This document shows, piece by piece, positions 1-64,000 of a DNA stretch of 64,000 nucleotides. The stretch's first letter is position 1. Each line of letters starts with the position of its first letter. Made by a program: the position numbers and the translations under genes. The notes beneath the pieces are model-generated. The model had not been told where the DNA came from. It saw only the letters and a program-made list of their open reading frames with translations, and did no database searches. The DNA comes from Haliclona indistincta (Eukaryota > Porifera > Demospongiae > Haplosclerida > Chalinidae), in NCBI GenBank assembly GCA_964017065.1, contig OZ024791.1, forward strand, positions 9,031,322 to 9,095,321, read 5' to 3'.

Positions 1-2291
1 TCACTCTACAAAATTCTACGCCAGTGTGAATACTGCATTGCAAATTGCTTTGGAATGGACATCAATTAGAAAAACTGTTGCTTTCCATGTACAGCAGTGG
101 GCCACTCTACATCTTAGCAAAGTTGTTTAGACAGTAGATTATGCATAGTAGAGTGGAACAAATCTGCTTTTGGAAGTGTAGAGTCGTTCTACAAATTTCT
201 ACGCCAGTGTGAGTACTGCATTGCAAATTGCTTTGGAATGGACATGAATTAGAAAAACTGTTGCTTTCCATGTACAACAGTGGGCCAATCTACATCTTAG
301 CAAAGTTGTTTAGACAGTAGATTATGCATAGTAGAGTGGAACAAATCTGCTTTTGGAAGTGTAGAGTCACTCTACAAAATTCTACGCCAGTGTGAATACT
401 GCATTGCAAATTGCTTTGGAATGGATATCAATTAGAAAAACTGTTGCTTTCCATGTACAACTGTGGGCCACTCTACATCTTAGCAAAGTTCTTTAGACAG
501 TAGATTATGCATAGTAGAGTGGAACAAATCTGCTTTTGGAAGTGTAGAGTCACTCTACAATATTCTACGCCAGTGTGAATACTGCATTGCAAATTGCTTT
601 GGAATGGATATCAATTAGAAAAACTGTTGCTTTCCATGTACAACAGTGGGCCACTCTACATCTTAGCAAAGTTGTTTAGACAGTAGATTATGCATAGTAG
701 AGTGGAACAAATCTGCTTTTGGAAGTGTAGAGTCACTCTACAAAATTCTACGCCAGTGTGAATACTGCATTGCAAATTGCTTTGGAATGGATATCAATTA
801 GAAAAACTGTTGCTTTCCATGTACAACAGTGGGCCACTCTACATCTTAGCAAAGTTGTTTAGACAGTAGATTATGCATAGTAGAGTGGAACAAATCTGCT
901 TTTGGAAGTGTTGAGTCACTCTACAAAATTCTACGCCAGTGTGAATACTGCATTGCGAATTGCTTTGGAATGACATCAATTAGAAAAACTGTTGCTTTCC
1001 ATGTACAACATTGGGCCACTCTACATCTTAGCAAAGTTGTTTAGACAGTAGATTATGCATAGTAGAGTGGAACAAATCTGCTTTTGGAAGTGTAGAGTCA
1101 CTCTACAAAATTCGACGCCAGTGTGAATACTGCATTGCAAATTGCTTTGGAATGGATATCAATTAGAAAAACTGTTGCTTTCCATGTACAACAGTGGGCC
1201 ACTCTACATCTTAGCAAAGTTGTTTAGACAGTAGATTATGCATAGTAGAGTGGAACAAATCAGCTTTTGGAAGTGTAGAGTCACTCTACAAAATTCTACG
1301 CCAGTGTGAATACTGCATTGCAAATTGCTTTGGAATGGATATCAATTAGAAAAACTGTAGCTTTCCACGTACAACCGTGGGCCGCTCTACATCTTAGCAA
1401 AGTTGTTTAGACAGTAGATTATGCATAGTAGAGTGGAACAAATCTGCTTTTGGAAGTGTAGAGTCACTCTACAAAATTCTACGCCAGTGTGAATACTGCA
1501 TTGCAAATTGCTTTGGAATGGATATCAATTAGAAAAACTGTTGCTTTCCATGTACAACAGTTGGCCACTCTACATCTTAGCAAAGTTGTTTAGACAGTAG
1601 ATTATGCATAGTAGAGTGGAACAAATCTGCTTTTGGAAGTGTAAAGTCGCTCTACAAAATTCTACGCCAGTGTCAATACTGCATTGCAAATTGCTTTGGA
1701 ATGGATATCAATTAGTAAAACTGTTGCTTTCCATGTACAACAGTGGGCCACTCTACATCTTAGCAAAGTTGTTTAGACAGTAGATTATGCATAGTAGAGT
1801 GGAACAAATCTGCTTTTGGAAGTGTAGAGTCACTCTACAAAATTCTACGCCAGTGTGAATACTGCATTGCAAATTGCTTTGGAATGGATATCAATTAGAA
1901 AAACTGTTGCTTTCCATGTACAACAGTGGGCCACTCTACATCTTAGCAAAGTTGTTTAGACAGTAGATTATGCATAGTAGAGTGGAACAAATCTGCTTTT
2001 GGAAGTGTAGAGTCACTCTACAAAATTCTACGCCAGTGTGAATACTGCATTGCAAATTGCTTTGGAATGGATATCAATTAGAAAAACTTTTGCTTTCCAT
2101 GTACAACAGTGGGCCACTCTACATCTTAGCAATGTTGTTTAGACAGTAGATTACGCATAGTAGAGTGGAACAAATCTGCTTTTGGAAGTGTAGAGTCACT
2201 CTACAAAATTCTACGCCAGTGTGAATACTGCATTGCAAATTGCTTTGGAATGGATATCAATTAGAAAAACTGTTGCTTTCCATGTACAACA
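1..2291 (+). repeat. 183-bp tandem satellite, forward block
   Basis: Twelve full monomers and one partial begin at 1, 184, 367, 550, 733, 916, 1098, 1281, 1464, 1647, 1830, 2013 and 2196. The period is 183 bp (182 where one base is lost near 972). Monomers differ only by scattered substitutions. Each carries the palindrome GTAGAGTCACTCTAC and further GTAGAGTGG/CCACTCTAC inverted pairs, so it can form cruciforms. Short reading frames in it are not conserved as proteins. Confidence 0.97.
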
Positions 2292-2660
2292 GCATAATCT
2301 ACTGTCTAAACAACTTTGCTAAGATGTAGAGTGGCCCACTGTTGTACATGGAAAGCAACAGTTTTTCTAATTGATATCCATTCCAAAGCAATTTGCAATG
2401 CAGTATTCACACTGGCGCAGAATTTTGTAGAGTGACTCTAGACTTCCAAAAGCAGATTTGTTCCACTCTACTATGCATAATCTACTGTCTAAACAACTTT
2501 GCTAAGATGTAGAGTGGCCCACTGTTGTACATGGAAAGCAACAGTTTTTCTAATTGATGTCCATTCCAAAGCAATTTGCAATGCAGTATTCACACTGGCG
2601 TAGAATTTTGTAGAGTGACTCTACACTTCCAAAAGCAGATTTGTTCCACTCTACTATGCA
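2292..2660 (-). repeat. 183-bp satellite, inverted block
   Basis: At 2292 the array switches abruptly to the reverse complement of the same monomer and runs for about two units. The switch falls inside a monomer (ACAACAG joined to CATAATCTAC), so it is an inversion or head-to-head junction, not a monomer boundary. The block is cut at 2660 by HLE copy A and resumes at 3887. Confidence 0.95.
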
Positions 2661-3886
2661 AAACAAGAAAATAAAAAGATTTCTATCGAAATCAAAAGGA
2701 TGTAGGGTTGTGAAATCTACCACTGGTCGACAATGTAAACTAACAAGGAACAAGCATGGAATGGTAACACGATTGACTTGCTAACAGACCATAGATCCCT
2801 ACATCAGTGGCTGCTTTGGCTGACTATAGCTAGTTCTGCTAGTTGCTGTTGATTGACACCTGACGTGCATTCTTATGTGCAGCCACTGATGTAGGGATCT
2901 ATGGTCTGTTAGCAAGTCAATCGTGTTACCATTCCATGCTTGTTCCTTGTTAGTTTACATTGTCGACCAGTGGTAGATTTCACAACCCTACATCCTTTTG
3001 ATTTCGATAGAAATCTTTTTATTTTCTTGTTTGTGTCCTTTTTTCTTATTCAGTGATGTGCAGTTCAATATCATGCATGTACTGAGCCGTCATTGTTTCC
3101 ACCATTGGTTTAGTTTTCCTGTTATTGATGGCTTTTCTTTATTAACAATTTTAAAGTTGTAGCTAAAAATAATTGTTATGCTGTATATCAGGTCGCCTAC
3201 GCATAGCTCATGCATGCAGGCTAGCTAGGCATGCATTCGAGCCCCACCCACACTTGTTTGTAGACCATACGGCGGTTATAATGATCTGGCGAGCGCAGAA
3301 TGTTGATTTTACACGAGCTTACAGTTCTTCGAAGACTCCAGACAAATATGTGTTCTCCGTGTTCCATACGGCGCGGCTATACTCAAGCTAGTGCTCGGTC
3401 ACGTGCGCTAGCCACTGCTTGGTCACGTGCGTATTGCGCAATCACACTAATGGCGTCTAACACTTAGCTGACAATGGATCACTATCGAGAACTCGCGGAA
3501 TGTATATCGCCGTTTCGCTAAAAACAAAGTTCAAAAGGCACCTGCCAGGAGAATTTCACGACTGTTCGTGGGTGTTTTGGTCTCGTCACTGCTCGCGTAA
3601 AGGCGCTAGGCGAGTTGAAGAAAGAAGAAGAAGAAGAAGAAGAAAACGAAGATGACGAAAGTCTATTTTCACCGTTTTCCGGTTCGTCACTTTAGTAACA
3701 AGTTCGAGCAATCTCCTTGCTACTGTACGATGGGGCAACGCCAGAGACCAGGTCTAAGTGTCTTTGGACGTATATAATTCATCGCCAGGCGAAATATCAG
3801 CGTTTGAACGCTAATACATTGTATGTAGCCGCCATCTTGTTTTCTCGTTCAACCCTACATAGGGAGGCACTACCGTGCCTCCCTAA
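2661..3886 (+). mobile_element. HLE copy A: Helitron/Helentron-like non-autonomous element
   Basis: The left part is a large foldback: an arm at 2664-2813, a loop, and its inverted copy at about 2881-3034. A non-coding body follows with a GAA-rich run near 3620-3650 and CACGTG motifs. The right end is a short hairpin (AGGGAGGCAC / GTGCCTCCCT) followed by AA. The satellite gives the empty site: CTATGCA joined to TAATCTAC, so insertion was between A and T with no target duplication. A 3' hairpin, a CTAA end and A|T insertion resemble Helitrons or Helentrons. The canonical 5' TC is absent and no Rep/helicase is encoded, so the class is inferred. Confidence 0.7.
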
Positions 3887-4303
3887 TAATCTACTGTCTA
3901 AACAACTTTGCTAAGATGTAGAGTGGCCCACTGTTGTACATGGAAAGCAACAGTTTTTCTAATTGATATCCATTCCAAAGCAATTCGCAATGCAGTATTC
4001 ACACTGGCGTAGAATTTTGTAGAGTGACTCTACACTTCCAAAAGCAGATTTCTTCCACTGTACTATGCATAATCTACAGTCTAAGCAACTTTGCTAAGAT
4101 GTAGAGTGGCCCACTGTTGTACATGGAAAGCAGCAGTTTTTCTAATTGATATCCATTCCAAAGCAATTTGCAATGCAGTATTCACACTGGTGTAGAATTT
4201 TGTAGAGTGACTCTATACACTTCCAAAAGCAGATTTGTTCCACTCTACTATGCATAATCTACTGTCTAAACAACTTTGCTAAGATGTTGAGTGGCCCACT
4301 GTT
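3887..4303 (-). repeat. 183-bp satellite, inverted block continued
   Basis: A little over two reverse-orientation monomers follow the A-copy insertion. They end abruptly near 4303 inside a monomer, where a retroelement-like coding fragment begins. Confidence 0.93.
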
Positions 4304-4526
4304 GCACAACCACCATATCACAATCACCACTCCCATTAACGTTCCCATTCTCACCTCAGAATTAGCATTTTTTCCTGATAGGCCCATGGTTAATTTTCTC
4401 GTAAATGGTTTTACGCACGGCTTCTCGATAGGTTACACAGGTCCCCCTCTCGTCCATCGTCCTAAACACTCACACGACACCAACTGTCACTTCACGCACA
4501 ATCACACGAACCCTATGATTCATTTA
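4304..4526 (+). pseudogene. Coding fragment, possibly of a DIRS/recombinase-type retroelement
   Basis: An open frame continuous with an upstream ATG in the satellite (4284) encodes a segment with PINVPILTSELAFFPDRP followed by VNFLVNGFTHGFSIGY. I associate the pattern 'TSEL..(Y/F)PD+..V..L..GF..GF.IGY' with the region ahead of the reverse transcriptase in DIRS-like and related animal retroelements. This is recalled family knowledge, not a search. The fragment is about 70 codons, has no catalytic motif, and is cut by HLE copy B at 4527, so it is non-functional. Confidence 0.35.
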
Positions 4527-5613
4527 TTAGGGAGGCACGGTAGTGACTCCCTATGTAGGGATGAACGAGAAAACAAGATGGCGGCTACATACAATGTATT
4601 AGCGTTCAAACGCTGATATTTCGCCTGGTGATGAATTCTATACGTCCGAAGACACTTAGATCGTCTCTCTGGTGTTGCCCCATCTTACAGTAGCAAGAAG
4701 ATTGCTCGAAATTGTTACTAAAGTGATGAACCTGAAAACGGTGAAAATCGAGTTTCGTCATCTTCGTTTTCTTCTTTCTTTCTTCTTTCTTCTTTCTTCT
4801 TCAGCGCGCCTAGCGCCTTTACGCGAGCAGTACCGAGACAAAAACACCCACGAACAGTCGTGAAATTCTCCTGGCAGGTGCCTTTTGAACTTAGTTTTTA
4901 GCGAAACGACGATATAAATTTGACGAGTTCACGGTCACGAACAGTTGTCAGCTAAGTGTTAGACGCAATTATTGTGATTACGCAATACGCACGTGACCGA
5001 TCACACGAATTCTAGAAATAGAGTATCGCCGTGTGGAGAGCGGATATTGGCGTCTGGAGTCTTCGAAGAACAATTCACCGAGTAAGCTCGTGTAGTATCA
5101 CCGTTATGCTGCTTGCCAGATAGTATCACAGCCGTACAGAATTTTCCAAACCAGAGTGGGCGGGGCTCGTATGCTGTGCATTCGTAGCATGCATGTGAAT
5201 GCATGAGTATTTGGAATAATAATGAGCTACATGTTAAAAAGCAATTATCAACAACAGCAAACCAAAATAACGGTGGAAACAAAGAGATAAATGATCTTGC
5301 CGAATTCGAACTGCACCAAAAATTTGAAACTCACTGAAAAAGAAAAAAGGACACAAACAAGAAAATAAAAAGATTTCTAACGAAATCAGAAGGATGTAGG
5401 GATAAAGAAATCTACTACTGGTCCACAATGTAAACCAACAAGGAACCAGCTTGGAATGGTAACATGATTGACTTGCTAACAGACCATAGATCCCTACATC
5501 AGTGGCTGCTGTGGCTGACTATAGCAATTCAGCTAGTTGTTGTTGACTGACACCTGGCATGCATTGAATTGAAATCAGCTTTTGACAAAATATCGTATAA
5601 TCAAAATCTTATG
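4527..5613 (-). mobile_element. HLE copy B, truncated in the foldback loop
   Basis: It begins with TTAGGGAGGCACGG, the inverted 3' hairpin end, and runs in reverse through the body and one foldback arm (about 5360-5510). It stops in the loop at about 5613, so the second arm is missing. It diverges from A in the arm (GGATAAAGAAATC in place of GGTTGTGAAATC), like copy C, which suggests a B/C subfamily. Confidence 0.75.
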
Positions 5614-5915
5614 TCACAGTGTGAAAAGCCCCAGTTTACAACTTGCAAACTGGCTTGTAAATGAGGGTTTCCAAGTGGTTTTCATGCCTTGTTAACTTTT
5701 TGTAACGTCTAAGTAAACTCGTTGCAAACGGACACATGTTTACAAGCCTAGTTACATGGCTGGGTAACTATGAGTTTACAGATTGTAAACTTGGGTTACC
5801 AAGCATAGTTTTACAAAACGCGTTGGCAAACTAGTCTTTCTTACTGGGTAACGTTTTGCAAACTCTGCATTTACAATGGTAGTAAACCAGCATGCAAACT
5901 ACTACTGAGAATTTT
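5614..5915. repeat. Dense GTTTAC / GTAAAC / GCAAAC motif cluster
   Basis: About 300 bp are packed with alternating orientations of a 6-7 base motif (GTTTACA, TGTAAAC, TTGCAAAC, GGTTACC). There is no fixed period, so it is either a decayed palindromic minisatellite or a binding-site cluster. GTAAACA-type words match forkhead sites, but no factor can be assigned from sequence. The next 270 bases (5916-6185) hold nothing recognisable. Confidence 0.4.
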
Positions 5916-6189
5916 TACTGGTTTCACGTATAAAATTTTTATTTCCAAAAAAATAATTACATAAAAAGTAATAAAAATAGTCAATGCTGCTAAGTTCTGC
6001 CTTTCTCTTTAACTTTTCTTTCTCTTAGACTTTCTGCATACTTCCTAGATAACAACAAAATGTTAAAATGTGAATACTGTGAAGACAAAACTTACTAGTT
6101 TTGTCAAAGAACTGCATCTTCTCTAGATCATGTAGTCAGAACATACTGTCCTCTTATCCATGTCACTCGTAGCTACAGCGTACAGATAG

Positions 6190-6630
6190 AAAGTTACATC
6201 AAGCAACACACAATGCTTACTTATTCTCTTTCCTAGGTCAAACAGCCACTTGTGAAGTTCATGTGAACTAAGGTATAGAAGAAAGTTACATCAAACAACA
6301 AATAATCACTTACCATTCTATCCCTTTAGCTTGAAGAGTGCTTGTCAGCTAACTAGAGTACAGAAAGTTACATCAAGCAACATTATTGCTTACCATTCTA
6401 TTCCCTAGGTTGAAGAGTGCTTGTCAGCGAACTAAGGTACAGAAAAGTAACATCAAACAACATTATTGCTTACCATTCTATTCCCTATAGGTTGAAGAGT
6501 GTTTGTCAGCGAACTATAGGGTACGGAAAAGTTACATCTTTCAACACATATCGTGCTTACCATTCTCTTGCTTAGGTCAAAAAGCTTTGTGAACTATGGC
6601 CTATAGAAAGAATCATGTTACTAACACAAT
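6190..6630 (-). repeat. About 84-bp tandem repeat carrying exon-like units
   Basis: Five diverged copies of about 80-90 bp. On the minus strand each has a pyrimidine-rich tract ending in AG, a 38-47 base segment, then GTAAGC, GTAAGT or AGTAAGC. The exon-like segments are at 6221-6267, 6314-6352, 6394-6431, 6474-6513 and 6561-6600. Splice-like borders are kept in all five while lengths vary (47, 39, 38, 40, 40), which would not keep one reading frame. They may be duplicated micro-exons of an unseen minus-strand transcript or a repeat that mimics splice sites. Confidence 0.5.
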
Positions 6631-6993
6631 TCTAGGACAAGAGGCACCTGTAAACTACTGCACATAAACGAACTATATTAATTACATGTATACTAAAAAT
6701 ATACCAAAATTCACATCAACTAGGAACGTTTCACACTGACTACCACGCTAGCTTAATGTTCTCTAAGCACAGATATTACAAATCACAATTGCCCTCCTCA
6801 CGCGACTCATACCGTACAGATCATCACTCACTTCCAGGGACTTCGAGCTCCACGCGTGCTTCATACAACACCGCGAGCAACACCGCCATCTTTCTACGTT
6901 TTGGCGCCCAATCGAGTTGTCCTCGAACAATCAAAACGCACCGCAAACATAACGCGGGGAATACTGGCGGGCCATGGCGGCTGTCCTAACAGG
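6631..6993. other. CpG-richer interval, possible transcription start region
   Basis: From about 6750 to 6990 the DNA becomes richer in CG dinucleotides and ends with GCCATGGCGGCTGTC, a good Kozak start at 6974. The frame is broken 20 bases later by a 321-bp hAT-type MITE. If the MITE is removed, the start reads on for some 40 codons through 7323-7430 before a stop, or meets a possible splice donor (ACAG|GTGTGA). No protein family is recognisable. Confidence 0.25.
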
Positions 6994-7314
6994 CAGTGGC
7001 GGATCCAGGGGTGGGCCAGGTAGGGCCTGGCCCACCCAAACTAGCCCAGCTAAAATTTCAAAAGTTTTAACTATAGTGCAAAGCTCTTACCGTTCTGAGC
7101 AGAATTTCTTACTACTGACTAGCGCGCTCGCTGTGCTGTATAGCTTCCTAGCTGTGCTGTATAGCTTCCTAGCTGTACGCATCGACTATCGCTTTGAAGC
7201 GTGTCAGAGTCAATTATTTACGCCTCTAATGAATATTAATTAGCTAAAATTTTTCGGCGGCGCTCAGCGCCGCACATTGGCCCGCCCAATCTTGTTTTCC
7301 TGGATCCGCCACTG
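6994..7314. mobile_element. hAT-type MITE with CAGTGGCGGATCCAGG termini
   Basis: The ends are perfect inverted repeats (CAGTGGCGGATCCAGG at left, CCTGGATCCGCCACTG at right). The 8-bp direct repeat CTAACAGG flanks them at 6986-6993 and 7315-7322. CAG...CTG ends plus an 8-bp duplication are diagnostic of hAT-superfamily non-autonomous elements. It is 321 bp long and encodes no transposase. It sits just after an ATG at 6974. Confidence 0.95.
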
Positions 7315-7322
7315 CTAACAGG

Positions 7323-8185
7323 TGTGATACGATGGCATATGGCTGGTGGTACAGGCGAAGTAGAGGGCGATCCACTACAAAGAATGAAACTTATTGGTTC
7401 AAAACATGGAAAGGCAGAAAAGAAAGAATGAAGACAGAGAAACAGAGGGAAGAAATACATTTACAGCATCAAAAGAAAGCACAAGGATTGGGGCTCTATA
7501 AAAACGGAACTGAGGAACTGAAAGGCCAGTTTATCTAATAACTTTCATCTGTCATACATGTATGTTTACTTTTTGTAGGTCAATACGGGCAGCAACCAGT
7601 AGCATAGGAACAGAGCACGCATTATTATGCAGCAGGCCTAGGAGCAGTCTCATTAGACAAAGTCAGTTGACCTTTTCTATATCCAGAAGAAGTTCTTGAT
7701 AAAGTTCTTGGGAAGGCAAGTGTTTTTCTGTTCATAGAATGCATGAAAGATTCATCTACATTTGAACCATCGTTTGTGGTTGAAATTCATCAATGTTGCC
7801 ATACAATCACTAGTTGTTCTGACTATTATTAATTCCTTACTGCAAGTGCTTATTAGTGAGCTTTTGTGGCACTAACAAATTCCATATTCATGCTGGCACT
7901 ATGTAATCACAAAAAAACTTTTAATGCTTGGAAGAGGGTTGTTGTCAGTGCTTGTTAAACCTTCATACCCATTAGAATGGACCGATCCTTTTGAATGTGT
8001 TCAGTCATAACAATCGGTACCGACTGTCAAAGTCAGAGCAAGAGTGTAAGCTCTGTCAGCAGTTACCAGTGTCTGTGCTGTGGGCTTTGTAGACAGAGGT
8101 ACTGTGGGTCATTATGTAAGCTCTGTCTGCAGTTGTGCTGTGGGCAGGAGGTGTGTCTTACCTAAACAAAAAAATTGCTTTTCCT
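7323..8185. other. Intergenic, no gene seen
   Basis: No convincing coding signal. A phrase of about 30 bases (GTAAGCTCTGTC... then GTGCTGTGGGC) occurs twice near 8046-8086 and 8116-8148, a small direct duplication. The rest is unremarkable AT-rich DNA. Confidence 0.5.
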
Positions 8186-8384
<199 letters not shown>

Positions 8385-8454
8385 TTTCATGTGTTAGTCA
8401 TAATGCTGCGCTGTCAAGATGTGACACTGTCATCTTTTGGCAGTTCATATTATT

Positions 8455-9608
8455 AGAAAAAGAAAAAAGGACACAAACAAGAAAATAAAAAGATTTCTAA
8501 CGAAATCAAAAGGATGTAGGGATAAAGGAATCTGCTACTGGTCCACAATGTAAACCAACAAGGAACCAGCTTGGAATGGTAACAAGATTGACTTGCTAAC
8601 AGACCATAGATCCCTACATCAGTGGCTGTACATAAAATTTTGACTGTACAATATTTTGTCACAAGCTAAATTCATTTCAATGCAGGTCAGGTGTCAGTCA
8701 ATAGCAACTAGCAGACACAGCATGCAGCCACTGATGTAGGGATCTATGGTCTGTTAGCAAGTCAATCTTGTTACCATTCCATACTTGCTCCTTGTTGGTT
8801 TACATTGTGGACCAGTAGCAGATTCCTTTATCCCTACATCCTTTTGATTTCGTTAGAAATCTTTTTATTTTCTTGTTTGTGTCCTTTTTTCTTTTTCAGT
8901 GAGTTTCAAATTTTGGGTGCAGTTCAAATTCGGCAAGATAATGTATCTCTTTGTTTCCACCATTGGTTTGATTAGCTTTTGTTGATAATTGCTTTTTAAC
9001 TTGTAGCTCCTAAATACTGAAACTAGCTCATGCATTCATGCATGCATGCTACAGCCTGGATTGCATGCACAGCATACGAGCCCCGCCCACTCTGGTTTAA
9101 ATTTTTGTATGGCTGTGATACCATCTGGCAAGCAGCAGAACGGTAATACTACGAGCTTACTCGGTGAGTTGTTCTTCGAAGACTCCAGACGCCAATATGC
9201 GCTCTCCATGCGGCGATACTCTACTAATACATTTCGTGTGGTTGGTCACGTGCGTATTACGTAATCACAATATGGCGTCAAACACTTAGCTGACAACTGT
9301 ACGTGATCGTGAACTCGTCAAATTTATATCGTCGTTTCGCTAAAAACTAAATTCAAAAGGCACCTGCCAGGAGAATTTCACGACTGCTCGTGGGTATTTT
9401 GGTCTCGGCACTGCTCGCGTAAAGGCGCTAGGCGCGCTGAAGAAAGAAAGAAGAAAGAAGAAAACGAAGATGACGAAACTCGATTTTCACCGTTTCCAGG
9501 TTCGTCAGTTTAGTAACAATATCGAGCTATCTCCTTGCTACTGTAAGATGGGGCAACGCCAGAGAGTAGAACTAAGTGTCTTTGGACGTATAAAATTCAT
9601 CACCAGGG
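8455..9608 (+). mobile_element. HLE copy C, 3' end replaced
   Basis: It carries a longer foldback than A: the left arm already starts with the GAAAAAGAAAAAAGGACAC tract that in other copies lies only in the body. The arms are at about 8455-8625 and 8725-8905. The body follows through the GAA-rich tract (about 9440-9465). At about 9608 it stops where the sequence of a different TIR element begins, so the 3' terminal hairpin is missing. Confidence 0.75.
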
Positions 9609-9610
9609 CA

Positions 9611-10119
9611 CCCGTTTCGTCGACTCCCATTTCGTCGACTCTCGTTTGGTCGACTAATTAATATTCATGTTCGCGTTATTACCTTCGTGCGCTGCGCGGC
9701 GCAGCGTAAGCTAGCTCGCAGTGCCATACTATAGCGCTACGAGCTGGGTAATTGGAAAAGCAGGACGTGGAGTACGGACATGGACGCGGAAATAAGTATG
9801 CACACAGGCGTCGTCTCGCACTAGAACTAAACCCAAAACCCTAAAAAGCTTCGCCTAACAGCGCAAACCCGTGGCTAACGGCGCTAACCCGTGGCTAACA
9901 GCGCTAACCCGTGGCTAACAGCGCTAACCCGTGGCTAACGGCGCTAACCCGTGGCTAACAGCGCTAACCCGTGGCTAACAGCGTTAATCTGAACAAACAG
10001 CGTGCATGATCTGACGGCAATGACAGCAGGCAATTAATCGTGGCCGCACAGCAGGCGTGGCCAATTAATTAATTAGTCGACCAATCGAGAGTCGAAGAAA
10101 CGGGAGTCGACGAAACGGG
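9611..10119. mobile_element. TIR element with about 55-bp inverted ends rich in GTCGAC
   Basis: The ends are CCCGTTTCGTCGACTCCC at left and its near-perfect complement at right, extending inward about 55 bp through TTGGTCGACTAATTAAT on both sides. Three SalI-like GTCGAC/TTCGAC words occur per terminus. It encodes no protein. No target duplication could be identified, because HLE copy C does not resume on the right. The superfamily is not assigned. Confidence 0.8.
9855..9988. repeat. 20-bp minisatellite inside the TIR element
   Basis: Six to seven copies of a 20-base unit (GCTAACCCGTGGCTAACAGC, with A/G at one site) lie in the centre of the 509-bp element. Each unit holds two GGCTAAC/GCTAACC half-motifs 10 bp apart, so the true period is close to one helical turn. 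Confidence 0.9.
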
Positions 10120-11218
10120 GACAAGCCAATGCATTTCCGCACGGGCAGTCCGCGTTCGGGCTATTAGCGCCTATGCAAGTCTTGACCTCCAGCTATATCG
10201 CCACCAAAGGAGAAGAATACGGCTATTTCAGGCACCCAGGGACAACTACGCTGGAGAGAAGCTTAGAGAACATTGATAGATATGCCAGCTATCGTTTGGC
10301 AGTGCGTATAATTGAGCTGGAGGCCGCTGGAGGCTACTTCACACCAGATTTGTCGAAGTCGCCGATTCTACAGCTTAGTATGGGACTAGAAGTCTCTTAG
10401 GAAGACGGCTACCCAAGTACAAACACTGCTAGAATAACCATGTTGCATCGGTGCGATACGATAGCAGCCACACGAGCCGTTTGAACGCAGTTCGAGGAGC
10501 GTCTTGCTTGGTTTTATGGCTTGGCCGAGGTCGTAGATATGCTGTTTCTGTGGGACTGTAACTGTCCAAGTATACTTTCGTGCTCGGTTCTGCTATTATA
10601 GCTGGAAACACTGGTCCTTTGCGCGTTAGGATGGCGTACTAAGATGGGTATAGCTATCTTAGTCTTGGAGTACAGCAAGCAAAAACATGGCCAAGTACGC
10701 GGGTTTTGTCGGGTTTTGTACAATTTTGGCAAAAATTAACGATGTAGGTATCAAGTACAGGCCGAACACGGAGTGCCCGCGCTAATGTGCAAAAATGCAC
10801 CTAGTTACCAATCCTGTACATGGGGTATTTATCTATGGTTGAATGTACAATGAGTGGATAATAACACTTGCAGCAACATTGTGTGAGACACTTTACACAA
10901 TAGCTAAAATTTAGCTAGGAAATTGTCGTCTATTTCCTAGAAAATATCCTTTAATCGCACGCGTGCAGGCACAGTCAGTGCATATCTTTAGTGCTGCACG
11001 TGGCTTCTTGGCGCGCGCTTTTAGCACGCATGCTCAGAACTTGAAAACATTATGACCCCGCCCACTAACATCGTGAGCGTGTTCAAGATAGCATAAGCAG
11101 TGTCTTTGAATCAGCTGCCATCGCTGTGCTGTTTCTTTTAATTCTCTACAGGTTTGTAACCACACAGCAATGTATTTTTATACTTTGTTACTAATATCGT
11201 GTCTGTTCGTTTAAGCAA
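10120..11218. other. Intergenic with an unrecognised 75-codon frame
   Basis: A plus-strand frame at 10173-10400 (starting MQVLTSSYIATKGEEYGYF) has ordinary amino-acid composition, no low complexity and no motif I recognise. It could be an exon relic. Around it there is nothing identifiable. 11020-11210 contains AT-rich DNA with a CCCCGCCC word. Confidence 0.2.
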
Positions 11219-11315
11219 TCGGTCAGCTCTGACCCCTCGGTCAGCTCTCACCCAACACGGTCAGCTCTCACCCCACTCGGTCAGCTCTCACCCCTCGGTC
11301 AGCTCTCACGTCTCA
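11219..11315 (+). repeat. GGTCAGCTCTCACCC short tandem repeat
   Basis: Five units of about 18-21 bp built on CGGTCAGCTCTCACCC. A degenerate relative (CGGTCAGCAGCTCTCAGCTC...) occurs at about 13579-13645. Confidence 0.75.
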
Positions 11316-11788
11316 ATCTTGGTTAGTTTATGGAATATTGTGGTTGCTAGCTATAATATTCACCGGTTTGAGCCAGACCAACTCCGTACAACTCTGATTG
11401 TATGCACAGCTAGTTTGCTGTAATTATAGCTGCACATCCTGTGTTTCTAGCCTGTTTGTAGACTCCCAACAACTACATGTTTGTTAACCTTTAGTGGGGA
11501 AGATGCAAGTTGAATTGAGAAATGATCTGGTGGTCCATGTAGCATTGAACGCTTTTAGCGAACATGATGTACTCTAAGCCTATCATCCTGTGGATGTTTT
11601 GTAACACGTTCTTGCTGGTAGAATCTGTAAACATACTCGCGTTGTGCATGAAGTTACTGTGCAGTGAAGCTAGGTCTGCAGTCTAGTGGGCGGTGCTGTG
11701 GCTGCTATATCTTATCCCTTAATCTCATAATTCTCAGTGACTGGTACAGTGTTCCACACGAAGAGAGTGAATTAATGTTAGGAATGTA

Positions 11789-11796
11789 TGACGTCA
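11789..11796. promoter_or_regulatory. CRE/ATF palindrome TGACGTCA
   Basis: A full consensus CRE followed at once by a half-site (CGTCA). It lies 34 bp upstream of an ATG in good context at 11830, a usual arrangement for metazoan promoters. Occupancy is inference. Confidence 0.4.
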
Positions 11797-11829
11797 CGTC
11801 AATAGCAACAATACATTGTATCTAACAAA

Positions 11830-11902
11830 ATGGCCGCCAAAAACCTGCTTTCTTGCAGAGTGAAGTCGCGCTTGTCGCCGTATATGCTTCTAGAGACGCT
11901 AG
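11830..11902 (+). CDS. Possible first coding exon (about 24 codons)
   Basis: The ATG is in context ACAAAATGG and opens a frame starting MAAKNLLSCRVKSRLSPYML. It runs to CGCTAG|GTGAGA, a good splice donor at 11903. A CRE palindrome lies just upstream. Basic N-termini of this kind occur in small mitochondrial or ribosomal proteins, but the exon is too short to assign. The acceptor and second exon were not found. It could equally be a chance start. Confidence 0.3.
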
Positions 11903-12355
11903 GTGAGATCTACTTTCATGATTAATGTTTTAGCATTGCAGTCATGAAGTTTTAGAGCTTAACTACCAGTAGAACTGGAATTCCCATCCCTAACGTTTGG
12001 CTCGTCGTGAACGGTCAACTTTTGCTCTCTGCCGCCGGTGTAGCACTGACTGGGACCAATCCCGCTGCCAACAGATAAGCATCCGAGGTGAAAGCTTCAA
12101 TGCAGCGATAACAGAGCTTAACTATCGGTAGTCCTTGAGATACGTTCCCTAACGTGTTTTTCCAAATGGCTGCCTGTCTTTCAAATTTCTGTCACGTGAG
12201 TGTCATCTGACAAGAAGCCATATAAAGCATGAGATTCAGTAAGGATAGAGGATCAAAACAATATATAAATCATAACTCTAGCACAAATGATTCTGGAGAA
12301 ATCAAGCAAAATGTCAAACACACAATTTTTCCCTCTCTTCGTGTGGAACACTGTA

Positions 12356-14363
12356 GAATCCGTGTATCACATGATTATTGCTTTTGTTTTCACATAATAT
12401 CTCGTATCCAGAATTTGTGGTTGTTGATCAATTTGACTGCAACGGGATATAGCTAGCTTTAGTAGTGACAATGAGTTTGGTTTGGTTAACTAACAAAGAG
12501 CTTGTACACTGGTTCTGACTAAGCTTATGAACATGTACGTTGATAACCTGTGCACATTTGTCACATTTGTCTAGTCTAGTTTTTCTCTCAGACTCTCCTC
12601 ACTGCTGCTCCGCCACCATGTATAAAATTGTTACGACCACCCAAGACTCATTTCACAATTTGTTTGTCCATTATTAGCAATTGCTAGGTAGAGATTTATT
12701 CTTACAATTTTACATGTACTGTGTGTGTGTTTCTACTATTCTGCACTGGCTCGGTTTCTGTATTGCTTAGAGCTTATTAGCACATAGGTAAAATGCGTAT
12801 GTTGTTTGTCCCTAGTGTTGTTTGAGACATCAGTTACATGACTTGTTTTCGGCTCATGTGCCTAGTATGTATCGATCACATGACTTTGTTTTGTATCTCT
12901 TATCCATGTATGTCTTTCGCTGTCCATATGCTGTCGCCTCCAGTAATAGCCGTAGCTCTTTGGATAGCTGCTTACTGCTTATACTGTACCTCACTGCCTT
13001 CTCACTCCAGTTGGCCTGTTGCGTTTCCTGGTGAGTTATTTGAGCTTTAATGTTGTTGCTGTATGTTATCCTTCTATTGTACAAATGTTCATACTGTCTA
13101 GTCTTGTCTGTTGCCGATAGAGCGCAATTTGCTACTGTAGGTCCTTCACCCACCTCCTTCGTGGGAGACCTTTGTGTGCATTATTACTGTGCCCATAACT
13201 GTTAGCTGTGCCCTAGTTGTTCCTAATTGTGTTTTAGATACATGTACATGTAGGAGATGACTACTGGGTTAGTATTAGTGTGTAAATCACTGGTGACAAT
13301 GAGTTGGTTGGTGTGGTACGAATGTTCAGACTGTCTCTATTCTAGTTTGTTGCCAATGTAGGTCCTCCTCCCACCTCCTTTGTGGGAGACCTCCTTTACT
13401 TTTGCAAGTATACTTTTATATTTAATCAAATATGTGGATGATTCACGCTTACATCACTGTCTCACTATGCGTTCCTGCAAATGCCAGTTGTTTACTTTTG
13501 TGTTAAAAATAATACATGTGTTGACCATTTCATAGATGTGTTGCCTTTTCCCTGTATTCCAGGTCGAGTTCTTCACACCCCTCGGTCAGCAGCTCTCAGC
13601 TCTCACCCCTCACCGTTTAACACGTCTCACCCTCTCACGTCTTGGTTAGCATCACCATGTACAAAATAAGCGCATCATTACTGCATGTTTCACATTTTGC
13701 TCGTCCCAGCATTGTGTAGCACCGTGCTGTATGTGTGCTTGGAGTCAACTAAAATGTTAAATTGTCCAATACCTGTGATTCATTGTTTGTTGTTGTCTCG
13801 TACAGTGTAAAACACTGAGCATAATTATTTACAGCAGTGCTGTGTGCAGTACACTGAGCATAAAGCATGCACTAATGGCTGTGACAACGAGTTTGTTCCC
13901 GAAATTGATATTGATTATTAAAACAAAGAGCTAGAGCTTGTACACTGGTTCCAACTAAGCTTATGTACATGTACATTGTAGTCAGATTCAAATTATTACG
14001 TGTACCCTGATAGCAGCTGTGTAGCCATGCATAGCCTCTGTACATGTGCCTAGTTCTCAGTGACTTGTAAAATTGTACTTTTTATTTATAAGCGGAAGAG
14101 GCGTGGTTAACGTTATACAAGCTCTTTGTTAGTTGCAGTCAAATTGACCAATTTCGGATAAGAGATACAGTGTTCCACACGAAGAGGAGCAAAAACTATG
14201 TTTTTGACATTTAGCATCTCGTTGAATTGTCCATGTATGCAGTGGTCTATGTTCATCGTGTGTTGTTTCATGTCTTGCTCAATTACTTCTGGGTTTTGCT
14301 GAGCAAACCTAATTTTTCTCTTTTTACATTTGGTCGTGAGTGCTGTAATGCACAAAAATGCTA
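12356..14363. other. Intergenic with internal duplications
   Basis: No gene is recognisable. About 70 bp ending in CCACCTCCTTCGTGGGAGACCT (13098-13170) recur at 13330-13395. A phrase around GAGCTTGTACACTGGTTC and ACTAAGCTTATG (12490-12545) recurs at 13928-13980. These repeats indicate an old local duplication of roughly 0.2-1.4 kb displacement. Confidence 0.5.
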
Positions 14364-16009
14364 ATAGTGAGGCGGCACAGTTTACAATTCCACAAGTATT
14401 ATGCATTTTGTGATAAAAGCATCAAATTTGCTATACATGTTACTAAAGGTGTTACAAAAAGATTTGGATATTGGGCCACATCATAATTTTAACCCTTGGT
14501 CTTTGATTAATGGTTAATAATGTCCGACATAATTTTTAACAATTTTCAACAATCCAAAATGCAAAACTTCACAGTTATGGAAGAATTGCAATCACTAAAT
14601 CAGGGACGTAACTAGAAATTTGTAACAGAGGAGGCGCGCGCGCGAGCGCGATTTTGGGAAATAACTAATTAATATTCATTAGATTACGTCATTTTATTGC
14701 CTCGTAGCAGCGCGCCGTAGCATGGTGAATGTAGCGCGTTCGCGGTACGTAGCCTGGATGGAGTGGAGAGCAAGATAGAGACAGCTGTGTCAGGCAAGGC
14801 AGCTGTGTCAGGCAAGACAGCTGTACTAGGCTAGGTATATACGTTCATAAACATTTTGGTTGGGCAAAAGCGAGGAGGCAAGCGCCTCCTCTGCCTCACG
14901 GTAGTTACGCTACTGCTAAATGCATTGATGATGTTTGTAATTGTGCACTACAACTTCAAGAGAAATAAGAATAGAAAAGTGAATTACTTAATGTCTCATG
15001 AATAATTCATTTCATTTGTAATTCTGGTATAGCTAATTCGCTTATATAAAGCAGTGAACTTCTTACCCTTGATACTCAAAGTGTTTACAAATTATGCTGC
15101 AGTAGAGACAGTCTGAAGTTTATAATAAATGGACACTTTTGAGTAAGTTTTTTACATGACAATTCAAAGAAACTTGAATGTGTCAGCATAGCTAAAGTAA
15201 GAGTAAGCCAGCAGCAGATATAGTCATTTTAAGACTTTATGTTGGAAGCCATGGCAAGATACAGATACATCAAGGACTTTGTGTAATACAATTGTCTAAT
15301 CCCTCTCTGGCAATAACCGCTTTCAGTTATATTTAGCAGCACTAGCAGTCCTTACTATTAACTGAATGCGGTTATTGCCAGAGAGGGATTTGACAATTGT
15401 ATTACACAAAGTCCTTGATGTATCTGTATCTTGCCATGGCTTCCAACATAAAGTCTTAAAATGACTATATCTGCTGCTGGCTTACTCTTACTTTAGCTAT
15501 GCTGACACATTCAAGTTTCTTTGAATTGTCATGTAAAAAACTTACTCAAAAGTGTCCATTTATTATAAACTTCAGACTGTCTCTACTGCAGCATAATTTG
15601 TAAACACTTTGAGTATCAAGGGTAAGAAGTTCACTGCTTTATATAAGCGAATTAGCTATACCAGAATTAATGATAACCAAATGAAATGAATTATTCATGA
15701 GACATTAAGTAATTCACTTTTCTATTCTTATTTCTCTTGAAGTTGTAGTGCACAATTACAAACATGATCAATGCATTTAGTGATTCCAATTCTTCCATAA
15801 TTGTGAAGTTTTGCATTTTGGATTGTTGAAAATTGTTAAAAATTATGACGGACATAATTAACCATTAATTAACATTTTAAAGACCAAGGGTTAAAATTAT
15901 GATGTGGCCCAATATCCAAATCTTTTTGTAACACCTTTAGTAACATGTATAGTAAATTTGATGCTTTTATGACAAAATGCACGATTGTTCTGCTCTGCCG
16001 CCTCACTAT
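14364..16009. repeat. 1.65-kb near-perfect palindrome (650-bp arms)
   Basis: The left arm (14364-15335) and right arm (15360-16009) are reverse complements separated by about 24 bp. Excluding a 315-bp MITE and its 6-bp duplication, the left arm is 651 bp and the right 650 bp. Differences are few: a short indel near 14378-14400, a 9-bp change near 15670. Neither arm encodes a recognisable protein. It could be a long-TIR foldback element or a recent inverted duplication. Confidence 0.93.
14601..14915. mobile_element. MITE inserted in one palindrome arm
   Basis: Ends are CAGGGACGTAACTAG at left and the complement of CAGTAGCGTAACTA at right. A 6-bp direct repeat CTAAAT is at 14595-14600 and 14916-14921. 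The uninterrupted right arm of the palindrome gives the empty site (ATCACTAAATGCATT), confirming both ends. CAG/CTG termini suggest a hAT relative with a short duplication. A GCGCGCGCGCGAGCGCG run lies near 14636-14652. Confidence 0.92.
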
Positions 16010-16204
16010 AACTACTTATTTATTGCCCACTGTATCAGTGTGTGACGCATTCCGTGAGTACCCACTCTTTGTTGCTATGTATTATGTATTTGTACACTGA
16101 GTCTGATTCTGTAACCTGTTTGCATCAGTATTGTTCATGATGTTGTGCGTGCATGTGTTAAGAGTGCCTCCCACTTTTTACTCCAACTTTTTACATTTTG
16201 CTGT

Positions 16205-16760
16205 AGATAACACTAGTACCAGTGTCACTGTAGTAGTACCAGCAGTACTGTATAGTAGAGACACTATTACCAGCAGTACTGTATAGTAGAGACACTAGTA
16301 CCAGCAGTACTGTATAGTAGAGACACTAGTACCAGCAGTACTGTATAGTAGAGACACTAGTACCAACAGTACTGTATAGTAGAGACACTAGTACCAGCAG
16401 TACTGTATAGTAGAGACACTAGTACCAGCAGTACTGTATAGTAGAGACACTAGTACCAGCAGTACTGTATAGTAGAGACACTAGTACCAGCAGTACTGTA
16501 TAGTAGAGACACTAGTACCAGCAGTACTGTATAGTAGAGACACTAGTACCAGCAGTACTGTATAGTAGAGACACTAGTACCAGCAGTACTGTATAGTAGA
16601 GACACTAGTACCAGCAGTACTGTATAGTAGAGACACTAGTACCAACAGTACTGTATAGTAGAGACACTATTACCAGCAGTACTGTATAGTAGAGACACTA
16701 TTACCAGCAGCAGCACTGTAGTAGACACTAGTACCAGCAGCACTGTAGTCAAGACACTAC
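16205..16760 (+). repeat. 31-bp tandem minisatellite
   Basis: Fourteen successive units of GACACTAGTACCAGCAGTAC plus TGTATAGTAGA run from 16260 to 16694 with very few substitutions, flanked by degenerate partial units. High identity indicates recent expansion. 16761-17201 holds nothing recognisable. Confidence 0.95.
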
Positions 16761-17201
16761 CAGCATCATGCTATTACCAGCTATGGTAGAGATAGCGTCA
16801 TACTAGTACCAGCAGCACTATAGCAAGTTGCGTACCATATACTGCCCATTTACTGTGCATAGTAGAGCTGATGTGCTGTGAATAGTTATTAGTTGGTCAC
16901 AACTGACTTACTATTATTGTTAACTTGAATGCATATCTGTAAACTGGTGGTCCTTGTAGTTGATAACCAGGATGCTTGAGAATGGTTATTAAACCAAGTG
17001 CTCGAGGTCTACAGAAACAACTAGCAAGCCTCAAGGAACAGAGTACTAGTAGCATGCTGTCCATTAGAACATTGTAAGCACATCTATTGTTCATTACAAC
17101 ACCTTACTGAATTACTAGGCTATAGCCTTCAAGCTTATACTGCTATGTCTCACACTTGTGCTGCAAGGTCACACATTACGCACCATGTCTCTCAGGTTTG
17201 T

Positions 17202-17447
17202 AGGTCACTTGTCTCATGGTAAAACGAATTCGACAAGGCCACACCCACGCACCCAGCGAAAAATAAATTCCTGACAGACATGCTTGTAGTGTCCTACAAG
17301 GTAGCATGTCTAATAACTAAGGACAGTCTGCTCTTTGACTTGATAGGTCAAACTTTGTAAATGCGTGATACTACAAGCATTTCTTATTGTGCTTGGTGTG
17401 TGGGCGTGGCCTTGTTGATTTTTATTTCACCATGGGCCAAGTTACCT
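17202..17447. mobile_element. MITE with ACAAGGCCACRCCCACRCACC inverted ends
   Basis: Imperfect inverted repeats of about 60 bp: AGGTCACTTGTCTCATGG followed by ACAAGGCCACACCCACGCAC at left, and the matching GTGTGTGGGCGTGGCCTTGT then CCATGGGCCAAGTTACCT at right. The core is about 130 bp, non-coding. Exact outer limits are uncertain because similarity fades outward. No target duplication was found. Confidence 0.75.
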
Positions 17448-17826
17448 GAAGAGATGGAAGGTTACCTAAACAAAAATTTCCAAGTTCTAACCTAGCCCAT
17501 GGGCCTGTGCAATTCTGACAGAAGACAATCTGTTCTTCTGTGTGTGGTTAGGCTGCTGACATAGTCTTGACCTCTTGTCAAACCCCCAGGTGGCCTTTAG
17601 TCATGTCTAAACTGGCTGGCCATTGCATTGTGTTGAGCTGATACTGGTTGTATCTGTTGGACTGATGTAACTAGGTTAAACACTGACTTCTGATTGCAGT
17701 ATCGATAACATATTCATTGTTCAGTTCACATGCTAAACAATGTAAAATGTATTTGCAGTCATAGTTGCACACAATACTACAGGCTGCACAGAGAGTAGGC
17801 ACTCTCCTTTTGTGTTTGTTACCTAC
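17448..17826. other. Intergenic, nothing recognised
   Basis: No coding, structural RNA or repeat signal seen between the two MITEs. Confidence 0.4.
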
Positions 17827-18096
17827 CAAGCCCGTAGACAGGGGGGGTTAAGACGAACCGCCCAGGCTACCTAGCGGTCTGTTTAAAGTCTTCAGAAAAT
17901 TACTATACTCGCTACTTTGACTCTGTTACAAGTGTAGAAGACTGCAGTAGTACGGCTAGCTTCCTAGTTGCCTCGAGTTGCATGCACGATACGAACCATG
18001 TACGATCTCGCAACAAACCATGGTCACGCTCCTCATGAATAATAAATTTTCGCACGGCAAAAGAACCTCCTTCTGAAAATCCTGGCTACAGCCTTG
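17827..18096. mobile_element. 270-bp MITE with CAAGSCYGTAGMCAGG ends
   Basis: Left end CAAGCCCGTAGACAGG and right end complement CAAGGCTGTAGCCAGG are inverted repeats with three differences. The 5-bp direct repeat CCTAC flanks the element at 17822-17826 and 18097-18101. It is non-coding. The short duplication and CAAG/CTTG ends leave the superfamily open. Confidence 0.88.
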
Positions 18097-18319
18097 CCTA
18101 CTATTGTATATAGGTCCACATTGTTGTTGTCTGCTTGTTTTTGTCTCTGTTACTCTGTACACAGCACAGACTCATCAACCTGTTGTAGAATAGAGGCCCT
18201 GGCATTGAATGTGTGTGGGCATGTCTAAATTGTGTTTGTCGCTTGGTGACTAAAAGACATCCTGACAGTATCCTGCCCTTAAGGCTGTGTTTACTTGAGT
18301 CTATTCCTGGTTTTACTGT

Positions 18320-18339
18320 CTACCCTTTTTATTTCTCAG
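18320..18339 (+). promoter_or_regulatory. Splice acceptor before the 18340 exon
   Basis: A pyrimidine-rich tract of about 15 bases ends in CTCAG immediately before ATGGTTC. It marks the exon border and argues against upstream non-ATG extension of the frame. Confidence 0.6.
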
Positions 18340-18827
18340 ATGGTTCTCACTAAAGAAAAACTTCGAGTTGGACTGAGACACTTGTATGAGGAACTCGAGA
18401 ATATCTTCCTCTTTCCTGTTCGCTGTAGATCAGACTTTTGTCCTGACTCTACTTTTTCCCATCTTGATTTAAGGTTGTCTTCCATACCTTCAGGCAGTCA
18501 AGAAAGCGAGGCAAAACTAAAAGTTGCATTTCCCATTACGCATATTATCAAACCGCCGGAATCGCTCGTTCTCACTGATCATCATGTGGAAACTTTGTCA
18601 AGAATTGTTCATTCAAGAAATAATATCTGGCCACCTTTTGGCATTGATTTCAGCTCTATGAGCGAAGCACAGGTGTTTAGTGTAGTTGCAGAAAAAATCC
18701 TTTGCCTAGTTGCAGAAAATGTAGTGCTGCAATCTAAATATTCCAATCAAGTTGAAGCTTCACCACAACTCCGGTATGGAAACAATGGGATGGGCAATCC
18801 TTTAGTTTGGCATGGTTTTTCTGATGC
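18340..18827 (+). CDS. Partial exon of an unrecognised protein, cut by the assembly gap
   Basis: A frame of at least 162 codons starts at ATG 18340. It is directly preceded by CTACCCTTTTTATTTCTCAG, an excellent splice acceptor, so the ATG may be internal and translation may begin in an upstream exon. The product begins MVLTKEKLRVGLRHLYEELE, has mixed hydrophobic and charged composition like a globular protein, and ends near NPLVWHGFSDA as the gap begins. There is no signal peptide, membrane segment or catalytic motif I can name. It is the only host-like coding sequence in the window with convincing length and splice context. It could still belong to an unseen mobile element. Confidence 0.6.
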
Positions 18828-19027
18828 NNNNNNNNNNNNNNNNNNNNNNNNNNNNNNNNNNNNNNNNNNNNNNNNNNNNNNNNNNNNNNNNNNNNNNNNN
18901 NNNNNNNNNNNNNNNNNNNNNNNNNNNNNNNNNNNNNNNNNNNNNNNNNNNNNNNNNNNNNNNNNNNNNNNNNNNNNNNNNNNNNNNNNNNNNNNNNNNN
19001 NNNNNNNNNNNNNNNNNNNNNNNNNNN
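18828..19027. other. Assembly gap (200 N)
   Basis: A run of exactly 200 N. The left side is coding and the right side is already minisatellite, so the true edge of the array and the rest of the exon lie in the gap. Its real length is unknown. Confidence 1.
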
Positions 19028-19144
19028 CCACTGATAACCAACGATAACCAAAAATAACCAACAATAACCACTGATAACCAACAATAACCACTGATAACTA
19101 ACGATAACAACTGATAACCAACAATAACCACTGATAACCAACAA

Positions 19145-19460
19145 TTAGTAACGGTTATTGCCCTCACACGAGGGCAATATCCGACATTAATGACCGCGGG
19201 AAAGTCGGTTGCCCGAGACTGTACGGGGGCAGCCGACTTTTCCGAGGTCATTAATGTCGGTTATTGCCCTAGTTGTGTAGGGCAATAAATGATTTATTAC
19301 ATTGTTCATCACTGTGAGCGCAAGAACATCGCGAACTTTTCAAACTCGCAAAGACGCAACGGTCTGTTGCTATAGAAGACGCTGCGGGTGGTCAATAACC
19401 TACATTAATGCCCTCGAATAGATCAATCTGATTGGTCAAAGATGACGTACTATGTAATAA
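19145..19460 (+). mobile_element. HTE-1 copy 1 (hairpin at left)
   Basis: A hairpin built on GGTTATTGCCCTC...GGGCAATAA at the left, an inner TIR (GATTTATTACATTGTTCATC) at about 19290, a body with CCAAT-like GATTGGTCAAAG, and the far TIR GATGACGTACTATGTAATAA. The apex of the hairpin has lost the GNA mini-loop (a short deletion giving GCCCGAGACTGTACGG), a change shared with copy 6. Confidence 0.85.
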
Positions 19461-19567
19461 CAACTGATAACCAACGATAACCAACGATAACCAAGAATAA
19501 CCAAGAATAACCAATTTTAACCACTAATAACCAACAAAAACCATTGATAACCAACTATAACAACTAA

Positions 19568-20060
19568 CAACGAAAGTGCGTGGAATTTTATGCCCCACAA
19601 AATAGCAGATACTAGTGGGCCATCGTCAATAAATTATCAATAAATTTTTGGCGCACGTGTTATCCTTTGTGAAAAGTCAGCCAGCATTGATGCCTGAAAG
19701 CCAAGTTACCGTGCGTTTTAGCTGCACAAAAGTTGACGCCAGGCTTCGTTTGTCGCCCAACTTGAACACGGGCGTTCGCCATTATAGACCTGGCGAGTGT
19801 GCGCTTGGAGGCGAGTGCCCTGGGCTCCCATCGCTCGTAGATCTTCGCTTACAAGCTACAGAACAGCTACAGCAGCTACAAACACCACGAGAAGACTGCA
19901 GGTGGTGGGGTACAAGTCAGTTAACTCCCGGTCTCTTCGGCGATTGGGATAATACCTCGGTGGTTAATTATGCCATCCTCGGGCTCCGCCCTCGAACAGC
20001 ATAATTAACCACCTCGGTATATATCCCGCATCGCCTCAGAGACCGGGAGTTAACTATTAC
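19568..20060 (-). mobile_element. HTE-2 copy a, truncated at the TIR end
   Basis: Reverse orientation, hairpin at right (about 19920-20054) ending CTATTAC|ATAACC. The first about 200 bp of the body, including the far TIR, is missing: the array joins directly to GAAAGTGCGTGG. The 118-codon frame inside recurs in related copies but shifts among them. Confidence 0.85.
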
Positions 20061-20269
20061 ATAACCACTGATATCCAACGATAACCACTGATAACCAACG
20101 ATAACCACTCATAACCAACCATAACCACTGATAACCAACGATAACCAACTATAACCACTGATAACCAATAATAAACACTGATAACCTAGAATAACCACTG
20201 ATAACCAACGATAATCACTGATAACCAATAATATTATAACCACTGATAACCGACAATAACCACTGATAA

Positions 20270-20960
20270 GTAATAGTTAACTCCCGGTCTCTGAGGCGAT
20301 GCGGGATATATACCGAGGTGGTTAATTATGCTGTCCGAGGGCGGAGCCCGAAGATGGCATAATTAACCACCGAGGTATTATCCCGATCGCCGAAGAGACC
20401 GGGAGTTAACTGACTTGTACCCCACCACCAGTCTTCTCGTGGTGTTTGTAGCTGCTCGTAGCTGTTCTGTATCTTGTAAGCGAAGATCTACGAGCGATGG
20501 GAGCCCAGGGCACTCGCCTCCAAGCGCATACTCGACAGGTCTATAAATGGCGAACGCCCGTGTTCAAGTTGGGCGACAAACGGCGAACGCCCGTGTTCAA
20601 GTTGGGCGACAAACGAAGCCTGGCGTCAACTTTGTGCAGCTAAAACGCACGGTAACTTGGCTTTCAGGCAGCAATGCTGGCTGACCTTTCCCAAAGGTTA
20701 ACACGTGCGCCAAAAATTTATTGATAATTTATTGACGATGGCCCACTAGTATCTGCTATTTTGTGGGGTATAAAGCTCCACTCACTTTCGCCGGGTGGGT
20801 AGGTGTGGACAAGGGACTAGTGCCACTTTGCCACTTCCTGGAAAATATCCATATTTGCCTGTTTTAACTTTAATATCCTGGAAAATATCCATATTTTCCT
20901 GTTTATATGGGATATATACCATGCCATTTTCCTTTGATCTTTGGGTGTGGTGGGGTACAA
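20270..20960 (+). mobile_element. HTE-2 copy b, full length (691 bp)
   Basis: GTAATAG then a long hairpin (20276-20410) whose apex reads GAGGGCGGAGCCCG. The inner TIR TTGTACCCCACCACCA is at 20415-20430. A non-coding body of about 500 bp holds a tandem duplication of a 33-bp phrase (GGCGAACGCCCGTGTTCAAG..., about 20546-20611) and two copies of CCTGGAAAATATCCATATTT. The far TIR GGTGTGGTGGGGTACAA ends at 20960. Flanks read GATAA|element|CCAAG. Confidence 0.92.
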
Positions 20961-21762
20961 CCAAGAATAACCACTGATAACCAAGAATAACCACTGATAA
21001 CAACAATAACCACTGATAACCAACGAGAACCAAGAATAACCAACTATAACCACTGATAACCAACAATAACAACTGATAACCAACGATAACCAATGATAAC
21101 CAACAATAAGCAAGAATAACCAACTTTAACCACTGATAAGCAACAATAACCACTGATAACCAAGACTAACCACTGATAACCAAGAATAACCAGTGATAAC
21201 AGCAATAACCACTGATAACCAACGATAACAAAGAATAACCAACAATAACCACTGATCACCAACATTAACCACTGATCACCAACGAGAACCACTGATAACC
21301 AACTATAACCGCCGATAACCAACGATAACAACTGATAACCAGCAATAACTACTGATAACCAACAATAACCAAGAATAACCAACTTTAACCACTGATAACC
21401 AACATTAACCACTGATAACCAACAATTACAACTGATAACCAACGATAACTGCTGATAATCAAAAATAACCCCTGATAACCAACAATAACCAACTTTAACC
21501 AATGATAACAAACAATAACCACTGGTAACCAACAATAACCACTGATAACCAACGATAACCACTGATAACCAACAATAACCACTGATAACCAACTATAACC
21601 ACTGATAACCAACGATAACAAAGAAAAACCAACAATAACCACTGATTACCAACGATAAACACTGATAACCAACTGTGACCACTGATAACCAACGATAACC
21701 AAGAAAAACCAACAATAACCAATGATCACCAAAGATAACCACTGATAACCAACGGTAACCAA
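20961..21762. repeat. Minisatellite segment, about 0.8 kb
   Basis: Only ATAACCANNN units, rich in CTG, ACA and AGA forms, with single-base losses that shift the 10-bp phase a few times (for example near 21000). Confidence 0.95.
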
Positions 21763-22130
21763 AATCAAACTATGACATGAATAATTCTCTTTGATGTAAT
21801 GAGGTGTCCAAATTCCCATATACACCTGCAGCAAAGCCATACAATGCACCACTTATTATACCATTAGCCATACAATGCACCATACAATGCCATACAATGC
21901 ACCATACAAGCCATACAATGCACCATACAATGCACATAGTTTAAATAGGTTAAACACCTCGTTGCCATACAATGCACCATACAAGCCATACAATGCACCA
22001 TACAATGCACATAGTTTAAATGGGTTATAAACCTCGTTGTCGGTGTATATGTGAATTTGCACACCTCGGGCTTCGCCCTCGGTGTCCAAATTCCATATAT
22101 ACACCTCCACCTCGGTGTTTAACCTATATA
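21763..22130 (-). mobile_element. HTE-3 copy 1 (hairpin at right)
   Basis: The left TIR AAACTATGACATGAAT is matched by the inner complement of ATAGTTTAAAT before the hairpin (22003-22021). The hairpin (about 22023-22124) has apex CTCGGGCTTCGCCCTCG. The middle is a (CCATACAATGCA)n tandem repeat, and an extra copy of the TIR-plus-hairpin base (21930-21965) shows internal duplication. It ends TTAACCTATAT|ATAACC. Confidence 0.85.
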
Positions 22131-23202
22131 TAACCAACAATAACCACTGATAACCAACAATAACCACTGATAACCAACGATAACCACTGATAACCAACGA
22201 TAACCAAGAATAACCAACAAAAACCGCTGATAACCAACAATAACCACTGATAACCAACGATAACAACTGATAACCAATAATAACCACTGATAACCAACAA
22301 TAACCACTGATTACCAAGAATAACCACTGATAACCAAAAATAACCACCAATAACAACGATAACCACTGATAACCAACAATAACCATTGATAACCAAGAAT
22401 AACCACTGATAACCAAGTATCACCACTGATAACCAACGATAACCACTGATAACCAACGATAATCACTGATAACCAACAATAACCTAAAATAACCAACAAA
22501 AACCACTGTTAACCAACAATAACCAAGAATAACCAACAATAACCACTGATAACCAACAATAACAACTGATAACCAACGATAACCAACAGTAACCGAGAAT
22601 AACCAACTTTAACCACTGATAACCAACAATAACCACTGATAACCAACAATAACCACTGATAACCAACAATAACCACTGGTTACCAACAATAACAACTGAT
22701 TACCAACAATAACTAGTGATAACCGACAATAACCAAGAATAACCAACTTTAACCACTGATGACCAACAATAACCACTGATAACCAACAATTACCACTGAT
22801 AACCACCGATTACCAAAAATAACCACTTATAACCAGGAATAACTACTGATAACCAACAATAACCACTGATAACCAACGATAACCACTGATATCCAACAAT
22901 AACCAAGTATAACAAACATTAACAACTGATAACCAACAATAACAACTGATAACCTACGATAAGCAACGAAAACAACTGTTAACCAACAATAACCAAGAAT
23001 AACCAACAATAACCACTGATAACCAACGATAACCAAGTATAACAAACATTAACCACTGATAACCAACAATAACAACTGATAACCAACGATAAGCAACGAA
23101 AACCACTGGTAACCAACAATAACCAAGAATAACCAACGATAACCACTGATAACCAACGATAACCAAGAATAACCAACAATAACCACTGATAACCAACAAT
23201 AA
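22131..23202. repeat. Minisatellite segment, about 1.1 kb
   Basis: Pure ATAACCANNN array. Blocks of about 100-140 bp recur (for example the run around AACAAACATTAACMACTG at 22911 and 23041), a higher-order repeat. Confidence 0.95.
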
Positions 23203-23540
23203 GTATTAGTTATTGCCCTCACACGAGGGCAATAACAGACTTTAGTGACTGCGGGAAAGTCGGTTGCCCGAGTTGCGGTCGAGGGCGCAGCCCGAGACTT
23301 TACGAGGGCAGCCGACTTTCCCGAGGTCATTAATGTCGGTTATTGCCCGAGTTGTGTAGGGCAATAAATGATTTATTGCATAGTTCATCACTGTGAGCGC
23401 AATAACATCGTGAATTTTTCAAACTCGCAAAGACGCAACGGGCTGTTGCTATAGAAGACGCTACGCGCAGTCAATAACCTGCATTAATGCCCTCGAATAG
23501 AGCAATCTGATTGGTCAAAGATGACGTACTATGTAATAAC
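23203..23540 (+). mobile_element. HTE-1 copy 2, full length (338 bp)
   Basis: Hairpin 23209-23365 with intact apex GAGGGCGCAGCCCGAG. Inner TIR GATTTATTGCATAGTTCATC at 23369-23388. Far TIR GATGACGTACTATGTAATAA ending at 23540. The best copy for defining the family architecture together with copy 9. Confidence 0.93.
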
Positions 23541-23566
23541 ATCTGATAACCAACGATAACCAATGC

Positions 23567-24273
23567 TGTAGATAATTCTTATGCTGTAGATATCAGCTCT
23601 CCTACGCATGCATGAATACAGTGCATACGAGCCCCACCCACACTTGTTTGCGGCGGTTATAATTATCTGGCAAGGCAGAATGGTGATTTTGCAATTGCTA
23701 GCTTACCGTTCTTCGAAGACTCCAGACAAATATGTGTTCTCCATGATCTATACGGCGTGGCGATACTCAAGCTTGTTCTTGGTCACGTGCGCTAACCACA
23801 GCTTGGTCACGTGCGTATTGACAATCACTATAATTATTAATTGCGTCTAACACTTAACTGACAATGGATCACGATCGAGAAGTCGCGGAATTTATATCGC
23901 CGTTTCGCTAAAAACTAAGTTCAAAAGGCACATGCCAGGAGAATTTCACGACTGTTCGTGGGTGTTTTGGTCTCGGCACTGCTCACGTAAAGGTGCTAGG
24001 CGAGTGGAAGAAAGAAAGAAAGAAAAAAGAAAACGAAGTTGACGAAACTCGATTTTCACCGTTTCCAGGTTCGTCACTTTAGTAACAATCTCGAGCAATC
24101 TCCTTGCTACTGTAAGATGGGGCAACGACAGATAGCAGATTTAAGTGTCTTTAGACGTATAAAATTCATCACCAGGCGAAATATCAGCGTTTGAACGCTA
24201 ATACATTGTATGTAGCCGCCATCTTGTTTTCTCGTTCAACCCTACATAGGGAGACACTACCGTGTCTCCCTAA
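23567..24273 (+). mobile_element. HLE copy D, 5' truncated
   Basis: It begins mid-body (GATAATTCTTATGCTGTAG) and lacks the foldback. The 3' hairpin GGGAGACACTACCGTGTCTCCC and final TAA are intact. It is almost identical to copy G over its whole length, because both lie in a segmental duplication whose left boundary cuts D. It abuts HTE-1 copy 3. Confidence 0.85.
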
Positions 24274-24582
24274 TACATAGTACGTCATCTTTCACCAATC
24301 GGATTGCTCTATTGACCGCGCGTAGCGTCTTCTATAGCAACAAACCGTCGCGTCTTTGCGAGTTTGAAAAATTCGCGATGTTATTGCGATCACAGTGAAG
24401 AACAATGTAATAAATCATTTATTGCCCTACACAACTTGGGCATTAACCGACATTAATGACCTCGGGAAAGTCGGTTGCCCTCGAACAGTCTCGGGCGGCG
24501 CCCTCGACTGTACTCTGCCAACCGACTTTCCCACGGAACTTAATGTCGGTTATTGCCCTCGCGTGAGGGCAATAACTAATAC
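24274..24582 (-). mobile_element. HTE-1 copy 3
   Basis: Reverse orientation. It starts TACATAGTACGTCATC directly after HLE copy D and ends with hairpin and CTAATAC|ATAACC. It lacks the phrase GAGGGCATTAATGTAGGTT that other copies carry near 25020. Apex reads GGGCGCCGCCC on the element strand, a variant loop. Confidence 0.85.
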
Positions 24583-24974
24583 ATAACCAACGATAACCAC
24601 TGACAATCAACAATAACCACTGATAACCAACGATAACCGCTGATAACCAAGAATAACAACTGATAGCCAACTATAACCATTGGTAACCAAGAATAACCAC
24701 TGATAACCAACAATAACCACTGATAACCAACAATAACCACTGATAACCAATGATAACCACTGATAACCAACAACAACCACTGATAACCAACAATAACCAC
24801 TGAAAACCAAGAATAACCACTTATTACCAACGATAACCACTGATAACGAACGATAACCACTGATAACCAACAATAACCACTGACAACCACAAGAACCACT
24901 GATAACCAACAATAACCACTGATAACCAACGATAACCACTGATAACCAAGAATATCAAAGAATAACCAATAATT
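24583..24974. repeat. Minisatellite segment, about 0.4 kb
   Basis: ATAACCANNN array, mostly the regular 20-bp CTG/ACA alternation. Its first about 380 bp match 37763-38100 as part of the larger duplication. Confidence 0.95.
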
Positions 24975-25312
24975 TATTATTACATAGTACGTCATCTTTC
25001 ACCAATCAAATTGCTCTATTCGAGGGCATTAATGTAGGTTATTGACCGCGCGTAGCGTCTTCTATAGCAACAGACCGTTGCGTCTTTGCGAGTTTGAAAA
25101 ATTCGCGATGTTATTGCGCTCACAGAGATGAACTATGTAATAAATCATTTATTGCCCTACACAACTCGGGCATTAACCGACATTAATGACCTCGGTAAGT
25201 CGGTTGCCCTCGTACAGTCTCGGGCTGCGCCCTCGACCGTAACTCGGGCGACCGACTTTCTCGCGGTCATTAATGTCGGTTAATGCCCTCTCGTGAGGGC
25301 AATAACTAATAC
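24975..25312 (-). mobile_element. HTE-1 copy 4, full length
   Basis: Reverse copy with both TIRs, the body and hairpin. The apex on the element strand reads GAGGGCGCAGCCCGA. It is absent from the corresponding place in the other copy of the segmental duplication (38100), so it was gained here after duplication or lost there. Confidence 0.9.
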
Positions 25313-25330
25313 ATAACCAAGAATAACCAA

Positions 25331-25472
25331 CATTAAACTATGACATGAATAATTCTCTTTGATGTAATGAGGTGTCCAAATTCCCGTATACACCTGCAGC
25401 AAAGGCATACAATGCACCACTTATTATACCATTAGCCATAAAATGCACCATATAATGCCATACAATGCACCA
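25331..25472 (-). mobile_element. HTE-3 copy 2, left part (split by HLE copy E)
   Basis: Left TIR TTAAACTATGACATGAAT and the first part of the body. The element continues at 26718 after HLE copy E. Confidence 0.85.
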
Positions 25473-26717
25473 CAAGAAAATTAAAAAGATTTCTATCGAA
25501 ATCAATAGGATGTAGGGTTGTGAAATCTACCACTGGTCCACAATGTAAACTAACAAGGAACAAGCATGGAATAGTAACACGATTGACTTGCTAACAGACC
25601 ATAGATCCCTACATCAGTGGCTGCTGTGGTTGGCTATAGCTAACACAGCTATAGTTACTGTTGACTGACACCAGATGTGCATTCAGCTTGTGACAAAATA
25701 TTGATCTTATGTACAGCCACTGATGTAGGGATCTATGGTCTGTTAGCAAGTCAATCGTGTTACTATTCCATGCTTGTTCCTTGTTAGTTTACATTGTGGA
25801 CCAGTGGTAGATTTCACAACCCTACATCCTATTGATTTCGATAGAAATCTTTTTAATTTTCTTGTTTGTGTCCTTTTTTCTTTTTCAGTAATGTGCAGTT
25901 CAATATCATGCACGTACTGAGCTGTCTTTATTTCCACCATTGGTTTAGTTTTCCTGTTGCTGATGGCTTCTCTTTAATATTAAAAATGTTTAACTTGTAG
26001 CTAAGTTATGCTGTACATATCAGCTCGCCTACGCATGCATGCATGCATGCAGTGGATACGAGCCCCGCCCATACTTGTTTGTGGACCTGTACGACTGTTG
26101 TAATTATCTGGCAAGTGCAGAATGGTGATCCTATACGAGCTTACCGTTCTTCGAAGACTCCAGACAAATATTATTGTTCTCCGTGAACCATACGGCGCGG
26201 CGATACTAAAGCTAGTGCTTAGTCACGTGCGCTAGGTCACGTGCGTATTGCGCAATCACAATAATGGCGTCTAACACTTAGCTGACAATGGATCACGATC
26301 GAGAAATCGCGGAATTTATATTGCCGTTACGCTAAAAACAAAGTTCAAAAGGCACCTGCCAGGAGAATTTCACGACTGTTCGTGGGTGTTTTGGTCTCGG
26401 CACTGCTCGCGTAAAGGCGCTAGGCGCGCTGAAGAAAGAAGAAAGAAGAAAGAAGAAAGAAGAAAGAAAGAAGAAGACGAAGATGACGAAACTCGATTTT
26501 CACCGTTTCCAGGTTCGTCACTTTAGCATCAATTTCGAGCGATCTCCTTGCTATTGTAAGATGGGGCAACGCCAGAGAGCAGATCTAAGTGTCTTTGGAC
26601 GTATAAAATTCATCACCAGGCGAAATATCAGCGTTTGAACGCTAATACATTGTATGTAGCCGCCATCTTGTTTTCTCGTTCAACCCTACATAGGGAGACA
26701 CTACCGTGTCTCCCTAA
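25473..26717 (+). mobile_element. HLE copy E, full length (1245 bp)
   Basis: CAAGAAAATTAAAAAG start, foldback arms at about 25480-25622 and 25720-25862, body with a GAAAGAA tract (26430-26475), and terminal hairpin GGGAGACACTACCGTGTCTCCC plus TAA. HTE-3 copy 3 gives the empty site AATGCACCA|TACAAGCC: insertion between A and T with no duplication. This is the second locus where that can be read directly. Confidence 0.85.
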
Positions 26718-26932
26718 TACAAGCCATACAATGCACATAGTTTAAATAGGTTAAACACCTCGTTGCCATACAATGCACCATACAAGCCATACAATGCACC
26801 ATACAATGCACATAGTTTAAATAGGTTAAACACCTCGTTGTCGGTGTATATGTGAATTTGCACACCTCGGGCTTCGCCCTCGGTGTCCAAATTCCCATAT
26901 ACACCTCCACCTCGGCGTTTAACCTACATATA
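26718..26932 (-). mobile_element. HTE-3 copy 2, right part with hairpin
   Basis: Resumes at TACAAGCC, continues through CCATACAATGCA repeats, the inner TIR and the hairpin with apex CTCGGGCTTCGCCCTCG. Ends TTAACCTACAT|ATAA. Confidence 0.85.
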
Positions 26933-29900
26933 AACACTGATAACAAACAATAACCACTGAAAACCAACAATAACCACTGATAACCAACGATAACCAATAA
27001 TAACAAACAATAACCAAGAATGACCAATAATAACCACAGCTAACCAGGAATAACCTCTGATAACCAACCATAACTGCTCATAACCAACGATAACCACTGT
27101 TCACTAACAAGAACCACTGATAACCAGGAATAACCAACGATAACCACTGATACCCAACAATAACCAAGAATACCACTGATAACCAACAATAACGCCCTTG
27201 AAAATAAGGCTTCCTATGGTACCACCAAGTATTACCAACAATAACCACTGATAACCAACAATAACCACTGATAACCAACAATAACCACTGATAACCAAGA
27301 GTAACCACTGATAACCAACAATAACCACTGATAACAAACAATAACCACTGATAACTATGAATAACCAACGATAACCACTGATAACCAACAATAACCAGGA
27401 ATAACCAACAATAACCACTGACTACCAAGAATAACAACTGATAACCAACAATAACCACTGATAACCACTGATAACCAACAACAACCACTGATAACCAAGA
27501 ATAATCACTGATAACCAGCGATAACCACTGATAACGAACGATAACCACGGACAACTAACCACAACCACTGATAACCAAAAATAACCACTGATAAACAACG
27601 ATAACCACTGATAACCAACGATAACAGAGAATAACCAACAATAACCAACAATAACCAACAATAAACACTGATAACATACAATAACCACTGATAACCAACA
27701 ATAACCACTGATAACCAACAATAACATCTGATGACCAACGATAACCACTGATAACCAACAATAACAACAGATAACCGAGAATAACCTACGATAACCACTG
27801 AAACCCAACAATAACCGAGAATACCACTGATAACCAACAATAACCAGTGATAACCAACGATAACCACTGTAACCAACGATAACCAAGAATAGTCAACAAT
27901 AACCTCTGATAACCAAGAATTACCACTGATAACCAACAATAACCACTGATAACCAACGATAACCACTGACAACCAACAATAACGACTGATCACCAACAAT
28001 AACCACTGATAAACAACGATAACAATGAATAACCAACAATAACCAAGAACAACCGACAATAAACACTGATAACCAACAATAACCACTGATAACAAACAAT
28101 AAACACTGATAACCAACGATAACCACTGGTAACCAATGATACCACTGATAACCACCAACAACCACTGATAACCCACAATAAGCACTGATAACCAAGAATA
28201 ACTACTGATAAGCAAGAATAACCACTGATAACCAACGACAACCAATGATAACGAACGATAACAACAGATAACCAACATCAACCACTGATAACCAAAAATA
28301 ACCACTGATAACCAACGATAACCACAGATAACCAACGATAACAAAGAATAACCAACGATAACCAAGAATAACCAACAATAAACACTGATATCCAACAATA
28401 ACCACTGATAACCAACAATAACCACTGATAACCAACGATAACCAAGTATAACCAACAATAACCAAGAATAACCAACAATAAAAACTGATAACCAAGAATA
28501 ACCACTGATAACAAACAATAACCTAGAATAACCAACAATAACAAGTGATTAACAACGATAAGGAACGATAACCACTGTTAACCAACAATAACCAAGAATA
28601 ACAAACGATAACCACTGATAACCGACGATAACCAAGAATAACCAACATTAACCACTGATAACTAACAATAACAACTGATAACCAACGATAACCAATTACA
28701 ACCAACAATAACCAAGAATAACCAACTTTAACCACTGATTACCAACAATAACAACTGATGACCAACAATAACCAAGAATAACCAAACTTAACCACTGATA
28801 ACCAACAATAACAACTGATAACCAACAATAACCACTGATAACCAACAATAACCAAGAATAACCACTGATAACCAACGAGAACCACTGATAACCAATGATA
28901 ACCAAGAATAACTAACAATAAGCACTGATAACCAACAATAACCAATGATAACCAACGAGAACAAATGATAACCAACAATAACAACTGATTACCAACGATA
29001 ACCAATGATAACCAACAATAACCAACAATAACAACCGATAACCACTGATAACCAACAATTACCACTGATAACCAACCATAACCACTGATAACCACCGATA
29101 ACCAAGAATAACCACTGATAACCTAGAATAACCGCTGATAACCAACGATAACCACTGATAACAAACAATAACCACTGATAACCAACAATAACAAGTGATT
29201 ACCAACGATAAGCAACGATAACCACTGTTAACCAAGATTAACCAAGAATAACCAACGATAACCGCTGATAACCAACGATAACCAAGAATAACCAAGAATA
29301 ACCTAGAATAACCACTGATAACCAACGATAACCACTGATTACAAACAATAACTACTGATAACCAACAATAACAAGTGATTACCAACGATAAGAAACGATA
29401 ACCACTGTTAACCAAGATTAACCAAGAATAACCAACGATAACCACTGATAACCAACGATAACCAAGAATAACCAAGTATAACCAACAATAACCACTGGTA
29501 ACCAACAATAACAACTGATAACCAACGATAACCAATGATAACCAACAATAACCAAGAATAACCAACTTTAACCACTGATAACCAGTAATAACAGCTGATA
29601 ACCTACGATAACCACTGATAACCAACGATAACCGCTGATAACCAACAATAACCACTGATGACCAACAATAACCAAGAATAACCTACTTTAACCACTGATA
29701 ACCAACATTAACCAATGATAACCAACAATAACAACTGATAACCGCCGATTACCAAGAATAACCACTGATAACCTAGAATAACCACTGATAACCAACGATA
29801 ACCACTGATAACCAACATATAACCTCTGATAACCAACAATAACCACTGATAACCAACGATAACCAAGATTAACAAACTAAAACCACTGATAACCAGCAAT

Positions 29901-30032
29901 AACAACTGATAACCAACGATAAGCAACGATAACCACTGTTAACCAACAATAACCAAGAATAACCAACATTAACCAGTGATAACCAACGATAACCAAGAAT
30001 AACCAACAATTACCTCTGATAACCAACAATAT
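26933..30032. repeat. Minisatellite segment, 3.1 kb with higher-order structure
   Basis: The longest uninterrupted stretch of ATAACCANNN. A 180-bp higher-order unit (18 decamers) is visible from the phrase ACAAGTGATTACCAACGATA at 29191 and 29371. One non-repeat tag of about 40 bp (GCCCTTGAAAATAAGGCTTC..., 27192-27235) is embedded and recurs at 38769. The first about 1.5 kb aligns with 38509-40490. Confidence 0.95.
27192..27235. other. Unique tag inside the array, copy 1
   Basis: About 44 bp that do not fit the decamer (GCCCTTGAAAATAAGGCTTC then CTATGGTACCACCAAG). The identical tag at 38769-38812 makes it a reliable marker of the segmental duplication. Origin unknown. Confidence 0.85.
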
Positions 30033-30370
30033 GTATTAGTTATTGCCCTCACACGAGGGCAATAACCGACATTAATGACCGCGGGCAAGTCGGTTGCCCG
30101 AGTTACGGTCGAGGGCGCAGCCCGTGACTGTACGAGGGCAGCCGACTTTCCCGAGGTCATTAATTACGGTTATTGCCCGAGTTGTGTAGGGCAATTAATG
30201 ATTTATTACATTGTTCATCACTGTGAGCGCAATAACATCGCGAACTTTTCAAACTCGCAAAGACGCAACGGTCTGTTGCTATAGAAGACGCTACGGATGG
30301 TCAATATCCTACATTAATGCCTTCGAATAGAGCAATCTGATTGGTATAAGATGACGTACTATGTAATAAC
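30033..30370 (+). mobile_element. HTE-1 copy 5, full length
   Basis: Forward copy with apex GAGGGCGCAGCCCGTG. Both TIRs are present (GATTTATTACATTGTTCATC and GATGACGTACTATGTAATAA). The 5' flank is CAATAT instead of CAATAA. Confidence 0.92.
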
Positions 30371-30929
30371 AACTGATAACCAACGATAACCAATGTTAAC
30401 CAAGAATAACCAAGAATAACCAACTTTAACCACTGATAACCCTCAATAACCATTGATAACCAACTATAACAACTGATAACCAACGATAACCACTGATAAC
30501 CAGCGATAACCGCTGATAACCAAAAATAACCACTGATAACCAACAATAACCAAGAATAACCAACTTTAATCACTGATAACCAACAATAACCTCTGATAAC
30601 CATCAATACCCACTGATAACCAACGATAACCACTGTTAACCAACGATAACCACTGATAACCAACTATAACCACTGATAACCAACGATAACCAAGAAAAAC
30701 CAACAATAACCACTGATCACCAACGATAACCACTGATAACCAACTATAACCACTGATAACCAAAGATAACCAAGAAAAACCAAGAATAACCACTGATCAC
30801 CAACAATAACCACTGATAACCAACGATAATCAAAAATAACCAACAATAACCACTGATAACCAACAAAAACCACTGATAACTAACGATAAAAACTGATAAC
30901 CAACAATAACCACTGATAACCAACAATAA
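30371..30929. repeat. Minisatellite segment, about 0.56 kb
   Basis: ATAACCANNN units with several AAGAAAAACCAACAATAACC variants that also flank the LINE-like insertion elsewhere. Confidence 0.95.
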
Positions 30930-31243
30930 GTATTGGTTATTGCCCTCACACGAGGGCAATAACCGACATTAATGACCGCGGGAAAGTCGGTTGCCCGAGA
31001 CTGTACGGGGGCAGCCGACTTTTCCGAGGTCATTAATGTCGGTTATTGACCTAGTTGTGTAGGGCAATAAATGATTTATTGCATTGTTCATCACTGTGAG
31101 CGCAAGAACATCGCGAACTTTTCAAACTCGCAAAGACGCAACGGTCTGTTGCTATAGAAGACGCTGCGGGTGGTCAATAACCTACATTAATGCCCTCAAA
31201 TAGAGCAATCTAATTGGTCAAAGATGACATACTATGTAATAAC
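30930..31243 (+). mobile_element. HTE-1 copy 6, apex-deleted
   Basis: Very close to copy 1, with the same loss of the apical loop (GCCCGAGACTGTACGGGGG) and the same CAAGAACATCGCG variant. A distinct subfamily or a co-duplicated pair. Confidence 0.88.
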
Positions 31244-31805
31244 AACTGATAACCAACGATAACCACTGATAACCAATGATAACCGCTGATAAATAACAAT
31301 AACCATTGATAACCAACGATAACCACTGTTAACCAACTATAACCACTGATAACCAACGATAACCAAGAATAACCAACAATAACCACTGATAACCAACAAT
31401 AACCGCTGATAACCAACGATAACAACTGATAACCAACAAAAACCATTGATAACCAACGATAACCACTAATAATCAACGATAACCACTGATAACCAACAAT
31501 AACCACTGATAACCAACGATAACCAAGAATAACAGTCAATAACCGCTGATAACCAACAATAACAACTGATAACCAACGATAACCAATGATAACCTAGAAT
31601 AACCAAGAATAACCAACTTTAACCACTGATAACCAACAATAACCATTGATAACCAACAATAACAACTGATAACCAACTATAACCACTGACAACCAACGAT
31701 AACCGCTGATAACCAAAAATGACCACTGATAACCAACAATAACCAAGAATAACCAACTTTAACCACTGATAACCAACAATAACCACTGATAACCAACAAT
31801 AACCA
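31244..31805. repeat. Minisatellite segment, about 0.56 kb
   Basis: ATAACCANNN array. The last about 210 bp recur almost unchanged after HTE-6 at 32605-32860, so HTE-6 is bracketed by duplicated array. Confidence 0.95.
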
Positions 31806-32601
31806 CATATTTACCATAGTGTGTGGGCGTCCCCATACAAGGCACAGGTGGTATATTTGTCATATTCCCCATCATGGTGCACACCTCAGTTAACCCATTG
31901 AAGAGTGAATTTCTCATATACCTCCATGGTGGTATATATCGCATAATCCACCATGGTGATTATGCGAAATATCCCACCATGGTGGTATATGAGAAATGCA
32001 CTCCTCAAGGGGTTAACCAAGAGGTGTGCCCTGGTCACGTGACCCGGTTGAGGTGGCACGACAGCATCCTCGGAAAGTTATTCGCCTTGCAACTAGCAGC
32101 ACCTAGTTGCAAGGCAAAGATGCGCAGAAGTGGCTGAGATTTATAGTGTACAATCATCCTGACACTAGTGGGTTTTAAATTGGAAAGCATGTGACAAACC
32201 CCGCCCAAGTCATGTTGAATATTGCAAGAGCAATTTGTAAAACTTGGCGATCGCTCTTTCGCTCTAGAAGCACAAAGCTGTCCAAGTCTTTGCCACACAC
32301 TCTACTCAGGTACGCGTACACACTTGGGGTCTCCTTTCGGCCCGTGGCTGACCGCTAAATCGAGATCCACGCGAACGCGAGCAAGAAGCGACACCCACAC
32401 ACTAAAGTATATAACATATGAACCATGGCTTGTCGGTGTGTATGCCGAATATACCACCCTCGGTCTCGGTCATCGGAAGTTTGCAGCCTCGATAAACCCC
32501 TCGCTTCGCTCGGGGTTTATCTCGGCTGCAAACTTCCTCTGACCTCGACCTCGGGTGGTATATTCGGCATACACACCTCCAAGCCATGGTTTATATATTA
32601 C
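31806..32601 (-). mobile_element. HTE-6, single copy (about 796 bp)
   Basis: Left TIR ATATTTACCATAGTGTGTGG (from 31807) is matched inward of the hairpin by the complement of CACCCACACACTAAAGTATA (about 32393-32412). The hairpin (about 32416-32597) is long and clean. Its apex on the element strand is GAGCGAAGCGAG. It ends ATATTAC|ATAACC. The body has a second palindrome (31881-32024) rich in CCATGGTGG and a short one at about 32082-32118. Confidence 0.88.
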
Positions 32602-32934
32602 ATAACCAACAATAACAACTGATAACCAACGATAACCAATGATAACCTAGAATAACCAAGAATAACCAACTTTAACCACTGATAACCAACAATAACCATT
32701 GATAACCAACAATAACAACTGATAACCAACTATAACCACTGATAACCAACGATAACCGCTGATAACCAAAAATGACCACTGATAACCAACAATAACCAAG
32801 AATAACCAACTTTAACCACTGATAACCAACAATAACCACTGATAACCAACAATAACCACTGATAACCAACGATAACCACTGATAACCAACTATAACCACT
32901 GATAACCAACGAAAACCAAGAAAAACCAACAATC
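32602..32934. repeat. Minisatellite segment, about 0.33 kb
   Basis: ATAACCANNN array ending GAAAAACCAACAAT at the LINE-like insertion. Confidence 0.95.
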
Positions 32935-33679
32935 ATATTCATGGACACTGACTGAGACAAGATGGCGAAGACTGCACTGAATACTCCCTTAAGCTATAGA
33001 GCGCCAGCTGCCGGGCCTACTGTTAAGAGAAAAAGTTCTCGCCTGGCCAAGAGGAAGGTCTCTTCTCGAATGTCCTCTTCATCTTCTTCAGTGCCCCTTG
33101 ATGTTACTGGTCGGTCTCAGCTGACCTCGCCGCGGGTCACAGAGTCACAACCGTCAGCTCAGCTCTCTGCGTCGCCAACTCTGAGTCCAGAGTCCCCTGT
33201 GTATGTGCGCTCCGAGCCTCCAAGCCCGCAATCCTCAGGGCGTCAAAGTCGACACTCACCGTCATGTTCCAAGTCACTACGGCCTTCTCGTCCACCTTTT
33301 CTTCTACCTACGCCTCCTAGTCCTAAACCTCTGTCATCTCAATGCTCAGTCCTTTCTCAATGCTCAGTCCTTTCTAAGTTCCCGTTCCTTCTTTCTCTCT
33401 TTCTTATTCTAGTCCTTCTACTATCCCCTCAGTAGTTCTTTCCTCTTGTTGCATGTGTGTGTGTATTTTCCTGCTAACTCTCCTGTGTTTCACTTCAGTC
33501 CTCTCTCTTCTTCCTGGTGACTTGGCTCGTACTATTATTACTATTATTACTACCACTTGCTGTTATGACCTTTGTATCAACCTACCTTTCATTCATGTTC
33601 TGTACATTTCATGTTTGTTCTTCATGGCCTTCCACCTTGACCTTTGTTACATGTTTATCACAGAACTTGATCATTATTA
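32935..33679 (+). mobile_element. LINE-like retroposon copy 1, 5' part
   Basis: Starts just after the array (GGACACTGACTGAGACAAG), carries a short Ser/Pro-rich frame, then a non-coding stretch, and is interrupted at 33680 by HLE copy F. The rest, including the A-rich tail, lies at 34931-35020. There is no reverse transcriptase, so it is a deleted or non-autonomous derivative. Confidence 0.6.
32962..33435 (+). CDS. Ser/Pro-rich ORF of the LINE-like element, copy 1 (157 aa)
   Basis: The ATG is in strong context (AAGATGGCG). The protein is basic at the N-terminus (KRKSSRLAKRKVSSR, about residues 22-36), has a poly-Ser stretch at 38-43, a long Ser/Pro-rich linker, and a hydrophobic tail (FPFLLSLFLILVLLL, about 140-154). 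No zinc knuckle, endonuclease or RT motif. Ser/Pro-rich basic leaders are common in ORF1 of LINEs, and internal deletion may have fused this to non-native 3' sequence. The duplicate at 42405 has about ten substitutions and stays open. Function unknown. Confidence 0.4.
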   Translation: MAKTALNTPLSYRAPAAGPTVKRKSSRLAKRKVSSRMSSSSSSVPLDVTGRSQLTSPRVTESQPSAQLSASPTLSPESPVYVRSEPPSPQSSGRQSRHSPSCSKSLRPSRPPFLLPTPPSPKPLSSQCSVLSQCSVLSKFPFLLSLFLILVLLLSPQ

Positions 33680-34930
33680 TTAGGGAGACACGGTAGTGTC
33701 TCCCTATGTAGGGTTGAACGAGAAAACAAGATGGCGGCTACATACAATGTATTAGCGTTCAAACGCTGATATTTCGTCTGGTGATGAATTTTATACGTTC
33801 AAAGACACTTAGATCTGCTCTCTGGCGTTGCCCCATCTTACAGTAGCAAGGAGATCGCTCGAAATTGTTGCTAAAGTGATGAACCTGGAAACGGTGAAAA
33901 TCGAGTTTCGTCATCTTCGTCTTCTTCTTCTTCTTCTTTCTTCTTTCTTCAGCGCGCCTAGCGCCTTTACGCGAGCAGTGCCGAGACCAAAACACCCACG
34001 AAAAGTCGTGAAACTCTCCTGGCAGGTGCCTTTTGAACTTTGTTTTTAGCGCAACGGCGATGTAAATTCCGCGATTTCTCGATTGTGATCCATTGTTAGC
34101 TAAGTGTTAGACGCCATTATTGTGATTGCGCAATACGCACGTGACCAAGCAGTGGTCAGCGCACGTGACCAAGCACTAGCTTTAGTATCGCCGCGCCGAC
34201 GCGCCGTATGGTTCACGGAGAACACATAAATTGTCTGGAGTCTTCGAAGAACGGTAAGCTCGTATAGGATCACCATTCTGCACTTGCCAGATAATTATAA
34301 CCGCCGTACAGGTCTACAAACAAGTGTGGGCGGGGCTCGTATGCACTGCATGCATTCATGCATGCGTGGGCGACCTGATATGTAAAGCATAACAATTATT
34401 TTTAGTTACAAGTTTAAAATAGTTAATAATAAAGAAAAGCCATCAACAACAGGAAAACTAAACCAATGGTGGAAACAAAGACGGCTCGGTACTTTCATGA
34501 TATTGAACTGCACATTACTGAAAAAGAAAAATGGACACAAACAAGAAAATTAAAAAGATTTCTATCGAAATCAATAGGATGTAGGGTTGTGAAATCTACC
34601 ACTGGTCCACAATGTAAACTAACAAGGAACAAGCATGGAATAGTAACACGATTGACTTGCTAACAGACCATAGATCCTACATCAGTGGCTGTACATAAGA
34701 TCAATATTTTGTCACAAGCTGAATGCACATCTGGTGTCAGTCAACAGTAACTATAGCTGTAGTAGCTATAGTCAACCACAGCAGCCACTGATGTAGGGAT
34801 CTATGGTCTGTTAGCAAGTCAATCGTGTTACTATTCCATGCTTGTTCCTTGTTAGTTTACATTGTGGACCAGTGGTAGATTTCACAACCCTACATCCTAT
34901 TGATTTCGATAGAAATCTTTTCAATTTTAT
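33680..34930 (-). mobile_element. HLE copy F, nested in the LINE-like copy 1
   Basis: Reverse orientation: TTAGGGAGACACGG start, body, foldback arms at about 34545-34690 and 34790-34925. The uninterrupted LINE-like copy 2 (ATCATTATTATTATTATTGG) shows the empty site is an ATT microsatellite. Insertion between A and T fits, but the microsatellite prevents exclusion of a short duplication. Confidence 0.85.
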
Positions 34931-35020
34931 TTTATTATTGGTTTGTACCCTAGGATTAGCATTGCTACTGGTACGACCTAGGTTGTATGCTAAATTGTCA
35001 TAAAAAAACCAAAAAAAAAA
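34931..35020 (+). mobile_element. LINE-like retroposon copy 1, 3' end and A-rich tail
   Basis: GTACCCTAGGATTAGCATTG, then TTGTCAT followed by an A-rich tail of about 20 bases, and the array resumes with CAATAACC. AACAAT occurs before the 5' end and after the tail, so a 4-6 bp target duplication is possible. Confidence 0.65.
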
Positions 35021-36230
35021 CAATAACCACTGATCACCAACGATAGCCACTGATAACAAACTATAACCACTGATAACCAATGATAACCAAGAAAAACCAC
35101 AATAACCACTGATCGCCAACAATAACCACTGATAACCAATTATAACCATGAATAACCAACAATAACCACTGATAACCAACTATAACCACTGATATCCAAC
35201 GATAACCACTGATAACCAACGATAACAACTCATAACCAACCATAACCACTGATAACCAACGATAACCAACTATAACCACTGATAACCAATGATAAACACT
35301 GATAACCTAGAATAACCACTGATAACCAACGATAACCAAGTATAACCGACAATAATCAAGAATAACCACTGATAACCAAGAATAACCACTGATAACCAAC
35401 AATAACCTCTGATAACCAACGATGACCACTGATAACCATCAATAACCACTGATATCCAAGAATAACCAATGATAACCACTGAAACCCAACAATAACCGAG
35501 AATACCACTGATAACCAACAATAACCAGTGATAACCAACGATAACCAAGAATAACCAACAATAACAAGGAATAACCAACAATAACCACTGATAACCAACA
35601 ATAACCACTGATTACCAAGAATAACTAACGATAACCACCGATAACAAATAATAACCAAGAATTGCCAACAATAACCACTGATAACCAAGAATAACCACTG
35701 ATAACCAACCATAACCACTGATTACCAACGATAACTACTGACAACCAACAATAACCACTGATAACCAACAGTAATCACTGGTAATCAAGAATAACCAACG
35801 ACTATCACTGAAACCCAACAATAACCGAGTATACCACTTATAACCAACAATAACCAGTGATAACCAAGGATAACCACTGATAACCAACAATAACCTCTGA
35901 TAACCAACGATAACCACTGATAACCAATGATAACCACTGATAACCAAGAATAACCAACGATAACCTCTGATACCCAACAATAACCGAGAATACCACTGAT
36001 AACCAACAATAACCAGTGATAACCAACGATAACCTCTGATAACCAACGATAACCAAGAATAACCAACAATAACCAAGAATAACCAACAATAACCATTGAT
36101 AACCAACAGTAAACACTGATTACCAAGGATAACTGACGATAACCACTGATAACCAATAATAACTATGAATAACCAACAATAACCACTGATAACCAAGAAT
36201 AACCACTGATAACCAACAATAACCACTACT
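35021..36230. repeat. Minisatellite segment, 1.2 kb
   Basis: ATAACCANNN array. The first about 300 bp (including ACTGATCGCCAAC) match 43218-43500 as part of the duplication that carries the LINE-like element. A block with ACTGAAACCCAACAATAACC recurs at 35486 and 35807. Confidence 0.95.
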
Positions 36231-37453
36231 AAAAGAAAATTAAAAAGATTTCTATCGAAATCAAAAGGATGTAGGGTTGTGAAATCTACCACTGGTCAAC
36301 AATGTAATCTAACAAGGACAAGCATGGAATGGTAACGCGATTGACTTGCTAACAGACCATAGATCCCTACATCAGTGGCTGCTGTAGTTGACTATAGCTA
36401 GTTCAACTTGTTGCTGTTGACTGACACCTGACGTGCATTCAGCTTGTGACAGCTTATGTACAGCCACTGATGTAGGGATCTATGGTCTGTTAGCAAGTCA
36501 ATCGTGTTACCATTCCATGCTTGTCCTTGTTAGCTTACATTGTTGACCAGTGGTAGATTTCACAACCCTACATCCTTTTGATTTCGATAGAAATCTTTTT
36601 AATTTTCTTGTTTGTGTCCTTTTTTCTTTTTCAGTGAAGTGCAGTTCAATATCATGCAATTACTGTGCCATCTTTGTCTCCACCATTGGTTTGGTTTTCC
36701 TGTTGTTGATGGCTTTTCTTTATTGTTAACAATTTTAAACTTGTAGCTAAATAATTCTTATGCTGTAGATATCAGCTCGCCTACGCATGCATGAATACAG
36801 TGCATACGAGCCCCACCCACACTTGTTTGCGGCGGTTATAATTATCTGGCAAGGCAGAATGGTGATTTTGCACTTGCTAGCTTACCGTTCTTCGAAGACT
36901 CCAGACAAATATGCGTTCTCCATGATCTATACGGCGTGGCGATACTCAAGCTTGTTCTTGGTCACGTGCGCTAACCACAGCTTGGTCACGTGCGTATTGC
37001 GCAATCACTATAATTATTAATGCCGTCTAACACTTAGCTGACAATGGATCACGATCGAGAAGTCGCGGAATTTATATCGCCGTTTCGCTAAAAACTAAGT
37101 TCAAAAGGCACATGCCAGGAGAATTTCACGACTGTTCGTGGGTGTTTTGGTCTCGGCACTGCTCACGTAAAGGTGCTAGGCGAGTGGAAGAAAGAAAGAA
37201 AGAAAGAAGAAAACGAAGATGACGAAACTCGATTTTCACCGTTTCCAGGTTCGTCACATTAGTAACAATCTCGAGCAATCTCCTTGCTACTGTAAGATGG
37301 GGCAACGACAGATAGCAGATTTAAGTGTCTTTAGACGTATAAAATTCATCACCAGGCGAAATATCAGAGTTTGAACGCTAATACATTGTATGTAGCCGCC
37401 ATCTTGTTTTCTCGTTCAACCCTACATAGGGAGACACTACCGTGTCTCCCTAA
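36231..37453 (+). mobile_element. HLE copy G, full length (about 1223 bp)
   Basis: Foldback arms at about 36240-36385 and 36460-36605, body, then the terminal hairpin GGGAGACACTACCGTGTCTCCC plus TAA. The left flank is array, the right flank is HTE-1 copy 7, so the insertion point lay at or near the TIR end of that element. Confidence 0.88.
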
Positions 37454-37762
37454 TACATAGTACGTCATCTTTCACCAATCGGATTGCTCTATTGACCGCG
37501 CGTAGCGTCTTCTATAGCAACAAACCGTCGCGTCTTTGCGAGTTTGAAAAATTCGCGATGTTATTGCGATCACAGTGAAGAACAATGTAATAAATCATTC
37601 ATTGCCCTACACAACTTGGGCATTAACCGACATTAATGACCTCGGGAAAGTCGGTTGCCCTCGAACAGTCTCGGGCGGCGCCCTCGACTGTACTCTGCCA
37701 ACCGACTTTCCCACGGAACTTAATGTCGGTTATTGCCCTCGCGTGAGGGCAATAACTAATAC
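37454..37762 (-). mobile_element. HTE-1 copy 7
   Basis: Near-identical to copy 3 (one substitution seen, CATTCATTGCC), including the variant apex and the shortened body, as expected from segmental duplication. Confidence 0.88.
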
Positions 37763-38130
37763 ATAACCAACGATAACCACTGACAATCAACAATAACCAC
37801 TGATAACCAACGATAACCGCTGATAACCAAGAATAACAACTGATAACCAACTATAACCATTGTTAACCAAGAATAACCACTGATAACCAACAATAACCAC
37901 TGATAACCAACAATAACCACTGATAACCAATGATAACCACTGATAACCAACAACAACCACTGATAACCAACAATAACTACTGATAACCAAGAATAACCAC
38001 TGATAACCAACGATAACCACTGATAACGAACGATAACCACTGATAACCAACAATAACCACTGACAACCAACGATAAACACTGATAACCAAGAATATCAAA
38101 GAATAACCAATAATAACCAAGAATAACCGA
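37763..38130. repeat. Minisatellite segment, about 0.37 kb
   Basis: ATAACCANNN array matching 24583-24960 with small unit gains and losses. Confidence 0.95.
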
Positions 38131-38508
38131 CATTAAACTATGACATGAATAATTCTCTTTGATGTAATGAGGTGTCCAAATTCCCGTATACACCTGCAGC
38201 AAAGCCATACAATGCACCACTTATTATACCATTAGCCATATAATGCACCATATAATGCCATACAATGCACCATACAAGCCATACAATGCACATAGTTTAA
38301 ATAGGTTAACCACCTCGTTGCCATACAATGCACCATACAAGCCATACAATGCACCATACAAGCCATACAATGCACCATACAATGCACATAGTTTAAATAG
38401 GTTAAACACCTCGTTGTCGGTGTATATGTGAATTTGCACACCTCGGGCTTCGCCCTCGGTGTCCAAATACCCATATACACCTCCACCTCGGCGTTTAACC
38501 TACATATA
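38131..38508 (-). mobile_element. HTE-3 copy 3, uninterrupted
   Basis: TTAAACTATGACATGAAT at left, (CCATACAATGCA)n middle with one more repeat than copy 2, inner TIR complement of ATAGTTTAAATAGG, hairpin with apex CTCGGGCTTCGCCCTCG, end TTAACCTACAT|ATAA. This copy supplies the empty site for HLE copy E. Confidence 0.88.
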
Positions 38509-41500
38509 AACACTGATAACGAACAATAACCACTGATAACCAACAATAACCACTGATAACCAACGATAACCAATAATAACAAACAATAACCAAGAATGAC
38601 CAATAATAACCACTGCTAACCAAGAATAACCTCTGATAACCAACCATAACTGCTCATAACCAACGATAACCACTGTTCACCAACAAGAACCACTGATAAC
38701 CAGGAATAACCAACGATAACCACTGATACCCAACAATAACCAAGAATACCACTGATAACCAACAATAACGCCCTTGAAAATAAGGCTTCCTATGGTACCA
38801 CCAAGTATTACCAACAATAACCACTGATAACCAACAATAACCACTGATAACAAACAATAACCACTGATAACCAAGAGTAACCACTGATAACCAACAATAA
38901 CCACTGATAACAAACAATAACCACTGATAACCATGAATATCCAACGATAACCACTGATAACCAACAATAACCAGGAATAACCAACAATAACCACTGACTA
39001 CCAAGAATAACCACTTATAACCAACAATAACCACTGATAACCACTGATAACCAACAACAACCACAGATAACCAAGAATAATCACTGATAACCAGCGATAA
39101 CCACTGATAACGAACGATAACCACGGACAACTAACAACAACAACTGATAACCAAAAATAATCACTGATAAACAACGATAACCACTGATAACCAACGATAA
39201 CAGAGAATAACCAACAATAACCAACAATAAACACTGATAACATACAATAACCACTGATAACCAACAATAACCACTGATAACCAACGATAACCAAGTATAA
39301 CCAACAATAACCAAGAATAACCACTGATAACCAACAATAACATCTGATCACCAACGATAACCACTGATAACCAATAATAACCACAGATAACCGAGAATAA
39401 CCTACGATAACCACTGAAACCCAACAATAACCGAGAATACCACTGATAACCAACAATAACCAGTGATAACCAACGATAACCACTGTAACCAACAATAACC
39501 AAGAATAGTCAACAATAACCTCTGATAACCAAGAATTACCACTGATAACCAACAATAACCACTGATAACCAACGATAACCACTGACAACCAACAATAACC
39601 ACTGATCACCAACAATAACCACTGATAACCAAGAATAACCAAAGATAACCAAGAATAACCACTGATAACCAACAATAACTTCTAATAACCAACGATAACC
39701 GCTGATAAACAACAATAACCACTGATAACCAAAGATAACCACTGATAACCAACGATAACCACTGATAACCAACGATAACAATGAATAACCAACAATAACC
39801 AAGAATGACCAACTATAAACACTGATAACCAAGAATAACCAACAATAACCAAGAACAACCAACAATAAACACTGATAACCAACAATAACCACTGATAACA
39901 AACAATAACCAATGATAACCAACGATAACCAAGTATAACCAGCAATAACCAAGTATAACCAACAATAAACACTGATAACCAAGAATAACCACTGATAACC
40001 AACAATAACCACTGATAACCAAGAATAGCCACTGATAAACAACAATAAGCACTGATAACCAACAATAACCACTGATAACCAAAGATAACCACAATTACCA
40101 CTGTTAACCAACGAAAACCACTGATAACCAACGATAACCACTGGTAACCAATGATACCACTGATAACCACCAACAACCACTGTTAACCCACAATAACCTC
40201 TGATAACCAAGAATAACTAATGATAAGCAAGAATAACAACTGATCACCAACGACAACCAATGATAACGAACGATAACAACAGATAACCAACAACAACCAC
40301 TGATAACCAAAAATAACCACTGATAACCAACGATAACCAAGAATAACAAACAATAACCAAGAATAACCAACAATAAACACTGATATCCAACAATAACCAC
40401 TGATAACCAACAATAACCACTGATAACCAACGATAACCAATTATAACCAACAATAACCAAGAATAACCAACAATAAAAACTGATAACCAACTATAACAAC
40501 TGATAACCAACGATAACCACTGATAACCAAAAATAACCACTGATCACCAACGATAACCACTGACAACCAACTATAACCACAGATAACCAACGATAACCAA
40601 AAAAAACCAACAATAACCACTAATCACCAACAATAACCACTGATAACCAACGTTGACCAAGAATAACCTACAATAACCACTTATAACCAACAATAACCAC
40701 TGATAACCAACGATAACAACTGATAACCAACAATATCCATTGATAACCAACAATAACCACTGATAACCAACGATAACCAAGAATAACCAACAATAACCAC
40801 AGATAACCAACAATAACAACATATAACCAACGATAGCCAATGATAACCAAGAATAACCAAGAATAACCAACTTTAACCACTGATAACCAATTATAACCAT
40901 TGATAACCAACAATAACAACTGATAACCAACGATAACCATTGATAACCAACGATAACCGCTGATAACCAAAAATAACCACTGATTACCAACAATAACCAA
41001 GAATAACCAACCATAACCACTGATAACCAACGATAACCACTGATAACCAACTATAACCCCTGATAACCAACGATAACCAAGAAAAACCAACTATAACCAC
41101 TGATCACCAACGACAACCTCTGATAACAAACTATAACCACTGATAACCAACGATAACCAAGAATAACCAACAATAACCACTGATAACCAACAATAACCAC
41201 TGATAACCAATGATAACAAGTGATAACCATTATTAACCACTGATATCCAACGATAACCACTGATAACCAGCGATAACCACTGATAACCAACAATAACCAC
41301 TGATAACCGACAATAACCACTGATAACCAACGATAACAACTGATAACCATCAATAACCACTGATAACCAACAATAACCAAGAATAACCACTGATAACCAA
41401 AGATAACTTCTGATAACCAACAATAACCACTGTTAACCAACGATAACAACTGATAACCAACAATAACCACTGATAACCAATAATAACCACTGATAACCAA

Positions 41501-41523
41501 AAATAACCACTGATAACCAACGT
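38509..41523. repeat. Minisatellite segment, 3.0 kb
   Basis: ATAACCANNN array with the 44-bp tag at 38769-38812. Left two thirds align with 26933-28500. The rightmost 1 kb is more regular (CTG/ACG alternation). Confidence 0.95.
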
Positions 41524-42184
41524 TATACCTCACCACACCCTAAGATCAAAGGAAAATGGCATGGTATATATCCCATATACCGAGGAAAATATGCATATTT
41601 TCCAGGATATTAATAAAGTTAAACCTGGCCAATATGGATATTTTCCAGAAAGTGGCTAAGTGGCACTAGTCCCATGTCCACACCTGCCCACACGGCGAAA
41701 GTGCGTGGAGCTTTATACCCCACAAAATAGCAGATACTAGTGGGCCATCGTCAATAAATTATCAATAAATTTTTGGCGCACATGTTAACCTTTGGGAAAG
41801 GTCAGCCAGCATTGCTGCCTGAAAGCCAAGTTACCGTGCGTTTTAGCTGCACAAAAGTTGACGCCAGGCTTCGTTTGTCGCCCAAGTTGAACGCGGGCAT
41901 TCGCCATTGTAGACCTGGCGAGCGTGCCGGCTTGGAGGTGAGTGCCCTGGGCTCCCATCGCTCGTAGATCTTCGCTTACAAGCTACAGAACAGCTACAGC
42001 AGCTACAAACACCACAAGAAGACTGGTGGGTGGGAACAAGTCAGGTAACTCCCGGCCTCTTCGGCGATCGGGATAATACTTCGGTGGTTAATTATGCCAT
42101 CCTCGGGCTCTGCCCTCGGACAGCATAATTAACCACCTCGGTATATATCCCGTATCGCCTCAGAGACTGGGAGTTAACTATTAC
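41524..42184 (-). mobile_element. HTE-2 copy c
   Basis: Reverse full-length copy. The far TIR is mutated (TTATACCTCACCACACCC), and the inner duplication of the 33-bp phrase is absent. Hairpin at right about 42045-42178 with apex CTCGGGCTCTGCCCTCGG; end CTATTAC|ATAACC. Confidence 0.9.
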
Positions 42185-42374
42185 ATAACCACTGATAACC
42201 AACGATAACCAAGAATAACCTACAATAACCACTGATAACCAACAATAACCACTGATAATCAACGATAAAAACTGATAACCATCAATAACAATTGATAACC
42301 AACAATAACCACTGATAACCAACGATAACCAACTATAACCACTGATAACCAACGATAACCAAGAAAAACCAACA

Positions 42375-43217
42375 ATCATACTAGTGGACACTGACTGAGA
42401 CAAGATGGCGAAGAATGCACTGAATACTCTCTTAAGCTATAGAGCGCCAGCTGCCGGGCCTATTGTTAAGAGAAAAAGTGCTCGCCTGGCCAAGAGGAAG
42501 GTCTCTTCTCGAATGTCCTCTTCATCTTCTTCAGCGCCCCTTGATGTTACTGGTCGGTCTCAGCTGACTTCGCTGCGGGTCACAGAGTCACAACCGTCAG
42601 CTCAGCTCTCTGCGTCGCCAACTCTGAGTCCAGAATCCCCTGTGTATCTGCGCTCCGAGCCTCCAAGCCCGCAATCCTCAGGGCCTCAAAGTCGACACTC
42701 ACCGTCATGTTCCAAGTCACTACGGCCTTCTCGTCCACCTTTTCTTCTACCTACGCCTCCTAGTCCTAAACCTCTGTCATCTCAATGCTCAGTCCTTTCT
42801 CAATGCTCAGTCCTTTCTAAGCTCCCGTTCCTTCTTTCTCTCTTTCTTATTCTAGTCCTTCTACTATCCCCTAAGTAGTTCTTTCCTCTTGTTGCATGTG
42901 TGTGTGTATTTTCCTGCTAACTCTCCTATGTTTCACTTCAGTCCTCTCTCTTCTTCCTGGTGACTTGGCTCGTACTATTATTACTATTATTACTACCACT
43001 TGCTGTTATGACCTTTGTATCAACCTACCTTTCATTAATGTTCTGTATATTTCATGTTCGTTCTTCATGACCTTCCACCTTGACCTTTGTTACATGTTTA
43101 TCACTGAACTTGATCATTATTATTATTATTGGCTTGTACCCTAGGATTAGCATTGCTACTGGTACGACCTAGGTTGTATGCTAAATTGTCATAAAAAACC
43201 CAAAAAAATCCAAAAAA
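42375..43217 (+). mobile_element. LINE-like retroposon copy 2, uninterrupted
   Basis: About 840 bp from GGACACTGACTGAGACAAG to an A-rich tail (AAAAAACCCAAAAAAATCC). Array on both sides matches array around copy 1, so the two arose by segmental duplication, not separate retroposition. It shows the element before HLE insertion. Confidence 0.65.
42405..42878 (+). CDS. Ser/Pro-rich ORF of the LINE-like element, copy 2 (157 aa)
   Basis: Same length and layout as the 32962 ORF, with substitutions such as T-to-N and P-to-L near the N-terminus and APL in place of VPL after the poly-Ser. No frame damage. Several of the changes are amino-acid altering, so there is no clear sign of purifying selection. 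No enzymatic motif. Confidence 0.4.
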   Translation: MAKNALNTLLSYRAPAAGPIVKRKSARLAKRKVSSRMSSSSSSAPLDVTGRSQLTSLRVTESQPSAQLSASPTLSPESPVYLRSEPPSPQSSGPQSRHSPSCSKSLRPSRPPFLLPTPPSPKPLSSQCSVLSQCSVLSKLPFLLSLFLILVLLLSPK

Positions 43218-44833
43218 ACCACTGATCACCAACGATAACCACTGATAACAAACTATAACCACTGATCATGATAACCAACGATAACCAAGAAAAACCACAA
43301 TAACCACTGATCGCCAACAATAACCACTGATAACCAATGATAACCAAGAATAACCAACAATAACCACTGATAACCAACAATAACCACTGATAACCAACGA
43401 TAACAACTGATAACCAACTATAACCACTGATATCCAACGATAACCGCTGATAACCAGCGACCACTCATAACCAACAATAACCACTGATAATCAACGATAA
43501 CCAACTATAACCACTGATAACCAATGATAAACACTGATAACCTAGAATAACCACTGATAACCAACGATAATCACTGATAACCAATAATATTATAACCACT
43601 GATAACCAAGAATAACCACTGATAACCAAGAATAACCAATGATAACAACAATAACCACTGATAACCAACGAGAACCAAGAATAACCAACTATAACCACTG
43701 ATAACCAACAATAACAACTGATAACCAATGATAACCAATGATAACCAACAATAACCAAGAATAACCAACTTTAACCACTGATAAGCAACAATAACCACTG
43801 ATAACCAAGAATAACCTCTGATAACCATGAATAACCAGTGATAACAACAATAACCACTGATAACTAACGATAACCAAGAATAACCAACAATAACCACTGA
43901 TCACCAACATTAACCACTGATCACCAACGATAACCACTGATAACCAACTATATCCACCGATAACCAACGATAACAAAGAAAAACCAACAATAACCACTGA
44001 TCACCAACGATAACCACTGATAACCAACGATAACCAAGAATAACCAACTATAACCACTGATAACCAACATTAACCACTGATAACCAACGATAAAAACTGA
44101 TAATCAACAATAACCACTGATAACCAACGATAACCACTGATAACCAACGATAACAACTGATAACCAACGATAACCAATGATAAACAAGAATAACTAAGAA
44201 TAACCAACTTTAACCACTGATAACCAACATTAACCATTGATAACAAACAATAACAACTGATAACCAACGATAACCACTGAAAACCAACGATAACCGCTGA
44301 TAACCAAAAATAACCACTGATAACCAGGAATAAACAACTTTAACCACCGATAACCAACAATAACCTATGATAATCAACAATAACCACTGATAACCAACGA
44401 TAACCACTGATAACCAACGATATACACTGATAACCAACTATAACATCTGATAACCAACGATAACCAAGAAAAACCAACAATAACCACTGATCACCAACGA
44501 TTACCACTTATAACCAACGATAACCAAGAATAACCAACAATAACCACTGATCACCAACAATAACCACTGATAACAAACGATAACAACTGATAACCAACAG
44601 TAACCACTGATAACCAACGATAACCACTGATAACCAACGATAACCCCTGATAACCAACAATAACCACTGATAACCAACGATAACCAACTATAACCACTGA
44701 TAACCAATGATAAACACTGATAACCTAGAATAACCACTAATATCTAACGATAATCACTGATAACCAATTTTAACTTCTGATGACCAACAATAACCACTGA
44801 TAACCAAGAATAACCACTGATAACCAACAATAA
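43218..44833. repeat. Minisatellite segment, 1.6 kb
   Basis: ATAACCANNN array. Triplets after ACTGAT often read CACCAACG here, giving a TCACC variant at about 60-100 bp spacing. Confidence 0.95.
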
Positions 44834-45148
44834 GTATTAGTATATTGCCCTCACACGAGGGCAATAACTGACATTAATGACCGCGGGAAAGTCAGTTGCC
44901 CGAGACTTTACGAGGGCAGCCGACTTTCCCGAGGTCATTAATGTCGGTTATTGCCCGAGTTGTGTAGGGCAATAAATGATTTATTGCATGGTTCATCACT
45001 GTGAGCGCAATGACATCGTGAATTTTTCAAACTCGCAAAGACGCAACGGTCTGTTGCTATAGAAGACGCTATGCGCGGTCAATAACCTACATCAATGCCC
45101 TCGAATAGAGCAATCTGATTGGTCAAAGTTGACGTACTATGTAATAAC
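44834..45148 (+). mobile_element. HTE-1 copy 8, apex-deleted
   Basis: Forward copy. The hairpin arm begins TATATTGCCC rather than TTATTGCCC, and the apex loop is lost (GCCCGAGACTTTACG). TIRs are intact. It lies only 47 bp from the hAT element. Confidence 0.88.
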
Positions 45149-45187
45149 AACTGATAACCGACGATAACCAATGACAACCAAGAATAA

Positions 45188-45195
45188 CCATTGAT
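45188..45195. repeat. hAT target duplication, left (CCATTGAT)
   Basis: Direct 8-bp repeat matching 47548-47555. The sequence is an ordinary minisatellite word (AACCATTGATAACC). Confidence 0.95.
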
Positions 45196-45293
45196 TAGGC
45201 CTGCGCGGATTATGCCAGCATTGCTTTGAGCATAATAGGTACGCGAAAGCATTGAGCATAATAAGAGCATAATAGGTAGTTATCGGTCGGAAA

Positions 45294-45337
45294 TGACGTC
45301 ATCCAATTAAATTAACCCCTCGTGGCGAATGACGTCA
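45294..45337. promoter_or_regulatory. Two CRE palindromes ahead of the hAT gene
   Basis: TGACGTCA occurs at 45294-45301 and 45330-45337, with CCAATTAA between. The second overlaps the first in-frame ATG (45329), which supports this being promoter DNA and translation starting later. CREB/ATF control is an inference. Confidence 0.5.
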
Positions 45338-45367
45338 TTGACGTGCGTCACGTGCGTGCGTATCATC

Positions 45368-47317
45368 ATGGCAACTAGCAATGAAACTCGATCGCCACGA
45401 GGCCCACGATCGGCTGACGGCGCCAGCAGTACTACTGCCGGTGCAACGGGTGCATCAGCGTCAGCTACAGGTCCGCCAACACTGCTCAGCCAACTCAGAG
45501 CTCCCACTCAATCTGATTTAATGCGAAAGCGGAAGGTGAGAGCCAATGAACCTCCTCACACTGGTGCTCGAAGAAAGATGCCCGCTTGCTCGACGGATCC
45601 TAAAGGCATCAGTGCAGCTCAGAGAGCAAAGGAATTTTGCAACGACTCGATCACTGTCTCAGCAGGAAAGCTGTTTTGTACTGCTTGCCGAGAAGAGCTG
45701 TCACTGAAACTCAGTATCATCAAGAATCATGTACAGTCGTCAAAGCATGCACAGCGCAAGAAGCAGCTCACAGAGAAACGAAGCAGAGATAGTGATATAA
45801 CTGAAGCTTTCAAGTCCTATGAGCAGGAAGTTCATCCTTGTGGTGAAACTCTCTCTGAGGCACATAAGCTGTGGCGAGTGAAGGTTGTTACTACCTTCTT
45901 GAGAGCTGGTGTACCCTTAGCCAAAATCGATCATTTCAGGGAATTACTAGAGGAAAATGCATACAGCCTAACTGACCGACGGGGTATTTGCGACTTGATT
46001 CCCTTTGTTCAGTCTAGAGAGCAGCAGCAGATCAGAGCAGAACTTGAACAAAGAAATATCTCTGTCATTTTTGATGGTACCACTCGCCTTGGTGAAGCTC
46101 TTGTGATTGTTGTCAGATTCACTGATGACTTCGTGATCAAGCAGCGATTAGTCCGCTTTATGACTATTGCATCGTCAATGACTGGGGAAGAAATCGCTAG
46201 GGAGCTCATCAATGCACTATCTGTTGGCTATGGCATCACATCTGACAGGCTAGTTGCTATTATGCGAGATAGAGCCAGTGTGAACGGAGTTGCTACTCGA
46301 ACCATGAAGGTTGTCTTCCCAGATGTACTAGATGTCGGCTGCTATTCTCACACAATCGACCTAGCAGGAGATAAGTTTCGTACACCTAATCTTGACTCGT
46401 TTATTTGTCTGTGGATATCGCTGTTTTCTCATAGCCCACGAGCAAAACTATGGTGGAAAGGGAGGACTGGAAAGGCAATGGCTTCGTACAGCACAACTCG
46501 CTGGTGGAGCAAGTGGGAAGTCATGTCACAAGTCATGACTTTCTTTGGTGACATACTTCCTTTTCTCAAAGAGAATCCCGAGCTGTCGTCAGCTACCAAT
46601 CAAAAGTTGGTCACCATGCTCGAGAATCCTTCTGCAAAGGCACTCATTCAGATTGAGTTGGCAGCTGTAATAGATGCTGGTGAGCCTTTTGTTAAGGCTA
46701 CGTACAACTTAGAAGGTGATGGTCCTCTAGTGTTTATGTGCTTTGAGACACTGAGTGCTCTTGCTGCCAGCATTCATGTTGCACATTATCCTAACGTCCT
46801 GGCTGTTGCCAACAGCTTGGGAGGAGCAGTAGCAGCTAACACTCAGAAGTTTGTAGACTATGCCAAAACCTGTGTTCAGCCTGGTCTACAGTACTTCCTC
46901 GACAAATTCACTCATGAGTTGAGTGGAAGTGTGGCTGCTTTTAAAGCAGCACGGTTTTTTCTCCCACAGAAAGTGGTGGAGCTAAAACCTGATGCAGAAG
47001 CAATCGATTCTGTAAGAGCCTTTCCCTTCCTGGCTAAACCATCAGTACTAAGTGGATTAAAATCAGAACTGCCTAACTATCTGGCGAAGGCAATGGACAT
47101 AGATCCCGACACGAATGCTCTACAGTGGTGGAGAGCCCACAAGGGAGATCTACCCCACTGGTCTTCTGCTGCTGCTGAAGTTTTATTAGTTCAGCCATCT
47201 TCAGCTGCTGCTGAGCGTGTATTTTCGATGCTCAAAGCTTCTTTTGGGCCTCAGCAGGACTCCACTCTGAATGATTACATCGAGACCTCACTGATGCTTC
47301 AGTTTAACGGTCGTTAA
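45368..47317 (+). CDS. hAT transposase with N-terminal BED-type zinc finger (649 aa)
   Basis: The chosen start (45368, ATCATGG) has a better Kozak context than the in-frame ATG at 45329. Layout: Ala/Ser/Thr-rich leader, a BED-like finger (C104, C107, H121, H127), RNase H-like core with FDGTT (D236) and MRDRAS (D301), the hAT insertion-domain motif GCYSH (C325-x2-H328), TTRWWSKW at about 376-383, and the C-terminal dimerisation segment (about 585-640: QWWRAHKGDLPHW, then PSSAAAERVFSML). It would bind TIR and subterminal motifs and cut with a DDE centre in the nucleus. The third acidic residue was not assigned. No stop or frameshift. No intron signal needed. Domestication is unlikely, as ends and duplication are intact. 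Confidence 0.95.
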   Translation: MATSNETRSPRGPRSADGASSTTAGATGASASATGPPTLLSQLRAPTQSDLMRKRKVRANEPPHTGARRKMPACSTDPKGISAAQRAKEFCNDSITVSAGKLFCTACREELSLKLSIIKNHVQSSKHAQRKKQLTEKRSRDSDITEAFKSYEQEVHPCGETLSEAHKLWRVKVVTTFLRAGVPLAKIDHFRELLEENAYSLTDRRGICDLIPFVQSREQQQIRAELEQRNISVIFDGTTRLGEALVIVVRFTDDFVIKQRLVRFMTIASSMTGEEIARELINALSVGYGITSDRLVAIMRDRASVNGVATRTMKVVFPDVLDVGCYSHTIDLAGDKFRTPNLDSFICLWISLFSHSPRAKLWWKGRTGKAMASYSTTRWWSKWEVMSQVMTFFGDILPFLKENPELSSATNQKLVTMLENPSAKALIQIELAAVIDAGEPFVKATYNLEGDGPLVFMCFETLSALAASIHVAHYPNVLAVANSLGGAVAANTQKFVDYAKTCVQPGLQYFLDKFTHELSGSVAAFKAARFFLPQKVVELKPDAEAIDSVRAFPFLAKPSVLSGLKSELPNYLAKAMDIDPDTNALQWWRAHKGDLPHWSSAAAEVLLVQPSSAAAERVFSMLKASFGPQQDSTLNDYIETSLMLQFNGR

Positions 47318-47547
47318 CTACGGACATGCATGTGTCACTCAGTCATACTCACACAGTTCATGTTTTATCTCATATTTTATCCTCAATATTATATAATCAC
47401 CACTCTTGCTTTCATTATAATCAATCAATCAAGCTTCAGAATAATTTGAGCATAGTAGGGGAAATTTTGGAGCATAATAGGTAAAATTTTGGAGCAGTGC
47501 AGCATAGCATAGTAGGCAAAATTTCTAGCATAATCAGCTCAGGCCTA

Positions 47548-47555
47548 CCATTGAT
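47548..47555. repeat. hAT target duplication, right (CCATTGAT)
   Basis: Second copy of the 8-bp duplication; the array continues with AACAAAGAATAACC. Confidence 0.95.
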
Positions 47556-48611
47556 AACAAAGAATAACCAATGATAACCAAAAATAACCACTGATAACAA
47601 CGATAACCACTGATAACCAACAATAACCATTGATAAACAAGTATAACCACTGATAACCAACTATAACATCTGATAACCAACGATAACCACTGATAACGAA
47701 CGATAACCGCTGATAACCAAAATGAACCACTGATAACCAACAATAACCAAGAATAACAAACTTTAACCACTGATAACCAACAATAACCACTGATATTCAA
47801 CAAGAACAACTGATAACCAACGATAACCACTGTTTACCAACGTTAACCACTGATAACCAACTATAACCACTGATATCCGACGATAACCAAGAAAAACCAA
47901 CAATAACCACTGATCACCAACGATAACCCCTGATAACCAACTATAACCACTGATAACCAACGATAACCAAGAAAAACCAACAATAACCACTGATCACCAA
48001 CGATAACCACTGATAACCAACAATAACCACTGATAATCAACGATAACAACTGATAACCAACAATAACCACTGATAATCCAACGACAACCTCTGATAACCA
48101 ACAATAACCACTGATAACCAACGATAACCAAGAATAACCAACAAAAACCACTGAAAACCAGCAATAACAACTGATAACCAACGATAACCAATGATAACCA
48201 AGAATAACCAAGAATAAACAACTTTAACCACTGATAACCAACTATAACCATTGATAACCAACTTTAACAACTGATAACCAACGATAACCACTGATAACCA
48301 ACGATAACCACAGATAACCAAAAATAACCAAGAATAACCAACTTTAACCACTGATAACAAACAATAACCACTGATAACCAACAATAACCACTGACAACCA
48401 ACGATAACCACTGATAACCAACGATAACCACAGATAACCAACTATAACCACTGAAACCAACGATAACCAAGAAAAACCAACAATAACCACTGATCACCAA
48501 CGATAACCACTGATAACCAACATTACCTCTGATAATCAACAATAACCACTGATAACCAACGATAACCACTGATAACCAACGATAACCACTGATAACCAAC
48601 TATAACATCTG
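47556..48611. repeat. Minisatellite segment, about 1.1 kb
   Basis: ATAACCANNN array between the hAT and the tyrosine-recombinase element. It ends AACATCTG, a common array word elsewhere followed by ATAACC, which defines the HTE-4 insertion point. Confidence 0.95.
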
Positions 48612-48637
48612 TTATCTACCGTTGCTAAGTGGTTGCT
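48612..48637. repeat. HTE-4 far TIR
   Basis: TTATCTACCGTTGCTAAGTG then GTTGCT. It matches the inner TIR at 50297-50322 with about three differences, in inverted orientation. Confidence 0.88.
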
Positions 48638-48681
48638 AAGCATATTGGTGCAGCATAAATAGGATACATCCTCCACACTAA

Positions 48682-48769
48682 GTGGACAATGCAATAATTC
48701 AAGTACAAAGTGCAATAACTCAAGTAGAGAATGCAATAACTAGAGTGGAAAGTGCAATAACTGAAGCAC
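48682..48769. repeat. 21-bp direct repeats downstream of the recombinase gene
   Basis: Four copies of a 21-base unit with core TGCAATAACT and AAGTA/AGTGG. On the coding strand the core reads GTTATTGCA, resembling the GGTTATTG word of the target array. It may be a recombinase-binding array or simply a 3' minisatellite. Confidence 0.7.
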
Positions 48770-48795
48770 AAATCATACATAATAATGCAGCATAT

Positions 48796-50175
48796 TCAAG
48801 GTGCATGACTAGTGCCACCCTGAAAAATGTTCACAGTACAAGAGGAGAAGTTCATTTGAGGAGTAAATCCTAGTGGAGTAACTTGAGCACACTGCTGTTG
48901 ACCAGTAACGGTAGTAGGGGCTTTTGTTGCAGCTAGGATTTGACAGGCAGCTTGCTGTTGATCCTCAGTCACACGCTCATATTGCCTAAGACCTTTCAGG
49001 GAAAGATGTCCAGAACGCTGTTGTATCACCTTCTCAGGCACACCTGCATTGAATAAGGCACTAGTGCCAGTAGCTCGAAGACTGTGGTTAGTCTTGTTCC
49101 CTAGAATATTTCCATCACTGCAAATACCACGTACCATAGTCGAAAGAGTGTTACGCCCAACTGGAATTGGTGAAAACCAAGGCTTAGTTGCATCCTTGGG
49201 AACGTTTGCCAATGGTGTCAAGTAAAAGACATCACGGGTAGCTGCATCAGGTGGTAACTTGCTAAGATAAAAATCTAACACACTGACATGGCATTTCTCC
49301 CCAACTTCTGGCACAGAATAAACTGGGACAACTTTACTTGTAACTCTCAGTTGGCGTAATCCCCCAGCACGGTTTTTTGAAACATGCTCTGTATATTCAT
49401 AGCGGTCTGGATTACTAAATCTTTTTACCTGAGACAACTTTAAAGCACGATGCTCTTCTCCTCCTCTAAGGCAGAAATTTTTCCCGTTTAAAAAGAACAC
49501 AGTGCGAAGAAGAGACTTTGGATTTTCACGTCCTAACACACCTTTTTCCCACAGGTTTCTCTGGTCATCTTCTGTAAAAACTTCTGCACTCTTGCTAGAA
49601 GAGCCCACACCTTCAGTGCGTAGACGACGGAAAACGTTGTCCATACAATCGTGCAATGGTGTAAAATCTTTGTTTTCAGTGTCAAGGAAGTTGGGACAAG
49701 ATGCATTCAGTGAGCGCATGTGGCGTAGTAGACCTGTGAGAAGTATGTAAATACTTTTGGGGGGATACTTGCTTCCATCCTTCTTCCGCGTCTCCGCTGT
49801 AAAAAGGCTCAACCACTTGCATAACTCTGATGAGTCACCACTGCTTAGAAGGCCATCGGGAACATGCTCACTAGTATCAGAAAAACGTTCTCTACGACAA
49901 CGACTCCAGTCAGTAAAATTAGTCAATGCCCATTTTGTAGACTTAGCTGTATTCTCGGGCACAAACTTGACTGCTATTAACTTTTTCTCTTCTTCGTCAA
50001 GAAAGTTGTAACGACTGCCAACTGCCAGTGAAGCGGCCTTCTTTTTTCGTGCAACACTGACACTCAAGCGCAACTTTTTGGGACCTGGTTCTGGGTTGTC
50101 GTTTTCTTTCTCTTCTGTTTCTTCATCATGCCAATCGTCCATTCCTAAGTCTAAATCAGCCCTCCTGCGCGCCAT
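48796..50175 (-). CDS. DUF3504/Crypton-type tyrosine recombinase (459 aa)
   Basis: The start is ATG at 50175 (GAAATGGCG); upstream in-frame sequence has no ATG. Layout: acidic then basic N-terminus (KKLRLSVSVARKKK), a helical core-binding region (KSTKWALTNFTDW about 78-90, to about 190), then the catalytic domain. Catalytic residues are complete: R237 in CLRGGEEHR, H364-x2-R367 in NHSLRATG, H390 in RSGHLS, and the nucleophile Y399 in LRQYERV, nine residues after H390. The family includes Cryptons and the domesticated ZMYM2/QRICH1/KIAA1958 tails, which often lack the tyrosine; this copy keeps it. It likely cuts and rejoins element ends through a 3'-phosphotyrosyl bond. No frameshift or internal stop. 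GTATTAG-hairpin ends place it as probable enzyme for all HTE families, an inference. Confidence 0.93.
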   Translation of the reverse strand: MARRRADLDLGMDDWHDEETEEKENDNPEPGPKKLRLSVSVARKKKAASLAVGSRYNFLDEEEKKLIAVKFVPENTAKSTKWALTNFTDWSRCRRERFSDTSEHVPDGLLSSGDSSELCKWLSLFTAETRKKDGSKYPPKSIYILLTGLLRHMRSLNASCPNFLDTENKDFTPLHDCMDNVFRRLRTEGVGSSSKSAEVFTEDDQRNLWEKGVLGRENPKSLLRTVFFLNGKNFCLRGGEEHRALKLSQVKRFSNPDRYEYTEHVSKNRAGGLRQLRVTSKVVPVYSVPEVGEKCHVSVLDFYLSKLPPDAATRDVFYLTPLANVPKDATKPWFSPIPVGRNTLSTMVRGICSDGNILGNKTNHSLRATGTSALFNAGVPEKVIQQRSGHLSLKGLRQYERVTEDQQQAACQILAATKAPTTVTGQQQCAQVTPLGFTPQMNFSSCTVNIFQGGTSHAP

Positions 50176-50239
50176 TTCTTCAGGTTGCAAACTAAAGCAG
50201 TAGCTTGAGATTCCAACGTGGCCGTTTCAAAAATTAACA

Positions 50240-50260
50240 AGCTGCAATCCTATTGGTTGT
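50240..50260 (-). promoter_or_regulatory. CCAAT-containing upstream region of the recombinase gene
   Basis: On the coding strand ACAACCAATAGGATTGCAGC lies about 75 bp before the start codon. HTE-1 bodies carry a similar GACCAATCAGATTGCTC near the far TIR. Both CCAAT and GATTGC are shared, so this may be a promoter or a common ancestral motif. Confidence 0.4.
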
Positions 50261-50296
50261 CGCTGTGATATGACCAAATTTGGCTATCAGCATTGC

Positions 50297-50322
50297 AGCA
50301 ACCACTTTGCAAATGTAGATAA
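50297..50322. repeat. HTE-4 inner TIR
   Basis: Complement of the far TIR (AGCAACCACTTTGCAAATGT then AGATAA), positioned immediately inside the terminal hairpin. This inner position is the feature that links the six HTE families. Confidence 0.85.
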
Positions 50323-50328
50323 AACACT

Positions 50329-50444
50329 TATACCACCCTCCCATCGGGATGTTACCTGGTTAATATCCCTCCTCCCTCGGGCGCTGCGCGCCCTCGGGAA
50401 GTCGGGATATTAACCAGGTAACATCCCTCTGGAAGGTGGTATAA
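50329..50444. repeat. HTE-4 terminal hairpin
   Basis: Arms of about 42 bp (TTATACCACCCTCCC...GGTTAATATCCC and complement) with a second stem capped by GGGCGC-GCA-GCGCCC on the coding strand. Adjacent GTATTAG (complement of CTAATAC, 50445-50451) touches the array at ATAACC. Confidence 0.92.
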
Positions 50445-50451
50445 CTAATAC

Positions 50452-52413
50452 ATAACCAACGATAACCAAGAAAAACCAACAATAACCACTGATCACCAAC
50501 GATTACCACTGATAACCAACGATAACCAAGAATAACCAACAATAACCACTGATAACCAACAATAACCACTGATAACAAACGATAACAACTGATAACCAAC
50601 AATAACCACTGATATCCAATGATAACCACTGATAACCAGCGATAACCACTCATAACCAACTATAACCACTGATAACCAACGATAACCCACTACAAACACT
50701 GATAACCAACATTAACCACTGATAACCAAAGATAACAACTGATAACCATCAATAGCCACAGATAACCAACAATAACCACTGATAACCAAGGATAACCTCT
50801 GATAACCAACAATAACCACTGTTAACCAACGATAACAACTGATAACCAATAATAACCACTGATAACCAATAATAACCACTGATAACCAAGAATAACAACT
50901 GATAACCAACGATAACAACTGATAATCAACAATAACCACTGATAACCAACGATAACCACTGATAACCGACAATAACCACTGATAACCAACGATATCCACT
51001 GATAAGCAACGATAACCGCTGATAACCAAAATTAACCACTGATAACCAACATTAACCTCTGATAATCAACAATTACCACTGATAACCAACGATAACCACT
51101 GATAACCAACGATAACCACTGATAACCAACTATAACATCTGATAACCAACGATAACCAAGAAAATCCAACAATAACCACTGATCACCAACGATTACCACT
51201 GATAACCAACGATAACCAAGTATAACCAACAATAACCACTGATAACCAACAATAACCACTGATAACAAAAGATAACAACTGATAACCAACAACAACCACT
51301 GATAACCAACGATAACCACTGATAACCAACGATAACCCCTGATAACCAACAATAACCACTGATAACCAACGATAACCAACTATAACCACTGATAACCAAT
51401 GATAAACACTGATAACCTAGAATAACCACTAATATCCAACGATAATCACTGATAACCAATTATAACCACTGATGACCAACAATAACCACTGATAACCAAG
51501 TATAACCACTGATAACCAAGAATAACCATTGATAACAACAATAACCACTAATAACCAACGATAAGCAAGAATAACCAACAATAACCACTGATAACCAACA
51601 ATAACAACTGATAACCAACGATCGCCAATGATAACCAACGATAATCACTGATAACCAACTATAACCTAAAATAACCAACAATAACCACTGATAACCAACA
51701 ATAACCAACAATAACCAAGAATAACCAACAATAACCACTGATAACCAACAATAACAACTGATAACCAACGATAACCAATGATAACCAACAGTAACCGAGA
51801 ATAACCAACTTTAACCACTGATAACCAACAATAACCGCTGATAACCAGCAATAACAACTGATAACCAACAATAACCACTGATAACCAACAATAACCACTG
51901 ATAACCAACAATAACCACTGATAACCAACAATTACCACTGATAACCACCGATTACCAAGAATAACCACTAATAACCAGGACTAACCACTGATAACCAACA
52001 GTAACCACTGATAACCAACGATAACCACTGATATCCAACAATAACCAAGTATAAAAAACATTAACCACTGATAACCAACAATAACAACTGATAACCAACG
52101 ATAAGCTACGAAAACCACTGTTAAACAACAATAACCAAGATTAACCAACAATAACCACTGGTAACCAACGATAACCAAGTAAACAAACATTAACCACTGA
52201 TAACCAACAATAACAACTGATAACCAACGATAAGCAACGAAAACCACTGTAAACAAACTATAACCAAGAATAACCAACTATAACCTCTGATAACCAGCGA
52301 TAAGCAACGAAAACCACTGTTAACCAACAATAACCAAGAATAACCAACAATAATCACTGATAACCAACGATAACCAAGAATAACCAACAATAACCACTGA
52401 TAACCAACAATAA
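50452..52413. repeat. Minisatellite segment, 2.0 kb
   Basis: ATAACCANNN array. A phrase with AATAACCACTAATATCCAACG (about 51421) and the same block at 44731 shows array sharing with the 43-44 kb segment. Confidence 0.95.
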
Positions 52414-52750
52414 GTATTAGTTATTGCCCTCACACGAGGGCAATAACAGACATTGATGACCGCGGGAAAGTCGGTTGCCCGAGTTGCGGTCGAGGGCGCA
52501 GCCCGAGACTTTACGAGGGCAGCCGAATTTCCCGAGGTCATTAATGTCGGTTATTGCCCGAGTTGTGTAGGGCAATAAATGATTTATTGCATAGTTCATC
52601 ACTGTGAGCGCAATAACATCGTGAATTTTTCAAACTCGCAAAGACGCAACGGTCTGTTGCTTAGAAGACACTACGCGCGGTCAATAACCTACATTTATGC
52701 CCTCGAATAGAGCAATCTGATTGGTCAAAGATGACATACTATGTAATAAC
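52414..52750 (+). mobile_element. HTE-1 copy 9, full length
   Basis: Nearly identical to copy 2 including the apex GAGGGCGCAGCCCGAG. Flanking array on both sides is also alike (ATAACAACTGATAACC after it), so at least some HTE-1 copies spread with their surroundings. Confidence 0.92.
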
Positions 52751-53759
52751 AACTGATAACCAACGATAACCAATGATAACCAACAATAACCATTGATAAC
52801 CAAGAATAACCACTGATAACCAACTATACATCTGATAACCAACGATAACCACTGATAACCAACGATAACCGCTGATAACCAAAATTAACCACTGATAACC
52901 AACAATAACCAAGAATAACAAACTTAAACCACTGATAACCAACAATAACCACTGATAACCAACAATAACCACTGAAAACCAACGATAACCACTGATAACC
53001 AACGATAACCACTGATAACAAACTATAACCGCTGATAACCAACGATAAGCAAGAAAAACCAACAATAACCACTGATAACCAACGATAACCAAGAAAAAAG
53101 AAACAATAACCACTGATAACCAACGATAACCTAGAAAAAACAACAATAACCACTGATCACCAACGATAACCACTGTCAACCAACAATAACCATTGATAAC
53201 CAAGAATAACCACTGATAACCAACTATAACATCTGATAACCAACGATAACCACTGATAACCAACGATAACCGCTGATAACCAAAATTAACCACTGATAAC
53301 CAAAAATAACCAAGAATAACAAACTTTAACCACTGATAACCAACAATAACCACTGATAAGCAACGGTAACAAACTATAAACACTGATAACCGACAATAAC
53401 CACTGATAACCTACGATAACGACTGATAACCATCAATAACCACTGACAACCAACAATAACCACTGATAACCAATAATAACCACTGATAACCAAGAATAAC
53501 CACTGATAACCAACGATAACCACTGATAACCAACAATAACGAAGAATAACCAACAATAACCACTGATAACCAACAATAACCACTGATAACCAACGATAAC
53601 AACTGATAACCATCAATAACCACTGATAACCAACAATAACCACTTATCACAGAGAATAACCACTGATAACCAACAATAACCACAGATAACCAAGAATAAC
53701 CACTGATAACCAACGATAACAACTGATAACCAACGATAACCAAGAATAACCAACATTAA
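52751..53759. repeat. Minisatellite segment, 1.0 kb
   Basis: ATAACCANNN array. A block of about 400 bp beginning CAACAATAACCATTGATAACC (52781 and 53181) is tandemly duplicated. Confidence 0.95.
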
Positions 53760-54450
53760 GTAATAGTTAACTCCCGGTCTCTGAGGCGATACGGGATATA
53801 TACCGAGGTGGTTAATCATGCTGTCTGAGGGCGGAGCCCGAGGATGGCATAATTAACCACCGAGGTATTATCCCGATCGCCGAAGAGACCGGGAGTTAAC
53901 TGACTTGTACCCCACCACCAGTCTTCTAGTGGTGTTTGTAGCTGCTCGTAGCTGTTCTGTAGCTTGTAAGCGAAGATCTACAAGCGATGGGAGCCCAGGG
54001 CACTCGCCTCCAAGCGCACACTCGCCAGGTCTATAATGGCGAACGCCCGTGTTCAAGTTGGGCGACAAACGTCGAACGCCCGTGTTCAAGTTGGGCGACA
54101 AACGAAGCCTGGCGTCAACTTTTGTGCAGCTAAAACGCACGGTAACTTGGCTTTCAGGCAGCAATGCTGGCTGACCTTTCCCAAAGGTTAACACGTGCGC
54201 CAAAAATTTATTGATAATTTATTGACGATGGCCCACTAGTATCTGCTATTTTGTGGGGTATTAAGCTCCACTCACTTTCGCCGGGTGGGTAGGTGTGGAC
54301 AAGGGACTAGTGCCACTTTGCCACTTCCTGGGAAATATCCATATTTGCCTGTTTTAACTTTAATATCCTGGAAAATATCCATATTTTCCTGTGTATATGG
54401 GATATATACCATGCCATTTTCCTTTGATCTTTGGGTGTGGTGGGGTACAA
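53760..54450 (+). mobile_element. HTE-2 copy d, full length
   Basis: Forward copy very close to copy b, with the 33-bp internal duplication. Left flank ACATTAA|GTAATAG, right flank GGGGTACAA|CCATTG. Apex GAGGGCGGAGCCCGAGG. Confidence 0.92.
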
Positions 54451-54849
54451 CCATTGATAACCAACCATAACCACTTATAACATACGGTAGCAACCGATAA
54501 CCAATAATAATCACTGATAACCAACAATAACCACTGATAACCAAAAATAACCACTGATAACCAAGAATAACCACTGATAACCACGATAACCACTGATAAC
54601 CAACAATAACCACTGATAACCAAGAATAACCGCTGATAACCAACGATAACCACCGATAACCAAGCATAACCGCTGACAACCAAGAATAACCACTGATAAC
54701 CAACGATAACCAACTATAAACACTGATAACCAACAATAACCACTTGTAACCAACAATTACCACTGATAACCAACGATAACAACTGATAACCATCAATAAC
54801 CACTGAAAACCAACAATAACCACTTATAACAGAGTATAACCACAGATAA
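54451..54849. repeat. Minisatellite segment, 0.4 kb
   Basis: ATAACCANNN array with several phase slips. Confidence 0.95.
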
Positions 54850-55422
54850 GTACTAGTTAAACAACGGTCCGAGGGCAGTATGGAATATACACGAGGGCAA
54901 TCCAATTAGAGCCCGAGGGTGCAGCCCGACGGGTCTAATTGGATTGCACGAGTGGATATTCCATACTGCCCGAGGGACCGTTGTTTAACGTGTTTGTATC
55001 GCACCTCGTGGGCGTATCCCACTTAATTGTACTGTTTTTAGTATCGCTTGTGCTATTTTTAGTATCACACGTGCTATAGTAAAGACCACAATGGAACCCA
55101 CTAGCATAAGGAAGCTTAAGCGGTATATAAAGCGAACGCAATAGTGCTCTGTACCTTCCGGTAGGGCTTGCCCTATCACTATTTTTGTACCGCGTGGTCA
55201 ACACTGTACCACGTTAAAAATTTTTTGAGCTACTTGCCCTTTCCGCAGATATTGTCTGTTTCTTCAGACAATATCTGCACCCGGGCAATATATCGTGGCC
55301 CCGGGCAATATATTCCATATTGCCCTAGGGCAGCAATATATTCCATATTGCCCTGCAGTTGGGGCAGTATGGAATATATTGCCCAGGCGGTGCCTTTGAT
55401 ATGCCCACGAGGTGGGATACAA
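54850..55422 (+). mobile_element. HTE-5, single copy (573 bp)
   Basis: GTACTAG then the hairpin 54856-54989 (arms GTTAAACAACGGTCCGAGGG and complement; apex GGGTGCAGCCC). The inner TIR TTGTATCGCACCTCGTGGGC is at 54994-55013 and its complement GCCCACGAGGTGGGATACAA at 55403-55422. The body adds a compact hairpin (GCAGATATTGTCTG/CAGACAATATCTGC, 55246-55280) and repeated GGCAATATATTCCATATTGC segments that echo the terminal hairpin arm. Flanks GATAA|element|CCATC. Confidence 0.9.
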
Positions 55423-56140
55423 CCATCTATAACCACTAATAACAAACAATAACCACTGTTAACCAACGATAACAACTGATAACCAACAGTAACCACTGAT
55501 AACCAAAATTGTACCCCACCACACCCAAAGATCAAAGGAAAATGGCATGATATATATCCCATATACACAGGAAAATATGGATATTTTCCAGGATATTAAA
55601 GTTAAAACAGGCAAATATGGATATTTTCCAGGAAGTGGCAAAGTGGCACTAGTCCCTTGTCCACACCTGCCCACCCGGCGAAAGTGAGTGGAGATTTATA
55701 CCCAACAAAATAGCAGACACTAGTGGGCCATCGTCAATAAATATTTGGCGCACGTGTTAACCTTTGGGAAAGGTCAGCCAGCATTGCTGCCTGAAAGCCA
55801 AGTTACCGTGCGTTTTAGCTGCACAAAAGTTGACGCCAGGCTTCGTTTGTCGCCCAACTTGAACACGGGCGTTCGCCATTTGTCGCCCAACTTGAACACG
55901 GGCGTTCGCCATTATAGACCTGGCGAGTGTGCGCTTGGAGGCGAGTGCCCTGGGCTCCCATCGCTCGTAGATATTCGCTTACAAGCTACAGAACAGCTAC
56001 GAGCAGCTACAAACACCACGAGAAGACTGGTGGTGGGGTACAAGTCAGTTAACTCCTGGTCTCTTCGGCGATCGGGATAATACCTCGGTGGTTAATTATG
56101 CCATCCTCGGGCTCCGCCCTCGGACAGCATAATTAACCAC

Positions 56141-56145
56141 CTCGG
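56141..56145. repeat. Gypsy target duplication, left (CTCGG)
   Basis: 5-bp direct repeat matched at 60672-60676. The uninterrupted family sequence ACCACCTCGGTATATATCCC confirms a single CTCGG in the empty site. Confidence 0.96.
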
Positions 56146-56369
56146 TGTAGCGTTAGCTATACGTGGGCGGGTAGACCAGGATAATATTGATCTGAATGAT
56201 TATTACTGGAATCAAACAGTAAGCAAATAGAATCAAGAGTGAATCGAATGAAGCATGCACACATAGGCGGCCTTTTTAAATAGAGAGGTGAACATGATAC
56301 TAGTGGGACTAGAGGTGATAAATGATGCACATGGTACACTGAATAATACATAAAGTGTCTAACACCACA
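56146..56369 (-). repeat. Gypsy 3' LTR
   Basis: 224 bp, TG...CA ends on either strand (plus strand starts TGTAGCGTTAGC and ends AACACCACA). Same sequence as the 5' LTR. Confidence 0.96.
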
Positions 56370-56381
56370 TCTCCCTTTCTG
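56370..56381 (-). other. Polypurine tract
   Basis: On the element strand AGAAAGGGAGA lies directly before the 3' LTR and abuts the stop codon of the polyprotein. It is the expected plus-strand primer site. Confidence 0.8.
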
Positions 56382-59300
56382 TCAATGTTTGATGAACGGA
56401 GCGAAATGTTCAGTGGGTCTTTGAGTGCGCGTGCTCCTTCTTGGTCCTGTTGATTGATCGTTCTCGTGTGATTGAGGTGATTGATTGTTCTCGTGTAATT
56501 GAGGTGATTGATCGTTCTGTGTAGACAGTTGCTGTGTTCTCTCTTCAGGAAGTTGGATAATATCCTTTCTATTCCGTCTTATCTCCGAGCCCTGATTTGT
56601 TCTGATCACATGGGAGCGAGGTGCTACATCCGTTTCAATAACTGTAGCCTCTTCGTTTCTTGTAGGAATCCATACTCTGTCTCCCTCTTCTACATGTGGT
56701 AGTTCTCTTGCTCCATGGTGTTTGTCATGGTTCTTTTTCTGTTTGTTCTTCATGTGTTGATCTCTGTTTCGAACTCTTGTCTCATCTGGTATCTCAGGTT
56801 TTCTTCTCTCTCGTGTAGTGGGAACTTTGGTCCTTGGTAGACGACTCATGAGCAACTCTGCTGGGCTATACTGTCCACCTTGAATTGGAGTTGTTCGATA
56901 GTTCAGTAGAGCGAGGTAGGGGTCGGAACTTTTCTCAAGCATATTCTTTACTGTTCGGACTGCCCTCTCTGCCTCTCCGTTGCTCTGTGGAAAATAGGGG
57001 CTACTTGTCTTGTGGACAAACTGGTAGCTCTTGGCGAAGTCTTCAAAAGCTTCAGCTGTGTATTGCGGTCCGTTATCTGAGAAGACAATCTCTGGGATTC
57101 CGTGTCTGGCAAAGATACTCTTGGATTTGTTGATAACTTCTCCTGCTGTGGTTCTGTTCAGCTTAGCGATTTCGATGTAGCGAGAATAGTAGTCAACATA
57201 GAGTAGAAATGGATCACCCTTCCATTCGAATAGGTCAGTGCCTATCTTCTGCCATGGCAACTCAGGCAGTTCTGATGGGACCAGGGGTTGAGCTCGTTGC
57301 TGCTGATGTTTACAACATGTTTCACAGCTCGTTACGATCTTTTCCAATTGTGTGGAGAGACCTGGCCACCAGACAGACTGTCGTGCTCTGTCCCTGCACT
57401 TTGTGATACCTAGATGACCCTCATGTAGCTTCTCTAGGATCTGTTGCTGTAGTGGAGGAGGAATAACAATACGGGAACCTCTCATTAGCACACCATTCTC
57501 TACAGAGAATTGAGCAGCAAGGGGTAGGAATGGTCTCACCACTCTTGGTGCTGTCTTCTTGTCAGGCCAAGATGAGTAGCAGTACTTTGTTACTAGCTGA
57601 CAGGCTTCATCTTGCTGTTGAAGTTCCTTGATCTGCTCCATCCTCTGTTCAGTGGCTGGTAGATTCTGCATGATGAGTTGGATGTAAGCGTTTCCTTCTT
57701 GGTGGAATGACTCGTCGTCGTCTGTGGGATCCCGTGATGTAGATCTCGATAGTGCATCTGCGATGAGTAGCTGCTTTCCAGGAACATGAGAGATAGAGAA
57801 ATCGTACCTCATCATCCTCAGACGAAATCGTTGTACTCGAATTGGCATTTCTTCCAAGTGCTTGGTGCTGAAGAGTGGAACTAATGGCTTATGATCAGTC
57901 CATATGTGAAACTTCAGTCCAATGAGATAGTCGGATAGCCTCTCACATGCCCACGTGAATGCCAGAGCCTCTTTTTCTATCTGCGCATATCTCTGTTCCG
58001 TTGACGTCATGGATCTTGAGATATATGCAACAGGCTTGTTTTCTCCATCTGACTGCTTTTGTAACAGAACAGCTCCTAATCCAAAAGAAGATGCGTCGGC
58101 TGAAACCGTGGTTTCCAGATTTGGATCGAAGAGAGTGAGAATGGGGCTCTTGGTTAGCATCTCTTTGGTTTTCTCAAAAGCTGTCTGCTGTGCTTCTTCC
58201 CATACCCAGTGAGTGTCCTTGTTGAGCAATTCTCTCATGGGCTGAGTAACTTCTGCGAGATTTGGGGCGAACTTGCTGAGATGATTCACCATTCCCAAGT
58301 AGCGTCTGACATCGCCAACATTCTTGGGTTGCTTGAATTCTGTTATTGCTTCTATCTTGCCAGGGTCTGGTCGAACTCCTGAACTGTCGATGACATGTCC
58401 CAGGAACTGTAGTGAAGTCTGAGCGAATTTGCACTTCTCGTTGTTGAGGGTCATGCCTGCTTTCTCCAGTCGTGTGAGAACTTCTCGGAGGTGCTTGTTG
58501 TGTTCTTCTAGTGTCTCTCCGTAGACTAGAACATCATCCATCATACACACCACATTGGGAATTCCGGCCAACATCTCGGACATTCTCCTTTGAAAGTGTT
58601 CGGGTGCTGACGATATGCCAAATGGTAGTCGATGAAAACGATACCTTCCGAACGGTGTGATGAATGTAGTGAGTCGAGAAGATTCTTCAGAGAGTGGGAT
58701 CTGCCAGAAACCTGCATTTGCATCCAATTTAGACATTACTTTTGCTCCTGACAATTGAGCTAGAACTTGGTCTACAGCAGGTAGAGGGTGTCTCTCACGT
58801 TGCACACTCTCATTCAGCTTTGTCAGATCAACACAAATTCTGACCTTGCCATCACCTTTTGGAACCACAACCATGCCAGAGCACCAATCAGTTGGCTCTT
58901 GGATCTTTGAGATGACTCCTAGTCTCTCCATGCGTTGTAGCTCTTCTTTGACTGGCTCTAGTAGAGGGATAGCGACTCTGCGAGGGGTAGACAGGGCAAA
59001 CGGCTTTGCTCCTTCTTTCAGCTGAATTGTGTAATCTCCATCCAGTTTCCCAAGGCCAGTGAATAAACCTGGAAACTCAGCATGTGGGTTTAGTGACTGA
59101 CTGCTTACCACACCGATGCGTTGGATGAGATGTAGCTGCTCTATGGCTGGCTGTCCTAGCAGAGATCTGGATGCTCCTTTCACCACATAGACCTGTGTCT
59201 TGGTTTCGTGAGTGTGACTCTTGATACTTGCTGTGAACATCCCCATCACTGGTAGAGAGTGAGTATCCGGGCATTTCAGGTTTCGATCAGAAGGTTGCAG

Positions 59301-60251
59301 GGCTGGTTTGTCAAGGTGTGTCCACACACGCTCTGATATGACTGTCACCTCCGCACCTGTGTCGATGTGAAACTCTGTCGGCTTGTCGTTGACTTGTAGA
59401 GTGATACTCCAGTTGTCCTTGCTTCTGTCTGATACTGTTCCAATGAAGGCATCTTCTTCCTGTTCAATACTGGATACTTTTGCGGCTGATCTGCATACTG
59501 CTTCGTAATGTCCTGTCTTCTTGCACTTGCGGCATGTTGCATCCTTGGCAGGGCATTTTTGACGAGAATGAGAAGGAGATTTTCCGCACCATGAACACTT
59601 GCTGTTCTCTGGTCGGCTGTTCTTGGGTTTACTCTTCTGTGGAGCTTGCTTGGGCCTTGCATGATGCTTTGACTGTACTTCTCCCACAGGAGTGTCCTTT
59701 GGATTACCTCTCAGGGTTGGTTGCTGTAGCTTGACTGCTTCAGATTGTCTCACTTGAGTGATTGCCGTAGCTAGAGTGAGTTTGGAGTCCAGCTGTAGTT
59801 TCTCTGAAAGAGAAGAATTGTTGATTCCAACCACAATCCGATCTCTGATCATCTGGTCACGTAGTCCTTCGTAATCGCAGTGTTCGACTAGTGTGTGAAG
59901 AGCTGTGATGAAACTGTCCACAGGCTCACCAGGTTCTTGTCGACGAGAGTTGAACAATGCACGTTCGTATATCACATTTCTTTGTGGAACGAAATGAGCA
60001 TCAAACTTTTTCCTGACTGTCTCGTAAGACTTTTCAGACTCTCCATCAGCATACTTAAACGAAGTGAGTATGTCGTCAGCTTCATCTCCCATACAGTAGA
60101 TTAGCATGTTCAGATGTGCTTCGTCTCCCTTGTCTGCTAGACCCGAGGCCTTGCTGTATCGCTCGAATCGTCTGATCCAACGACACCAGAGTTGAGGTTT
60201 GCTGAACGAGAAGGGTTCCGGTGGAGATACTGTTCCTTGCGGTGTTGCCAT
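56382..60251 (-). CDS. Gag-Pol polyprotein of a Gypsy-type retrotransposon (1289 aa)
   Basis: The start is ATG 60251 (AAGATGG), giving MATPQGTVSPPEPF, a typical gag opening; earlier in-frame codons lack ATG. Order: Gag (about 1-190), two zinc knuckles (C219/C222/H228/C233 and C240/C243/H248/C253), aspartic protease (D297-T-G), reverse transcriptase (LDANAGFWQ, D510; MMDD with D572 and D573), RNase H (D719, E761, D786), integrase with HHCC zinc domain (H943, H946, C976, C979) and DDE core (D1006, D1059, E1095, with exact 35-residue D-E spacing), basic tail. Gag and Pol share one frame with no frameshift. MMDD in place of YMDD is a tolerated variant. Integrase has no recognisable chromodomain. 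All catalytic residues are present. Confidence 0.97.
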   Translation of the reverse strand: MATPQGTVSPPEPFSFSKPQLWCRWIRRFERYSKASGLADKGDEAHLNMLIYCMGDEADDILTSFKYADGESEKSYETVRKKFDAHFVPQRNVIYERALFNSRRQEPGEPVDSFITALHTLVEHCDYEGLRDQMIRDRIVVGINNSSLSEKLQLDSKLTLATAITQVRQSEAVKLQQPTLRGNPKDTPVGEVQSKHHARPKQAPQKSKPKNSRPENSKCSWCGKSPSHSRQKCPAKDATCRKCKKTGHYEAVCRSAAKVSSIEQEEDAFIGTVSDRSKDNWSITLQVNDKPTEFHIDTGAEVTVISERVWTHLDKPALQPSDRNLKCPDTHSLPVMGMFTASIKSHTHETKTQVYVVKGASRSLLGQPAIEQLHLIQRIGVVSSQSLNPHAEFPGLFTGLGKLDGDYTIQLKEGAKPFALSTPRRVAIPLLEPVKEELQRMERLGVISKIQEPTDWCSGMVVVPKGDGKVRICVDLTKLNESVQRERHPLPAVDQVLAQLSGAKVMSKLDANAGFWQIPLSEESSRLTTFITPFGRYRFHRLPFGISSAPEHFQRRMSEMLAGIPNVVCMMDDVLVYGETLEEHNKHLREVLTRLEKAGMTLNNEKCKFAQTSLQFLGHVIDSSGVRPDPGKIEAITEFKQPKNVGDVRRYLGMVNHLSKFAPNLAEVTQPMRELLNKDTHWVWEEAQQTAFEKTKEMLTKSPILTLFDPNLETTVSADASSFGLGAVLLQKQSDGENKPVAYISRSMTSTEQRYAQIEKEALAFTWACERLSDYLIGLKFHIWTDHKPLVPLFSTKHLEEMPIRVQRFRLRMMRYDFSISHVPGKQLLIADALSRSTSRDPTDDDESFHQEGNAYIQLIMQNLPATEQRMEQIKELQQQDEACQLVTKYCYSSWPDKKTAPRVVRPFLPLAAQFSVENGVLMRGSRIVIPPPLQQQILEKLHEGHLGITKCRDRARQSVWWPGLSTQLEKIVTSCETCCKHQQQRAQPLVPSELPELPWQKIGTDLFEWKGDPFLLYVDYYSRYIEIAKLNRTTAGEVINKSKSIFARHGIPEIVFSDNGPQYTAEAFEDFAKSYQFVHKTSSPYFPQSNGEAERAVRTVKNMLEKSSDPYLALLNYRTTPIQGGQYSPAELLMSRLPRTKVPTTRERRKPEIPDETRVRNRDQHMKNKQKKNHDKHHGARELPHVEEGDRVWIPTRNEEATVIETDVAPRSHVIRTNQGSEIRRNRKDIIQLPEERTQQLSTQNDQSPQLHENNQSPQSHENDQSTGPRRSTRTQRPTEHFAPFIKH

Positions 60252-60430
60252 CTTCGTCAGCGTATCTTGTTCGAAGAGAGCTTCTAGAGTTTCGTCTGGA
60301 ATTTCTTGCTCCGGGAGAGCCGAGAGCACTTCGTGAGGAGAGTTGTCCCCGTCGACAAAACTTTAGCTCCGGGAGAGCCGAGAGCTTATCGAACTGCAAA
60401 AATCGAATACTGCACCGGGAGAGCCGAGTG

Positions 60431-60447
60431 CACCGCCGCTGCCACCA
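60431..60447 (-). other. Primer binding site, probably tRNA-Leu
   Basis: On the element strand TGGTGGCAGCGG follows the 5' LTR directly. It complements the 3' end ...CCGCTGCCACCA that I recall for tRNA-Leu(AAG); 12 bases match. The tRNA identity is from memory. Confidence 0.7.
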
Positions 60448-60671
60448 TGTAGCGTTAGCTATACGTGGGCGGGTAGACCAGGATAATATTGATCTGAATG
60501 ATTATTACTGGAATCAAACAGTAAGCAAATAGAATCAAGAGTGAATCGAATGAAGCATGCACACATAGGCGGCCTTTTTAAATAGAGAGGTGAACATGAT
60601 ACTAGTGGGACTAGAGGTGATAAATGATGCACATGGTACACTGAATAATACATAAAGTGTCTAACACCACA
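60448..60671 (-). repeat. Gypsy 5' LTR
   Basis: 224 bp. On the element strand a TATTTAAAAAGG box lies at about 60574-60585, a candidate TATA element for the genomic transcript. Confidence 0.96.
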
Positions 60672-60676
60672 CTCGG
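60672..60676. repeat. Gypsy target duplication, right (CTCGG)
   Basis: Second copy of the 5-bp duplication; HTE-2 sequence continues TATGTATCCCG. Confidence 0.96.
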
Positions 60677-60719
60677 TATGTATCCCGTATCGCCTCAGAG
60701 ACCGGGAGTTAACTATTAC

Positions 60720-61451
60720 ATAACCACAGATAACCAAGAATAACCACTGATAACCAACGATAACAACTGATAACCAACGATAACCAAGAATAACCAGAAT
60801 TAACCACTGATAACCAACCAAAACCACTGATAACCAACGACAACAACCGATAACCAATAATAACCACTGATAACCAACAATAACCACTGATGACCAACAA
60901 TAAGCACTGATAACCAAGAGTAGCCAATGATAACAACGATAACCACTGATAACCAACAATAACCATTGACAACCAAGAATAACCACTGATAACCACCGAT
61001 AACCAAGCATAACCGCTGATAACCAAGAATAACCACTGATAACCAACGATAACCAAGGATAACCAACTATAACCTCTGATAACCAAGAATAACCACTGAT
61101 TATCAACGATAACAACTTCTAACCATCAATAACCACTGATAACCAACAATAACCACTTATAACAGAGAATTACCACTGATAACCATCGATAACCACTGAT
61201 AACCAACAATAACCACTGTTAACCAACGATAACAACTGAAAACCAACAATAACCACTGATAACCAACAATAACCACAGATAACCAAGAATAACCACTGAT
61301 GACCAACGATAACAACTGATAACCAACGATAACCAAGAATAACCAACATTAACCACTGACAACCAACCATAAGCACTGATAACCAACGATAACAACCGAT
61401 AACCAATAATAACCATTGATTACCAAGAAAAACCACTGATAACAACGATAA
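60720..61451. repeat. Minisatellite segment, 0.73 kb
   Basis: ATAACCANNN array, partly shared in arrangement with 54451-54849 (for example ACTTATAACAGAG words). Confidence 0.95.
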
Positions 61452-62150
61452 GTAATAGTTAACTCCCGCTCTCTGAGGCGATACGGGATATATACCGAGG
61501 TGGTTAATTATGCTGTCCGAGGGCGGAGCCCGAGGATGGCATAATTAACCACCGAGGTATTATCCCGATCGCCGAAGAGACCGGGAGTTAACTGACTTGT
61601 ACCCGACCACCAGTCTTCTCGTGGTGTTTGTAGCTGCTCGTAGCTATTCTGTAGCTTGTAAGCGAAGATCTACGAGCGATGGGAGCCCAGGGCACTCGCC
61701 TCCAAGCGCACATGCACTCGCCAGGGCTCATAATGGCTAACGCCCGTGTTCAAGTTGGGCGACAAACGGCGAACCGTCCCGTGTTCAAGTTGGGCGACAA
61801 ACGAAGCCTGGCGTCAACTTTTGTGCAGCTAAAACGCACGGTAACTTGGCTTTCAGGCAGCAATGCTGGCTGACCTTTCCCAAAGGTTAACACGTGCGCC
61901 AAAAATTTATTGATAATTTATTGACGATGGCCCACTAGTATCTGCTATTGTGTGGGGTATAAAGCTCCACTAACTTTCGCCGGGTGGGCAGGTGTGGACA
62001 AGGGACTAGTGCCACTTTGCCACTTCCTGGAAAATATCCATATTTGCCTGTTTTAACTTTAATATCCTGGAAAATATCCATATTTTCCTGTGTATATGGG
62101 ATATATACCATGCCATTTTCCTTTGATCTTTGGGTGTGGTGGGGTACAAC
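61452..62150 (+). mobile_element. HTE-2 copy f, full length
   Basis: Forward copy with 33-bp duplication and a few small insertions (GCACATGCACTCG). Flanks ACGATAA|GTAATAG and GGGGTACAA|CCACTG. Confidence 0.92.
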
Positions 62151-62825
62151 CACTGATAACCAACAATAAACATTGATAACCAAGAATAACCGCTGATAAC
62201 CAGCGATAACCACCGATAACAACTGATAACCATCAATAACCACTGGTAACCAAGAATTACCAAGAATAACCACTGATAACCAAGGATAACCACTGATAAC
62301 CAACAATAACCACTGATAACCAACGATAACCACTCATAACCAAGAATAACCACTGATAACCAACGATAACAACTGATAACCAACAATAACCACTGAAAAC
62401 CACCCATAACCACTGATAACCAACGATAACCACTCATAACCAACAATAACCACTGATAACCAACGATAACCAACTATAACCACTGATAACCTATGATAAA
62501 CACTGATAACCTAGAATAACCACTGATAACCAGCGATAATCCCTGATAACCAATTATATCCACTGATAACCAACAATAACCCCTGATAACCCAGAATAAC
62601 CACTGATAACCAAGAATAACCACTGACAACCTACAATAACCATTAATAACCAACAGTAACCACTGATAACCAACGATAACCACTGATAACCAACGATAAC
62701 CGCTGATAACCAAAAATAACCTCTGATAACCAACAATAACCAATAATAACCAACTTTAACCACTGATAACAAACAATAACCACTGATAACCAACAATAAC
62801 CACTGATAACCAACGATAACCACTG
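62151..62825. repeat. Minisatellite segment, 0.68 kb
   Basis: ATAACCANNN array between HTE-2 copies f and g, which point away from each other's TIR ends. Confidence 0.95.
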
Positions 62826-63475
62826 TTGTACCCCACCACACCCAAAGATCAAAGGAAAATAGCATGGTATATATCCCATATACACAGGAAAATATGGATA
62901 TTTTCCAGGATATTAAAGTTAAAACAGGCAAATATGGATATTTTCCAGGAAGTGGCACTAATCCCTTGTCCACACCTGCCCACCCGGCGAAAGTGAATGG
63001 AGCTTTATACCCCACAAAATAGCAGATACTAGTGGGCCATCGTCAATAAATTATCAATAAATTTTTGGTGCACGTGTTACCCTTTGGGAAAGGTCAGCCA
63101 GCATTGCTGCCTGAAAGCCAAGTTACCGTGCGTTTTAGCTGCACAAAAGTTGACGCCAGGCTTCGTTTGTCGCCCAACTTGAACATGGGCATTCGCCATT
63201 GTTGACCTGGCGAGTGTGCGCTTGGAGGCGAGTGCCCTGGGCTCCCATCACTCGTAGATCTTTGCTTACAAGCTACAGAACAGCTACGAGCAGCTACAAA
63301 CATCACGAGAAGACTAGTGGTGGGGTACAAGTCAGTTAACTCCCGGTCTCTTCGGCGATCGGGATAATACCTCGGTGTTTAATTATGCCATCCTCGGGCT
63401 CCGCCCTCGGACAGCATAATTAACCACCTCGGTATATATCCCGTATCGCCTCAGAGACCGGGAGTTAACTATTAC
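62826..63475 (-). mobile_element. HTE-2 copy g, full length
   Basis: Reverse copy without the 33-bp duplication. Flanks ACCACTG|TTGTACCCC and CTATTAC|ATAACC. A short deletion removes CAAAGTGG near 62955. Confidence 0.92.
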
Positions 63476-63804
63476 ATAACCAATTTTAACCACTGATAAC
63501 CAACAATAACCACTGATAACCAACGATAACCACTGATAACCAACTATAACCACTGATAACCAACGATAACCAAGAAAAACCAACTATAACCTGTGATCAC
63601 CAACGATAACCACTGATAACCAACTATAACCACTGATAACCAACGATAACCAAGAAAAACCAACAATAACCACTGATAACCAACAATAACTACTGATAAC
63701 CAACGATAACCAATGATAACCAACAATAACCAAGAATAACCAACTTTAACCACTGATAACCAACAATAACCACTGATAACCAACAATAAATACTGATAAC
63801 CAAC
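63476..63804. repeat. Last minisatellite segment
   Basis: ATAACCANNN array ending ACTGATAACCAACG at 63804, the right edge of the whole locus. Confidence 0.95.
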
Positions 63805-64000
63805 GCAGTGAAAACCGTTTATTAACTTAATTATCAAGCAGTTGCTCCCCCTTTTTTGGGCTAGTTATAATTCTAATGCACCCATCCTTAGCCGATTATG
63901 TGCGAAATTATTAGAGCCCACGCCCTACCGTATAGCAGTATTAATTTAAAGCACGCAGTAAAATTTCAAAAAATGCAATTCAAAAGGTCATACCTCGTGA
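63805..64000. other. Unique sequence beyond the array
   Basis: About 196 bp, AT-rich, with a CCCCCTTTTTTGGG run. No gene or repeat recognised. It is the only non-repetitive anchor on the right side of the locus. Confidence 0.5.

Follow-up and report, generated by a model that had tools for sequence, protein, structure and literature searches.

A terminal hairpin as candidate folded recombination site in Crypton-type tyrosine recombinase transposons of the sponge Haliclona indistincta

What is a large hairpin doing at one end of a transposon that encodes a tyrosine recombinase (YR)? The question is raised by a stretch of 64,000 nucleotides of Haliclona indistincta DNA (contig OZ024791.1, positions 9,031,322 to 9,095,321; hereafter the window), in which a sequence-only reading had delineated six elements, HTE-1 to HTE-6, as sharing one plan: a hairpin, an inner terminal inverted repeat (TIR) at its base, a body and a far TIR. 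We consider it probable that these elements belong to a superfamily of Crypton-type YR transposons, with autonomous and non-autonomous members, in which the hairpin at the end serves as a recombination site folded from a single strand.

HTE-4, the member with an enzyme, lies on the minus strand at 48612..50451, a location borne out by its sequence, its open reading frame (ORF) and its box layout (in which it is locus L021), and is a complete autonomous element of 1840 bp. All its parts are on the minus strand. Read along that strand, it opens with a 7-nt core, GTATTAG (50445..50451), which is its 5' end and abuts the target TAT. There follow a hairpin (50328..50444) with base boxes TTATACCACC and GTGGTATAA, CGAG facing CGAG and the apex GCGCAGC; a 5-nt spacer, GTGTT, from hairpin base to inner TIR (50323..50327); the inner TIR (50297..50322); an intact ORF of 459 aa (48796..50175); and the far TIR, inverted partner of the inner one, which forms the 3' end of the element, ..AGATAA (48612..48637). 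A second HTE-4 copy, on contig 3, has an identical hairpin. The encoded protein combines a QRICH1-type N-terminal domain with DUF3504 and Phage_integrase matches, and its catalytic set is R237, H364, R367, H390 and Y399, of which R237, H364 and R367 are invariant, and Y399 nearly so, across 32 relatives. In Foldseek comparisons domesticated QRICH1, and then Cre, rank above IntI, and the structure model of the recombinase is nearer to Cre than to IntI. Scans with short peptide patterns found no relatives in viral contigs and, in one scan, none in prokaryote genomes. With an R-H-R-Y tyrosine recombinase and no other transposase within it, HTE-4 resembles the Cryptons in its enzyme.

Is the hairpin a peculiarity of this copy? 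Across the 144-Mb genome, a long hairpin stands just 5' of the DUF3504 Crypton-type recombinase gene at 41 of 44 sampled loci, the sample being the 30 top-scoring of 150 scored DUF3504 matches plus 14 chosen manually for their diversity and long ORFs, and the count being that of our finder with L013-L015 and L018 added by motif and a somewhat wider search. At L020, L023 and L033 none was found in the flanking DNA examined, and the hairpin picked for L026 is that of a nested element, L026's own lying further upstream. The ungapped finder itself places a hairpin at most 1150 nt 5' of the recombinase domain at 37 of the 44 loci, against 5 of 36 when the 3' side is searched and 9 of 72 among control flanks; for CGAG-rich hairpins the corresponding figures are 35/44, 2/36 and 7/72. 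As controls we used these 3' sides and the flanks of HTE-1, HTE-2 and HTE-5 copies, some of which lie in the same satellite. The excess on the 5' side excludes chance hairpins. In addition, the classes of hairpin agree with a quickly built, long-branched YR tree, requiring 22 changes where shuffled assignments require 31.2 on average and where none of 200 shuffles came as low. The window is rich in palindromes and satellite repeats, and one might suspect coincidental palindromes or artefacts of assembly or satellites. We find such an origin hardly conceivable in view of the 5'-side specificity and of the 23 of 47 stem pairs that are altered on both sides with pairing preserved; moreover, CGAG persists opposite CGAG, whereas copying from arm to arm would be expected to give perfect pairing.

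The second shared component, the inverted repeat, starts at the hairpin base and recurs at the far end of the element. Of 41 loci in which the sequence after the hairpin was aligned with that after the ORF, 31 score above dinucleotide shuffles at p<=0.05 and 23 at p<=0.01 (for HTE-4 p=0.005, the floor with 200 shuffles), which rules out chance TIRs. The plan proposed from sequence has thus held, both in that the inner TIR matches better than shuffled sequence and in that DUF3504 genes genome-wide carry hairpin-TIR ends, and it can be refined to the order 7-nt core, box-hairpin-box, 5 nt, inner TIR, body and far TIR ending in ..AA. A script recovers this 7/5 layout in 35 of 41 loci; the misfits are L010, L017, L018, L029, L030 and L088, of which L029 fits by eye, and the spacers of HTE-6 deviate as well. 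The continuous palindrome envisaged where the far end meets the hairpin exists as a junction in head-to-tail L009, L034 and HTE-1 dimers. If far and inner TIR are assumed to pair as an outer box, the module shows the paired boxes, unpaired spacer and terminal stem of an integron attC site.

The hairpin also has a strand polarity. On the gene strand CGAG occurs on both arms, and 39 of 57 2x2 internal loops are CGAG/CGAG; the apices are mostly GNA triloops, with GCGNAGC in 16 of 24 classes against 1 of 24 for its complement. By predicted folding the gene strand is the more stable in 23 of 24 hairpin classes, each scored by one representative, with four hairpins set by motif. L029, whose hairpin core is flipped and whose bottom strand folds better, is hidden within the 23 because a single representative per class was scored, and L078 is an exception that folds slightly better on the other strand. 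Top and bottom strand mostly differ by a few kcal/mol, against totals of 35-90, and sign-test p-values are nominal because the classes are related. The asymmetry comes from the CGAG/CGAG loops and GNA apices and not, as in attC, from extrahelical single bases that choose the strand. Could the hairpin then work as RNA, within the mRNA leader of the recombinase, rather than as a site in DNA? The coding strand is the one that folds best, with the hairpin ahead of the gene on its 5' side, and CGAG loops may form in RNA too; yet HTE-1, -2, -3, -5 and -6 are without the gene and retain hairpin and polarity, and the hairpin base adjoins the likely exchange point, which leaves an RNA role very improbable.

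What, then, do the ends reveal about insertion? The elements start with the 7-nt core, end in ..AA and enter a target TAW^N7-TW at its left edge without target duplication. For HTE-1 the target has T at -3 in 87%, A at -2 in 80%, A/T at -1 in 95% and T at +8 in 74%, the sample being 97 left and 91 right ends, each taken from 100 listed, out of 218 and 244 in all. Three left and five right rows were dropped as repeat flanks, the third left one being an HTE-1 tandem; three further left rows were merged as duplicates; and four right rows in which GTATTAG or GTAATAG comes next were dropped. Two of these four are HTE-1 tandems and one is an HTE-2 start; the fourth, C2:9595009, reads GTATTAGTTTTT and is an exception in which GTATTAG follows ..TAA at a right end and may be a core placed at the "wrong" end. 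T at +8 recurs in 31 of 38 HTE-2 targets (from 39 of 62 lettered rows out of 105 matches, one duplicate merged; the 23 omitted are inner TIRs on the other strand) and in 19 of 25 targets of YR elements (four rows running into another element omitted, repeats merged; L013 and L018 yielded no ends in this survey). In all 90 HTE-1 matches (79 exact, 11 variants) the core on the left belongs to the element, which dismisses the coupling sequence, variable at the ends and the circle junction, of Tn916-like elements. Left and right HTE-1 flanks agree over 4 letters in 0 of 38 cases and over 3 letters in 6 of 38, against 3.3 expected; instead of the 4-6 bp direct repeats of Cryptons, the end of the element and the flanking target have little more than TAA/TAW in common.

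These insertion products, judged by the target logos and the HTE-1 left-core count, agree with exchange of a single strand. The ordinary course for a Crypton would be different: a double-stranded circle is excised and its junction (..AA-7 bp core-TTA..) is recombined by the YR with the target; the hairpin would be an accessory such as an array of YR-binding sites or a transcription or replication signal. Target and joined ends do both resemble a YR site in which two arms flank a 7-bp core, and the published Crypton model, as given in PMC3212892, is circle excision and reintegration. We nevertheless regard this course as unlikely, since a staggered exchange should leave cores of both kinds and the left one, in the HTE-1 matches, is invariably that of the element, since element and target cores are unrelated, and since it leaves both hairpin polarity and inner TIR unexplained and does not account for the hairpin being kept in elements without an enzyme.

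Of the six elements in the window, five lack an enzyme. HTE-1 (23203..23539, 337 bp), HTE-2 (20270..20960) and HTE-5 (54850..55422), all on the plus strand, are non-autonomous members of dispersed families with exact ends; HTE-3 (38133..38505) and HTE-6 (about 31809..32601, the left end approximate), also non-autonomous, are on the minus strand with ends read by eye. HTE-2 and HTE-5 keep the coordinates first assigned to them, and the ends of HTE-1, HTE-3 and HTE-6 needed slight correction. The description of the six families as unrelated did not survive: the hairpins of HTE-3, HTE-5 and HTE-6 cluster with those of YR-bearing L016, L086 and L030, respectively, and are thus common to copies with a recombinase. 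No YR-bearing partner of HTE-1 or HTE-2 was identified among the loci examined. Two HTE-1-ended loci were rejected as autonomous copies, L090 (about 2.0 kb), whose longest open stretch has 149 codons, and L091 (about 1.1 kb), without an open stretch above 90 codons. Not counting HTE-3 and HTE-6, at least 18 element starts can be recognised in the window by a scan that did not require TAA or TAT before the start. Elements cluster there because the minisatellite offers target sites in series: it has a 10-bp period, was sampled at 48301..48611 (no strand assigned) and extends past 50451, and TAA-N7-TAA, the site that it repeats, has 1523 matches in the window.

Single-strand transposition is familiar from enzymes of another kind. 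IS200/IS605 elements have an HUH Y1 transposase, strand-specific hairpins near both ends and a short target 5' of the left end, without duplication, and Helentrons and Helitrons carry a Rep/Helicase enzyme. Did an HUH-type enzyme, IS200/IS605- or Helentron-like, move the sponge elements by such a route, with the YR as passenger or resolvase? The missing target duplication, the hairpin and inverted repeats at one end and the strand polarity would fit, and PMC8969392 describes hairpins, short asymmetric inverted repeats and no duplication for Helentrons, the second type of Helitron. Nonetheless, we judge this quite improbable. Apart from that of the YR, HTE-4 contains no ORF reaching 150 aa, and the YR carries YR domains only, with neither a Rep/Helicase nor an HUH Y1 domain, so that no Helentron or HUH enzyme resides inside the element; YR and hairpin occur together in 41 of 44 loci (a sample chosen by its YRs) and hairpin class tracks the YR tree; and the two-sided 7-bp target resembles YR sites. 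IS200/IS605 elements differ in that here there is a YR, one large hairpin and a two-sided target, and Helentrons in having small hairpins and inserting before T, where the sponge elements have a YR, hairpins of about 80-200 bp and TAW-N7-TW. Vibrio SEs, strand-biased circularizing elements that form a circle copied from one strand and leave no empty donor site, are YR elements with a 6-bp crossover region, but they span 7-41 kb, hold several genes and use few target places, at which no inverted-repeat structure was found (PMC9345347). With Cryptons the sponge elements share the YR as sole recognised enzyme, the QRICH1/DUF3504-type protein, non-autonomous derivatives and the absence of target duplication; they differ in their TIRs (p<=0.05 in 31 of 41 loci), large hairpin, 7/5 spacer and TAW-N7-TW target, whereas PMC3212892 describes Cryptons as having terminal direct repeats of 4-6 bp but lacking TIRs and long direct repeats, and those of animals as having no terminal repeats that could be found. 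Among the papers listed in searches of the open-access PMC literature, no title or abstract opening reported hairpin-ended Cryptons.

We infer, for the folded single-strand site that we favour, the following course. On a single top strand, far and inner TIR would pair to form one recombinase box and the hairpin base would be the second, with the 7/5-nt internal loop as unpaired central spacer; the recombinase would cut at AA^core only, the ends would be joined into a single-strand circle or passed directly to a target opened at TAW^N7, after which replication would finish the insertion. In pairing with the far TIR as a recombinase box, the inner TIR would stand in, on the folded strand, for the absent complementary strand, and would also unite the two ends; the hairpin would supply the second box and a stable cap. 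A folded single-strand hairpin as joining site is best known in bacterial integrons, where an attI platform adjoins intI and a cassette array. Their attC sites are palindromes that fold, according to PMC2727003, into two boxes, an unpaired spacer and a terminal stem, and the likeness extends to irregularities that choose the strand, to a single exchange, presumed here, that replication completes and to elements inserted at the ends of other elements. The sponge elements differ from integrons in being self-mobile, eukaryotic and furnished with their own YR, and from attC in using CGAG/CGAG loops in place of single extrahelical bases, the top and not the bottom strand, an outer box made of the element's two ends and a hairpin at the 5' end. 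We lean, by a little, towards seeing in them a eukaryotic counterpart of integron recombination: a self-mobile folded single strand with a two-box site formed from its paired ends, cut and joined on one strand, with a stem cap (CGAG tandem G.A steps, GNA triloop) that suits single-stranded DNA, and with element ends and TAA-N7-TAA satellites as landing arrays.

To our knowledge, Crypton movement has not been worked out in detail, and the anatomy described for these transposons gave little handle on it. The genome of this sponge holds hundreds of copies whose ends are exact, together with a logo of the target and a predicted point of exchange, so that the Crypton mechanism can now be tested directly. 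Should exchange prove to involve one strand of a folded hairpin, eukaryotes would have their counterpart of integron-style recombination, the domesticated DUF3504 domain of ZMYM and QRICH1 genes would be related to enzymes acting on folded single-stranded DNA, and eukaryotes would also provide a small recombinase whose target is compact and tolerant in sequence.

The sequence-only reading placed HTE-4, the element that encodes a tyrosine recombinase (YR) of the QRICH1/DUF3504 type, correctly at 48612-50451 of the window (G000:C9:9031322-9095321, in an assembly of 144 Mb and 46 contigs). Contig 3 holds a second full copy, identical in its 136-bp hairpin end, and a third of which only the far end is present, so HTE-4 has moved or been duplicated recently. 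The same reading had asked whether DUF3504 genes elsewhere carry hairpin-TIR ends, and genome-wide they do. We scored 150 DUF3504 matches from 192 candidates and read 44 loci, 41 of which have a hairpin directly 5' of the YR domain (four of them set by motif); in an automatic count, 37 of 44 5' sides carry a hairpin, as do 5 of 36 3' sides and 9 of 72 control flanks. The repeat at the hairpin base recurs, inverted, past the YR gene in 31 of the 41 loci at p<=0.05 and in 23 at p<=0.01. Hairpin classes track the YR tree, a fit to which near-copies add: the tree needs 22 changes (minimum possible 20), while 200 shuffles averaged 31.2 and none reached so low a count. At one clash, L026, the chosen hairpin belongs to a nested element, and the locus's own hairpin, further upstream, falls into the same class as that of L022, a near relative of L026. 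One YR locus stands in three tandem copies spaced exactly 2925 bp apart (L013-L015, G000:C2:18945998-18955306). Many YR relatives (e.g. P0002, P0003, P0007, P0010, P0013, P0014) lie on contigs of 1.7-2.3 kb, about one element length, which could be products of repeat-broken assembly or circles.

The six window elements had been taken for unrelated families, a view that does not hold, for the hairpins of HTE-3, HTE-5 and HTE-6 cluster with those of the YR-bearing loci L016, L086 and L030, respectively. The small HTEs are non-autonomous members of the YR element group. HTE-1, HTE-2 and HTE-5 are dispersed, each with hairpin plus body bounded by the same exact ends in 12 of 12 loci read (the final two bases of HTE-5 being AA in 9 of its 12), and the genome contains 218 exact left ends and 244 exact right ends of HTE-1. 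HTE-1 and HTE-2 follow the same start, end and target rules as the YR elements, and no YR-bearing partner was identified for either.

What are these rules? From its 5' end an element reads 7-mer (the core, e.g. ATAATAG, GTATTAG, ATATAGG or ATGTAGG), a box opening TTA, hairpin, TAA, 5 nt and an inner TIR opening TT, an order that fits 35 of 41 rows. Because our script prints the 7 and 5 positions as fixed, the real test of this layout lies in the adjoining letters: the inner TIR opens with TT in all 35 fitting rows, and TA stands at -3/-2 ahead of the 7-mer in 32 of 41 rows (TAA or TAT in 22). Elements end in TAA or CAA, and joined ends give TAA-7-TTA, the same figure as the target. The left flanks of HTE-1 (94) have T in 87%, A in 80% and A/T in 95% at -3 to -1 and its right flanks (91) T in 74% at +8 and A in 56% at +10, the right side therefore being roughly the mirror image of the left. 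Together with HTE-2 sites (T at +8 in 31/38, A at +9 in 29/38) and YR element sites (19/25 and 15/25), these letters define the target as TAW-7 bp-TW; arms of tyrosine-recombinase sites are typically 6 to 8 bp apart, as stated in PMC3212892. We found no target duplication in HTE-1, left and right agreeing over four letters at 0 of 38 sites and over three at 6 of 38 (3.3 expected).

The minisatellite of the window, with its 10-bp period, is itself repeated TAA-N7-TAA (1523 + strand matches, where every other spacing between 3 and 14 gives 15 to 58) and is a landing strip for elements, which is why the window is crowded with them. The flank-free start pattern occurs at 20 places, two satellite-like and 18 element starts by the sequence that follows; TAA or TAT directly precedes 17 of the 18, to which HTE-3 and HTE-6 are additional. 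Those of the starts that the sequence-only reading had not listed (HTE-1, HTE-2 and one ATATAGG type) lie in the minisatellite at 19148, 30033, 30930, 52414, 53760 and 61452 (+) and at 63475, 60719, 42184, 37762, 25312, 24582, 22129 and 20060 (-), and HTE-2 copies in inverted orientation account for the long inverted repeats at ~53799-56149 and 61449-63478. Another near-perfect inverted repeat lies at 15019-15669 (311-nt arms, 99% complementary, 29 nt between). The window also contains an array of repeated and inverted copies in 183-bp steps (1-4796), two near-identical serine- and proline-rich ORFs of 157 aa (32962-33435 and 42405-42878, +), and long, intact open frames for a hAT-type transposase (45329-47317, 662 aa) and a Ty3-type gag-pol (56382-60251, -, 1289 aa). 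Together with the QRICH1/DUF3504-type YR, these two genes suggest a eukaryotic host, probably an animal.

Element ends also serve as landing sites. Among 100 HTE-1 right ends listed (of 244), two run directly into the start of another HTE-1 and one into that of an HTE-2; HTE-2 abuts the end of HTE-5 (L060/L074) and, at L062, another HTE-2; HTE-1 comes next at L024/L025, which have a common flank. At L009 and L034 a hairpin of the element's own kind comes next, and the continuous palindrome that had been predicted for a circle is physically present at these junctions.

The hairpin looks designed for folding on one DNA strand, and we infer that it does so in the cell. With one representative of each of 24 hairpin classes and DNA energy parameters, the gene strand, which codes for the YR, is the more stable in 23; these classes contain CGAG 104 times versus CTCG 7 times, and GCGNAGC in 16 and its complement in 1. 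Sign tests gave p = 3e-6 and 2e-7, values that are nominal because the classes are related. GNA loops with G-C closing pairs are described in PMC4686876 as extraordinarily stable DNA mini-hairpins. Among 57 2x2 internal loops, 39 set CGAG facing CGAG and 47 are GA/GA. Facing CGAG motifs form tandem sheared G.A pairs. Copying from arm to arm would remove CGAG/CGAG, yet it persists, which argues for selection on it. In the TTAGAC group (12 hairpins, RNA parameters), 23 of 47 predicted stem pairs have changed on both sides and still pair. Exceptions are L078, whose other strand folds slightly better, and L029, a non-representative class member with a flipped core, whose bottom strand folds better. 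At L029:610-702 the gene strand has CTCG in place of CGAG, as if an inner palindrome had been inverted.

How, then, are the strands exchanged? If unrelated 7-bp cores were exchanged in a staggered double-strand reaction, products with the element's core and products with the target's core on the left would both be expected. Instead, to the left of the inner box every one of 90 HTE-1 matches carries the 7-mer of the element itself (by hand count 79 exact and 11 variants, one with a 3-nt insertion shift), and a target core of unrelated sequence occurs in none; the target core comes after the element end, on the right. Besides the three of the 100 listed right ends that enter another element start, one, C2:9595009, reads GTATTAGTTTTT and is possibly a core on the 'wrong' side, the sole candidate among them. 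We infer, as the central step of our argument and not as proof, one exchange, at the core's left edge, followed by replication, which predicts the HTE-1 cores observed.

Beside the anatomy, ends, target and polarity that we observed, a folded single-strand site with two boxes and a 7/5 loop is the most likely mode of action. On a single top strand the inner TIR could pair with the far TIR and, stacked on the hairpin base, would yield two paired boxes and, between them, an uneven loop of 7 nt on the side that is cut and 5 nt on the other; one strand would be cut, transfer would proceed through a circle or directly, and replication would complete insertion. Such pairing would account for the presence of an inner TIR and for its position at the base of the hairpin. 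In the attC plan, as outlined in PMC2727003, two boxes flank an unpaired central spacer, a stem forms the terminus, irregularities choose the strand, and replication follows the exchange of one strand; our site, as predicted from sequence, has the same two paired boxes and unpaired spacer, with CGAG loops in place of extrahelical bases. In their probable working these elements resemble integron cassettes but are not cassettes, and, unlike in cassettes, their outer box is drawn from opposite ends of the element. Their enzyme is Crypton-type, although PMC3212892 describes Cryptons as lacking inverted terminal repeats and states that in animal ones no terminal repeats of any sort were found; our searches of an open-access library listed no earlier report of hairpin-ended Crypton elements. 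If one-strand exchange is confirmed, these elements would merit the rank of a new kind.
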